This document shows positions 1-64,000 of a DNA stretch of 64,000 nt, piece by piece. Both the position numbers and the translations under genes were made by a program. Source of the DNA: Onthophagus taurus (Eukaryota > Arthropoda > Insecta > Coleoptera > Scarabaeidae). Position 1 is the stretch's first letter; each line of letters starts with the position of its first letter. The notes beneath the pieces were generated by a model. That model saw nothing but the letters and a program-made list of their open reading frames with translations, did not search any database and was not told where the DNA came from. The stretch covers positions 6,200,001 through 6,264,000 of the forward strand of contig NC_091976.1 in assembly GCF_036711975.1 (NCBI RefSeq), read 5' to 3'.

Positions 1-1
1 G

Positions 2-178
2 ACATGACTGGTCGGATACTTCAACCCGGCTTCCCCGGCTAACGTTGAGGAGCTATGGAAGCGAGTTGAGGTGGCATGGTTGGCCATCCCTCTCGCTACA
101 ATACAGCGACTTATAGACTCCATGCCACGTCGTGTAACGATGGTACGCGAAGCTCACGGGGGATACTCTCGCTATTGA
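2..178 (+). pseudogene. Tc1-like transposase, C-terminal end
   Basis: Frame 2 reads NVEELWKRVEVAWLAIP, then a segment ending MVREAHGGYSRY and a stop at 176-178. This is the characteristic end of Tc1-family transposases, in which a helix after the catalytic DDE domain ends in a 'SMPRR...GG.T.Y' tail. An in-frame TGA at 5-7 breaks it, and the expected SPDLNPIE catalytic motif just upstream is not seen. Only the last 60 or so residues are in the window, so this is a 5'-truncated or interrupted relic. The longer open frame at 76-306 is only a shadow of it. Confidence 0.75.
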
Positions 179-1425
179 TGTTTCTCCTTCCAGCACAGTT
201 GTGCCGCTCTCCATGTGAGAGTAAGTTACAATACTTTAGTACTACTTCTATACCAACTTTTTTTGCGCTAGATACACGCGTTCAGATTATACAGGTGTGC
301 TCGTGAATTATTTCCAACCGTGTATTTGGTTCTATTGTAAAAAGAAATTATCTCCGGTTTCGCTTACCCCTCATAATTCTTGAAAGAATTAAGATATCTG
401 GTTTTGGTTTATGGGGTTGTGTTTCTTTTTCCATTTCCTTTAAAATAAGGTAAAACTCGATAGGGGTTGCTATTTAAAAATGTAGGAGTGGTCATCCCCT
501 AAAAAAACTCTACATTGCATGGAAGTTCTAAACTATCTAAAAATGTAGTTTTTTTGATTCTGTAGTGATCCCCAAATTTTGAAATTTTTTTCTTCACTTG
601 TTCAAAACTTATAGCGCCGTCCCGCGAGTTTTGGGATACTCTGTATATAGCTAAAGTATTTTCCAGATTCATCCTTGAAATGTAATATGAAACGGTTAAA
701 AAACGCAAGGTAATTCTTTGCTTAAACGATGTATTTTCTTAAATTTATGTCGGTGCGACACGTGTTTCGCCAATATGGCATCAACAGGCACGACTAATGC
801 GGTGAATAATAATCATTATTCATGGGTGTAGAGTTAATTTCATCATAATTTAATAAAATTATCAAGTAGGTGGTAAGCCATGTAATCAACTTGACAAATT
901 AATAATTATTTGAAACTTCAAATATTAACGACGCGGTGAAAACGAAAAAGGCAGTCATGGGCAGCTAATCTTTGGTTACGTAATACTCAAGAGTCTAAAG
1001 AATGATATGATACCTGCCCGGTCACTTAATTATGTTTAATTATTAATTTTTAGTCTATGTAAACATAATTTTTTTCGTCGCGGGCACGTGATGACACAGT
1101 AGATGTTTACATTTTTTGTTGCTAGGTGTGGGGTTGATATGAAAAACTGTAATGATATAGAAAATGTACTTACTTCCAGGAGAAGATTCCATTTTGTAGA
1201 ATTGAAATAGCTGAATTCTACTTGAAGTTAATACACTTTTAACACAACCGAAGTTTTAAAACGTAGCGCACGACCGACGCTACTTGTTCGCACGCTCCGT
1301 TCCGAATAAGATCCTACCAACAGCTAAACGCAACATCTGCCAGTTCCCGACCCTTGAAAGGGACGCTAGTAATATCCCTCTACCTGACCCAATACTTAGA
1401 ATTCCTTAAATAAAAACTTCATTTT
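179..1425. other. AT-rich non-coding stretch
   Basis: No gene is supportable here. Around 600-650 the minus strand begins 'tatacagagtatcccaaaac', which resembles the 'ACAGGGTGTCCCAAA' ends common on insect mariner-like elements and MITEs, but no partner repeat was found. A patch of higher GC at 1260-1390 lies directly downstream (minus strand) of the RNase H relic and may be the remainder of the same retrotransposon. Confidence 0.4.
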
Positions 1426-1579
1426 TCAATTTTTGGCCAGCAATTTGGGATTTGAGACCACTGTGCAGCGGGCGTTTAACGTAATCCTAGCGTTTTCTAT
1501 CACCTCGTTGCCTGAATACACTACAAAAGAGGCTCCGATGCCTTCCTCGCTACGAGAGCCATCAGTGTAGATATTGTGG
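1426..1579 (-). pseudogene. RNase H domain fragment of a non-LTR retrotransposon
   Basis: The minus strand reads HNIYTDGSRSEEGIGASFVV, followed by YSGNEVIENARITLNARCTV and a stop at 1426-1428. YTDGS...G.G..F is the first motif of the RNase H fold (with its catalytic Asp), as found at the C-terminus of I/R1/Jockey-type polyproteins. The expected 'FQAELLAI' helix is replaced by a degraded 'VSNPKLLAKN'. Only about 50 residues survive, with no reverse transcriptase beside them, so the fragment is dead. Confidence 0.65.
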
Positions 1580-2339
1580 TGGCATATAGAAACTTTATTT
1601 TAATTAATTCAAATAAATACGAAACAATTAACATAAAAAAATTTAAATGCAATTTAACTCTCAACACTGTTCTACAACGTTGTCAATTTGTCAAATGACT
1701 CAGGTAAGCTGGTGAGATTTCAGGGTTATTGTGGGTTCAACACTTGAGTAAACGAGTACAAAAATAAATAAGTAAATTTTTACAAAACTGAGTGAAATAA
1801 TTAAAAATATTAACTTGTAATTAATACGAAGTAAATGAATTAACCAGTTTTAATAATTGTATTATACGTAATGAAATTGTAATAACATAACCAAACAAAA
1901 TAATAACTCAAATTAATCGTATTTAAGGAAATGAAATTTTAAGTGAAAGTTAAAATCAAAACAACGAACAACAATGAAATTGAAAATTATAACTTACAAT
2001 TAGCTTAATCTTGTAGATTACTGAAGTTCTCGGGTAAGGAAACTTGCTCTTCAAAAGGAATCGGTAACAAATATTCTTGATTGGATACGAATAATTCTTC
2101 GGGATTACTGGTATACTGGATTATATGGATCAGGAACAAGTTAATTTTCTTGTTTATTATTAAAGGTGAATAATTTTAATTCAAATAATCTTAATTAACT
2201 TATTAAATAATAAGTTAACTATTTTTGTGGTTATGGCACAATGGTGATTGACAGGTAACCTAACTTATGTTTTGGTTTTTTAAATGATCGCGGACAAAAT
2301 TTGCGTGCATTCATCGTCACGTTCGAAATCATACTAAAA
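1580..2339. other. AT-rich non-coding stretch
   Basis: Very AT-rich sequence with many ATTAAT and AATTAA runs. I see no open frame, RNA gene or recognisable repeat boundary. Confidence 0.4.
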
Positions 2340-4171
2340 TCAGCGAGCGGACACGCAATAGCAGTGTTGCCAGTCAACTCTCACAAAATTATGGTACAGG
2401 CTGTTTTTGAGTTGATTGGTATAAATTTTGACACAAAATTGCCAAGCTGCAAAAACATCAGTTAGTTTCGATGTTTTGAACCAATATTCATCTATATTAC
2501 TTTCTGCCTTTATATCATCTGGTATTTTACTATGGATGTACAAACGCCATTAATCATCTATTGCTTGAATATGTTCTTTTTCATTTTCATTAACTATTCT
2601 AGATACGTTTTTAATTATAGGGTATAAACTGTTTGGTTTGCTGTCATAGTTAGGATCAAATATAGCTATTTGGGATAATATGTGATCGTTGAAGTTAAAT
2701 CTTTTCTGAATTTCTAGGCAAAACACAATTAAAAATTTGCGACATTTATTATAAAAGTCCTGTTTATATTCTGTATCTAATTTGTCAATATTATTTAGAA
2801 CTTCAACTCCTAAGTACATATATTTAATACTAACAAATTCTGTATTTAATTGTAGGTCAATACTATCTGAATGGTTTCGATTTACATAATTTTGGTTAAG
2901 ATACGTTAATAGTAATGTTTTGTATGTTACAACCCTTTCACTTTGAAAACACTCATTTAAATTTGTAAATTTTGGCAATATCTACTGCAAAAAGTAATAA
3001 AACAATTTTATTTTATGGTCATTAAGGGATATGAATATATGTTCGGATGACTGCAGCCTATGATATAAATATTCTTGATTAAAATATACTTGTAAAAGTG
3101 CCCATTGCTGAAGTAAGCTGAGTTTGGGAGGGTCATAAAATTTTGTGCGGTTCGACATTACAAGTTTTTGAAAAAATTATGTACGTTGTGAGCCAAATCC
3201 TCACAGAGTCGAGGTAAAATTTTGCAAACTGCAGAAAAGTTATTAGTTAGCCTACTAAGTACAGAGTTATTTGACCCAAACATTGTGTTGCACCCATCAG
3301 ATGCAAACTCTATTAAATTATCTAAATTAACCTTTTCTGATGTTAATGTACCAATTACTTTATTATAAATGTTTCAGCAGTTATGCGTCTATTAGTTTCT
3401 TCTGAATCATTTTGAAAACATTGAATTAAGCTTAAAGATATTTTACCTGACTCATCATTAAACGTACACAAACGCAAATATTTTTGACACTGATAATGTC
3501 TGTTGATTCGTCTATTAATAAACTAAACTTTCTTCTTCTCATGGCCTCTACAAGTTTATCTCTTTGTGATTTTCCTAACACATTTTTAATAATGTTTGTT
3601 GCTTTGGTTCTTCCCATTGAAATATTTTGTGCGATTTTCGAATCAGGAAAAGCAGTTTTTAATAAAGATACCAAACGTTCATAAACATTCACTGATAAGT
3701 CGTGTTCTGCAATTAACCCTGCAATTCTTATTTCTGCCTTTTGGATCTCCTCTTTTTGTTCTGTATTTTTTTTAAACATTTGTAATACGGTTTGTTGTTT
3801 TTTCCTAATATTGCAGCGTTCGTACGATGCTTTTCACTCTTTCCATGATTTTTTATGACTGTTAGATCTGCTGTAAATACAACATCACAAAGTAAACATT
3901 TACCTTTAAAAGGTTTTCCTGAAAACAGAAAAAAATTGTCTAAACAGTAGGTAATAAAAAGCAAGAAGTTATAACTTTAATTCACAAACCTTTAATTTCT
4001 TCAAGCCAATCCTTAAAAATTGGATTTGATTTCCATTCCATTCGAAATTTTTTAGGATTTATTTTCCTACGATACTACTATACGTTTGATACGTATATAT
4101 TTTTTTCTTTCATCGGTTTCTGAGTCTGAATCAGAAGCTTTTCTCTTCCTTATACCGCTTGTACTTGCCAT
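2340..4171 (-). pseudogene. hAT-like transposase with BED zinc finger, degraded
   Basis: Read on the minus strand from an ATG at 4171: a short acidic start (MASTSGIRKRKASDSDSETD), a frameshift near 4075, then WKSNPIFKDWLEEIKG and a plausible intron (about 3990 to 3921, GT..TTTTCAG). The next exon holds a BED-type zinc finger (KCLLCDV...H.KSEKH). ORF 3779-3432 has the hAT-type block RRKFSLLIDESTD. After further shifts come NLIEFASDGCNTMFGSNNSV and, at 2978-2550 and 2543-2340, the C-terminal region with an in-frame stop. Known family logic: BED finger for DNA binding, RNase-H-like DDE catalytic core. At least four inactivating changes are visible. The hATC dimerisation end is not recognisable, so the 3' end is probably truncated. 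Confidence 0.8.
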
Positions 4172-4493
4172 TTCACACACAATTTTTTCTATTTCACCGA
4201 AAACGCACTACAGTCACATACATGAAACAACGCTTTAAAAATGATGTAATGATCATGCAACTGCGAACTGCGAGTAAAGATTTTAGAACAATTTAAGTAA
4301 AGTACCGAAAAATGTTTATCACTATCTGAACCATGTGGTGTGTGAAGTACCGAAGTGCATTACAGAGATATATTGAATGCGATTTTTAGTGTTTCTGCTA
4401 TTTAATATTAGATGTTATTTTTTTTATGTAATTTTAGATAGCGATACTCAGGATCACTAAGAAAAGTCATTTTTAATTGATTTTTATATTGTC
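4172..4493. other. Spacer between hAT relic and BEL element
   Basis: No gene. It separates the hAT start codon from the 5'-truncated BEL pol frame. I looked here for a BEL 5' LTR (TGTTC...GAACA) and did not find one. Confidence 0.5.
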
Positions 4494-7400
4494 ATGAATA
4501 TAATAGAAACAATTCGAAATTATGTTAAAATTATCAAATTATCTCTTCACGACGCGCCACGACGCTCAACTTCAACTAGAATACAATCTTCAGTTGAACC
4601 TTCAAAGTCAGGAACAGTTTTCGCGCCCATACAAGAACAACCGAGCATCACCGCTAATGACTTAACCGTATCGAATCATCTTTTACATTCGCACCACATT
4701 CATGCTCCGGTACTGTTGGCTACAGCTTTAGTACGGATTGAATCATCGCGTGGACAGTCCGTCATCGTTCGACCCCTTATTGATCAAGGATCCGAAGTTT
4801 CTTTCATCACCGAGTCACTTGTACAACAGCTTCAACTTCCACGAAAATCAGCAAGTATTCCTATTTCCGGAATTGGTTCACAACGTACAAGTATTTCAAA
4901 CGGAATTGTTACAGTTCAATTAAGTTCGCAATTCAATCCATTTCTTTCATTTAACGAAGAAGCGTTAATATTGCCGAAATTAACCGCTTATTTACCTCAA
5001 AAATATTCTGCTCAGTTACCGATTGAGCTACTGAATTTACCGTTAGCCGATTCAGATATCTCATCATCAAAAAGAATTGATGTGATTCTTGGTGTGAGTT
5101 TATATTCTAAAATTCTTCAAAATGGTGTTAAACGAAGCAGTGATGGTTCTTTGATTGCTCAGCAAACCGCGTTTGGATGGATTCTTTCCGGCGTACTGTC
5201 GAATCAATCACAATCAAACTTCAACCCATATGGTTTTCAGTGTTCGATAGATCGTGAATTCGCGGATTTAATGCAAAAGTTCTGGACGATAGAAGAAGAA
5301 TCAAGTTCTAAGCCGTGTTTATCTACCGACGAAATTGATTGTGAGAAACATTTCGTCAATTCACATTCGCGTGACAGCTCTGGACGTTTTATTGTTCGTT
5401 TACCATTTCGAAAGTCTCCGCGTGAATTAGGAAATTCTTATATGATCGCTGTTAAGACTTTTTCTCGTTCCGAGTTAAGATTCGCGCGGGATGAAAGCTT
5501 CAAGACCGCGTATAGCAAATTTATGCGCGAATATCTCGATTTAAATCATATGCGTCCCGTTACAGTGCCAGTCGAATCACCCAACTTCTATCTTCCGCAT
5601 CACGGGGTGATTCGCGAATCTAGTACGACTACTAAGCTTCGTGTCGTGTTCAACGGATCACAAAAAACATCATCTGGATTATCGTTAAACGATTGTCTTC
5701 ATACTGGTCCGAAACTTCAAAGTGAACTTGTTGATGTTCTTCTAAGGTGGAGACGCCATCCCGTCGCGTTCGCGTGTGACTTAGAGAAAATGTATCGTCA
5801 AATTGACGTTCATCAAGATGATTGGCAGTTTCAACGAATCGTCTGGCGTGAAAATCCTTCGGAACCTCTTCAAAGTTACGACCTGACAACGGTAACCTAC
5901 GGACTTTCATGCGCACCATATCTCGCAATTCGTTGTATTCGACAGTTAGCAGAAGAACATGTTGAAGAGCAGCCTCTCGGTTCTTCTGCTCTTTTTCGCG
6001 ACACTTACGTGGACGATATCATTTCCGGTGCTAATGACATTGATGAAGTTCAAGAATTAATCTTTCAATTAAATCGAGTTTTAATGGCGGGCGGTTTCCT
6101 AGCGCGAAAGTGGATTTCAAATGTTTCAAAAGCGCTCGCATATGTTCCTTCAGACCTTCTATCCGATACAGAAACGTTGTGCGTTCAAGATGACAATTCC
6201 CCTCGCGCATTGGGTATTCTTTGGAACAATTCGACCGATGACTTTCTATTTTGTTTCAATAATGACGATTTTGACTTCCGAGAACTTACTAAGCGTCAAG
6301 TTCTATCATTCATTGCGCGTTTATTCGACCCCCTCGGGTGGCTTTCTCCGATCATTGTAACTGCGAAGATTTTTATGCAAAATTTGTGGACTTGCAATCT
6401 CGAATGGGACGAAATCCTTCCGCATGACCTTTCTCTTCAATGGAACGAATACACTAACTCATTTCAAACGTGTCCGGTAATTCGCATTCCGAGATGGCTT
6501 GGAATTACTCGCGATTGTTCTTCGATTGAATTGCACGGGTTCGCGGATGCTTCGACTAGTGCCTTTGGTGCGGTAGTATATCTTCGCGTTTCAAAAGCTG
6601 ATGATGTTCACGTTTCTCTTCTTTTTTCTAAAACGAAAGTGGCACCTCTTAAACGCGTAACCATTCCGCGACTTGAATTGTGCGCCGCCGTGTTGTTAGT
6701 TCGGTTGATAAAACGCGTTCGAGCAACACTGGATTTCAACGAAGTTCCAATTTTTCTATGGAGTGATTCTACGGTGGCACATTCTTGGATCTGCAGTCAT
6801 CCTTCAAGATGGAAAGATTTCGTCCGGAATAGAGTAACAGAAATTCAGGAGCTTTCTCATGTTCATTGGTGCTACGTTCCGACGAAAGAAAACCCGGCCG
6901 ATTTGTCTTCCCGTGGAGTTTCAGTGACGAAACTTGAAGCCGAAACGTTATGGTGGAATGGACCGTCTTGGCTTCGCTCACCACCATCAGAATGGCCATC
7001 TCTTCGGCCCAATTCGGATGCCAAAGAAATTCCAGAAGCACGTTCTATCCATACATCCAACACCGCAACTGCTATGAAAAAAGGATGGGATTTAAAGTTG
7101 AAATATTCGTCGTTGAACAAGCTTCTGCGAGTCACTGCTTGGTGTAAGAGATTTTTTCATAAAGTAAAGACTAATTCAAAGTTTTCAGACATACTTTCTC
7201 CTGATGAACTGAACGACTCTTTAATGTTCTGGGTGCGCGAGTGTCAACAACTTCATTTCTCGGACGAAATTCAAATTCTAACGGACGGCCGTGTAGTGCC
7301 GCGTTCAAGTTCTCTTTTCCGACTTTCTCCGTTCATAGACGGTAAAGGTTTTCTACGAGTGACCGGTCGCCTTCGATTTTCAAATTTGGATTGGAATGAG

Positions 7401-8527
7401 AAGCATCCAATCATCCTTCCAAAAGATTCGCCAATTACGATTCTTCTGATCGACAAACATCATCGAGCTACGTTGCATGGAGGAACTCAACTAACTTTAT
7501 CTTCAATCCGACGCCATTTCTGGATCGTTGGAGGGCGAGTACCTGTCCGTTCGTTCATTCATCGATGTATGATTTGTGCGAAACAACGAGCAGTCATCAG
7601 CCAGCAGTTGATGGGCCAACTTCCGCCTTCAAGAGTCATATCATCCCGCCCGTTTCTACACACCGGTGTTGATTACGCCGGACCTTTTCATTTGAAGCAT
7701 CTTCGAGGACGTGGTAGTAAGACGTATAAAGGTTATCTTATTCTGTTTGTTTGTTTAGCCACTTCAGCCGTCCATTTAGAAGTGGCCACAGATTATTCAA
7801 CTTCGGGATTTCTTGCTGCGTACAAGCGATTTTCCGGAAGAAGAGGTATCAGTGAATGCCTCTACAGCGACTGTGGCACGAATCTTGTTGGAGCTGACCG
7901 TGAGCTGCGTTCCATGTTTTCTGCAGCGTCCAAAGAATGGAAAGAAAAGGCTAGTCTCTTGAGCTGCGACGGCACTCGATGGAAGTTCAATCCTCCCGGA
8001 GCACCACATTTCGGTGGAAAGTGGGAGGCCGGAGTAAAATCCGTTAAAGGCCATCTTCGAAAAATTGTCGGATCGAAGAATTCAACACCGTTTTGATTCA
8101 AATTGAGGCCGTGCTAAATTCAAGACCTCTATGTTCAATATCTGACGATCCGAACAATTTTGATGTTCTGACTCCGGCTCACTTTCTCATCGGTAACGCT
8201 CTCACCGTTGTTCCTCCTTGTAGACTCTCTCGATGGCAGCTTCTTCGTCGTATGGTCGAAGATTTCTGGAAGATTTGGGAAAAGTTTTACTTACAATCCA
8301 TGCAGAACGCTACGAAATGGTTCAATCAACAAAATCTTCCTCAAATTGGACAGCTTGTATTCATTCGAGATGAAAGATTACCTCCGGCGAAATGGTCTCT
8401 AGCAAGAATTCTTCAAATTCATTCCGGTGCCGATGGCCACGCTCGCGTCGCAACGCTCAAAACCGCAAATTCAACGCTTGTTCGTCCGTTCGCTAAGTTA
8501 AGCATTTTGCCATATTGTACAAATTAG
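4494..8527 (+). pseudogene. BEL/Pao pol polyprotein (protease, RT, RNase H, integrase, DUF5641)
   Basis: A 1,200-residue open frame (4494-8096) continues in another frame at 8093-8527. Domains in order: retropepsin-like protease with DQGSE near residue 96; reverse transcriptase with YVDD near residue 505; RNase H start GFADAS near 681; H2C2 zinc finger of the integrase near 988-1025 (C..C of CMICAKQ); integrase core with GVDYAGP near 1058, DCGTN near 1125 and GAPHFGGKWE near 1169. The second frame holds IQIEAVLNSRP and the DUF5641-like C-terminus. The break near 8070 looks like a short deletion that removed the usual linker and shifted the frame. The first 50-60 residues are probably not native because gag is gone. 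Apart from that single break, the frame is strikingly open for an element lacking its 5' end. Confidence 0.88.
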
Positions 8528-8760
8528 TAATGTTATTCAATTCTAGTTATTTTTTCACATTTCATTCCGTTTCATTTAATTCAGTCTTTTATTGTTAATT
8601 TCTTTCTAATTATTTCATTACTTTATTTAATGTAAAAGTTTGTTTTCCTGCCGCCATTTTTTTCTTATTTAGTTTGTAATCATTTCAGTTAGGGTCAATT
8701 TTCAAATTATTGTATTTTTTTTTTTAATTTTCTGTTGCCATTCGGCAAGGCGGGCGGTAA

Positions 8761-9005
8761 TGTTCAAAGTTTTTATAATTTATATATTAGTCGGCCGTTC
8801 CGTATTTTATTCGTTATTGTTATTCAGTTGTTCTTTCGAGTTGTTGTAGTCAGAGGTTGTAGTTGACATCAAAAAGCGTAATAAATCGTTCCGTGTAATT
8901 TTCGTTAAAAAGTAGTTTCAATCGTGATAATACACAAGTTCGATAGAAGCACTTCGGCTTTTATTTGCTATTCGAAGAGATACTTCTACTTATTCTACAA
9001 GAACA
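8761..9005 (+). repeat. 3' LTR of BEL/Pao element 1
   Basis: It starts TGTTC and ends GAACA (perfect 5-bp terminal inverted repeat), is 245 bp long, is preceded by a purine-rich tract, and contains AATAAA near 8879. These are the expected LTR landmarks. No second copy lies in the window. Confidence 0.8.
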
Positions 9006-9290
9006 GTAAGATTTTTCCTTTTTGACAGTTTTTTTCTAACACACGCGTTTTTAAGTAACTTTCTATAAGCGTCTCAGATTTTTCCCGCGCCTGTTTCGAC
9101 TATTTCTTAACAATTATAATATGAAAATGTATTAATATTAATTTATTTAATAAATAATAGTAACATTGTATTCTCGCGACTAAGTGTGGTAGCCTAAATA
9201 TTAATTCGCTTAATTTTAAACTCTTTGTCTCCTCGCTACCACCACCTCCCCCTTCAACTGTCTGTAATAGGAACAATTTTTTTAGGATGT

Positions 9291-10030
9291 CATTTTGCCC
9301 ATTTTTTCAGATACAAGTTTAAAGTAATAAGAAGGCTTAATTATAACAAAGCGTAAATAAAAAGCGTATATATAGCATTAATAAAAAAGCGTTTGACATT
9401 TAGGATGTCATGATCAATCAACAAGAATTTGAAAGTAATAACAGAACATAATAATAACAGAGCATTAATAAAAAGCGTTTAACGTTTAGGATGTCATGTT
9501 GCTCCTTTTTTTCAGAAATAAGTTTAAAGCTATAAGAAGGCTTAATTATAAATTATAACAGAGCGGAAATAAAAAGCATATATATAGCACTAATAAAAAA
9601 GCGCTTGGCATTTAGGATGTCATGATCAATTAACCAGAAGTTGACAGTAATAACAACATAATAATAACAAGCGTTTAATATTTAGGATGTTCATGTTGCT
9701 CCTTAAATAAGTTATGAAGTCCAAAGGAGTTTTAAAAAAAGATTTATTTAAAACTTTACAGACAAATTAAGATAAACAATTGGTAAATCTTACACCAGCA
9801 TAAATTCTGGGTAGAAGAATACTGAATTACAAACTAAAGTGGACTACAATATATATCATTCCTAATTAGCTTACTATCTAATGGTTAAACATACTAAAGG
9901 CTAGTCTTTATTTGTATACAGTGATTATGGGCATATAACTCCTTTTTTCAGAAACAAGTTTAAACCTATAAAAAGCCTTAATTATAACAGAGCGGAAATA
10001 AAAAGCGTATATATACATAGATGTCATGTT
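9291..10030. repeat. Imperfect 'TTAGGATGTCAT' repeat field
   Basis: The motif ttaggatgtcat recurs near 9292, 9401, 9487, 9612 and 9682, and weakly near 10019. It is embedded in longer similar stretches (gcttaattataa, aaaaagcgtatatata, cattaataaaaaagcg). Spacing is irregular (roughly 75-125 bp), so this is a decayed tandem or clustered repeat. It is not coding. Confidence 0.65.
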
Positions 10031-10043
10031 GAAGAATTGAGTA

Positions 10044-10289
10044 CTATGATGAAATTTTAATGAAATTTTCAACTGTCTCATTCACAGTATTCGTGGAATT
10101 TCGTAACTTTTTGTTGACAAGGTTTACGAAATGGCGGAGGACCAGGAATGTGAGGTGTTTATAAATATTTTGGGATATATCAGGATGTAAAGGACAATAA
10201 TGTTGAAGAGAATCAGTGTAGGATATCTGGGAAAGAATATTGGGATGACGGATAATATTAGGAATGTTATGAAAGATATTATCCTTCAT
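10044..10289 (-). CDS. Short open frame, unrecognised
   Basis: This 81-residue frame (MKDNIFHNIPNIIRHPNILS...) is rich in His, Asn and Ile. The C-terminal half has a helical look (IYKHLTFLVLRHFVNLVNKKL) similar to the C-terminal tails of some arthropod transposon proteins, but I cannot place it in a family. It follows a mariner-like fragment on the same strand. It is probably a fragment of a longer repeat-encoded protein rather than a gene. Confidence 0.3.
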   Translation of the reverse strand: MKDNIFHNIPNIIRHPNILSQISYTDSLQHYCPLHPDISQNIYKHLTFLVLRHFVNLVNKKLRNSTNTVNETVENFIKISS

Positions 10290-10389
10290 AACGGAAATAA
10301 GGTTGATGAAAGGGTAGGTATGAAGGGTATTTCAAATAAAAATTAGCATCTCTTGCGTCATCCTGTAATACTATTAATACTATTTGTTT

Positions 10390-10859
10390 TTTGTTGCTTT
10401 TTATGGAAATATTCCAATCTAATTGCATAAATAATCAGTAAGTTGTACTTCCTGAACCTTACAGCAGTGAAATGGGTAAAGCTGCTGCTCTTGAAGAATA
10501 CACACCACACGGTCATTTATGATGTCCCAAATTGCCTAGCCATGTCCGAAGTACTAGTGGTACTATTTTCATTTACATGTTCTAACATCAATTCTTTTAA
10601 TTGAGGAGTTCGAACTGATTTTGGGTTGCCGTTGTTCAAAAAATTATGTTTAAGCGATCCATTTTCTTCCTTCCTGGTTCATCCCTTCATCCCTTAACCG
10701 ATTTTCAATTCGTGAAAAGGTTTTTCTGTTGGGGGTTCCACGTTTTAGGAATTTTTGCCGATAACGGTTAGCGGCTGCTACGGAGTTTTCAAAACATTCA
10801 CCCAATGTTAAAAGCGTATCAGTTTGTTCTCCAATCGTGGAAGTTTCCAGTTCGGACAC
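10390..10859 (-). pseudogene. Mariner-like transposase, N-terminal DUF4817-type part
   Basis: The minus strand reads MSELETSTIGEQTDTLLTLG, then ECFENSVAAANRYRQKF, the helix-turn-helix region typical of DUF4817-type Tc1/mariner transposases. Further frames follow (TPQLKELMLEHVNENSTTST, then LQEQQLYPFHCCKVQEVQLT). At least two frame changes and stops separate these, and no catalytic DDD motifs remain. The related intact protein at 40896-41987 shares the same domain order. Confidence 0.7.
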
Positions 10860-11525
10860 TACCAGTTTTTTAGTTTTTGTTCAAACGACTAAGCGTGTTT
10901 ACAATTGTCAATGAATTCGTTTGCCAATTATCATGACCGACTTAGATTTTTTTGTGTTATTGAAATCGGAGCCTAACATTTTTACATTTAACACGAAAAC
11001 GGTGATCTTTATCAATATTAGCTAAGAGTGGCAAAAGTTTCTAAAGAAAATTTGCTATTAGAAACTGCAAAAATTAACGTAGGGTTACCATCGAATATAA
11101 AAGTTCTGACCAAACAAATTTTAGGAACACTTGTATAGCATTGTTTCCACGGACCGATCCAAGTCATAAATTGCCTAATGATTGACGTAATACTGGACCA
11201 AATTTCAGCACATTACCATAAATAGTGTTTAAGATATTTAGAAAAATGTGTTAAAATTTCCTAACATTGATAGCTTATATCTTTACAATTTGAGGACTTT
11301 TACCAATTTTTTTATATGAATTGTCATCATTTGCGCTGTAGTATATGTGGTTACCAATCTTCCCCGTGTCATCGAAACACCCTGTATGCAATACTAACAG
11401 CTCATTCATAACAGCCTTGAAAAATATTCAATAAACTCAGAACGTGCTGTCTAGTTATTAGGAATTAAATTATCGTTTACATTGCCACCATGAGCGTATC
11501 CGTGTGGGGTGTTTCCTTTCGTAAT
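10860..11525. other. Non-coding, with a mariner-like terminal motif
   Basis: No open frame. Near 11375-11392 the sequence 'tcgaaacaccctgtat' is the inverted 'ATACAGGGTGTTTCGA' end seen on mariner-like elements. It lies upstream of, and in the right orientation for, the fragment at 10390-10859, so this may be that element's 5' end. The other end was not found. Confidence 0.4.
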
Positions 11526-11864
11526 TTAATTCCTAACGACATCACCTCCGCGCAAATGGAGCAGTAGCCAGAGTTGTTCAATATTGGTAGAGGAGTTGAT
11601 AAGAGACGGGGTGATAGAGTGATAGGGGCTATCACGTCTAATAAAACGGTAACCAACTATTGAAACTAAATCATCGACAACCAAATCAGAGAGCCAGGTC
11701 TCAGAAAGAGCCGTTATGTCCATGCTCGAGTCAGGCAGAAAATCACGTAAGCTTGTAACCTTCGGCATTAATGATCTTATATTTAAGTGAGCGAATTTTA
11801 AGTTCGACATTTTAAAGCGACACAAAAAAATAAGAAAAGAATACGGCAAATCAGTACAATTCAA
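11526..11864 (-). pseudogene. Non-LTR retrotransposon endonuclease (EEP/APE) fragment
   Basis: The minus-strand frame contains LKFAHLNIRSLMPKVTSLRD followed by LSETWL and GYRFIRRDS, the N-terminal motifs of the apurinic-like endonuclease of CR1/Jockey-type retrotransposons (the E of SETWL is a metal-binding residue). It then jumps to STNIEQLWLLL, a motif that normally lies 40 or more residues later, so an internal deletion is likely. No reverse transcriptase is attached. Confidence 0.72.
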
Positions 11865-12120
11865 CGGTTTGACAAGATGGAAAGTAATATAACAAATAAA
11901 ATAAGTATTGGCGCAGTTTTAGTAATTTACTAGTGACTGAGATATTTTCTACAACTCACTCCGTTATCAAACAAAATAACAACAAAATTTAAAAAAAAAT
12001 TAAAAGAAAAACAAATAAAAAAAAAAGAATTTTTCATAACAAAATTAATTTTATGCGCATAATAACCGGTGTTGATTTAGATGCTTACACATTAGAGGTA
12101 GAAAGCTCGTCCAAATCCGA

Positions 12121-13830
12121 ATGGACTCCGCTCGTACAACCCGGCTGGCTGTAGTAGGAAGTCTTGCCGTGATACGGATCCGACACGGGATTCGACCTCT
12201 CCTAAACAACGATCCCAAGCAGACGATCACCCTCGGTCCGTTTGACAGAATTAAATCGGGTTACGAAGAGATCCGTCCGCGAGTCAGAACCGAGGCTCCT
12301 CCAACACCAATCAACCCTAGGGGTCCGCGATAGATCTTAATCGAGCTGCCACTCTGTCATGACGCGCAATCCGGTGCGAGTAGGTTACTGTGCAGCCTTG
12401 CAGGATATGACAGACTGTTTCAATCCTGCGGTGGCACCCACTGCACTCGCGCTGGGTTGGATGGAATTCCCTTCGATGGAAGCAGGTTGGATCGGAGTAG
12501 TATGGCGTTAACATACTCCGCACCGGTCCAGTAATTGAGAGGGCTACGTCCCTAGTCGCTGCTCGACGAAACACAGCGATCGTGGCCAAGCTAATTGCCG
12601 CTATAGCCGGCATCTAAAGCAGCAGACCCACCCCTCTTGCACGGTGCGGTTGTTATCACCGTACTGCGCCAGTCTACTCCACTGGCGCAGCATTTCTCGT
12701 ACAACCCAACCGTGGATGGGAGTACGAGAATGACGGCGGTGCTGGGGTCTGCTGTTAGGCTTAGGTTGGTAAAGCGCCTCCTCAGCACCACCGGGACGTG
12801 GGTGAACAAAGACAATATACCCAAATCAGTGCCCCTTACCGGCGCATGAAGAAAGGCGTCGGGAGCCGTATCATCCTGTCCGAATTCCGCAAAAGCTTAC
12901 GGGTAATCCGGGGCGTTTGGAGTACATGCAGCATCTTCGGGACAAGGTAGCTACGGACTATCTCGACCTTTTAATGAGGTTTCAGAGGCGCGCTAGCTAT
13001 TCGGTTGAGGTGGTTTTTCAAATTCTCGACGATAGGCCTGGCGCAGCCCAAAGAATCGTACCAGCCGCCGAGATATTTGAAGATGTCTCCGGGTGTCAGT
13101 TGTTTAAGAAAAGAACCACAAGCATCAGACTTAGGTCTTGTATGAGAAAATAAGACCTTTTTACCAGGCACCACGGAGACGGAAAGCGCGACGCTCCTTG
13201 ATGGATTGACGCTAAACCACGCTTATGGCCGTAAACCGGATGGCCGTACGCAACGCCTTTTTCGCCCCATCGATGATCTGATCGAACAAGATGAAGTCGT
13301 CAGGCACTCAAGCTCTTCCAGCACCATATTAAATAGCGCTGGGGAGAGGGGATCAACCTGCTTTACGCCGCGGGGGATGGTAATAGGGAAGTAGATTCAT
13401 GTACCTTGAATCGACGAAGTTCTCGGTCTATGGAGTTATGCGAGACCGTATCAAACACCTTCCTACGATCTAAAGTCTCAACGTGACCAAAACGACCGAG
13501 GCCTCCTCCTCCAACTCAATAACCTCGGCTAGATCCATCACCGGACCGCTGTTGCCGCGTACAAGGTCTGCAAGCAGATCACAGTATTTCTTGGTGCCGC
13601 GCTTGGATTTGATGGCCATGGCAGTTTTTAAAGGGAAGCCCATAGCCATCCTCAAAACTTCTTCATCGGACCAAGCGCGGGCGGATTTTCCGCCTCGTTC
13701 TCAAGGTCTTTGTTGTATTCCGCCGGGTGAGCCATCCGTAGATGCTGCCTCATCCCGTCTGATGTGCGCCTTAACTCACTCGTCTGTGGAAAACACCTTC
13801 CCGCAGATCGGCATCGATAACGGCGGACTG
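12121..13830 (-). pseudogene. R2-like non-LTR retrotransposon relic
   Basis: Minus-strand order matches R2-type elements. Near 13800-13700 are remains of an N-terminal zinc finger (KVFSTDE, HLRMAHPAEYN in another frame), then WSDEEVLRMA. Near 13390-13300 is a reverse transcriptase block, GVKQVDPLSPALFNMVLEEL. Near 13100-12975 is YLGGWYDSL...IASAPLKPH. At 12613-12317 is the CCHC finger of the C-terminal region (ECSGCHRRIETVCHILQGC), followed by PDLILSNGPRVIV, resembling the restriction-like endonuclease. The YADD active site and much of the RT are deleted, and frames change repeatedly. The region is visibly GC-richer than its neighbours, as expected for an older element with a different base composition. 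An A-run lies near 13839-13856 outside its 5' end. Confidence 0.75.
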
Positions 13831-13989
13831 GTAAATCAAAAAAAAAAAAAAAAAATTAATTTTTGTTGTGGGGGCAACGGTCGTCGGAAAAACTCAACGA
13901 ACTGCAAAAAAAAATGGATATATACGTCACCCTGCACCGCTCAAAAGAAACCGAACCGACACCCCAGGGACCACCACTTGGAGGTGGCA

Positions 13990-14283
13990 GACTTCGGCCG
14001 CTTACTGACTGGAAGGTTCGCACTGGACTAGTGGCGATAGATCAGGTGATCGTGGTGCCCATGTATGAATAGCATTTTTTCTCATCCAATTATTGCCAAG
14101 GTTTATATTCACAAACAACTCTGGCATTATGTGCTGGTGCACCGTCATGTAGAAAATACAACATTTAGGACATATTCAATGGTAAATTGTCGACATAAGG
14201 CTCAATGTGCTGCTTTAATACACTGAGGTATCTATCTGCATTTAAATTTTCATGGTAGATACTATATGGCAAAATTCTATTGT
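13990..14283 (-). pseudogene. Mariner-like transposase, C-terminal half (part 2 of a split gene)
   Basis: The minus strand from 14283 reads NRILPYSIYHENLNADRYLS, then YFLHDGAPAHNARVV (second catalytic Asp) and, near 14060-14025, TWAPRSPDLSPL (third catalytic Asp). Internal stops separate them. The upstream half lies at 31866-32660. When the TTAA-bounded material between 14284 and 31865 is ignored, counting TTAA once, the frame continues without a shift from one half to the other. This half therefore records the target gene of the piggyBac insertions. It is degraded independently by stops and indels. Confidence 0.78.
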
Positions 14284-14773
14284 TTAACCCTTAATCACTG
14301 ACGTGTCATTTCGTTACACTACCACTGACGTACGAATGAGATTCGTCTATTTCTTTCGAGGCCTGTGAGGCCGTGGTCAATCGTAATTAATGTTTTTATT
14401 GATTTTTATGTAATAGAACATTTCATATCTAAGATGTAAAGATAAAAAAACAATAAAAATACTCATAGAAAAAATATTTATTAACCAATATTCTTAGCGG
14501 TATACAAAAAATATTTAAAAATCAACAAAAAAAAAACTATGCTCTATAGGAACTTGTTGTCATCATTTTTGTACTTAACCCCTTGACATACAAATAAAAT
14601 ACGCATCGACGCGTCCAAAGAATACTATTTAATTTGGCTCAACTGTAGACACTCGTGTACAAGCTTTGAAAAAGAACGGTTTATTTTCAAGTTTACATTG
14701 CTGTATAACATTTAATAAGACTGATATAAGAATACTACTAATACTAATAATCCTAATACTATAAAATAACAAT

Positions 14774-16517
14774 TTAGTAGTTCTGTAAAGTATGATACAT
14801 CTCAAAACATTTTGGAAGATGTAGTGGAACTAGACACGTTTTACATTGCCAAGTTGTTTCACTTCTTATATTATGTTTCACGCATACATAGCATCTCTTT
14901 GCAGGATGTTGCTTTTTATCCGTCGCAGGTATATGTTCGGGAAAATGTGCCCAATTTTTTGCTTGTAACCTAGTAGGGCATTCACCGTGCGACGGTCTTC
15001 CGCGAGACGGATAGTTCGGAAGATTCAAGTTACAGAGCATATCTTCTGCAATATTCAATCGAAAATTCACGATTGATTGCTTTTGTGAAGTAGGCAACTT
15101 CGAATATAAGACAAAAGCATTATAAATACCTATATCGAACATATAAAAGAACATTTTTTTGTATCCTTTTACACACTTTCGCATGAAAGGGAAACATGCA
15201 AGACATTGGTCTTCCCTGTCGACACCTCCCATTTCACGATTGTAGTCCACAACACAGGTCGGTTTCAGCACGCGTTCTTCTTCGCCTCCCTTCTTTCTTC
15301 TTATTTTTCTCGTATCAACCATATCTGCATTTGAGTGTTTCGTGCTTATTATATACACATCCTTCTTGTCATGCCAGCGTAAGGACAGAATACCTCGACA
15401 AGATAGTGTTCTTGCTTCTCCCTTTTTTAGCTTATACGATGCCAGCTTCTTTGGCATATTTTTCCGATTTTTTCTCACCGTTCCAACAACATTTGTATTT
15501 TTTTCATGCAAAATTTTGAATAAATTAGGAGACGAATACCAATTATCCAAGAACAAGGTATATCCTTTCCCTAAAAGGGGTTCGGCTAGTTGCATGACTA
15601 CACTTTCCGATACAGATTCATTACTTCCTGGACTTTTGTCTTGTCCTGTATAAATTTTAAATTGATAACAATACCCAGAATTAGATTCGCACAATTTATA
15701 AAATTTAATTCCGAATCTCGCTCGTTTGGATGCTATGAATTGTTTATAATTTACCCGCCCTCTGAATTTCATTAGAGATTCATCTATGACGATATTTTCT
15801 TCCGGAATGTATAACTGTTGAAATCTGGTATTCAAGTATTCCACTACAGATCGAACCTTTCGTATTCTGTCTTCTTTAGAAACCGTCTCATTATTCACAA
15901 AATGAAGATAGTGCGATATAGCCAAAAAACGTTTACGAGGCATAATTTTCGAAAATATGGGTGTTTCTATGATTTTTCGCTTTGACCAATACATATCTAT
16001 TTTTAGATTTTTTTACTTGTGACATTATAATGCATAATGCAAAATACGCTCTAACTTCATCGTTTGTTAGTGGCTACCAATCCTTGCTCATTTTCGTTTT
16101 TTCTTCCGTTTTCATTTGTGCTGCATATCTATTCGTTTCTGTGACTATCATTTCAAAAAAGTCATCACATAAAACTTGTTTGAAAACACACAGAGGTGTT
16201 GCATTTGTAGCCAATCTTCGTAGAACAGAGCAATTGATGTTGGGAGTTTCAGTAAATTGTTTTATATTGACAATATTTTCTTTTTCCTTCCAATTCCATT
16301 CATCCTCTGGTACATCTGATTCGTCACTGCTTAAGATAGGTCGCGCTCGTTTACGCACATTTTGTCGAATAGAACTAGCTTCACTTGAATTTGAAGCTTC
16401 ACTTGAATACTCAACAGTATAATCACTTTGATGACCATTTTCAACCTCACTATTATCACTAGAGTATCCTAATAGACTTTCATCGTCACTTTCATAAAAT
16501 ACATCCGACTGATACAT
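14774..16517 (-). pseudogene. piggyBac transposase of the inner element
   Basis: The frame at 16517-16074 gives the acidic, Ser-rich N-terminus (MYQSDVFYESDDESLLGYSS). An in-frame TAG near 16071 and a one-base shift in an A-run near 16010 separate it from the 406-residue main frame 15994-14774. The DDE_Tnp_1_7 catalytic aspartates are visible: NIVIDESLMKFRGR, LFLDNWYSS and NREMGGVDREDQ. The C-terminus has the Cys-rich RING-like motif (RCYVCV...CKTC...C). Total length of about 580 residues is normal for piggyBac. Only two lesions disable it, so the copy is young. Confidence 0.9.
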
Positions 16518-16925
16518 GTTGGGAAGACTATTTCTAATTTATTCAATTATGTATTACGGCGTTCGTCGTGCAAGGTTGGTCAGTACTAACCATAGAAAAA
16601 TATATTATATATATGTATATAGAAGCTTTACTCCCCACCATTATTTGGTCGAAATGAAATTCAGCGCCATTAGCGGAATGTACTAGTACTTCTATCGATA
16701 AGCCGCGAAATTTAAATGGATAATTTTTATATAGTACAGTGGTTTTGTTTATTTGTTTTTAAATAAAAAAAAGCTACATTTATTAATTAAATATTTTTAT
16801 TTAAAATTTACTGAATAAATATAATAATATATATATTATAATAATAAAAAAGAAAATTAGATATCTAAAACAACAATGCATAAAAAAAAATAGTAAAATG
16901 CAATGTTGATGAACATTGCATTGTA

Positions 16926-17147
16926 CTATTTCATTACCATACATCTCCAAAAGTTTCGGTGTTCACTCGATTTGGTCACAACCATCTTGAGTGGTTTGCC
17001 TTCTTTATTCCTTTTTAAGGTTCCATTCACCGAGTCAAACACATTATCAAAAAATTTTAAAATTTGGGCAGTTTGACAAGCCTCTGTTGGCATAATAGTA
17101 ATGATTGAATCTGTCCTCTGAATCTGTCCTCTGAATCTGTCGAACAA
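16926..17147 (-). pseudogene. P-element (THAP9-type) transposase fragment
   Basis: The frame contains PTEACQTAQILKFFDNVFDS, followed by VNGTLKRNKEGKPLKM. This corresponds to the 'T..F..FFD.LFDSVNG' region of P-element/THAP9-type transposases. It is only about 70 residues, sits between the inner piggyBac transposase start and its right end, and has nothing else of a P element around it. It is either captured sequence or an inserted deletion derivative. 'TACTAGTACT' occurs on both sides, near 16682 and 17203, together with 'gcgccat', and may mark the captured block. Confidence 0.55.
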
Positions 17148-17336
17148 AACACTGATACTTGTTGAAAGTACAACCTGGCTCGCAGCGCCATCTCTAGGTT
17201 TGTACTAGTACTACATATACGTATTCATTTTATAAGTATAAGTAAACACACCGTGGTACTAACTTTACTAATTACCGATTTCATCGTGCGTCATTTGTTT
17301 GCTTAGCCGATGCGATTTTGCGGCGTTTGCCGAAAA

Positions 17337-17457
17337 AAGTTCTTGACGTTTCGGAGACGTGAAAGTTTACAATGACACATGAAATGAATGACGTCTCGGA
17401 GACGTCAAAGTCTACAATGACACATGATATGAATGACGTCTCCCAGACGTCATTGTA
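17337..17457. repeat. Subterminal repeats of the inner piggyBac
   Basis: About 2.2 copies of a 57-bp unit containing GACGTCTCGGAGACGTC-type palindromes and 'tacaatgacacatga' lie just inside the right inverted repeat. Subterminal repeats of this kind usually bind transposase; here that is inference. Confidence 0.7.
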
Positions 17458-17494
17458 TGTCAAGGGGTTAACTAATCAATTATTTAGGCACTTT

Positions 17495-20400
17495 TTAACG
17501 GCAGTTGTTACAGGTGGGTTTTGAACACTGCAAGCAGATCGGCTGACCGCACATTGTGCACCCGTAATGGGTTCTACGTCGTTTTTGCTTGAAACACATG
17601 TAACAATTCTTCAAAATCTCAAACTTTAGGATTTCAGTGCTTTGTTGATTTGATTCAGTAGGCTTATCTTTCCCCAAAATACGTCCTATGAGACTCTTGA
17701 GCTCGTGAGAAAGTTGTGGTATTTCATATCGTCGCTCTAGGTGTGGAGTTACTAATCGTCTTCCTAGGTCTTTCATGAATTCCATACGTTTCGATTTGTC
17801 ATAATTAGATATTATGAAAGAATTGGCAGCAGCTATATCTAAAATCCTGTAGAATATGACTAGTGGCCATCGTCTAGACCTTCTACTACAAGTGTATTTT
17901 GCACACTTTTCGTGTAGAGAATCCACACCCCCTTTTGTTGCGTTATAGAATGAAATTATTTCGGGGATCCCTTTAGTAGAGTCAAAGCTCTCTTCATGGT
18001 GCATTGATGAGATCATTGTGACAGTCTTCTTCTTTTTTGGAACGTAAGATAGCAGAGTAAGTTGTTTTGTAAAACCGTACATAGTTGAATGAACTTGTCG
18101 TTTTTTATCAAGAAATTCGGGTGGTATTTCTCTTTTATTTTTTTTAGGGTTCCAACGTAAGTCAAGCCTCTTTTTCTCAGTTCTATGCAGACTTCAATTG
18201 AGGAAAAGTAGTTATCTGCAGTGATATTTCGATTGGTTGTCATTATCGGTTTTGCCAAACGCAAGACACACTGCGTTGGTACTAATAACTTCCTTTCTTC
18301 ATGTGTTAGCCCGTTTCCGTCACTGTTCTTTCCTGTATATAGGTACGCATTGTATAAATAGCTAGTAGCACCATCAGTCAGACATTTTATTTCCAAGCCA
18401 TACTTACACGGCTTGTTAGGCATGTATTTCTTCCATCTACATCTTCCTCTGAAAGATACTAGCATTTCGTCAATTGTTGTAGTTTCCCCAATTTTATAGT
18501 ACTTTTGACAATTTCCTATAAATTCGCGAAATATGTCCGAAATAGCAGCAGCGACGTCAGTCCGTTTTCTTTGGTCTCTAGTAGACGCATCATCAAACCT
18601 CAGACATAGGAGAATCATTGCAAACCGCTCTTTAGACATAACTCCTCTAAAAATATCTTTCCCGTTTCCGTCCGTCGCAAACAATGCATTTAGGTCTTCA
18701 TCATTTGATTTGAACACTGCACTAAACATCAGCAGACCAATGAACGCATCAAACTCCAAAGGATCAATGTCTTTCAGTTCAGGTTTATTCTGGCGTTTAT
18801 ATTTTTCTCTTGTCACTTCCAATCTTTGATTAGTAAAGTTTATAACTTTAGTTTTGATACTCTCAGATATCAGCAATCCAAATAATTGAGACGAAGTGCT
18901 GTCAGGTGGAATGTCAGTTGCGGTCAATGGAACTACAATGTTGTGCGCAGGAGTTCGAGTGCTTCTTGATGGCCCTTCTGCGGACCACTTCATGCATCGT
19001 CTTTTACCATAGAAATATTTTTGGCGACGTGATTTGTCATTACAAGTCTCAGGTTCACTTACCTGGCTGATAGTTTCTCTTTCTAGAGGGTCAGCTCGAC
19101 TTACTAAACGTGACAATGGAATGTCATCATCAGAGGAGTCGGAGATATGAGAATCTGCTGGTGTTGGTAAACTAATCTCTTCATTTTCTTCATCTTCTTC
19201 TGATGAAGAATTTCCGCGATCTGATTGTATGCAATCTTCTTCACCTGCCGATGATTCCTCTGATTCTTTGTTACGTTCAAAATTAAAAAAAAAAATTGTT
19301 TTGTTTTGTTTGATTATTAAATTTATTTTTATTTTTAGCGTTATTTACATTTTGTTATTTATTTTTCTGTTACAGCAGCATACTTCTGGTATTCCCATTT
19401 TTTTTTCCTCTTTCTTTGTCCATTTAACAGTTCCCTAATTCCTTGAATTTCGTCCTTTGTTGTTGAGAGGGTGTTGATTCTTAAGTTTTGCGCAGGTGTA
19501 ATTTTTTTGAATCCAACTTGTATAAAAGTGTTTTCCAAAGTCTTCGAGCTCTCTCTTTTTTAAAAACCAGATGGTGAATACTAATCACGAGTGATTTTTG
19601 GAAATTGTCGTTGAATCGCCATTTTTGGAATAATTTTGTGATTTTCCTTTATCCATAATTTTGGGATTCATCACTCGCGATTGTCATTGAGAAAAGAGAT
19701 TTTATTTTCTCATATTTTTCGGTATATCCGGATCTCAAAGTATTTTCCACGTTTTCTTCTGGTTAAAACCTCGAACACCGGAGGTAAGTTCTTCCACTTT
19801 TCTTTTAATTCACACGCCCTTTCCCCTTTCAACTAATCAACCTTTCAACAATCATTCAACTACCTTTCACCTATTCATTCATTCCAACTCCTAAAATCCT
19901 AAGTTTAAAAAAAAAAAAAAAAAAACTAAAGCTAAAACTATCCTAAAATCTAATTCTCCAAGCATCTTTTTTTATTCTTCTTAATTCTCTATCCAGGTTT
20001 TATTGTGAGGAGCAATTTTGGGCAATTCCTTCTGGGGAATAATTTAATTCCATTACCTCTTCGATTATTCGGAGACAACTTTGGTCTGAGAGGGTCTTCT
20101 ATTTTCGTTCTTACCTGGAAACAACTTTATCTATAACCTGTTAAGAAGATTTATTCAATTGAGATACCTTTCCTAGACCTTACCAGAAGTGCTGCTGTGG
20201 AACTCCACACCATCAAATCAGTTAAGAAGTGTCAACTATCTTAAAGGTCAGATAAATATTTTATTTTGTGAGAGAACCAGACACCCAGTAGGTTCTCACT
20301 CAGAAGTTTTCTTGTAGATCAGTAATTCATTTTGTTGAAAACAACTCTCTAGTTAACTCACTATTTGACTCACTACCTTTTGATTCATTTTTTTTTAATT

Positions 20401-21106
20401 TAATACTCACTATTTTTTTTTATTGTAAGTTTTTGTTGGCGAGGTTAATTTTTTTTTTGCGTTATATCATTTTGTTTAGTTGAAGTTAGACTTTAGGTTG
20501 AGCTCAACTCTACGGAGTCTAGGCGCGATAATTTAATTTCCTTTTTTTTATTTTATTTTGGCAAATTTGTTTTTTTGGTTATTTTAATTAGAGTTTTCCA
20601 TTTGGTTTTATTACTCGCTAACATTAATAGTCTTGGCCAGGCCTTTGTTTTAACCTTTAAAAAAAAAAGAATTCATTGAGTTTAGATCGAGCTTACTTAC
20701 TTAATTTTTTTTACTTACCTTTTATTTTCTTTCGAATATTTATATATATATTTTCTTTTTTTTATTTTCAATAAATTATTGCAACTCATAATTCCGTTGT
20801 GTTGTGTATGTTTGCATCTTACCATTTCACTATCACACGTCACAGTTCGTGAACCACGCGAGGTTAACTGTGTGGCGCCTAAAACAAATAACCCCTCCCT
20901 TCGCCGGTGAGCTGGTACTTTTAGGTGTAAACATTGTCCTTTATTTGTTTAAATTTTGTTTTGCGAAATTTTTGAGAATTAGGTGTCACATCTTCACATA
21001 GCCATGATTCTCTGATGTCGTCTGATTTATTGTAACCAATACGCGTTCGGTGTATTTTCCGCGATGTGGAATGTCCGGGCGAAGTATTACATCGCTTACG
21101 ATTCAT
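17495..21106 (-). pseudogene. piggyBac transposase of the outer element (interrupted)
   Basis: The N-terminal segment is at 21106-20935 (MNRKRCNTSPGHSTSRKIHR...). The frame resumes near 19277 with an acidic stretch (ESEESSAGEEDC) and runs open through 18013, then switches frame into 18082-17495 at an A-run near 18145 (a one-base loss). Catalytic aspartates: TTIDEMLVSFRGR, NITADNYFSS and ATKGGVDSLHE. The C-terminal zinc-binding motif ends CMFK-like with NCYMCFKQ...CTMC...CLQC...CNNC. The 1.65-kb LTR-like insertion between residue 60 or so and the acidic region, plus the one-base shift, disable it. The rest is unusually well preserved. Confidence 0.88.
19300..20935 (+). repeat. LTR-like insertion within the outer piggyBac gene
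   Basis: This 1.6-kb non-coding block separates two parts of one transposase frame. It has a TATA-like tataaaag near 19519, several T-rich tracts, AATAAA near 20769, and 'tgtggcgcctaaaac' near 20871, which resembles an LTR-proximal primer site. It begins near tgttttgtttt and ends near gtaaaca. These fit a solo LTR plus leader of a Gypsy-type element, but no clear target duplication was found and the exact ends are uncertain. Confidence 0.45.
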
Positions 21107-21742
21107 TTTATCTACAAGCGAAAAAATAAAAGAAATTCGAAAAAGTTACACTAACACTGACAATACGAATGTCGTACGTCAGATGATCAAATTCACCTGT
21201 ATAAAAGTGCGTCATACGTTCGTCTTCTCTGCAGCACGCGTGTTACTGACGGCTAGGAAACTACTAGAAACGACAAGCACGAATTCCCGCACAAAAACAA
21301 GTTATGAACGAATAACGGTTTTCGCAACGAATGTCATTCGTACGTCAGTGATTAAGGGTTAAACATTTAGAGGACCGGGACCACCACTTAAGTGGTGGTC
21401 TATGTTATCAGTACTTTGTATATGATAAATATACTGGTGTGAAGTTATCCATAAATCCCAGCAATAAACTTAAAACATTAATAATTCCGTAACCAATACG
21501 ATTTGGGTAACCAAATTTCACACACAGGTCACTCTTACCCTCAAGAACAGCTAACCACCCCCATTTGGTAAAAAAAAATTTTTTCAACCCTCACCCCCGA
21601 AAAAGGGATGTTTTCGCCCTGATGGGCACCTTCGAATTAAACGAAATTCTACCACATAATAGAACACACTTCTAAGTATTTTTATCAATTTTCAAAACAC
21701 CGTAAGCCCTAACGGTTTTCGAGAAAAAAAATCAGTATTATA

Positions 21743-24036
21743 AACCGCGGATGGGACTTTAGGGGTGAATTTGACCCCGTTGGGCACCTTCAAAATTGAT
21801 GAAATTTTAGGATGATTTAGAGGATGCCTTTAGCAATTGAAATCAACCATCCAAACACCGTAAGGTATAACGGTTTCCGAGAAAAAAAATGTGTTATTAG
21901 ACACTATAGGTACACAGCGCGGCGCGGACTTTGGGGGTGAATTTGACCCCGTTGGGCACCTCCAAAATTGACGAAATTTTAGGATGATTTAGAGGATGCC
22001 TTTAGCGATTGAAATCAACCATCCAAACACCGTAATGTATTACGGTTTCCGAGAAAAAAAATGTGTTATTAGACACTATAGGTATACAGCGCGGCGCGGA
22101 CTTTGGGGGTGAATTTGACCCCGTTGGGCACCTCCAAAGTTGACGAAATTTTAGGATGATTTAGAGGATGCCTTTAGCAATTGATATCAACCATCCAAAC
22201 ACCGTAATGTATTACGGTTTCCGAGAAAAAAAATGTGTTATTAGACACTATAGGTATACAGCGCGGCGCGGACTTTGGGGGTGAATTTGACCCCGTTGGG
22301 CACCTCCAAAATTGACGAAATTTTAGGATGATTTAGAGGATGCCTTTAGCGATTGAAATCAACCATCCAAACACCGTAATGTATTACGGTTTCCGAGAAA
22401 AAAAATGTGTTATTAGACACTATAGGTATACAGCGCGGCGCGGACTTTGGGGGTGAATTTGACCCCGTTGGGCACCTCCAAAGTTGACGAAATTTTAGGA
22501 TGATTTAGAGGATGCCTTTAGCAATTGATATCAACCATCCAAACACCGTAATGTATTACGGTTTCCGAGAAAAAAAATGTGTTATTAGACACTATAGGTA
22601 TACAGCGCGGCGCGGACTTTGGGGGTGAATTTGACCCCGTTGGGCACCTCCAAAATTGACGAAATTTTAGGATGATTTAGAGGATGCCTTTAGCAATTGA
22701 TATCAACCATCCAAACACCGTAATGTATTACGGTTTCCGAGAAAAAAAATGTGTTATTAGACACTATAGGTATACAGCGCGGCGCGGACTTTGGGGGTGA
22801 ATTTGACCCCGTTGGGCACCTCCAAAGTTGACGAAATTTTAGGATGATTTAGAGGATGCCTTTAGCGATTGAAATCAACCATCCAAACACCGTAATGTAT
22901 TACGGTTTCCGAGAAAAAAAATGTGTTATTAGACACTATAGGTATACAGCGCGGCGCGGACTTTGGGGGTGAATTTGACCCCGTTGGGCACCTCCAAAAT
23001 TGACGAAATTTTAGGATGATTTAGAGGATGCCTTTAGCGATTGAAATCAACCATCCAAACACCGTAATGTATTACGGTTTCCGAGAAAAAAAATGTGTTA
23101 TTAGACACTATAGGTATACAGCGCGGCGCGGACTTTGGGGGTGAATTTGACCCCGTTGGGCACCTCCAAAGTTGACGAAATTTTAGGATGATTTAGAGGA
23201 TGCCTTTAGCAATTGATATCAACCATCCAAACACCGTAATGTATTACGGTTTCCGAGAAAAAAAATGTGTTATTAGACACTATAGGTATACAGCGCGGCG
23301 CGGACTTTGGGGGTGAATTTGACCCCGTTGGGCACCTCCAAAGTTGACGAAATTTTAGGATGATTTAGAGGATGCCTTTAGCGATTGAAATCAACCATCC
23401 AAACACCGTAATGTATTACGGTTTCCGAGAAAAAAAATGTGTTATTAGACACTATAGGTATACAGCGCGGCGCGGACTTTGGGGGTGAATTTGACCCCGT
23501 TGGGCACCTCCAAAATTGACGAAATTTTAGGATGATTTAGAGGATGCCTTTAGCGATTGAAATCAACCATCCAAACACCGTAATGTATTACGGTTTCCGA
23601 GAAAAAAAATGTGTTATTAGACACTATAGGTATACAGCGCGGCGCGGACTTTGGGGGTGAATTTGACCCCGTTGGGCACCTCCAAAGTTGACGAAATTTT
23701 AGGATGATTTAGAGGATGCCTTTAGCAATTGATATCAACCATCCAAACACCGTAATGTATTACGGTTTCCGAGAAAAAAAATGTGTTATTAGACACTATA
23801 GGTATACAGCGCGGCGCGGACTTTGGGGGTGAATTTGACCCCGTTGGGCACCTCCAAAGTTGACGAAATTTTAGGATGATTTAGAGGATGCCTTTAGCGA
23901 TTGAAATCAACCATCCAAACACCGTAATGTATAACGGTTTCCGAGAAAAAAAATGTGATATTAGACACTATAGGTATACAGCGCGGCGCGGACTTTGGGG
24001 GTGAATTTGACCCCGTTGGGCACCTCCAAAGTTGGT
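21743..24036 (+). repeat. 172-bp tandem repeat array, left arm
   Basis: The landmark gcgcggcgcggactttgg occurs 13 times, from 21917 to 23981, at exactly 172-bp spacing, preceded by one more diverged unit. Two variants alternate irregularly: 'gcgattgaaatcaacc' against 'gcaattgatatcaacc', and 'ccaaaattgacg' against 'ccaaagttgacg'. The 'gatatcaacc' variant is confined to this arm. There is no ORF in the units and no spacer between them. Confidence 0.95.
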
Positions 24037-24340
24037 TTAATATTATTTAATATTAAGTTTAATAGATTATGAAAACTGCGAAACTCTTAATATTTCATGG
24101 AAAAAATAAATTTTGTTAAGAAAGGCATTTTGTAGTTTTATGGGCTTTTAGTCGTTACTGGCAAAGGGTAAGAACTCCGCCACGTGCAGTTACAAAAGGC
24201 GCAGGTATTAAGGAAAAAATATGTCCATATTTTTTGCATTATAAGTGCATTCCGGGAAAATAGTTGCCGACTTATTCGGTGTTGTTTTAGAGCGTCATAC
24301 ACATTTTTTAGATTTTGCCCGAAAGGTGAGGAGTAAACTT

Positions 24341-24366
24341 ATAATATATAAAGATTCCTCAGCTAT
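24341..24366 (+). promoter_or_regulatory. TATA box and initiator of the cargo gene
   Basis: 'ataatatataaag' at 24341-24353 is a good TATA element about 70 bp before the start codon, with 'ctcagct' at 24358-24364 as a possible initiator. Upstream, CACGTG (about 24181) and TTCCGGGAA (about 24251) match E-box and STAT-type motifs. They are seen in the sequence, but their function is inferred. Confidence 0.5.
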
Positions 24367-24419
24367 TGCAGAGATCAGCTGTTCTAGTTATCTCTTGTTA
24401 AAACCAGTGACCAGTGAAG

Positions 24420-25174
24420 ATGTCGACGAAATTACTGTTTTTGGGCGATAGTAATTTTTGCCGAATGCTACGTACTAGAACTAACTACAAAGTATTTGTT
24501 CTAACAGATGTGAAATTAATTCCTACTAATGGTATATATTTTAGGACGACAACCAAAACAGTCAAGCAACGGAAAATATTTCCTCGACTTAGCAGTAGGC
24601 GGTCAAACAATACTAAAACTTTTGCGGCGCGCAAAGTGTATTCCAAAAACATGTTACCCTTGGTTTTGTGGAGATATTGTTGAACGTCATATCGTTATAA
24701 TGATAAGAACTAAAGATATACTCCATAAAACATCACCATCCCAACTGAAGTCCCAATATTCTCACCTCTTCCGCTTCCTTCTTTCCTTAAATCCTAAAGG
24801 AATACAAATTTGCACAATTCCTCCCTGCAAAAACTTCGAGTCTGTGAACGTAAGATATTATAACTTCTCTGTCATGCTATAAATAAATACTCTCCATGCC
24901 TTTATAGGAAATCAATCATTACATTCGACGGTTTTGTGCTGAAAAGCAAATCAATTGTACCGACATTGAAGCAATTGTTAACAGAACCATGATGGAAGGG
25001 TAACAAAACGTAAAAATGTTTCTTTTCTTATGTATTTAATACAAATTTCTACACAGGGATGGCATTTACTTAAATGAACAAGGGTTGGAAACGGTCTGGA
25101 ACGCGGTAGCAAGTAATTATAATCATATTCTCAATCCATTACACAATTTAATTATAAGTAAAACAGACCATTAA
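24420..25174 (+). CDS. SGNH/GDSL-hydrolase-like protein, four exons, cargo of foldback element
   Basis: Exons 24420-24471, 24545-24849, 24908-24999 and 25057-25174 join to an uninterrupted 188-residue frame. Introns are 73, 58 and 57 bp, all GT-AG (donors gtactag, gtaaga, gtaaca; acceptors ttttag, ttatag, cacag). The protein has an SGNH layout: strand plus nucleophile motif LLFLGDSNF with Ser11; a conserved Gly block AVGGQTILKLL (Gly36-Gly37); a hydrophobic strand IVIMIRTKDILHK, where the family usually has G-x-N-D but Arg72 and Lys74 stand; and a C-terminal DGIYLNEQGLE block, where the usual D-x-x-H has Tyr154 in place of His. Ser11 and Asp151 are therefore kept, and the oxyanion-hole Asn and catalytic His are lost. 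No signal peptide or membrane segment is seen. It could be a non-hydrolytic ligand binder, a decaying esterase, or a divergent family. Splicing is predicted by me from sequence only. Confidence 0.72.
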
Positions 25175-25177
25175 TAT

Positions 25178-25183
25178 AATAAA
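25178..25183 (+). promoter_or_regulatory. Polyadenylation signal of the cargo gene
   Basis: AATAAA starts four bases after the TAA stop codon, followed by a T-rich stretch. With the TATA box it frames a complete, compact transcription unit. Confidence 0.6.
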
Positions 25184-25225
25184 TTTCTTTCTCTATCAAA
25201 AGTTTTTTTTCTATCAAAAGTCCGC

Positions 25226-28200
25226 CCTCCAAATCATCCTAAAATTTCATCAATTTTGGAGATGCCCAACGGGGTCAAATTCACCCCCAAAGTCCGCGCC
25301 GCGCTGTGTACCTATAGTGTCTAATAACACATTTTTTTTCTCGGAAACCGTAATACATTACGGTGTTTGGATGGTTGATTTCAATCGCTAAAGGCATCCT
25401 CTAAATCATCCTAAAATTTCGTCAATTTTGGAGGTGCCCAACGGGGTCAAATTCACCCCCAAAGTCCGCGCCGCGCTGTATACCTATAGTGTCTAATATC
25501 ACATTTTTTTTCTCGGAAACCGTTATACATTACGGTGTTTGGATGGTTGATTTCAATCGCTAAAGGCATCCTCTAAATCATTCTAAAATTTCGTCAATTT
25601 TGGAGGTGCCCAACGGGGTCAAATTCACCCCCAAAGTCCGCGCCGCGATCTGTACCTATAGTGTCTAATAACACATTTTTTTTCTCGGAAACCGTAATAC
25701 ATTACGGTGTTTGGATGGTTGATTTCAATCGCTAAAGGCATCCTCTAAATCATCCTAAAATTTCGTCAATTTTGGAGGTGCCCAACGGGGTCAAATTCAC
25801 CCCCAAAGTCCGCGCCGCGCTGTATACCTATAGTGTCTAATATCACATTTTTTTTCTCGGAAACCGTTATACATTACGGTGTTTGGATGGTTGATTTCAA
25901 TCGCTAAAGGCATCCTCTAAATCATTCTAAAATTTCGTCAATTTTGGAGGTGCCCAACGGGGTCAAATTCACCCCCAAAGTCCGCGCCGCGATCTGTACC
26001 TATAGTGTCTAATAACACATTTTTTTTCTCGGAAACCGTAATACATTACGGTGTTTGGATGGTTGATTTCAATCGCTAAAGGCATCCTCTAAATCATCCT
26101 AAAATTTCGTCAATTTTGGAGGTGCCCAACGGGGTCAAATTCACCCCCAAAGTCCGCGCCGCGCTGTATACCTATAGTGTCTAATATCACATTTTTTTTC
26201 TCGGAAACCGTTATACATTACGGTGTTTGGATGGTTGATTTCAATCGCTAAAGGCATCCTCTAAATCATTCTAAAATTTCGTCAATTTTGGAGGTGCCCA
26301 ACGGGGTCAAATTCACCCCCAAAGTCCGCGCCGCGATCTGTACCTATAGTGTCTAATAACACATTTTTTTTCTCGGAAACCGTAATACATTACGGTGTTT
26401 GGATGGTTGATTTCAATCGCTAAAGGCATCCTCTAAATCATCCTAAAATTTCGTCAATTTTGGAGGTGCCCAACGGGGTCAAATTCACCCCCAAAGTCCG
26501 CGCCGCGATCTGTACCTATAGTGTCTAATAACACATTTTTTTTCTCGGAAACCGTAATACATTACGGTGTTTGGATGGTTGATTTCAATCGCTAAAGGCA
26601 TCCTCTAAATCATCCTAAAATTTCGTCAATTTTGGAGGTGCCCAACGGGGTCAAATTCACCCCCAAAGTCCGCGCCGCGATCTGTACCTATAGTGTCTAA
26701 TAACACATTTTTTTTCTCGGAAACCGTAATACATTACGGTGTTTGGATGGTTGATTTCAATCGCTAAAGGCATCCTCTAAATCATCCTAAAATTTCGTCA
26801 ATTTTGGAGGTGCCCAACGGGGTCAAATTCACCCCCAAAGTCCGCGCCGCGCTGTATACCTATAGTGTCTAATATCACATTTTTTTTCTCGGAAACCGTT
26901 ATACATTACGGTGTTTGGATGGTTGATTTCAATCGCTAAAGGCATCCTCTAAATCATTCTAAAATTTCGTCAATTTTGGAGGTGCCCAACGGGGTCAAAT
27001 TCACCCCCAAAGTCTGCGCCGCGCTGTATACCTATAGTGTCTAATAACACATTTTTTTTCTCGGAAACCGTAATATATTACGGTGTTTGGATGGTTGATT
27101 TCAATCGCTAAAGGCATCCTCTAAATCATCCTAAAATTTCGTCAATTTTGGAGGTGCCCAACGGGGTCAAATTCACCCCCAAAGTCCGCGCCGCGATCTG
27201 TACCTATAGTGTCTAATAACACATTTTTTTTCTCGGAAACCGTAATACATTACGGTGTTTGGATGGTTGATTTCAATCGCTAAAGGCATCCTCTAAATCA
27301 TCCTAAAATTTCGTCAATTTTGGAGGTGCCCAACGGGGTCAAATTCACCCCCAAAGTCCGCGCCGCGCTGTATACCTATAGTGTCTAATAACACATTTTT
27401 TTTCTCGGAAACCGTAATACATTACGGTGTTTGGATGGTTGATTTCAATCGCTAAAGGCATCCTCTAAATCATCCTAAAATTTCGTCAATTTTGGAGGTG
27501 CCCAACGGGGTCAAATTCACCCCCAAAGTCCGCGCCGCGATCTGTACCTATAGTGTCTAATAACACATTTTTTTTCTCGGAAACCGTAATACATTACGGT
27601 GTTTGGATGGTTGATTTCAATCGCTAAAGGCATCCTCTAAATCATCCTAAAATTTCGTCAATTTTGGAGGTGCCCAACGGGGTCAAATTCACCCCCAAAG
27701 TCCGCGCCGCGATCTGTACCTATAGTGTCTAATAACACATTTTTTTTCTCGGAAACCGTAATACATTACGGTGTTTGGATGGTTGATTTCAATCGCTAAA
27801 GGCATCCTCTAAATCATCCTAAAATTTCGTCAATTTTGGAGGTGCCCAACGGGGTCAAATTCACCCCCAAAGTCCGCGCCGCGATCTGTACCTATAGTGT
27901 CTAATAACACATTTTTTTTCTCGGAAACCGTAATACATTACGGTGTTTGGATGGTTGATTTCAATCGCTAAAGGCATCCTCTAAATCATCCTAAAATTTC
28001 GTCAATTTTGGAGGTGCCCAACGGGGTCAAATTCACCCCCAAAGTCCGCGCCGCGATCTGTACCTATAGTGTCTAATAACACATTTTTTTTCTCGGAAAC
28101 CGTAATACATTACGGTGTTTGGATGGTTGATTTCAATCGCTAAAGGCATCCTCTAAATCATCCTAAAATTTCGTCAATTTTGGAGGTGCCCAACGGGGTC

Positions 28201-31200
28201 AAATTCACCCCCAAAGTCCGCGCCGCGCTGTATACCTATAGTGTCTAATATCACATTTTTTTTCTCGGAAACCGTTATACATTACGGTGTTTGGATGGTT
28301 GATTTCAATCGCTAAAGGCATCCTCTAAATCATTCTAAAATTTCGTCAATTTTGGAGGTGCCCAACGGGGTCAAATTCACCCCCAAAGTCTGCGCCGCGC
28401 TGTATACCTATAGTGTCTAATAACACATTTTTTTTCTCGGAAACCGTAATATATTACGGTGTTTGGATGGTTGATTTCAATCGCTAAAGGCATCCTCTAA
28501 ATCATCCTAAAATTTCGTCAATTTTGGAGGTGCCCAACGGGGTCAAATTCACCCCCAAAGTCCGCGCCGCGATCTGTACCTATAGTGTCTAATAACACAT
28601 TTTTTTTCTCGGAAACCGTAATACATTACGGTGTTTGGATGGTTGATTTCAATCGCTAAAGGCATCCTCTAAATCATCCTAAAATTTCGTCAATTTTGGA
28701 GGTGCCCAACGGGGTCAAATTCACCCCCAAAGTCCGCGCCGCGCTGTATACCTATAGTGTCTAATAACACATTTTTTTTCTCGGAAACCGTAATACATTA
28801 CGGTGTTTGGATGGTTGATTTCAATCGCTAAAGGCATCCTCTAAATCATCCTAAAATTTCGTCAATTTTGGAGGTGCCCAACGGGGTCAAATTCACCCCC
28901 AAAGTCCGCGCCGCGATCTGTACCTATAGTGTCTAATAACACATTTTTTTTCTCGGAAACCGTAATACATTACGGTGTTTGGATGGTTGATTTCAATCGC
29001 TAAAGGCATCCTCTAAATCATCCTAAAATTTCGTCAATTTTGGAGGTGCCCAACGGGGTCAAATTCACCCCCAAAGTCCGCGCCGCGATCTGTACCTATA
29101 GTGTCTAATAACACATTTTTTTTCTCGGAAACCGTAATACATTACGGTGTTTGGATGGTTGATTTCAATCGCTAAAGGCATCCTCTAAATCATCCTAAAA
29201 TTTCGTCAATTTTGGAGGTGCCCAACGGGGTCAAATTCACCCCCAAAGTCCGCGCCGCGCTGTATACCTATAGTGTCTAATATCACATTTTTTTTCTCGG
29301 AAACCGTTATACATTACGGTGTTTGGATGGTTGATTTCAATCGCTAAAGGCATCCTCTAAATCATTCTAAAATTTCGTCAATTTTGGAGGTGCCCAACGG
29401 GGTCAAATTCACCCCCAAAGTCTGCGCCGCGCTGTATACCTATAGTGTCTAATAACACATTTTTTTTCTCGGAAACCGTAATATATTACGGTGTTTGGAT
29501 GGTTGATTTCAATCGCTAAAGGCATCCTCTAAATCATCCTAAAATTTCGTCAATTTTGGAGGTGCCCAACGGGGTCAAATTCACCCCCAAAGTCCGCGCC
29601 GCGATCTGTACCTATAGTGTCTAATAACACATTTTTTTTCTCGGAAACCGTAATACATTACGGTGTTTGGATGGTTGATTTCAATCGCTAAAGGCATCCT
29701 CTAAATCATCCTAAAATTTCGTCAATTTTGGAGGTGCCCAACGGGGTCAAATTCACCCCCAAAGTCCGCGCCGCGCTGTATACCTATAGTGTCTAATAAC
29801 ACATTTTTTTTCTCGGAAACCGTAATACATTACGGTGTTTGGATGGTTGATTTCAATCGCTAAAGGCATCCTCTAAATCATCCTAAAATTTCGTCAATTT
29901 TGGAGGTGCCCAACGGGGTCAAATTCACCCCCAAAGTCCGCGCCGCGATCTGTACCTATAGTGTCTAATAACACATTTTTTTTCTCGGAAACCGTAATAC
30001 ATTACGGTGTTTGGATGGTTGATTTCAATCGCTAAAGGCATCCTCTAAATCATCCTAAAATTTCGTCAATTTTGGAGGTGCCCAACGGGGTCAAATTCAC
30101 CCCCAAAGTCCGCGCCGCGATCTGTACCTATAGTGTCTAATAACACATTTTTTTTCTCGGAAACCGTAATACATTACGGTGTTTGGATGGTTGATTTCAA
30201 TCGCTAAAGGCATCCTCTAAATCATCCTAAAATTTCGTCAATTTTGGAGGTGCCCAACGGGGTCAAATTCACCCCCAAAGTCCGCGCCGCGCTGTATACC
30301 TATAGTGTCTAATAACACATTTTTTTTCTCGGAAACCGTAATACATTACGGTGTTTGGATGGTTGATTTCAATCGCTAAAGGCATCCTCTAAATCATCCT
30401 AAAATTTCGTCAATTTTGGAGGTGCCCAACGGGGTCAAATTCACCCCCAAAGTCCGCGCCGCGATCTGTACCTATAGTGTCTAATAACACATTTTTTTTC
30501 TCGGAAACCGTAATACATTACGGTGTTTGGATGGTTGATTTCAATCGCTAAAGGCATCCTCTAAATCATCCTAAAATTTCGTCAATTTTGGAGGTGCCCA
30601 ACGGGGTCAAATTCACCCCCAAAGTCCGCGCCGCGATCTGTACCTATAGTGTCTAATAACACATTTTTTTTCTCGGAAACCGTAATACATTACGGTGTTT
30701 GGATGGTTGATTTCAATCGCTAAAGGCATCCTCTAAATCATCCTAAAATTTCGTCAATTTTGGAGGTGCCCAACGGGGTCAAATTCACCCCCAAAGTCCG
30801 CGCCGCGCTGTATACCTATAGTGTCTAATATCACATTTTTTTTCTCGGAAACCGTTATACATTACGGTGTTTGGATGGTTGATTTCAATCGCTAAAGGCA
30901 TCCTCTAAATCATTCTAAAATTTCGTCAATTTTGGAGGTGCCCAACGGGGTCAAATTCACCCCCAAAGTCTGCGCCGCGCTGTATACCTATAGTGTCTAA
31001 TAACACATTTTTTTTCTCGGAAACCGTAATATATTACGGTGTTTGGATGGTTGATTTCAATCGCTAAAGGCATCCTCTAAATCATCCTAAAATTTCGTCA
31101 ATTTTGGAGGTGCCCAACGGGGTCAAATTCACCCCCAAAGTCCGCGCCGCGATCTGTACCTATAGTGTCTAATAACACATTTTTTTTCTCGGAAACCGTA

Positions 31201-31480
31201 ATACATTACGGTGTTTGGATGGTTGATTTCAATCGCTAAAGGCATCCTCTAAATCATCCTAAAATTTCGTCAATTTTGGAGGTGCCCAACGGGGTCAAAT
31301 TCACCCCCAAAGTCCGCGCCGCGCTGTGTACCTATAGTGTCTAATAACACATTTTTTTTCTCGGAAACCGTTATACCTTACGGTGTTTGGATGGTTGATT
31401 TCAATTGCTAAAGGCATCCTCTAAATCATCCTAAAATTTCATCAATTTTGAAGGTGCCCAACGGGGTCAAATTCACCCCT
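25226..31480 (-). repeat. 172-bp tandem repeat array, right arm (inverted)
   Basis: The landmark agtccgcgccgcg lies at 25291 and again at 31311, exactly 35 periods of 172 bp later, giving about 36 units in the reverse orientation to the left arm. Variants 'gatctgtacc' / 'gctgtatacc', 'aataacac' / 'aatatcac' and 'agtctgcgcc' recur in blocks. The 'agtctgcgcc' unit appears near 27011, 28387, 29419 and 30967, spacings of 8, 6 and 9 units, which shows segmental amplification of multi-unit blocks. Confidence 0.95.
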
Positions 31481-31865
31481 AAAGTCCCATCCGCGGTTTA
31501 TAATACTGATTTTTTTTCTCGAAAACCGTTAGGGCTTACGGTGTTTTGAAAATTGATAAAAATACTTAGAAGTGTGTTCTATTATGTGGTAGAATTTCGT
31601 TTAATTCGAAGGTGCCCATCAGGGCGAAAACATCCCTTTTTCGGGGGTGAGGGTTGAAAAATTTTTTTTTACCAAATGGGGGTGGTTAGCTGTTCTTGAG
31701 GGTAAGAGTGACCTGTGTGTGAAATTTGGTTACCCAAATCGTATTGGTTACGGAATTATTAATGTTTTAAGTTTATTGCTGGGATTTATGGATAACTTCA
31801 CACCAGTGATAAATATATCATATGAAACAATATGTTACTTAAAATCTCGGCCCGCTAAAGGTTAA

Positions 31866-32660
31866 AACGGCGTACCACACATTGAACCCGAATCTTCCTT
31901 GAGAACATCTGGCTATTGTATAATCTGGATTTGTATTGGAACTGTACTGGACACATGAGCTGTTATTCATTTTATTATTGAAAAATTAAATAACAATACG
32001 TGTTGGAGTCGAGTACATTTACCTTAGTATTTTCGATAAGTCAGCAATATTAGTAAGTAGGTTAAATAGGTTTATTAACATGGAGAAGGAGAATAGAATA
32101 GAATAAGTCGTCGATGCGTTAACACGAAAATGTTAGTTGTAAGCATTATTAAATAAACGCAGTTATATAAAATCCAAAAAGCCTTTTTCTCCTCTCTCGA
32201 GGAATCTGGCATCATAAATAAGTTGATCATTACAGAACAAAAACGTTCATTATTACGATTAAATTTTCCCGCACTACTAACGTGAACTTAATCGGTCCAA
32301 ATCACATTTTGGGCAAACAGTGGCACGTAAATGATGAATGACCCGCGCTTTATATAGTTCATATTTATTTTTTTTCAACAGCGCCTTTTGAGTACTCCGA
32401 CGTCTTCTTCAATTTCTTGGATTTACCGTAACTGTAGCAACACATTGACTTTATCTTCCTGAAGGTCATTTTGATACGTTTTTGGACGTTGTTTCGTGAA
32501 GGACCCAAACTCCATTAAGTTTTGTGCTAAACGACTGAAGATTCTTGCGTGTGTTTGTCTTCTTTCCGGATATCTAGTGAAATATAATTCCGCGGGTTGT
32601 GTCGCATTCTTATTAGAATATAATATTTTATCATCTTAAATTTTTCACAATTTTCGAAAT
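31866..32660 (-). pseudogene. Mariner-like transposase, N-terminal half (part 1 of a split gene)
   Basis: The minus strand contains NKNATQPAELYFTRYPERRQ, then FSRLAQNLMEFGSFTKQRPK (DUF4817-type helix-turn-helix), stops, then NVIWTD (first catalytic Asp) with SAGKFN. After a 275-bp insertion comes NTNPDYTIARCSQGRFGFNV, then WYAV up to the TTAA at 31862. The frame continues exactly at 14283 on the other side of the piggyBac/MITE nest. Several stops are present, so the gene was already dead or died after being split. Confidence 0.75.
31971..32245. mobile_element. 275-bp insertion with TTCAT duplication
   Basis: TTCAT at 31966-31970 and 32246-32250 flanks a 275-bp AT-rich block that splits the mariner-like frame between its first catalytic Asp and the following conserved segment. 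Near its right end 'gaatctggcatcataa' resembles a methionine-tRNA primer site next to an LTR end, suggesting a Copia-type solo LTR fragment. The ends do not show clean TG..CA, so the class is uncertain. Confidence 0.55.
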
Positions 32661-33205
32661 TCATTGTAAAGTTTTATTCGGCTGTTATACGAGAGTCAAA
32701 TTTCGTATTATAAAACTTTCTTTGCTTTGCTTGCCTTTGCAATATCCGAAAATGAAGCGGTCCTAAATCTGGGATCAAGTAAAGTACTCACTCCATACAT
32801 TTTTGTACCCTCCACTTTATGAAACCTGACGTTTCAGTTGTTAATTATGTACCTTTTTAAATTCATGCCAAGCGTATAAATGTTTTCTAAAGCATAATGT
32901 AGCCTAGCCTAGCCATCTTATCAACGGTATTATGCAGGAGAGTGTTGGGTATTGCTCCCCTGACAAAACTCTTGTCATTTCTTGAATGGGTTATAATATA
33001 TCGATGCAGTTACTGATTTGATCCCATTGACTTTCGCTTAAATTATTAGGTGCTGTGGACAACCCTGATAACGCAGCTGCTAACGGAACTCTTATAAATT
33101 TTAGTTTTTCAACATAAAATAGGTTATATTCCATCTTGTGACTATATAACAACAATAATAAATGTCTTATGACATATAGCCCCGAAAGTATACTCACAAC
33201 TTAAT
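32661..33205. other. Non-coding stretch
   Basis: No supportable gene. The short open frame at 32991-33197 has no recognisable features. Confidence 0.4.
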
Positions 33206-34110
33206 GTTGCCTAAGAGACCACAAAACAAGTGGTCTTTAGTGACGATGGCCGGCCCTGCTTTTAAAGCAAAGTTTTATGCCCCCCTTTTGTATCGGCCAA
33301 TAGTATAATCGAAATTGAACAACACTTTATTATTATTTTATAAATTGTTAACAAATAAATATTACAGTAGAGCGTCGATAATCCGGACGTCAAAAATCCG
33401 GTCCGTCGATAATCCGTACAAAAGACAAAGTACAGTGATTCCCCATATAACACGGTACTCTTAACTTATGAACTTTTATTCTATGATTTATACGATGTAC
33501 CTGGAATCCACTATATCATACGATGACCGTATGATGAAAAGTTGGTATAAAATGTAATTAATTAATTATGTTAATTAACAACTTTAATATAGGACATTTC
33601 TAGCTTTGTATTCGCTATGAATAATATTTTAGATTTTTACGACTAATTAGGTAATAAAACATTAGAAAAATTTTTGTAGGGAATGAGATAAAGGTCGGAT
33701 CAGAAATTGACTTTAACACAACATTACTATCTGGATGATTAGATTTTCAAAGTCAACATTTATCAAGTTTTTTCTAACAAAAAATATGGGAAGAAAAATC
33801 ACTTACCTTACCAACTTAATGTTGCCTAAGAGACCACAAAACAAGTGGTCTTTAGTGACCATGGCCCTTCTTTTAAAGCAAAGTTTTATCCCCCCCCTTT
33901 TGTCTCGGTCAATAGTATAATCGAAATTGAATGTTCTCTGGAGGAATCAGAGAGGTTGAAGAAACTTTATTATTTTATAAATTGTTAACAAATAAATATT
34001 ATAGTAGAGTTTTTGTATTTCATTTCTCTTTTCTGATTGTACATACAAAAGACAAAGTACAGTGATTCCCCATATAACACGGTATTCTTATAATGCGTTT
34101 TTATACTATG
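33206..34110. repeat. Two copies of a 270-bp repeat plus pogo/Tigger-type ends
   Basis: 'cttaatgttgcctaagagac' begins near 33202 and again near 33814. Both copies continue through 'aaaacaagtggtctttagtga', 'ttttaaagcaaagttttat', 'agtataatcgaaattgaa' and 'tttataaattgttaacaaat' to 'aaaagacaaagtacagtgattcc'. The first copy is interrupted by 'cagtagagcgtcgataatcc', a pogo/Tigger-type terminus. 'CAGTGATTCCCCATATAACA' at about 33434 and 34060 is another Tigger-type terminus. These are decayed non-autonomous elements, not genes. Confidence 0.6.
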
Positions 34111-34336
34111 CAATTTCATGTCTCTGTATCCTCCATATAACGCGGGGATTTCCCGCGTTCTGTAAAATTTATAATGATTTGTACAGTTCATAATCATAAG
34201 TTTTCATCATATAAGTTTTTTATTTAAAATGTTTTTAGTTTGAGTTTAATGAAACACACATATTTTATTCAAAACATAGTTTTTCCTTAATATTCGTTTT
34301 AAACCCCCTTTAACGAGAAAAGTTAAACGTGAACAT

Positions 34337-34500
34337 TTGTACAATACGCGTTCAGTCAATTTTCTTGAATGGTACAAGAATGAATTCATTCCTAGTACAA
34401 CAAAATACCGAGAGGAGAAGAATAAACATGGAAAAGTATTGCTTATCATTGATAACGCAACCACACACCCCCCTCTTAAAAAAATCGCAAAGTGGACAAA
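34337..34500 (+). pseudogene. Tigger/pogo (DDE_1) transposase fragment
   Basis: The frame reads SVNFLEWYKNEFIPSTTKYR, then EEKNKHGKVLLIIDNATTHP. The second part is the DDE_1 motif 'K.LLLLDNAPSHP' with its catalytic Asp. After HPP the similarity stops, and the rest of the 186-residue frame is unrelated and overlaps a Penelope fragment on the other strand. Tigger-type termini lie just upstream. Confidence 0.7.
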
Positions 34501-34717
34501 GTTGCCGGCATCGTCAAAAATAGGCTACTTTTTTCATTTAACTCGCGATTTTAGGAAAACCACGGAGTCGAAAATTTTCAAATGCGTAGAAATGTTCAGT
34601 GAATACAATAAATCTAACCGCAATTTTTTTCATCGGATGGTTCTCGATATATCGATCTGTAAACTGACGGGAATTGACTTTTCAAGTTATACCGAGATTT
34701 ATTTAACTGAAGTTTAT

Positions 34718-34933
34718 CTAGCGACTGAAGAACCGGCCCTTAATCATCTGTTTAGTTCTTTTGTGGAAGTTATTTGTTGGATCTTTATTTATGGTTTTAA
34801 AGTCATTGTCCTGCAGGATATTTTCGGTTTTTTTAATGTAATGTTCCTTATTCAAAATAATCATTCCCGCGTTCTTATCGGCTGGAGTGACGATTAAGTT
34901 ATTCGCTTTAATCTTTCGTTTAATGTTCTTCAT
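34718..34933 (-). pseudogene. Penelope-like element fragment, N-terminal to RT
   Basis: The frame has NLIVTPADKNAGMIILNKEH, then YIKKTENILQDNDFKTINKD. This is the 'I.PADKG...VI.....Y..K....L.D...F..I..DPT' block that precedes the reverse transcriptase of Penelope-like elements. It lies about 3.4 kb from the RT fragment at 38241 and in the wrong order for one copy, so it is a separate relic. Confidence 0.68.
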
Positions 34934-35177
34934 TATTTTATGTTCTTCCCTTGTTCTTTTATCTTCCCTAGTTCGTATATGTTCTTGGTTTCTCTACTCC
35001 TTAATGAGAATATGTTGGACGTAAGTTTATTTTAAATTTGGCGTAAATATGATCGTTTGACTTTAATTAGCAATAGTTGTATTTGAATTATAGAACTGTG
35101 TACTTTGTAGGGTCTATCGAAGACGGGCAGGGTCCCGAAACCAGGAAGTCTAGACAATAAAAAGAAAAGTGATCACC

Positions 35178-35866
35178 TTAGCATGACTTTTTTCTAAATT
35201 TATACATTTTGAATATTACTTGGTGAATATGGATGAAAACAATTTCAATAATTAAAAACTTTAGTTTGTTGTATAGGCATTGGGATTGGCGGTATGGAGT
35301 GGAGGCAATTGGATGAGCGGTATTATATCTAGCAACATTTAAAAGATCTATAGGCATACTTTTACTAAAATATCTGAGATATCTAATTGGATTATTACTT
35401 CGAAACGGAATACTCGAAATTTTCTTTTTCAACCACATAACCAATTGCAATTTCGAAAGTAATAGGATTTTTGGTCTTACTCTATGACCTAATTCACTAA
35501 TTTGACAAATACCTCTCAAATAAGTATGCAAAGCAAAATTTCCATATCTTCGTATTTCTAAGCAATTTTCGCGGTATCGGTAAAAGATCTTTTTACTTTA
35601 GTTAATAATAAATTTAAGGTATTTTTACTTTTATTCTAAAGCTATACAGCGTTTCCGATCTGCAAACATTCTTCCGGTCTCTGATCAGTATAATTTAATT
35701 CAAGAAATTCTTTCAATTGCTTCCAAGTAGTTAATGTTTGTCTACTACCTATTAAAGTTAAAGCATCTCCTGTTAATTTTGAATGGAATATTCTCATTAA
35801 GAAAGTGTTTATGGTGTTAGCAGCGTCATCTAAATTTGCAAAAGTTGATATCAAGTATTTAAGCAA
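35178..35866 (-). pseudogene. Gypsy-type gag fragment
   Basis: ORF 35866-35642 has LRRIFHSKL-like sequence (MRIFHSKLTGDALTLIGSRQ) and TWKQLKEFLELNYTDQRPEE, the 'L.G.A......TW..+K..+...F.D.R' signature of Gypsy gag. After frame changes, 35531-35178 continues with ALHTYLRGICQISELGHRVR and a shifted KENFEYS end, the 'F..GL......R.R.P.TLE.A...A..EE' part. Pol and LTRs are not present nearby. Confidence 0.62.
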
Positions 35867-35870
35867 TTAT

Positions 35871-36012
35871 CTAAATAAATAAAAGTGGAGAGAAATGAAT
35901 GTTGTACTTTAACGATGATAGTATTTATTACAGGAAACCACGTTATATGATTTCTTTTCTATTACTCTGAAATCATATCTATATTCTGAAACCATTTCTC
36001 CACTTTTATTAA
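35871..36012. repeat. Short hairpin repeat
   Basis: 'aaataaaagtggagagaaatg' near 35876 is inverted as 'catttctccacttttatt' near 35993, giving about 18 bp of inverted ends around a 100-bp AT-rich loop. It is probably a small MITE; target duplication was not resolved. Confidence 0.45.
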
Positions 36013-36312
36013 ACACACGGTGATAAAAAGAAATCAAACAAATACAAACATACAGTGACTCCAAAAACTATTCGCTCACCATGCGTATTCGCACTATTAG
36101 TTTAATAAAAATAAAATAAATTATAATAGAAAAGATTTATTGTAATACAAATAGACGTTGTAATGTCCTTATAAGAAATTAACAAGAAAAGATTGATCTA
36201 ACAACCAGTCAACAATAATAAAAAATAAAAAACAATTAAACTCAAATTTTTACACTCAAAAAGTATTCGCTCACTTAGGTTTAATAAAACAAATCAAATT
36301 ATCTTTTAAATT

Positions 36313-37304
36313 TTAGTATTTGGTAGGGCCTCCATTTCGTTTAATGACTTCAGCTAATCGTTTTGGAAGTGATTCTACTAATCTTTGTGTTGTATCCATA
36401 GATATTTTCTCCCACTCAGTAATCAAAGCTGCCTTTAGATCTTTTTGATTCTGAATACTGTATTTTCTGATGTTCGTCTCCAGTAAACTCCACAAATTTT
36501 CAATAGGATTAATGTCAGGCGATTGTGGAGGGGTTTCAATCCATTTTGGAGTATTATAGAGTAACCACATTTTAGTATTCCAGGCTGTGTGCTTCGGATC
36601 GTTGTCTTGGGTAAATACATAATCGTTATTTAGCCCCATTTTTTCAGCACTGCTTCGAAGATTTGTTTTTAAAATATTGATGTATTGCTTGTGATCCATG
36701 ATTCCATCAATGAAATGCATATTTCCAACACCTTTCGAACTCATGCAGCCCCATACTAGTACAGAACCTCCTCCATGTTTAAATGTAGGTCTCAAGTTTT
36801 TTTCTTCCAGTTCTTTATTCTTTTGCCGCCATATCATTCGCCGCCCATCGGATCCATAAATGTTAAACTTACTCTCATCCGTAAATATTACTTTGTTCCA
36901 GAATTTCTTTTTTGTTTATTAATTTTGCTTATAAATGGTTTCTTTCTGGCAACTCGACCATGATAACCAGCTGCATACAGAACGTTACGAATGGTATTTA
37001 CGGATATAGATTTTCCAAATTCACTTTCAACTTCAATAGCAATTTTTGTTGCACTTTTATTAGGATCTTTTTTAATTTTGTTGACAACAATTCTCTTTTC
37101 TTTACAAGTGAGCTTTTGAGGACGACCAGTTCTGACAGCGTTGTTGAAACAATTATTTGAAGCAAATCTACCAATAATACTTTTTACGGTCGAATACGAC
37201 CTTTTTACACATTTACCAATATCTCGAATAGATTTGCCTTCTTTACGTAGGCTTATAATAATTTTTCTAACTTCTATAGATGTTTTGCACTGTTTTCTAC
37301 CCAT
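36313..37304 (-). pseudogene. Tc1-like DD34E-type transposase, one frame break
   Basis: The first frame (37304-36888) has MGRKQCKTSIEVRKIIISLR and RSYSTVKSIIGRF, a paired-like helix-turn-helix, followed by a GRPQKLT (GRPR-like) AT-hook and a second HTH. The second frame (36837-36313, extendable upstream to FWNKVIFTDESKFN) has catalytic Asp in FTDES, Asp in TQDNDPKHTA, and Glu in SPDINPIENLW. A short deletion near 36905-36915 removed part of the linker and shifted frame. The product would otherwise be about 330 residues, normal for the family. Confidence 0.88.
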
Positions 37305-37476
37305 TTTAATTTATTTTAAAAAAATATTCACTTGTTTTGAAAAAAGGTCATTAACAAAGGGGTAGTACGACGCATGCGTAACTGATTTGGGATGATTTAC
37401 CTACTAGATTAAAAAAACTATGTGTATTTTGTTTTACGCTAGGCGGAGTTTTTGATCGCAAAAACTGTTGACAATA

Positions 37477-37961
37477 CGGTAGGATTAGTGGGTGCGGCGA
37501 TCAGACACAAAAAGTAACTAACTTATTACTTGCAATATTTCGAAACTTTATTGTTTATTCTACAGGCAATTAATCATAGTTAAATTAAATCGGGGTAGTT
37601 GAAGTTCATCAAAACAGTTCTTGACTACTCATTAAGACCAAAAAAGCCACAATCATTTAACCATTACAAAATGGATGAAAGTTAAGAACTAACTAAGTTC
37701 TTAACTTAGTCCATTTTAACTTGTTAACTTTCATCCATTTTGTAATGGTCAAATGATTGTGGCTTTTTTGGTATTAATGAGTAGTCAAGAATTGTTTTGA
37801 TGAACTTCAACTACCCCGATTTAATTTAACTATGATTAATTGCCTGTAGAAGAAACAATAAAGTTTCGAAATATTGCAAGTTAGAAATATTAAAAATATA
37901 TTAGAAATATTATAAGTTAGTTACTTTTTGTGCCTGACCGCCGCACCCACTAATCCTACCG
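37477..37961. mobile_element. Palindromic (foldback) MITE, 485 bp
   Basis: The ends CGGTAGGATTAGTGGGTGCG and their inverse lie at 37477 and 37961 and are flanked by TA. The two halves are near-perfect inverted copies across almost the whole length, pairing down to a small centre around 37690-37725, except for an extra AT-rich block (about 45 bp) near 37880-37915 in the right half. It has no coding capacity. It sits in the non-coding 5' side of the Tc1 element. Confidence 0.85.
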
Positions 37962-38240
37962 TATTATTTTGTTTTATTAAAATTACCTGAGCGAATACTT
38001 TTTGGAGTGCAAAATGTGCACGTGAATTGATCTATATTTTTTATTATTATTGTGAAATTGTTAGAACAATTTTTTCTTGCTAATTTCTTATAAGGACATT
38101 ACAACGTCTATTTGTATTACAATAAATCTTTTTTTTTTAAATGTGAGCGAATATTTTTTGGAGTTACTGTATCTAAATAAAGGCTAAGGGTGTTAGGACT
38201 TCCGTCAAATGTTCGGATAACTGATATCTGTGTTATATTT

Positions 38241-38585
38241 TTAATGGTATATCGAAGGATTGTGGATGAACTTTGATACGTACGTGATCCAACTTTGACC
38301 AATGGGGACATTGGTGAAAAGACTGACAACGTCTACAGAAATAATAATGTAACCTTGAGGAAGTTCTAATCCCCTTAACTCTTCAACAAAATGGAAGCTA
38401 TTTTTGACATTAAAGTTCGTTCTGGAGTCAAAAGCAACCGTAAGCACCCTCGCCAAGTATGTGGAGATATTATAAGTAGCAGCACCAACTAAAGAAATTA
38501 TAGGTCTTAATGGAACATCAATTTTATGTATCTTCGGAAGAAAATATGCGTTTGATACAACAGTGTTATGACTTATAATGGATGA
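38241..38585 (-). pseudogene. Penelope-like reverse transcriptase fragment
   Basis: It reads YFLPKIHKIDVPLRPIISLV, then VKNSFHFVEELRGLELPQGY and SVDVVSLFTNVPI. These are the Penelope RT motifs 'LPKIHK...PLRPI.S' and 'DV.SLFTNIP', the Asp of the latter being a catalytic RT residue. The fragment ends abruptly after NVPI, so the YMDD motif is missing. It is fused in frame to an unrelated gene-family fragment upstream (junction near 38585). Confidence 0.78.
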
Positions 38586-39479
38586 TAAAGGATGATAATT
38601 CTCATCGTTATGATTTCCTAAAAATCCATGGACGGTTTGTTTGAAGCTAATCCACACCGTTGTTTCTTTTGTTGTTAATGTTGACATGAATTCGTTGTTA
38701 TTTATTAATTTTCTTATTTGAGGGCCAACAAGTATGCCTTCTTCTACTTTGGCGTACGATAGTTGTGGATAGAGCTGAGTGAGATATTTAATTGCTGGGC
38801 CTTCTGGATTCAACGTTTTCACAAAGTTTTTCATCAAACCCAGTTTGATGTGTAGTGGAGGCAATATTACAGATGCTGGTCTCACCAGAGGCTTATTTAA
38901 GACATTGAAAGCACCAGTAATGTTCTCGAGAAGGCCAGTCTTTGCACACATAATGATACTCTCTCGATCGGCTATCCCACAAGCAAAGAAAACAGCAATA
39001 TTTTGTAAAACCGCCTTGTAAGCCAGTAACCACAGCAATTATCTGAAAATCATAGAAATGTAAGTCAATACTTAAAAATTTAATTAATACTTAATTAAAA
39101 ATTCGAAAGTACTGCAGAATTAAGTTAACCACATAAGTTAAAAGAATGTGGGTGGCTAAATATGTATAATAGGATCATTTTTCACAGGGGAGTAGTTTAT
39201 TTTAAAATTTTAAATAAAAAACACCTGTTTATCTGAGCAAGAAGATAATATCGTATCGTACTGACATCCACAATATCAATATTCGTCGAAAAGATGCACT
39301 TACAGTTCCTTGTCACGCATCGGCTTCATTTCGGAATTCAAACTTTTAGAATACCCTTCCTCGTTCATTACAAATATTGAACCTGTCGAGTTTTAAATAT
39401 AAATACAAGCGATATCTCTGTGAGCGGCAGATGGAATCAATTTAGGTTTTCTAGAGAAAAATTTTAATTTTTATTTGCT

Positions 39480-39752
39480 TTGTTTGTTATTCATGCATTC
39501 AATTTTTGTTTTTTGTATTTTATGTCTTGTGCGGTGTATTCATTTTCACTACATACTTAGAAGCAATATGTTGTACTACTTTGTGGTGTTGTCTGACCCA
39601 GCCACCTGTTAGCCTTTGCAATTTTGTTGTAATTTTGTTTTTGTAACTTTATACTTATTTTTTATTATTATTACGTTTTTGTATTTTGTTTTTTTTTGAC
39701 TTGTACACTAATTGTAAGCGTTAATAAAGGCATTATTATTATTATTATTATA
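39480..39752 (+). mobile_element. 3' tail of a non-LTR retrotransposon
   Basis: T-rich sequence ends 'gcgttaataaaggcattattattattattatta', the AATAAAGGC plus (ATT)n tail found at the 3' end of many Jockey/I/CR1-like insect elements. There is no ORF, so only the 3' UTR is present. The 5' boundary is approximate. Confidence 0.6.
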
Positions 39753-40128
39753 AAAAGTAGAAGTTAGTACATTTCTTTACTGCGGCAATTTCCTTTAAAT
39801 CTGCTCGTAAAGAAAATCTGCTTTAAGACTGTTTTTAAAGCTATGGACAAAAAGACGCCGTTCACTTGATCTATGATCTATTTTCAATTCATCAAACAGT
39901 CTCTGCACGTTATTACAATAACAAATACCTTGATCTTTCGTAAAAAATTGTGTAAATGTTTCGCTTCTGTGTCGATAAACAGTTACACGGGTTGTAGGGT
40001 GAAAATAATTCCATTGCTGTAAGCGGGATGCCAATACCTCACTATCAACTTCAGATCTCTAGCTAAGTCACTTAATTCTTTCTGTGACAGTTTATGGTTT
40101 ATTTTGGCATCATAATCGCTGCTATATA

Positions 40129-42620
40129 CAGGGTGGTTCAGTTTTTAATCGGGAAACTTTACTAGGACGTAGTACTTGCCAAAATAACACAAGTTTTTTA
40201 TATAAACATAGGGTCGCAACTCTTTTGTTTTCGAGCTATGAGCGATCAAAGTTGAGCTAAAAATTTACATTTTATTATTTATTTCGGCTATAAGTAAACC
40301 GAAGAATTTGAAATTTGGTATGTATTTACTACTGGTTAACATCTTGTTTTCTAGCATACCTTAAGCTTCCCTAGCGCCCTCTAAGGGGATGAAATTCACC
40401 ACCCCCTTGGTTCTTTTTAGAAGAACTTTTTAACGCAATGCAATATTACCATAGAAAAATATGGGTTGTACAGCTCATTCTTTAGTGGTTCTTTTTTGTC
40501 TCTTTAGTTTTTCTCTTAAAATTGATAGTTTTTGCGTAAAAAAATAAAATATGTTACATTGCGCGGCAAAGCGCTACCTACAAATAAAAAACAAAATTTT
40601 AAGTTGGCTATGGAAGATGTAAACTTACCAGGATTTTGGGCTAACACAATAACACAAATTATTTACGATTTCGTCTCTTGACTTGTTTTCTCATTAAAGT
40701 AATAAAAAATTTAATTAAATTTAAGTTAAAATAATCATTCAAAAGATAAGTAACATTTAATAATAAATTAAATAGTATACTAAAAAAATGGAAATTACAA
40801 GAGAAAAATGTTAAAAAACAAACAGAAAACTAATTAAGAATCAAAATGAAACAAATTTATCAAAAAAACTCATTACAAAAATAAACACAATTAATTTAAA
40901 AATTGTTCAAAATGCATGCCATTGTTATCAATGCATTTTTGGCATCTTGTAACAACAGAATTAACTGATTGTTCCTTAAAGTGTTAGCAGCGTCTTTTAT
41001 TTTTTCCAACAGTTCTTCCCGAGTGTTTATTGGAGCGGCGTAAACTAGATTTTTCATATAGCCCCACACAAAAAAATCTAAAACGTTAAGATCAGGAGAC
41101 CTTGGTGGCCAGGCAACGGGACCTCGGTTTGCCTCTTGATAATTGACAGGACCTAGTCGTCCTATCCGTCTATGTCCATAACGTGCGTTACACCATGCAC
41201 GTACGTTAGCGCTGTAATGCGATGGTGCCCCATCCATCTGAAGCCAATGTTGCTCCAGATCACCTAGAGGAACGTCCGATAAACATTCCGCCAAATCGTT
41301 TTGCAAAAAATTTAAAAACATCGTTGCGTTCAGACGAGGTGGCAAAAAATAAGGCCCACAGAGGTTATTATTAATGACACCCATCCACACATTAAAACTA
41401 AACTCTGTTTGGTAGGTTTTTGGACGTATTGCATGGGGATTTTCATGCTCCCAACTATGTAAGTTATGGTAATTTACGACACCCCTTCTTGTAAACGTGG
41501 CTTCATCTGTCCACAAAATCTTCTTACAAAAATTTTGGTCACGTTCAACAGACTGTACAAACCACCTACAGAAAGTTACTCTTTTAGGACCATCTTCAGG
41601 TCTTAAATTTTGTACAGGTTGAAAACGATAGGGTTTCCTGTGGTCCTTCTTCAGAGTTCGTAAAATTGTACTTCTTGAGACTCGTAAATTTTGAGCTTGA
41701 AATAGTCTAGCAGCTATGCGACTGCTTAATGTGCTGTCATTATCAAAAAGGTTTAAAATTGCTCTTTGGTTTCTGTTATTTTGATTATTTCGTACTTGCT
41801 GGGTATTTAAACCATATTGTCGAAAACGTTGATGTGTATTGATAAATACCTGAGGATCAGGACATCTTCTATTAGGAAACCTTCTAGCGTATTCTCTAGA
41901 TGCCGCTTCCGCATTTCCATCACAAAAACCATAAATAAAATGAATGTCTGCGTATTCTTCTGTCGAAAATAATCGTGGCATGATCAATTTTTCCTAGTTT
42001 TTTAAACAATGATCAACAATAAAAAAATAATGATACTTTTACTTAATAACAATCAAGAAATATTTTCAATAATTGTCAACAATTAAGAGGATTTAACGTA
42101 ACTAACAGCTCGTCTCAATACAAACATAAATTGTTTTTTGAAAATCAAAGCCAACTTTTAGAGTAATTTTAGCTAAGCATGGCGGTACATGGCACGACAT
42201 TCCATTTTTTTACACAAAAACTATCAATTTTAGGAAAAAAACTAAAGAGACAAAAAAGTACCATTAAAGAATGAGCTTTATAACCAATATTTTTTTATGT
42301 TAATACTCCATGGCGTTAAAAAGTTCTTCTAAAAAGAACCAAGGGGGTGGTGAATTTCATCCCCTTAGAGGGCGCTAGGGAAGCTTAAGGTATGCTAGAA
42401 AACAAGATGTTAACCAATAGTAAATACATACCAAATTTCAAATTCTTCGGTTTACTTATAGCCGAAATAAATAATAAAATGTAAATTTTTAGCTCAACTT
42501 TGATCGCTCATAGCTCGAAAACAAAAGAGTTGCGACCCTACGTTTATATAAAAAACTTGTGTTATTTTGGCAAGTACTACGTCCTAGTAAAGTTTCCCGA
42601 TTAAAAACTGAACCACCCTG
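40129..42620 (-). mobile_element. Mariner-like element with 420-bp inverted repeats
   Basis: The ends CAGGGTGGTTCAGTTTTTAA are inverted at both sides and flanked by TA (tata). The inverted repeats extend inward to about 40547 on the left and 42204 on the right, with only scattered mismatches. The single ORF (40896-41987) is intact. Complete ends plus an open transposase make this the best candidate in the window for a functional class II element. Confidence 0.9.
40896..41987 (-). CDS. Mariner-like transposase (DUF4817 type), intact
   Basis: This 363-residue frame has no break. The N-terminus (FSTEEYADIHFIYGFCDGNA, then REYARRFPNR) is the DUF4817 helix-turn-helix; a second HTH follows (SSRIAARLFQAQNLRVSRST). 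Catalytic triad: WTDEATF, LQMDGAPSHY and PPRSPDLNVLDFFVWG. There are 46 residues between the second and third Asp, about ten more than in related proteins I know (near 36), owing to a segment around VNYQEANRG. The role is cut-and-paste transposition at TA. The start ATG was chosen because it leads directly into the conserved helix; a second Met two residues later is equally possible. Confidence 0.88.
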   Translation of the reverse strand: MIMPRLFSTEEYADIHFIYGFCDGNAEAASREYARRFPNRRCPDPQVFINTHQRFRQYGLNTQQVRNNQNNRNQRAILNLFDNDSTLSSRIAARLFQAQNLRVSRSTILRTLKKDHRKPYRFQPVQNLRPEDGPKRVTFCRWFVQSVERDQNFCKKILWTDEATFTRRGVVNYHNLHSWEHENPHAIRPKTYQTEFSFNVWMGVINNNLCGPYFLPPRLNATMFLNFLQNDLAECLSDVPLGDLEQHWLQMDGAPSHYSANVRAWCNARYGHRRIGRLGPVNYQEANRGPVAWPPRSPDLNVLDFFVWGYMKNLVYAAPINTREELLEKIKDAANTLRNNQLILLLQDAKNALITMACILNNF

Positions 42621-43000
42621 TATAGACATACTCTCGTCATCCCAATAATGTATTGTCCGCAAATAAAACAGAACAAATCACTGTTCTCGCATTCAAAACG
42701 TCTGCTGCTGCTAGCCATTAACAATAAAACTTTTACAACACTTTGCTGTTTTCTTACAGGTTTATTTTGTAATTGTCGTTACTTAACGACATTGTTCGCC
42801 CAACGACTTTTTGTAAAAACCGTATTTTGTAAGTCGGTCGTTAGGAATTTGAACTGTAACGACAAAAATAAATGTTTTCATATCGGATAGTGCACATTTG
42901 AATTAATGTTGGCCCGTTTGACCTGGTTTGAACTAAAACAAGCAAATAACATAACTACATAACCTCAATCAACCTAAAACCCGTGTACCTGTGTATAGTA

Positions 43001-46000
43001 TTATAATTGGATAGCGCTTATCTAAAATGTACCAATCGCCAAATTATAGTTTTGAGCAAATGGTGATTAAAGTTTTATAATGCTGAAAAATAAGTTTGTG
43101 GATGAAACGGATCAGCCTTTACATTTTATAACATGGAATAGATTCCTACAGCATTCCAGTAAGTTTTTCACCGATTTAATTTTTTTTGACTTGATTTTTT
43201 TGACGAGAATGGCGCTTGGTTCTCTTTTGATTAAATAGAATTTTTTACATGGATCTACATACATCGTTTGTATGGCGTTTGGATCTTTATGCGTAATGCA
43301 AAAATATTGCATGGATCTGTTCTCACAATAAATACTACTTGATTTTTTATATTATAATAATAAAAAATGTATAGGAAAGTATTTTAATTTATTAATACAA
43401 TAAATAATAACATAATAATTAACAAATTAATCATTTGTCTCAGGTATAAAATCAATGTTTTGACCAAATGCGTCTACATCGTCTTCAAAATCGGCACCAT
43501 TTATGTTTCTATAAAAATACTTGACATCATTTGGTATCAGAGGCATCAAACTTTTAATGTCAGCCAGCTTTTTATTGGAAATTTCTTTTCCGTTGGGATA
43601 CAATTGAAAAAGTTTTGATGCAAAATAAGGCTCTACACTGATTGGCCTGCCTTTGGTTAGTTTCCTTATGTTAATTTCTTTATAATCTTCATCATCTTTG
43701 TGGCTATACTTCATAAAAATTGAGAAAGGTGTTTCTTTACTAAATTTTATTACCCTAGCTTGAAGCCAATTAACGTGCTCTCTATTACTATCTATTTTTC
43801 GGTTGGTTATAAATTGCTCTATTCTTGAAGTTCCGACGAAGTCATCCTTTGTCATTTCAACCCCAACAAATTTACTCTTTGACGAACAAAGTTCAATGAT
43901 TTTTTTAAACTCATCTAGAGTGTAAACACGTAATTGGTACTTTAGTTTTCTTTCAATCTCTCCAAAGTCCGTATCATTCGGTAAGAAGCTGTGGCCAGGC
44001 ATCAGGTATTTGAAGTAGATAGTTTTAAGTGAAGTGTGCGATTCTAGAACAGCTTTTAAAAGTAATACGATTTTAATATTTCTATTTTGGCCTCCGCACG
44101 AGTCAGACCATAGAATTAAGTTTTCGGTTTCTTGCGCCAAAAATGTATCAACAAACTTTCTAATACAAGATCCGACCTCTTGAGCCCCACGTCCAGCTAT
44201 TCCCTCTTTCCAAATAAAACAATATGGTGTGTTAGTTGAGGCTACATGTATGCCTTCATTGTAAATTGAAAGCTGTCTTTTGTAATAAACAATATTAGTG
44301 GGGAGTTTTGGCAATCCTAAAACTTTTTCTATATCGTATGTTGCTGTCTCAACTTTAACATCTGTTTTAGCTAGCTCCATATCATGTTTCATTGCATCGC
44401 GTGCTTCTTTCGCTATTAACAAGTGTTGTTCGTGTTGCAATTTAGTTTCGTCCAGTTCATCCTGGTTGCAGTTTCTAATTTTTGCGGTATAACTATCACA
44501 TAAATTGCACGTGTCTTTTGCAGGGGCTTTGCGTCTCAAATTGAAATTTTCGTAAAAAATTGTTTTATATGTTGAAAATCCCACTTTGTGATTAGTTTCT
44601 TCTTCTGTATATAAACAATACATTTTATTTAATGTGAGGTCAGTTGCCAAAAACTTTGCCTCCGTTTCGTTTCTTGAATAATGGGATATATACATAGGAA
44701 ATCTGGCAATCTGGTTTATTATCTTATCTTTTGTTTCTTTACTCAACTTATTATATCCTCCGCACTTAAATCCCCTTTCATCCTTAATATTACCGGTTTG
44801 TATTTTTTTCAAAGCGGTGTTTACCCTTTTGGGTGATATTTGTAAAGTTTTAATATACATATCTCTGCAGACTTTTATATTATTGACATGATAAGTTCGA
44901 GTATTTTGTCTTCTGTTACTTTCTTTGTTTCTTTTTCTCTTTATTCCTTGTTGTTTAACTGTTGCTGCTATAAGGGTTGTTTGAGCATTATAGCTCTCCA
45001 GTCCCCAAAATTGCGTAAAAAACTTTTCCCTTGCAGCAAGTGTAACATGTTCATTACATTTCAAAGTGCAATTGCATTGGAAATCTATAAACATTTTTGA
45101 TTCTACTAGCTTGCCTTTAACTGTAAAATGTTTCTTATTTCCATCTTTTAATTTTGCAGGATATTTGGTGTACCTCCCTTTCTTAGGTCTGCCTTTTCGG
45201 TTTGATTTTTCTTCAAGTAACGCCAAATTTCTTTGAGTCTCTGCTAAGTTTTATTTCAAACTGGAATGCGAAATAGAATCCGAATCCTCTGAATCTGAAC
45301 TTGGCTTATATTCACTTCCAGAATCTTCAAAGTCACTAATATGTTTAATATTCTTCTCTCTTTCACTGTTATAAGATACCTCGGTAGGATGAGAACATTC
45401 TTCTTTAGCTTCCTGGACTGACATATTCTGGTTAGTACCATCATATTTTAAATCACAGTTTATTAATGAATTGTCATTATTGTTTATTTTTTTTTTCGAT
45501 TTATTTTTTAAGATTGGCGTTGTAGAAACAGAAATTATGTCGCTGCACGAAGTTTGCTAATAGCTAGAACTGGATATCTAAACAATAAAAAAAAATTCCT
45601 AACCTAAAAACACTAACATTTTGTACAAAAAAAACATTACTTACATAGGGCACGTCTGATCTATTTGTCAGTTTTAATGACAGATTCAAAATTCTAGCAC
45701 TTCTATCACCCATTACAAAAACCTCGTGCTAACTTTAACACAAAACTAACATTCACGACAGCTCACAGCATTCAAGATGACACAATGAAACTCTAACTCA
45801 AAAAGGAACCAAACGCCAGATGTTTAATATTTAAACAGCTTCTGTGACTTGGATCCCTTTAGAAGTAAGTAGAATTCGATAATTCGTGTTGTGTCACTTG
45901 GTACCCTCAATAACAGAGGTCCCTACGAGCAGTTTAGTGTTTCGATCTTTTTAGAGTAACTAAGTCTTTGTTATAAAAGGCGTTTAGTGCATTTATATGA

Positions 46001-46053
46001 AAGAACGTGATTTGGCGGTTGGTACCTTTTAGATAAGCGCTATCCAATTATAA
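43001..46053 (-). mobile_element. DNA transposon of uncertain superfamily nested in Harbinger
   Basis: The terminal inverted repeats TTATAATTGGATAGCGCTTA are followed on both sides by TCTAAAA.GTACCAA.CGCCAAAT. Flanks allow two readings: a TA duplication with ends at TTATAATT, or a 4-bp AATT duplication with ends at GGATAGCGC (43009-46045). It encodes one long minus-strand protein containing SDSCGGQN. A 4-bp duplication would favour a Sola-like assignment, but I cannot settle this by eye. Confidence 0.82.
43427..45713 (-). pseudogene. Transposase-like 'SDSCGGQN' family protein
   Basis: A first exon (45713-45645) gives MGDRSARILNLSLKLTNRSD and VPY, then a 67-bp intron (GTAAGT..TTTAG). Exon 2 (45577-43427) is open in phase for about 720 residues except for two nonsense codons (TAG near 45559, TAA near 45252). 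The N-terminal linker is acidic (GSEYKPSSDSEDSDS). Conserved blocks: a zinc-ribbon-like CNCTLKC; CNLCDSY; LILWSDSCGGQNRNIKIVLL (likely catalytic Asp); MPGHSFLPNDTDFGEIER. I recognise the family as abundant in insect genomes and probably a DDE transposase. Function is inferred from its setting between inverted repeats. Confidence 0.75.
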
Positions 46054-46070
46054 TAGAATATATTTAAAGA

Positions 46071-46424
46071 ATGGCCGGGTAAGTACAAAATATTGTAATA
46101 AAGCAAAATGTTTTTGTTATTAAAAAAACATATTTTAGATTAGAGACACCAGCAAAAAGACGTAGAGTGAGAACCACTCAAAACCAATACGAACTATACA
46201 TCAATATGTTGGAAACAAATAAATATTTTAGAGAGAACAAAGTTACTCCTGATCACCCAAATGAGCTCACCAAATGTTGGGAGGACTTAGTTGTTAGTTT
46301 AAATTGTAGTGGCGGACCTCAGAAATCCTTAAATGAATGGAAGAGAGTAAATAATTATATAATATTCTGGAATAAGTGTGGAATAAGTGAAAAGCCAAGT
46401 CCGCAAAAGGTCAAAGATAATTAA
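46071..46424 (+). pseudogene. Harbinger Myb/SANT-like accessory protein
   Basis: Exon 1 is only 8 bp (46071-46078, ATGGCCGG), followed by a 60-bp intron (GTAAGT..TTTTAG) and exon 2 from 46139. It reads LETPAKRRRVRTTQNQYELY, then ELTKCWEDLVVSLNCSGGPQ and a W-rich third helix, the Myb/SANT-like trihelix that accompanies Harbinger transposases and helps DNA binding and nuclear import. A frameshift near 46400 ends the listed frame; the original frame continues to about 46530 (KIIKNSYTETGNKGAPEREP). Transcribed divergently from the transposase. Confidence 0.72.
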
Positions 46425-46954
46425 AAACAGCTATACCGAGACAGGAAATAAAGGTGCACCAGAACGGGAACCTTTTTCCGAAATTGAAAAAAAACTATTA
46501 TATCTGACATATTATAACTGAAATAGGAATAAATAATAATGAAAATATCGCAGTTGCTGTGGATCAAGAAAAAAATAAAGAGCAGCAAAAACTTTCAAAC
46601 TCTTCAAAGAAAAAAAAAACTGATTCTTGAAGAACTACCCTTGAAGAAATAAATTAAAATCTTTAAAAATTAGTAGAGTTAAAAGAACAAGAGCTGCAGC
46701 TCATGAGGCTAAAGATGGAGCTAAAATATAATATAAACATAGAAGATGAAGACTAATTCTTGGTGTAATTTAATGTTAGTTTTTTGTGATATCAGTTATT
46801 TTTGAATGAATATTTTTATTTTAGTTTTTTTTGTGATATGGTTTTTTCTTAATGAATAGTTTTGTTTTATTTCTTTTTGATATCGTTCTTTTGAATAAAT
46901 ATTTTTGTTTTAGTTTTTTTAAATAAAAAATGTTCAAAGCTATTCCAACTAAAT

Positions 46955-48058
46955 TTATTGAAAATAATTCCTAATCACATTATTTCTAATATTTACACCA
47001 ACTTGATGTAGTTCATTATGCTCGTCATTATGTTGTACTTCATCTTCATTTTCATCAGGTGCTTCATTAGCAACATCTACATTTGCAATTTTAAGAATGT
47101 TATATAAAGTTGCACAAGCTATAGTTATTTTTGCTGCACTACTTGGGCTATAGTGTAACGTTCTGTCCTTTAAAAGGCACCTAAACGTTGCCTTCCAAAC
47201 TCCGATGCATCTCTCAACGCAATTTCTTGTCGAACATAAAGTTCTATTGTACTGTCCTTCAGGTGTACCTTCTACTGCATTCAACACAGGTATCAGTAAG
47301 AAGGGCTGTAATGGATAGCCTGAGTCCCCCAGCAACCAAGAACTCCTTTCTCCATTTCTGTAACGACTTGTTAGTTCCCTATAAATATTGTTCATCATTC
47401 ATATTGCTGAATCGTGGACACTTCCCGGATATTTAGGACAAAGTGCCAATATTTTCAAATCTGAATCGCAAATTATTTGACAATTAATACTATAGTAATT
47501 TTTACGATTCAAGAAAACTGCACGTGGTGGAAATCTACCAAATACTGGAGGTACAATTGCGATGTGAGTTCCATCTATAACTCCTATTACCCCAGGAAAA
47601 TTAAATTTTTGTGAAAACCCATTCTTTATTACAGTAATTTCCTCTAAAGTTGTTGGAAATTTAAGATATCTTCCCGAAAAATGGTGTAATATTACGTCAG
47701 TGATATTTTTTATGCATTTGCTGACAGATGACTGAGACATTGAGGAACGGTTATCTGTTCCTGCAGATTTTTGATAGCTTCCTTGAGCATAAAAATGTAA
47801 TGCTACAATAAATCGTAATGTTGGCGGTGTTCTTCTAATTCTTGTACCGGTTTCAAGAAAAGGACTCAGCTCAAGAAAAAATTCATGGGCCAAATTTACT
47901 GGAAATCTATTTCGAAAGATATCATCTGGCGTTTCAAATGGGTTGGTCACATCTCTCAATCGTCGCATATACAATTTATTTTCATTCCTAATATACATTA
48001 AAATTATGATATAATTAAATGTATAGGTAGTCTCACGTTTTTTACCTTCTTTCTGCAT
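46955..48058 (-). pseudogene. HARBI1-type transposase, single nonsense codon
   Basis: Two frames in the same phase (48058-47399 and 47398-46955) are separated only by a TGA, where the family usually has Trp (HDSAI-stop-MMNN). DDE motifs: GVIGVIDGTHIAI (first Asp), LLGDSGYPLQPFLL (second Asp), NCVERCIGVWKATFR (Glu). The N-terminal half has the usual helix-turn-helix segment (SMSQSSVSKCIKNITD). Without the stop it would give about 366 residues, the normal HARBI1 size. The element is therefore recently inactivated. Confidence 0.9.
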
Positions 48059-48277
48059 CCATCACCTCACAATATATCTTTGATCCGGAATAAAATAACT
48101 TGATTATTTCTGCTAATCACATAAACTACATACAAACGACTGCTATCTCGGTATCGTTACCTAACGACCAAACCTAACCTCAAAGTCTTTAGGCAACGAT
48201 GTGGTTAGAAGTTACAAAATACGAATTGTCGTTCATAAACGACAAACGACGTCGTTGAGAGTTACAAAATAGGCCTG

Positions 48278-48755
48278 TTAAACGAAAGATCACTGAGGTG
48301 TCTCAAAAAATATTTCAAAAAAAGACTGTTTGGCAGAACAAGATTCTAATAAAGAAAAATTGTATTTTTAAGTATTTATTTGATTTCATATGATACAATG
48401 TTTATTCCGATTAAGTGTGGAAAACAATTTCAGTTAAGTGGTATTTTCCAAAATGCAGGAATAGGAAATCCCTAGCATATTTGTAAAGAATTTCGATAAA
48501 ATAGGTTATTATTATTTTTTTACATCCTAACTTTTTTAAATTCCATTGCAGGTATCAACGAAAAACAATCAATAACTAGAATACCTATTTAAACGAGATT
48601 TCTTGGTAAATAAATAACCAATTGTTGGTAAAATAACCAATAGTTTTAAATTTTATTTTAGGGTAGATATGACAATTCACACAAACAATAATATGCATAT
48701 TTACTTAAAAAAATAGATACACAAAAAAAAATTATTCATCTTCTTCGTAATCTTC
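48278..48755. other. Spacer between Harbinger and the Transib relic
   Basis: AT-rich; no gene seen. It may include the 3' end of the Transib-like element, but no terminal repeat was found. Confidence 0.35.
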
Positions 48756-49852
48756 TTATTCGTCAATTAATTCTTCAGGAAGTAACATTTCAATTGCTTC
48801 TTTTTGCAGAGGTTTAGAAAGTCTTTTTCCCTTTGGTCTTATCGAAGAGAACAGCGGATCTGACGTCAAAAGTAATCTATTTAAAAGGTCTTCGTTACAT
48901 TTTTTCTTGAACATTTCCGCGCAAATCTCTCCCTGTAATTGTGAAAATGTTAGTTTCTGCATTCCGCTGCCTCTTCTGACAATTGTCCTATGGGCAACAA
49001 AGCATTTTGAATAATGTCAGGTCTATGAAATAAAATTTTATGAACGGTTGGGGACATCGGATACCATGGAAATAAATTTATATATGTTTCGGCAGTTTAC
49101 AAGATGGAAGTGGAAAAATGTTAATCTTTTTCCACAGGATATGGTTTTTAAAATTACCTTGAAGCAAAATTTTAAGTTTTCATTAACTCCGGTAATTTTA
49201 GCAGCAAGTTTAGGATTGTTAAACAATCTTCTGCTTGTCTTCCCATCATTGGTATTACCAAAACCGGACTTAGGAATGTCGACCAATAATCCCATTTTGG
49301 TTTTAAATAAATTCCTTATTTCATTTTTTCTATTGGCTACAATATCGGCTTCTTCTTTAGACCCTCTCGTTTGCCACATTCCTATAGGAATTTTATATGA
49401 CATATGTAAAATATGTTCAAACAGACGAATTCTCGCATGGAGAATAGATAATCCGAACTCCAAGGTTTCTTTCTTTTTACAGGGGTTTTCTGCGTAATTT
49501 TATTGAAATATTTTGTGGTAGCACCACAAATATAACACCTCATGGTAGATGAAGTATGTGTGACGGAGTTACACACTTTACCATCGACCATTGAAAAAAT
49601 TAAAGTATGTTCAACTATGGCTCCCTGGATTGCAACATTAGTCGGGTTTAGATTCTTAATTTGGTTGTTACCATAGTCTACTTCTTCATTTGTGACGTCT
49701 ACAGTTTCGTGTAGAAATTGTATTCTTATCGGTCTATACAGCCGAGCTGAAGAGGGTGTCGGATTTACCCAAATAGTTTTTTTACCAACAGTTTTAACGG
49801 GACCATAGAACTTTGAAAGATGTTTGCGTCAGATGAAGTGGTATTCTCAACT
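48756..49852 (-). pseudogene. Transib (RAG1-related) transposase, C-terminal part
   Basis: Minus strand from 49852: NIFQSSMVPLKLLVKKTIWV, NPTPSSARLYRPIRIQF, then TMVDGKVCN-like FSMVDGKVCNSVTHTSSTMR with CYICG (zinc ligands). ORF 49463-49038 has GLSILHARIRLFEHILHMSY, WQTRGSKEEADIVANRKNEI and GFGNTNDGKTSRRLF. A shifted frame then gives PMSPTVHKILFHRP and LLPIGQLSEEAAEC (catalytic Glu region), a TAA in place of Lys after RN, and an end at 48756. This matches the RAG1-core-like order of Transib transposases. Frameshifts and stops disable it. Its N-terminal part lies beyond the BEL element, at 62857-63440. Confidence 0.8.
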
Positions 49853-49857
49853 TTTTG

Positions 49858-50047
49858 TGTTTGTTAAAATGATTTACTGGTTTTTTCAAGAATGCAACTA
49901 TTAATATTTAACACCTTTATTACGAAACCATACGAAACCGACATGATTCTTACACTTTCTTAATCTAACGGTTCTAACCTCTTCTTATTAGGTTTTTTAC
50001 GCGTAGGCAAGGTAGAACCCTAAACAAAACTGCATATTTCTATAACA
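49858..50047 (-). repeat. 3' LTR of BEL/Pao element 2
   Basis: It is 190 bp; on the minus strand it starts TGTTATAG, just after a purine tract (aaggtggccggaa), and ends AACAAACA. It differs from the 5' LTR by about six substitutions, a 10-bp gap (gtacaacaac) and one homopolymer base. Confidence 0.92.
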
Positions 50048-50093
50048 TTCCGGCCACCTTAAAACCTAGTTTTAATGTAAAGTCGTTTAAAGT

Positions 50094-53000
50094 TTAGTTT
50101 GTGTCATTTTGAACTGGCAATGAGCACACCTTTTTCACTGGTCTTTTAAAAATGCCCTTATTACACTTCACTGTCACTACACGCACGATGCCATCGTTAC
50201 CCGGATGTACTTGGATGATACGTCCAGTTATCCAAAGAAAGGGAGGTGTGTTATCTTCTGCGAGTAGAACCAGCTCTCCAGGTCGAAGATTGTCAGTAGG
50301 TTGCTGTCATTTACTTCTTTCCTGTAGGTGATGAAGATATTCACGCTTCCATCGTTGCTAGAAGTATTGTTTTAGCTGTTGAATATGCTCCAAGCCAGAT
50401 AAACGGTTGGTTGCAGTATTTAGGTAACTAGGTGACGGTGTGTCGAATAAACTTGATCCAATTAGGAAATGTGAAGGAGTTAAAGGATTCAAGTCGTTTG
50501 GATCATTGGATAGAGGATATAATGGTCAATAATTCAAGATAGCCTCAATTTCGCATAACAATGTGTAACATTCATTATAGGTTAAAGGAATATCTTTTGT
50601 GATTTTTAAAAAATGTCGTTTCATTGATTTTATTGACGCCTCCCAAAGACCCCCAAAATGTGGTGCTCTCGGTGGAATGAAACTCCAAGTTATTTTTTGT
50701 TTTGCTAGAAAGTTATGGATATCACAATCATTCCCTCGAAGAAATTCGTAAACCTCTGCAAGGAATTCTTGCACCGACAAAATTAGTGCCGTTATCAGAA
50801 AATATTTTTGTGCATAAACCTCGTCGTGCGATAAATCTACGTAATGCTGCCAAAAATTCCTCTGTTGTTAGATCAGGAACCAATTCTAAATGTATGGCCT
50901 TGGTTGACAAACATACAAATAACGCGATATATGCCTTGTTACTAATAATTTTACCTCTTCGACGTTTGCATTCTCTGACTTGTATTGGTCCTGCATAGTC
51001 AATGCCAGTGATAGTAAATGGTCTCTCTGAGGCTAATAATCGATCGATAGGTAAATTACCCATAAGGAGTTCAGCTTGTTTTGGTTTAAATTTAAAACAA
51101 ATTAAACATTTTTTGACAACACTTTTTGCCTCCTTTCTAGCTGAGATAGGCCAATATTGCATTCTCACAGTAAATATTAGTTGTTCAGTACCACAATGTA
51201 AAAGTTTTTCATGTGTTTCTCTCATAATCAAATGTGTAATATAATGATCATTAGGAAGAAGATAAGGATGTTTGTGTTCTATCTCAATAAGCGCATTACA
51301 CAATTTCCCACCCACTCTAATCAAACCTTTTTCATCCAGGAAAGGATTTAATTTCTTCAATTGACTGTTTTTCTTAACAAATCCTTTTTTCTTTAAATCA
51401 TTCAATCTTGCACGAAACATGATTGTTGTACCATTTTAATTATTGTTAATTCTGCTTCCTTTAGTTCAGCAACTGTTAAATCTCCACTTATTCTTTCACT
51501 CAACTGATTTTTCCATCTAAGACAATAACCTATGACCCTTTTTAATTTATCAAATCTTGAATATCTCGTTAATATAGACAACGTTTGAAGTACGGGAAGT
51601 ACTACTTTTCGTACCTTATGTTCTTCTGTTGTTTCATATTTTTCTGCTTGTTTAGACCAATGTCCAGTTCGTATCCATTTTGGACCAAACCACCACAAAT
51701 CATGATTTAGTAATTCTTCTGCAGTAATTCCACGCGATACAACATCAGCTGGATTATCAAATCCGTCAACATGTTGCCAAATGTAGTTGGAAGTTAATGT
51801 CTGTGCCTTTATCGGTGCCGCTCTTGATTTTCCACAAATCAAATTGGAAATGTAGTTACCCTGATCATCTTTTGACACTGCATATAAACATGCGCCATAC
51901 GCCTTTTCACTTGCGTCACAAAAGCCATAAATATCAAACATACTCTGTGAAGGGTTTATATATCTGGGTATATGCAATTCATTAATGTAGCACAATGAAT
52001 TTATAAAATTTGTCCATATATCTTGAAGTTCTTCTGAAATGTTAGTATCCCAATCAATGTTTAACTGCCATAATTGTTGCATGAATATTATTGCTCTTAC
52101 AATTATTGGAGACAGAAGTCCCAACGGATCGTATATGGTTGCAATTCTTGATAAAATATGTCTCTTTGTCATTTTGTTGTTTTTTGAAACATTTTGCCTT
52201 GATGGTATATGTAATGTTATCTGATTTAGAATTCCACAATAAACCCAATGTTTTAATCGGACCTTCTTCTTTTATAACTAATAAGTTTTCATTAATAGTT
52301 TCCCTTTCCAGATGCGCCAATATATCTAAATGATTAGCACGCCATTTCCGTAACTTAAAACCTCCTGATGAAAGCAAGTCATTCAAGTTCTGCTGCAATG
52401 TTATAGCTTCCTGTATAGTATTAGTTCCAGTTAACAAATCATCCATGTAGAAGTCATTTAATAGAACAGATTTAGCCTTTGTAAGCTTATGTCCATCGTC
52501 TTGCGCTAGTTGTTTTAATGTTCTTAACGCTAAATAAGGAGCGCATGTCGTTCCATATGTAACAGTATTAAGTTCATAATATTTCAATGGTTCAGTTTCC
52601 GTTTCTCGCCAACATATCTTTTGGTATTTTCTATCTTCTTTATGAACTAATATTTAACGATACATCATACCTAGGTCTGCAGTTAAAACATATGGATAGG
52701 TTCTAAAACGTATAATAATGTCAAGTAACTCATTCTGTATATTTGGACCCATTAACAAGTTATCATTTATAGATAAGCCATTACTACTCTTAAAAGACCC
52801 ATCGAAAACAACTCTTAATTTAGTTGTCATACTGTCTTGTTTTAATACTGGATGATGAGGTAGATAGAAACCATTATCAGTCATCTCATCTTTGTTTACT
52901 TCTGTCATATGATTCAAATTCTCATATTCTTGCATGAACTGTGTATAATGTTTTTTCATGTTTTCGTTCTTATTTAATTTATTTTCCATGTTGTAAAATC

Positions 53001-53578
53001 TTTGTTCAGCTCCTTGTTTTAAATTTCCTAGCGAAATTATTTCTCTCTTTGGTAAAGACACAATCAATCTTCCGTTCTCGCTTCTCTTACAATCTCTTGA
53101 AAAAAGCTCTTCACAACGTTTGTCTTCGCCGCTTAAGTTTTCTTCTCTTTCTAGTTGCTCCACCATTACCCAAAATCTTTCCAATTGTGTATCAATAGAA
53201 GTACAACTGATTAATCTATTATTTGCTTTTAAATTTAATCCGCCTGTTATAATAAAACCCAATTTTGTTCTTTGTAACACCATATGATCTATGGTTTGTC
53301 TTTTTAATAATAATATTTTCCAGACCTCAACTGTTTCCAGTAATATATCTATTTGATTTCTTTGATGAAAATAAGGATCTGCCATTTCTATGTTCTTTGG
53401 CACCTTGATTAAATCCTTTCTGAATGAAACCAAAGGCAAAGGATCTGTTATGTTTTCTAATATCAGGCAATTGATATTTGATGTATAATCATTAAATCGT
53501 GATCGATATATTAAATCAGTCTTAAATTTGATTGTCCTACTCCACCAACGGAATAATTTATGTTAGTCCTTGACAATT
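50094..53578 (-). pseudogene. BEL/Pao pol of element 2
   Basis: Fragments in order: end of protease (INYSVGGVGQSN, then NCLILENITDPLPLVSF) near 53570-53430; N-terminal RT with YLPHHPVLKQDSMTTKLRVV and DGSFKSSNGLSINDNL in 53439-52654; an in-frame TAA after MMYR; RT core with YMDDLLTG in 52587-52054; RNase H start GFCDASEKAYGACLYAV, with an internal deletion before NPADVVSRG, in 52172-51402; integrase H2C2 and core (ITGIDYAGP, FSDNGTNFVG) in 51420-50728; APHFGGLWEASIKS in 50780-50526; and a DUF5641-like end with a TAG near 50370. At least five frameshifts or stops are present. Confidence 0.88.
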
Positions 53579-55118
53579 TTATAATATAATAACTTTATCT
53601 GTTATTTCCAGTATTTGACAACGATTACCAATGAATTGTATAAGTTCTATTGACATTTAGTTTTTGAATCCAATTTATCTGTTAAAATATGGTGTGATGT
53701 TTTACTTGTGTGTTTTTACACAAGTTATTAAACTATAAATTTGGGTTTCTTTAATTTTGAGAGACTCTTATTAAGCTCAGGGTTTCGGGCAAGTTCAGGT
53801 TCAAAAAGAAAACTAATCAGGTTCGACAAAAATTCATTTAATTAAACACAAAATCAAATTAACTCGTTATATGAGTAACAAAAAAAAAATGTTTTCCTAA
53901 ATTTACTTTAATAACAATGCTTATTTGCGAGAGATAACTTTTAAATAAAATAGATAACTGCGGTTATCGACTGAAATATCGATATTAGAGAGAACCCGTT
54001 TATTATTTGAGAGAGAGAGTAGGATAAAACTCGTTAGAACTGTTCTTTGAAAATAACAAATGGCCGACGTCTTAAGTTGTCATCAAACTCGTTGAAGAAA
54101 AATAGAATTAAATAAATGAATGTTATTCAAGAAAACTAATAATTCTTTACCCACAAGTAAGTATTGATCAAAATTATAGGAAACTCTTGTGAGTTGTTCT
54201 TTGAGTTGGATTCTTTGATTTTTCTTTTTGTAGGTTATGTTAAATAAGAAAATAAAATTATCATCCCACTCACTACGAAAAAGAAAGGATTGGAGTTCAA
54301 TGTGGTATCTGGATTATGGATTGTCTCTTGTGTTCGGGGCACTAACTAATTTTCTGGATTGTCTACAGGATTCTTCTTACGGGAAATTGAACTGCTTGTT
54401 CTTCGGAAATAGGGTCTTGGATGATCTCGAAGAAGTATCAGTAGTTCTCGGAATAGGTTGTAGGATGATTCTCTTTTTATTTTAATATCGTAAGTTGATT
54501 TGACTTTAAAAAATTATCTTAAATCTTTGAGGTTATCTCTTGAGATTCAAAATTTCTTCTATCTGACGACGTGGATTCGACGCTGGTCAGACGACGACTC
54601 TTCTGCATAGATTAAATAATTGTATATACTTATATAGATGGCGTGTTCTCCACCTTTAGATTTAACGCTGTTTTTAGTTGTGACCCGCGATACCAATGGC
54701 GCTAGTGAACATGCGCGGGAATTTTTAAAAATCTTTCAAATTTGATTTCCTTGATTTTTAAAAACTGCACGATAAAATTAAACAGAAACAATTTTCGCTT
54801 ATAGCGAATTTGCTTCTGCAAAATTTCAACATACACAGTTATCAAAAAACAATTATATAGTGTAACAGGTATTATAATGTTAATAATAAAACAAAATTTG
54901 ATAAAATAAATTACATACAAGTAAAACAACAAAATAAAAAAACATATAAAATGAAGTAAAAAAAGTATGTAATAAAAAACTACAATTAAATTACAAAATT
55001 ATTTTATAAATTAATTTAATTTATAATTATACAAAATAAAACTATCACTAATAATAAGTTAAAAAACATCAACCTTAATTGTTCTTTTAGTTACTCACTT
55101 CATTAATCAATCTTAACA
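53579..55118. other. Inserted non-coding DNA inside BEL element 2, left block
   Basis: No gene is supported. Near 54672-54700 'agttgtgacccgcgatacc' followed by tggcgct has an inverted, near-identical partner near 61070-61100. TTAA at 55119 marks the start of the Kolobok-like element. Confidence 0.5.
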
Positions 55119-55122
55119 TTAA

Positions 55123-58100
55123 GGGGCTTCGATCACGGTCTTAAAGTTTCTGAGGGGCATCGCCGTGTGAGGGGAGGAAGCTCGAAGGACGGTCGAGTAG
55201 GCTGTATCTAAAACTACGTGTCGATTGCATTCTATATTTCTATTGGCTAACGCGATATGGAGATATAACGTCATTAGTGTTTGGAAGGGACTTAAAATGT
55301 TATTAAAAAGTATTTTTATTCCCGCAAGTAAAATTTACTTAAAAGCATACCATTTGTTTCTATATCAATTAGAGTTTTAAATATAAATAAACAAAACAAA
55401 TTAAAAGCTAATACATATATTTAATTTCAGCAAAAAAAAGAGTGAGTTTCGCTTTACCATTTCTTTTAAATAACAAAATGATAATAATCGGGAGATATAG
55501 ATAGTATAATAGCTAGTAATAATGTATTAATAACATTACATTAATAATTTTATTTGAACTTAATTTATGTATATAAACGTCACTTGATTTAAAACAATAT
55601 TTTCGTATTGGAACTGTTTGATAGAGAGTCGGTTTGCTGAATAAGTGTGAACCAGAAAACCGAACAGTGAAATACAAATGATATGTTTTGAAAAGATAAT
55701 AAATATCTTAATAAATATCGAAGTAGAAAAGAAACAATGTATTGTAATATAAGTATGTACAATTTTATTGTATTCACATTGGGTCTAGGAACAAAATTTT
55801 TGATAATTTTATTTGTCTACTTAATAAGTAGTCCACTTTTTGATCTAGGACTCAAATATATCATGTGTTCATGGAGTTAGCGCAGCAATAATTGCAGGTT
55901 TATCAATAAAAAGTCTGAAAAAGAGAACATAGGCTACAGAGTGGCTTCTAAATTTTGAAAAATATACATCATATATTTCTATAAATAAAAGATACGACCT
56001 TTCTTTCAACTATCTTATTTATACATATTTGTATAAATAAGATTTTATATTAAATAGGACTTTTATTCTACTTCTTGTTAATTAATTACGACAAATTATT
56101 CTTTCTTCACTTTTAAAGTAAATCTCCTCGATCGGGATTCCGAATTGTATTATGAGGTGGAGGCATGGAAAACCTAGGATCCACTAATTCAGGTAATACA
56201 CATTTGAAATAAAAAGTTTTTAAATTTTTTTGCATGTTTTCCCAAAATGTTGATTGTTTTTGGATCTACAAAACGCAAATTGATCATTTACAGATAACAT
56301 TTTCGTAATATAACACTAAGTACCTTTTGAAAGGCGAAATTTTTCTTCGTCCATATTATGAAGTAGCATACGTCCGTATAATTATGATTTTCCTTTAGAA
56401 TTATTTCACCTCTTTCAGTGAGAGAGGCATAATCGATTTTCTAAGGTATACAAAATATGGCCTTATTAAATTACATTTTAATGTTTTATAAGTTGCTACT
56501 ATTACTTTTTGTTCTATAGCCTCCTCCACTGTCATATCCCTTGCAGAATAAGGACACTTTATTTCAATTATGGCATCGTTGCCCACAAGACCGTCAGGAC
56601 TAGCAGCCAAAAAATACTCTTCGTCCTTACCTAAACAAAATATTACATATAACTATATTATTGTAAGTTGTCAGAACGTTACCTATAAACAAACCACAAT
56701 CTTCAACAACCAATCCAGTTGTACTGCAAAACTCCGCTTTTGCGATGGCCTCACTTTCTCTTCCATAATGAATTGGTTTTGATTCAATGGTTGTGCTGTA
56801 CAAAAGAGCTTTTACGGTGTTTACACATGATGTACTCCGGCGCATTTTAACAATTTTTCCGAAATTTGGCGCTGTCAACCGTTTACGACGTTCCTCTAGC
56901 CACAAGGGATTTGAACTTTGCCCTCTGGTGGATATTTCCACCACAGAAATTTCGTCGGCAGTTTTTTTTAAACAATTTATAAATTTTATACATTCATCAG
57001 AAAATTTTTCTTCTGGCATATCTGTAATTGTAGGATTCGTAGGTTCTTCTTCCCCATAATCTTCGTCTGCAAAGGCAGGAGGCAGGCGCTTTTTCTTCCG
57101 CGGTGTATCACGATGTTTGTTTAATATTTTCTTCCTCTCCGAAATATATTTTTTGGTAACAGTGGAAGTTGTTTTATTGAAGGCATTGTGTAAGAGCTCG
57201 TAATAATTTCCGGTACTACTGTATGATATGCCAGCAGCTTCACACCTCATTTCATACGAATTTCTCAAACCAAAATTAATTCTTTTGCCACCAATAAATT
57301 TACATACAACTGAATTGTATGATTCGGCAGAATTATTCGTCATGTTGAGGGTGAGGCTGTAGGCAAAATGTTCTAATCTATATAAACATGACTTTTTTTT
57401 GACCAAGAGAAATTTTTTTCTCTTGGTTTTGGACCTGTGCAATAATATGCCTCACATTTTTCGTGGTCACCAAAAATGTGATGTGGACTATTTAATATGT
57501 CCTTTTTTAATAATGTTACTTTTTCTGTCAAGTCCACACTAGAATCCAATGCTCGATGTCTCATTGCTTTTATAATTGCAATTCGTAACTGCAGAATATT
57601 CGCTTTCAAAGATTGACGAATTGCAATTGGTACTGGCTTATTGGTACTATTGCTTCGTGGCCTTTTACTTATTTCACGAATTTTATTGCAATAATTTCTG
57701 AGCAAATGGTTTCTGCATTCAATTTTATGAACTGTCCGGTTTCCATATGACCTGGCTTTCACCAATTTTTGTCACCATCACCCACCAAACGGTTAAACCT
57801 TACGCCATGCATCTCCACACTTTTTTTAAAACCTTCCACAATAATATCGGCTTCCATACTTGTTGACGTACCGATCCAGTTTTTAAAACATGTATGTTGC
57901 CCCACATTTTGCCTCCTACTCTCCGCCCTTGCACATACCGAACAGTACTTATTTCGGATTCCTAAATATAACAGTTTCCCTGTTGAGGCACCGATAATGC
58001 AACCCTGTTCAATTAATTAAATTACGTTTACTTTGTAAGCGATACATATCGACGTGAATCCAAATAAGATAGAAAAATTGAAATCTAAATTTTCCCTACC

Positions 58101-60905
58101 TAATTTTTGCTTTCGTTAGTATTCATTTTAGGAAACTATGATCAATACAAAAGTTTATTGAGTAATTTTTATCTACATTTGAGAGTACTTCGTATTCTCA
58201 ATTCTCACAATTTTTGTTTAATCGAAGCCATTAAAAAAATATTACGCTGACGGACGTAACTCAAAAAAAATTGAACAAAAATAAAATTGAAGTATACTCA
58301 TATGTAAATAAAAATTACACAATAAACTTTTGTATTAAACATAATTTTCTAAAATAAATATTAACGGCAATAAAAAGCTGTTTCCATATTTTTAACAGCA
58401 AATTGGAATCGAAAAACATCGATCAAAACCGGAAATATATAACTTTGCTATTGATTTCAATTTTGCTACTTTAAATTACGCTGTATAATATATATTTACC
58501 ACTCCTGATAAAGCATTGTAATTGGTTTTATAGGACCTTTTGCACCATCCACCATCGGCAATTACTGTTATAAACGGTATACCGTCGTCGTCAACATCAC
58601 CAACTTGTGTTGCTAAAGAAGCTTCTTCTTTTCCAGCTTCAATCATTGTTGCCCAGGCTGTTTTAGTTACAACAGAGGAAAGTTTCTTATGTTCTTCGTT
58701 ATATCGGCGATTAGACATTGGCGGAATGGACATAACAGAGTGTGTTTCTTCTAATGTAGAATAATCAGCGCCAGTAGAAATTGTAGCCAAAACAGTAGCG
58801 CTATTTATGTCCATAATGGTATTGTCAGATATTGGATCGTTACATATTTCTTGTTCGATACCACAGTTCTTACATTTTAATGTAAAAACACTTATTAGTC
58901 CAGACCTTTTCTCCTTTACTAACTCCATGTTAATTATTGAACAATTAAAAAGGGGTATGCACAGTATTGTTTAAAATTTGATGAAAAAGATATTTTACAT
59001 CGAAAATTCTGCGTCCGCTGATACACTCTTGCGGGTTTTCAATTGTTTCGATATTATCTGTCGACTGTCTTTCCAGGATGTTAAGACTGTTAAAAAATTT
59101 ACTCAATTTTAAATTTCCTACTTCAAATAATCAACTATATTTTTATGATACTATATTTTAGTATATTGTGTTGTATAGATGTTAACTTTATTCTAATCTT
59201 TTACAAAATAAAACTGACTTTGTGAATAATTCATTAAAACTTTGGTAATATATACATACCCTAAATCAACAGAAATCTCATCTAACGAACGGTCTGTGGT
59301 TATATTATGGGAAACATTTTTTCTGCATGTACGAATAAATGTCACAATAATTCTTGAATAGTTTAAAAGTGCATGTTTTATCTGATAACTAATATTTTTA
59401 AATTGTGTCAAATTGGGTAATATTTAAAGTGAAGTTAAAAATTCGTACTTACTTGTGCCCTGCTTTATTTCTCAAAAAATTTCGTTTTTTTGACAACACC
59501 TTTGAAGGTGGTTTTCTTGTTTTCCCCATAACTCTTAAAAAGTCACTATCTCAAACTTAAATAACTAATAACTATACACACGTAAACACTAAATTAACAA
59601 TAATTAACACTAAATTTCAAAAAACTTTACTTTAACCAATATAACGAAAATCTCTGTGTACCTTGTTCACCCAAGACAACTCGAGGAAGGAATGTTTCAA
59701 AAACTTCTTGACTTTTAGAAAAACAAAGTAGTAAAATAAACCCTTTTTTGTTATGGGATGTAAAAACGAGTTGGTTTCAATACCTGCGTCTCTCTAGTAC
59801 CAAAATTAAACAGTTATATTCTTACGTAAAGAAATAAAATAAATACATTTTAGTTAGTGTGTAAAAAGGGACTGATTTCAGTACCTGCGTCTCTCTAGTA
59901 CAAAAATTCCAAAGTTATATTTTAGGTAAAGAAATGAAATAAATTTAAGTATTTCTTAAATATTTAGAACAGTAAAAGATTTCGTTGAGGATTATATTTA
60001 TTTTTGTTTTACAAAATTTATAAACATATTCAATTATTGAGATTCCTAAATACATAATCTTCAGTTGATTCAAAACCGAAAAGTCTAATGTTAAAATGTT
60101 GTAACATACTTCAGATGCCTTCAGGAAGAACATGAAAGTACATGAAAACGTATACATTGTATCAAAATAATTCATGTTAAAAAATAATGCAAATAAATTT
60201 CATTAATTTTAATCAATAATAAAAATCTAACTCAACAATTATTGCATTTGTGCACACTGTGTAGGAGTACTATTTATTATAATATATTTAATTTATATTC
60301 TGGATTTTTTTAATTTTTAGTTCTATAATTGAATTTACATCAAATTTTTGTTACTTTTATTTAACGTTCATATCTTAATTAAATTATTAAAACGAAACGT
60401 AAGAATTCGGATCGATATACCTACTTTAAAAAATGGTAAGTTATATTTCGTTTCATATTATTTTGTGCTTTTACGGTTAATTCCTAAAGAATGAATTTGT
60501 ATTTCTACGAAGTCGTAAAAGATTTAATGGTAGATAGGGTACGCACGATCTCGCAAAAACTGGTACGCCACACCACCAATCCTTTGAGGGCGGGGCTAAT
60601 ACAAAAATTAGGAAATTATTACAATATTTCGGCGTGGGAATTTCTCATTTTCCTCCTTTATTTTATGAAATATCAAAAAATTTTATTTAGAAAAAGTGTT
60701 CGTTTAATAAATATCTACGCCTCTTCTGAGCCCTTTTAGAAATGCTTCTTAATAATCTCGGTAATTAACAATAATTAATCAAATATCTCGCAGAAGAAGC
60801 ATAGATTTTCCATTTTTAAACAACTTTTGTTTGAAACTTTTTTTGATATTTCAAACCGTTAACGCGTATTGTTGGAAATACGTTTGTCGTGGCGGTCGAA
60901 GCCCC
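55123..60905 (-). mobile_element. TTAA-flanked DNA transposon, Kolobok/Mutator-like with YqaJ
   Basis: TTAA at 55119-55122 and 60906-60909 flanks ends GGGGCTTCGATCACGG and, inverted, GGGGCTTCGACCGCCA (10 identical terminal bases, then partial). A TTAA duplication is used by the piggyBac and Kolobok superfamilies. The encoded protein is not piggyBac, which favours Kolobok; the domain itself resembles proteins labelled Mutator-like. The only gene is on the minus strand (56113-59529). Confidence 0.78.
56113..59529 (-). pseudogene. Mutator/Kolobok-like transposase fused to YqaJ nuclease, multi-exon
   Basis: Exons I can follow: 59529-59453 (MGKTRKPPSKVLSKKRNFLR); about 59065-58500 (GRRIFDVKYLFHQ, MELVKEKRSGLISVFTLKCK, VIADGGWCKRSYKTNYNALS); 58004-56683 (CIIGASTGK, CSVCARAESR...HTCFKNW, GDGDK, FVGGKRINF-like KFIGGKRINFGLRNSYEMRC, then the YqaJ start NPLWLEERRKRLTAPNFGKI); 56630-56516 (AASPDGLVGNDAIIEIKCPY, PD-(D/E)xK nuclease core); 56440-56324; and 56265-56113 (VLPELVDPR, stop). 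Introns have GT-AG ends (495, 52, 75 and 58 bp for the last four). Frameshifts near 58953, 57768 and 57405 disable it. The transposase Asp residues are likely in IADGGW and GDGD. Inference: the C-terminal nuclease is part of the same product. Confidence 0.78.
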
Positions 60906-60909
60906 TTAA

Positions 60910-61741
60910 CAATACTTTCCTTTTCAATCTTCTTGTCACTCACTTGTCACTATTCGTTAACAAGCCTGCTATAAACAGTTTTTAGATTATTTCTTAGACA
61001 ACTAAAAATCAAAAATTTGAACATTAATTCAATCGGTAAAGAAGCTGTTCTTGTGTTCTATGCTATCAGCGCCAAAGGTATCACGGGTCACAACTAAATT
61101 TATTATTGACGCATGCTTATACGGAATTAACACAGCATGCTCTTCTGCTCCCTGTTCACGATCTCCTTATATACCCCGGCACTCCAACTGTTTTTTCCTC
61201 GTTTCTGATTGGCTCTTAGCTTCGCGCCCTTTTCAAAATTCTTGCTTCGAAACTAGCGTCATCTCTTGATTTTTCTCGGAATTAACCTTCAAAATTAAAT
61301 TCTTTTTTCGTTGATTTCTCCCTTATTCCTTTATGAAACGTAATAAAACTTCGTATTCAACGTTGTCTTTTCTTGTTTTCAGACATACATTGGAGTACAC
61401 GCCAAATTTCAACAATGAGTAAAGTTAGAAAAATTCAAATTTAAATCAAGGATTTCTTCCTCAAAATAACGTTAAAATCTCAAAAGATGGATGAAAAATG
61501 TGCTTTAGGAGCTGAACTATAATAATTGATACTTTTGGAAGCAAACAAAACGGTTTAAGATAAGATTTTCACCAACAAAAAATCTCTCTGTCACAATTTC
61601 TAGGTTATGTTCTCTCGGTGAACTAAGAGAATGTTAAAATTATCACAATGGATTAAAATAGTATCCCATGTATTTATTGGTTCTCCCAATACCTTCAATG
61701 CCATGACGTGTGCATTAAACTTATCAACGGTCTATCTCAAA
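60910..61741. other. Inserted non-coding DNA inside BEL element 2, right block
   Basis: No gene. It contains the inverted partner (ggtatcacgggtcacaacta near 61077) of the motif near 54672, and on the minus strand a TATATAAGGAGATCGTGAAC stretch near 61178 that looks like an LTR promoter. It may be a Gypsy-type LTR fragment in the reverse orientation. Confidence 0.45.
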
Positions 61742-62404
61742 TTACAGTGATTTTCTTTTCCAACATTTATTTGGTAGATCGAACAAAGCCTTAAGGTGAT
61801 TATGAATAATTAGCCTTTCGTTTTCATATCTATCCTTCAACATATTCCACGCTAAAGAATAGTTTTCATTAGATGTTTCCAATGCTGCCAAAAGATTTAA
61901 TGGTTCGTTTTGTAAACTACTTCGTAGGTATCGAAACTTTTCTGATGATGTTAATTTATCATTATTATGAACCGCAGACAAGAAAGCATCTTTGAAAGGT
62001 AACCAATCTGTATATTCTCCACTGAATTTTGGAAGAGTTAAAGCCAGTAGATGAATGTTCTTCATATGTATCGACTCAGTATGACTCGAACAGCCCTGAA
62101 CTGAATTGCTTTGACAAGAATTACCTTGTAAAAAGTTACGTGCTCTTGAGATAACCCCATAAAAGGTATCTTCAAACTCTTTTCTTGATTCCGTAGCGTT
62201 TCGTAACTCTGTTTCATCCATTTCCTCTATTAAATCTTGAATTTCTTCATATCTATCTAAAAGATTATCTGCTTTCTCTAATCGTACCCTTAATTCCGTC
62301 TCTGCTTTTGAATCTCCTCGTTGATAGGTGCCAACAAACGTAGCAAATTTAGTAAGAGAGCTTTTAACGTTGCCTCTTTTACGTTTTAATTGTACTAAAT
62401 CCAT
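61742..62404 (-). pseudogene. BEL/Pao gag of element 2, N-terminal part
   Basis: A 220-residue frame starts MDLVQLKRKRGNVKSSLTKF at the right place after the leader. It contains KADNLLDRYEEIQDLIEEMD and LPKFSGEYTDWLPFKDAFLS, the conserved BEL gag DUF1759-type region (LP.F.G....W..F...F), and ends within WNMLKDRYENERLIIHNHLK. It stops at 61742, short of the zinc knuckles, where the 8-kb insertion begins. It forms the structural shell protein in BEL elements. Confidence 0.85.
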
Positions 62405-62652
62405 TTTACTTAATTGTTTATTATTTTTTATTTTATGCGAGTGAGACTAGGAACGATCAAAAAGGAATCAATGAAAGGAACTTACCGTTTTTCTCTCGTC
62501 TTGTGTATAACGTACAACATCGGTAATCTACCACAATGTTGCGTAATGTCGCCCAATCTCGTCTGATGCACCACGTTCTTCTTGTAACGTAGCCGACTTC
62601 TTGCTTGATTATTGTTTATTCTTGAAAGTATGCGGTTCGAAGGACCAAAATA

Positions 62653-62851
62653 TGTTTGTTAAAATGATTTACTGGTTTTTTTAAGAATTCAACTATTAAT
62701 ATTTAACACCTTTATTACGAAACCATACGAAACCGTACAACAACGACATGATTCTTACACTTTCTTAATCTAACGGTTCTAACCTCTTCTTATTAGGTTT
62801 TTACGTGTAGGCAAGGTAGAACCCTAAATAAAATTGCAGATTTCTATAACA
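62653..62851 (-). repeat. 5' LTR of BEL/Pao element 2
   Basis: It is 199 bp; on the minus strand it starts TGTTATAG and ends AACAAACA, followed by the leader 'tattttggtccttcgaacc'. It contains AATAAA-type signals. The match with the 3' LTR is about 97% outside two gaps. Confidence 0.92.
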
Positions 62852-62856
62852 TTTTG

Positions 62857-63440
62857 TTTATATTGTGATTGACGTGAGCCGTCAGATCCTCATTTATATA
62901 TTAGTTCTAAGTTTTTTATTTCGTCATGGCTCAACATTAATAAAACTTCTTTTAAGTATTCACATAATCGCGAAGAAGTGTGATCTAATAAGCTTTGTAA
63001 TTTTATTTCAGCACTAGTTTCTGTTATGACTGTGCTGACTGTTATGGCATCCTTAGATGGATAGCACTCTTTCTTTGCTCGTTGCAAAACACTGTAGCAT
63101 AGGTATAATTTCTTGTCGCTAGTCCTAACCACTTCATATTGTCTTCTGGACAAATCGGCTTCTACAAACATCGCCAAAGCGTCTTGCGGTGACATTTGTC
63201 TAGCGGCCTCGGCAGTACTGGCAGCGGAAAATGCTGTTTAATATATTTGTCCTCATCTTGGGAAAACTATACGTCTATGTCTTTTACTACTCGAGAAGTA
63301 GATACGTTTCCACATTCACGTAATTTCATTTGCGCTGCATATATTTGTTCAACTACCGATGAACTTCGCAATTCTGTTGTTTTTCTTCTCTTGGTTCGTT
63401 CGCTTGATTTCTCAAAGCATTTTGCTTTAAAAATACTTCA
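62857..63440 (-). pseudogene. Transib (RAG1-related) transposase, N-terminal part
   Basis: On the minus strand: SSERTKRRKTTELRSSSVVE, QIYAAQMKLRECGNVSTSRV, a stop, then (63195-62890) MSPQDALAMFVEADLSRRQY and VVRTSDKKLYLCYSVLQRAK, ending LELIYK-stop-GSDGSRQSQYKQ at the BEL insertion. The last block is the Transib 'K.G.DGS..QS.YKQ' motif that carries the first catalytic Asp, with Trp changed to a stop. The frame resumes at 49852 on the far side of the BEL element. Together with the C-terminal part this is one gene split by a retrotransposon. Confidence 0.78.
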
Positions 63441-63517
63441 TGTTTTTTATGAGTGTTTAGGCAACCCAAATAACAAACCAAATTTTATGTAACCATGACA
63501 ATTTTGTCGATTTCAAA

Positions 63518-63682
63518 TGTTACAAATAAAACAAGCAGCCATTATTGTATTCGTTATTAAAACGACGCCTTTTATTCGATCCTCTGAAGAATTCAACTTA
63601 GAACCCCAATTCAAGTAAGAAATTTCCAATTTTTCTTTCGAACCAACACCTACAATTATTCCCGACATTTGTCGCGCGAACA
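63518..63682 (+). repeat. 5' LTR of BEL/Pao element 3
   Basis: It starts TGTTAC and ends GAACA (165 bp), directly followed by the BEL leader motif. The right boundary is set by comparison with the leader of element 2. Confidence 0.7.
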
Positions 63683-63904
63683 TTTGGTCCTTCGAGCCGG
63701 ATTGTCGGTATTACCGGATTGTCGGTATTTTCTCTTTTCCCCGGTTATCGGAAACATCTTCGCCAGCGTGCGTTGTTGGGCCCTTCGTTGCCGCGCTTTA
63801 ATTCCCGGTACCTTGGGGTGATCCGGACGCACGACGCTGTTTCCGAGATTCCTTTTCCCTTAATTTATATTTAATTTCGTTTATTTTGAATTTATTTATT
63901 CACC

Positions 63905-64000
63905 ATGACAACGACAACTGATAAATTACAAAAGGCCGTTTTAAAAAGGACTAGTTTGCTTAATAGATTAAATGAAACTCTTACCTACGGCCAAAACTTG
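63905..64000 (+). CDS. BEL/Pao gag start (partial)
   Basis: ATG at 63905 (context caccATGaca) opens 32 codons to the window edge: MTTTTDKLQKAVLKRTSLLN, then RLNETLTYGQNL. The position after an LTR and leader, and the basic, Leu-rich start, match BEL gag N-termini such as the one of element 2. Confidence 0.72.
   Translation, partial: MTTTTDKLQKAVLKRTSLLNRLNETLTYGQNL

Follow-up and report, generated by a model that had tools for sequence, protein, structure and literature searches.

The stretch of Onthophagus taurus DNA analysed here (64,000 nucleotides, hereafter the window) contains two long arrays of the same satellite unit, which face each other across a short core. This raises the question of whether such a structure is a mobile element and, if so, how it is moved. 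An earlier note, made from the letters alone, had described a 10.4-kb element with exact inverted ends, a perfect 9-bp GATAAATAT duplication, unequal arms of 172-bp units and a core of ~1.2 kb, and this description is confirmed in the sequence (Table 1). The element spans 21433-31807 (10,375 bp): the left end, ACTGGTGTGAAGTTATCC, starts at 21433, and its exact reverse complement ends at 31807. Besides the two copies of GATAAATAT that bound the element, a third is found in the window at 20251. In the outer 600 bp, a single indel within an A/T run is the sole difference between the two arms, and the longest ungapped inverted match between them covers 2,487 nt at 98%. The core, ~1.19 kb long, lies between ~24035 and ~25225. 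The arms are indeed made of a 172-bp satellite, as had been proposed, but in each of them the satellite is preceded by an outer domain of ~300 bp, which is itself partly a diverged unit.

Table 1. Features of the element in the window (positions counted from the first base of the window).
Feature	Positions	Strand	Program
Left 9-bp target site duplication, GATAAATAT	21424..21432	.	
Left terminal domain of the inverted repeat, beginning with ACTGGTGTGAAGTTATCC; inner part a diverged 172-bp unit	21433..21740	+	
Left satellite arm, 172-bp units, ~13.3 copies	21754..24034	+	Tandem Repeats Finder
Core, type A	24040..25220	+	
Decayed relic of a predicted four-exon SGNH/GDSL-hydrolase gene; its counterpart is open in core-B copies	24420..25174	+	
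Right satellite arm, inverted 172-bp units, ~36.4 copies, with higher-order duplications	25226..31487	-	Tandem Repeats Finder
Right terminal domain of the inverted repeat, inner border approximate	31500..31807	-	
Right 9-bp target site duplication, GATAAATAT	31808..31816	.	

Relatives of the element were searched for in the genome that contains the window (290.8 Mb). A 30-bp end pattern, with up to two mismatches, gives 215 matches genome-wide (103 forward and 112 reverse), and the reversed-pattern control gives none. Exact ends, divided by the preceding base, amount to 165 (59 + 106); from 159 of these, at least 66 inverted pairs within 25 kb are obtained, and 27 ends are left unpaired. The paired-end elements range from 2,756 to 21,484 bp, with a median of ~5.7 kb. 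Two forms of the core, A and B, can be distinguished. Among the 66 pairs, 34 contain a match to core A, 25 a match to a stretch specific to core B (in two of the 25, short pieces only) and seven neither, these matches being drawn from the best 40 of 122 candidates for A and the best 40 of 46 for B. At least 40 places, the window copy included, carry core A at 98-100% identity (best 40 of 122 candidates). In three of the seven pairs with no core match (L015, L025 and L034), direct reading gives a diverged, split or partial core A. Thirty-one stretches were fetched, corresponding to 30 copies (L017 and L018 are the identical locus); with one incomplete copy excluded (L028) and the window copy added, 30 complete elements were available, of which a single one (L032) has no core detectable by blastn. 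The counts of copies sharing both ends, many of them with the same core, bear out the earlier note on this point: the window element is a mobile DNA element, one among dozens of closely similar genomic copies, and it belongs to a young family, in which core and ends are uniform and the arms very uneven.

Some copies depart from this general layout. Two outsize pairs, of 21.5 and 20.6 kb (C8:14517474-14538957 and C11:10003588-10024165), possibly contain nested insertions. In L025 (6772-8504), a stretch of ~570 bp, probably also a nested insertion, splits core A at core position 778-779. In L034 (5398-5611), the core directly abuts position 213 of the terminal domain, and this side lacks a satellite arm; the 9-bp duplication is nonetheless perfect. 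The two terminal domains are unlike each other in the six whole core-B elements and in the core-less L032 (L022, L030, L032, L035-L038), with ~99.7% versus 96.4-96.8% identity to the query. Both are at ~98.7-100% in A elements, as if the ends of A had been made alike.

The sites of insertion point in the same direction as the copies. Perfect 9-bp duplications flank 27 of the 30 complete elements, no two of them being the same, and their composition is 75% A+T; the other three (L016, L030 and L033) have, as judged by eye, an 8-bp duplication. The expectation that each copy would have its own duplication is thereby upheld. Empty sites were also found. Once the element is removed, the joined flanks of the window copy match dispersed repeats in 41 rows, 24 of which, besides its own, cross the junction, as judged by alignment coordinates and with 20-odd extra subject versus query bases in many of the junction-spanning rows. 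Because of these 24 rows, it can be considered that the short target repeat exists elsewhere with no element in it, as the earlier note had anticipated; the closest match (C11:8740689-8740769) has 98% identity across query positions 130-210. When the flanks of the 29 other copies were joined and compared with the fetched copy stretches, no further junction-spanning match was obtained. Copies, differing duplications and empty sites together show that the locus had rightly been taken for a foldback-like transposon, with its 9-bp duplications and its satellite arms of unequal length.

What the element carries is best seen in core B. This core, of 1,640 bp, allows a gene model of four exons (64, 305, 92 and 118 nt) separated by introns of 57-58 nt, with splicing deduced from GT-AG sites, and would encode a protein of 192 aa. 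The 192-aa reading is open in six of the six whole core-B copies (the incomplete core of L028 being left aside). In Pfam, the predicted protein matches Lipase_GDSL_2 (2.9e-12) and Lipase_GDSL (1.6e-8); a match to OSK stays below the threshold. It contains the motifs GDSN, GTND and DGIH, which fit GDS(N), GxND and DxxH, presumably the motif blocks of SGNH/GDSL hydrolases. A search of PDB by sequence returned four matches, none of them meaningful (best E 0.55, one GDSL protein at E 0.59), and one scan of viral contigs returned nothing related to the hydrolase. Genome-wide, there are 21 matches to PF13472, 20 of which lie inside the 66 pairs and one beside an older relative of the core; just one of the 21 reaches the curated cut-off, because the exons are scored apart. 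Comparison with elements of the Pack-TIR or Pack-MULE type, which carry captured host genes, gives a mixed picture: a gene-like core is present, but no host parent was found, all 21 PF13472 matches being in or beside the family; a parent gene split into short exons could escape such a search.

In the window copy, ~480 bp upstream of the gene are missing from core A, and AACTTA is found at both sides of the joint. An insertion in exon 1 and alterations of the motif blocks and of the frame have left a relic that does not display the SGNH/GDSL blocks. These changes are common to the subfamily: using exact marker strings, the exon-1 mark is found in 22 of 22 A cores, the altered second block in 21 of 22 and the altered third block in 17 of 22, the A cores devoid of an altered-block marker matching neither form. 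An older relative at 84% identity (L040), in which the gene is decayed, has most of the 480-bp stretch. A is therefore read as the result of a deletion, and B is taken as ancestral in layout; the converse possibility, a later insertion of the additional 480 bp into core B, was rejected on the same ground. Overall, the core descends from an SGNH/GDSL-hydrolase gene, with an open modelled reading in subfamily B and a decayed one in A. The structured gene that had been noticed in the loop is thus gene-derived, as claimed, but it is a decayed relic in the window copy and is open in sister copies.

It can be asked whether the hydrolase is an integral accessory gene that would aid the spread of the family, A copies being gene-dead followers. 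The open reading in all whole core-B copies, the presence of the gene region in the more diverged L040 and the location of the PF13472 matches in or beside the family are consistent with such a role, as is the occurrence of SGNH/GDSL genes in other mobile elements, namely a fish Helitron (PMC4021074) and rotifer terminons (PMC6431247), described here, like the other published elements below, from excerpts of the sources. However, copies in which the gene is dead fare no worse (34 of the 66 pairs have an A core versus 25 with the B-specific stretch), every one of the 22 A cores examined carries the exon-1 insertion mark, and the six B copies differ too little for selection to be seen. We therefore regard an accessory role as possible but rather unlikely. 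Since subfamily A, deprived of the gene, still spread, the hydrolase does not appear to be needed in cis. The family, with an open hydrolase in one subfamily and a dead one in another whose spread was no less successful, offers a clean test of the role of the cargo in transposition.

This leaves the question of the enzyme that moves the element. The core-B protein is no transposase, since it matches GDSL and OSK families only in Pfam. Mutator-like transposases are very abundant in the genome, with at least 122 matches to PF20700 (best 114 of 565 candidates) and 16 to PF10551. None of these listed matches starts inside the 66 pairs, so that no MULE-type DDE transposase is seen between family ends, although unscored candidates and mismatched or unlisted ends could hide one. 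In this assembly, the family therefore has the appearance of a non-autonomous one. When single ends were compared with the 16 PF10551 and most of the PF20700 matches, an end at C8:20708607, which lacks an exact partner, was noted 9.2 kb from a PF20700 match; it was set aside as a candidate autonomous partner, PF20700 matches being too many for proximity to count. The target duplications, with 27 of 30 at 9 bp and three of 30 at 8 bp, fall within the 8-11 bp range of MULE/Mutator elements. The preferred explanation, to which we would assign a probability of roughly 0.86, is a recently active, non-autonomous, cut-and-paste foldback DNA transposon, on which a Mutator-type transposase would most likely act in trans. 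The link with Mutator is drawn from the duplication length, the long repetitive ends and the literature, no transposase having been found with family ends.

P-type elements, which make 7-bp duplications, are relevant here. The family could alternatively belong to a superfamily other than Mutator and have evolved foldback arms independently, as did Galileo, a member of the P superfamily. Foldback arms do occur in unrelated superfamilies (PMC3169594, PMC3688188), and the listed MULE/Mutator matches lie outside the paired elements. The predominance of 9-bp duplications nevertheless fits the 8-11 bp described for MULEs (PMC6446971), and Rehavkus elements agree in duplication length, one of them, Rehavkus-1_TC, also in unit length and size. 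A non-Mutator origin is for these reasons judged improbable.

The rest of the window is dense in transposons. A fragment of a Mutator-like transposase (58467-58949; PF20700, 3.8e-35) lies near an ORF with YqaJ/alkaline-exonuclease matches (56627-57451) and is probably the remnant of another transposon; among the 25 longest of the 94 inverted-repeat pairs around it (54-62 kb), none has family-like ends. Five ORFs (14774-16012, 18013-19344, 36313-36915, 40896-41993 and 47399-48061) match DDE_Tnp_1_7 (two), DDE_3 (two) and DDE_Tnp_4, which we take to be piggyBac-, mariner- and Harbinger-type, respectively. Two long ORFs (4461-8527 and 50728-53562) resemble, by eye, polyproteins of BEL/Pao-type retroelements, and an open frame of 607 aa (43427-45250) has a DUF7869 match (3.2e-7). 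No Rfam match reaches the gathering score in the window.

The arms are the most variable part of the family, with 0 to 36.6 units per arm among the 30 copies. The 172-bp unit can be aligned to the terminal domain at positions 185-300, which suggests that the satellite may have grown through duplication of a portion of the end, an origin also put forward for Tetris (PMC4079207). Units were excised at an exact anchor, so that those with an altered anchor are merged or lost in the following counts. The form ACCGT(8 bases)ACGGT is found in 525 of 542 units and the exact palindrome ACCGTAATGTATTACGGT in 386 of 542. When the 514 units that measure exactly 172 bp are compared, they differ on average by 2.0% if taken from one arm, by 2.3% if taken from opposite arms of an element and by 3.0% if taken from separate elements; in only 19 of 28 elements is the left arm nearer to its own right arm than to those of others. 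Barcodes of unit types reveal higher-order duplications. The window element and L019, which lies on another contig, have unit types in common; their right arms contain ~36 and 10.4 units, respectively, and blocks such as ACTLCC, repeated in the right arm of the window copy (36.4 units), are only brief in L019. L019 is probably a sister copy of the window element. The family therefore offers good natural material for studying how satellite DNA may be seeded by transposon arms and how arrays grow around an element that moves.

A bolder proposal joins the arms to the cargo: the SGNH hydrolase might be kept as a working accessory gene for spread, acting through membrane or lipid chemistry, as proposed for the GDSL-carrying terminons (PMC6431247), while the arms might serve as docking arrays for the transposase. 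We hold this to be improbable; if true, it would describe a foldback transposon with a dedicated enzyme, whose satellite arms are long arrays of transposase docking sites. Finally, the reading of the structure as an assembly artefact or plain satellite, in which local rearrangement or assembly error would have brought together two inverted arrays that do not move, as the 98% complementarity of the arms might suggest, can be dismissed: dozens of copies with common ends, arms and core occupy distinct sites between duplications that differ, element-free target-repeat sites exist, and the unit has no blastn match (E 1e-6) in the flanks of 29 stretches, 141,328 bases in total (L017, L018 and L028 being left out).

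Returning to the non-autonomous foldback transposon moved in trans, its observed basis is that copies share their ends and differ in their 9-bp duplications and unit number, that a repeat occupied here is empty elsewhere by alignment coordinates, that the 172-bp unit of the arms resembles a duplicated and diverged part of the terminal domain, and that the core descends from a hydrolase gene. A Mutator-type transposase (MULE or Rehavkus-like), made elsewhere in the genome, would bind the ends and probably also the palindrome (ACCGTAATGTATTACGGT and close forms) present in nearly every unit. It would then excise the element and reinsert it with a 9-bp stagger. Arms would grow or shrink as tandem units undergo unequal exchange, slippage or interrupted gap repair. 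Subfamily A would have arisen from a B-type element by the ~480-bp deletion at a short repeat; the gene would have been lost and the spread would have continued.

The element was initially thought to combine traits in a way matched by no described element. This does not hold, since Rehavkus, Tetris, Tm1 and gene-carrying FB4 cover these traits between them. Drosophila FB elements have short tandem units. As for the insertion of a host gene, some FB4 copies, including Ssk-FB4, carry a nearly whole one between long repetitive ends, with 9-10 bp duplications and with a transposase that is unknown as in the present family; the parent gene is known for Ssk-FB4, whereas none was found here, the comparison being one of descriptions (PMC8277862). 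In Tm1 of Meloidogyne (Mutator/Foldback), duplications of 8-10 bp, most often 9, are found in 45 of 53 elements, and the unequal tandem-repeat ends and mostly non-autonomous copies are also reminiscent of our family; its units are, however, of 13-15 bp, and a Phantom-type transposase element was found in it (PMC3169594). Galileo shares the long repetitive ends, in which the tandem repeats provide additional binding sites for the transposase, but has a P-type transposase with short THAP sites (PMC3688188). Tetris of Drosophila virilis is an apparently non-autonomous foldback element with arm units of ~220 bp that have a stretch in common with the outer domain, variable unit number and 8-9 bp duplications; it is described from three structurally complete copies with no coding capacity, as against at least 66 pairs and a gene-derived core here (PMC4079207). 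Titles and the beginnings of abstracts in the open-access literature name no foldback element with an SGNH gene, and the excerpt of a study on arthropod MULEs adds nothing on foldback arms (PMC13359780).

By description rather than by sequence, the nearest published match is Rehavkus-1_TC of Tribolium, an element of 9.5 kb (10.4 kb here) with the 164-bp satellite TCsat23 (172-bp units here) in its inverted termini (PMC10218199). The Rehavkus group, related to MULEs, has 9-bp duplications and a transposase with a PHD finger (PMC6446971). The window family likewise shows a 9-bp duplication and a satellite next to the terminal repeat; a Rehavkus-type transposase is missing from its 66 pairs as far as PF20700 and PF10551 matches go, and the core-B protein offers only GDSL/OSK ones. 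The arrays of Rehavkus-1_TC are short, mostly of five and eight units, compared with up to ~36 in one arm here, again by description only (PMC10218199). With long inverted tandem-repeat ends around a variable middle, and a unit number that varies between arms and between copies, the design is that of a foldback element. The family is thus a new one of a known kind, in which the arms are long and the hydrolase cargo is the unusual part.
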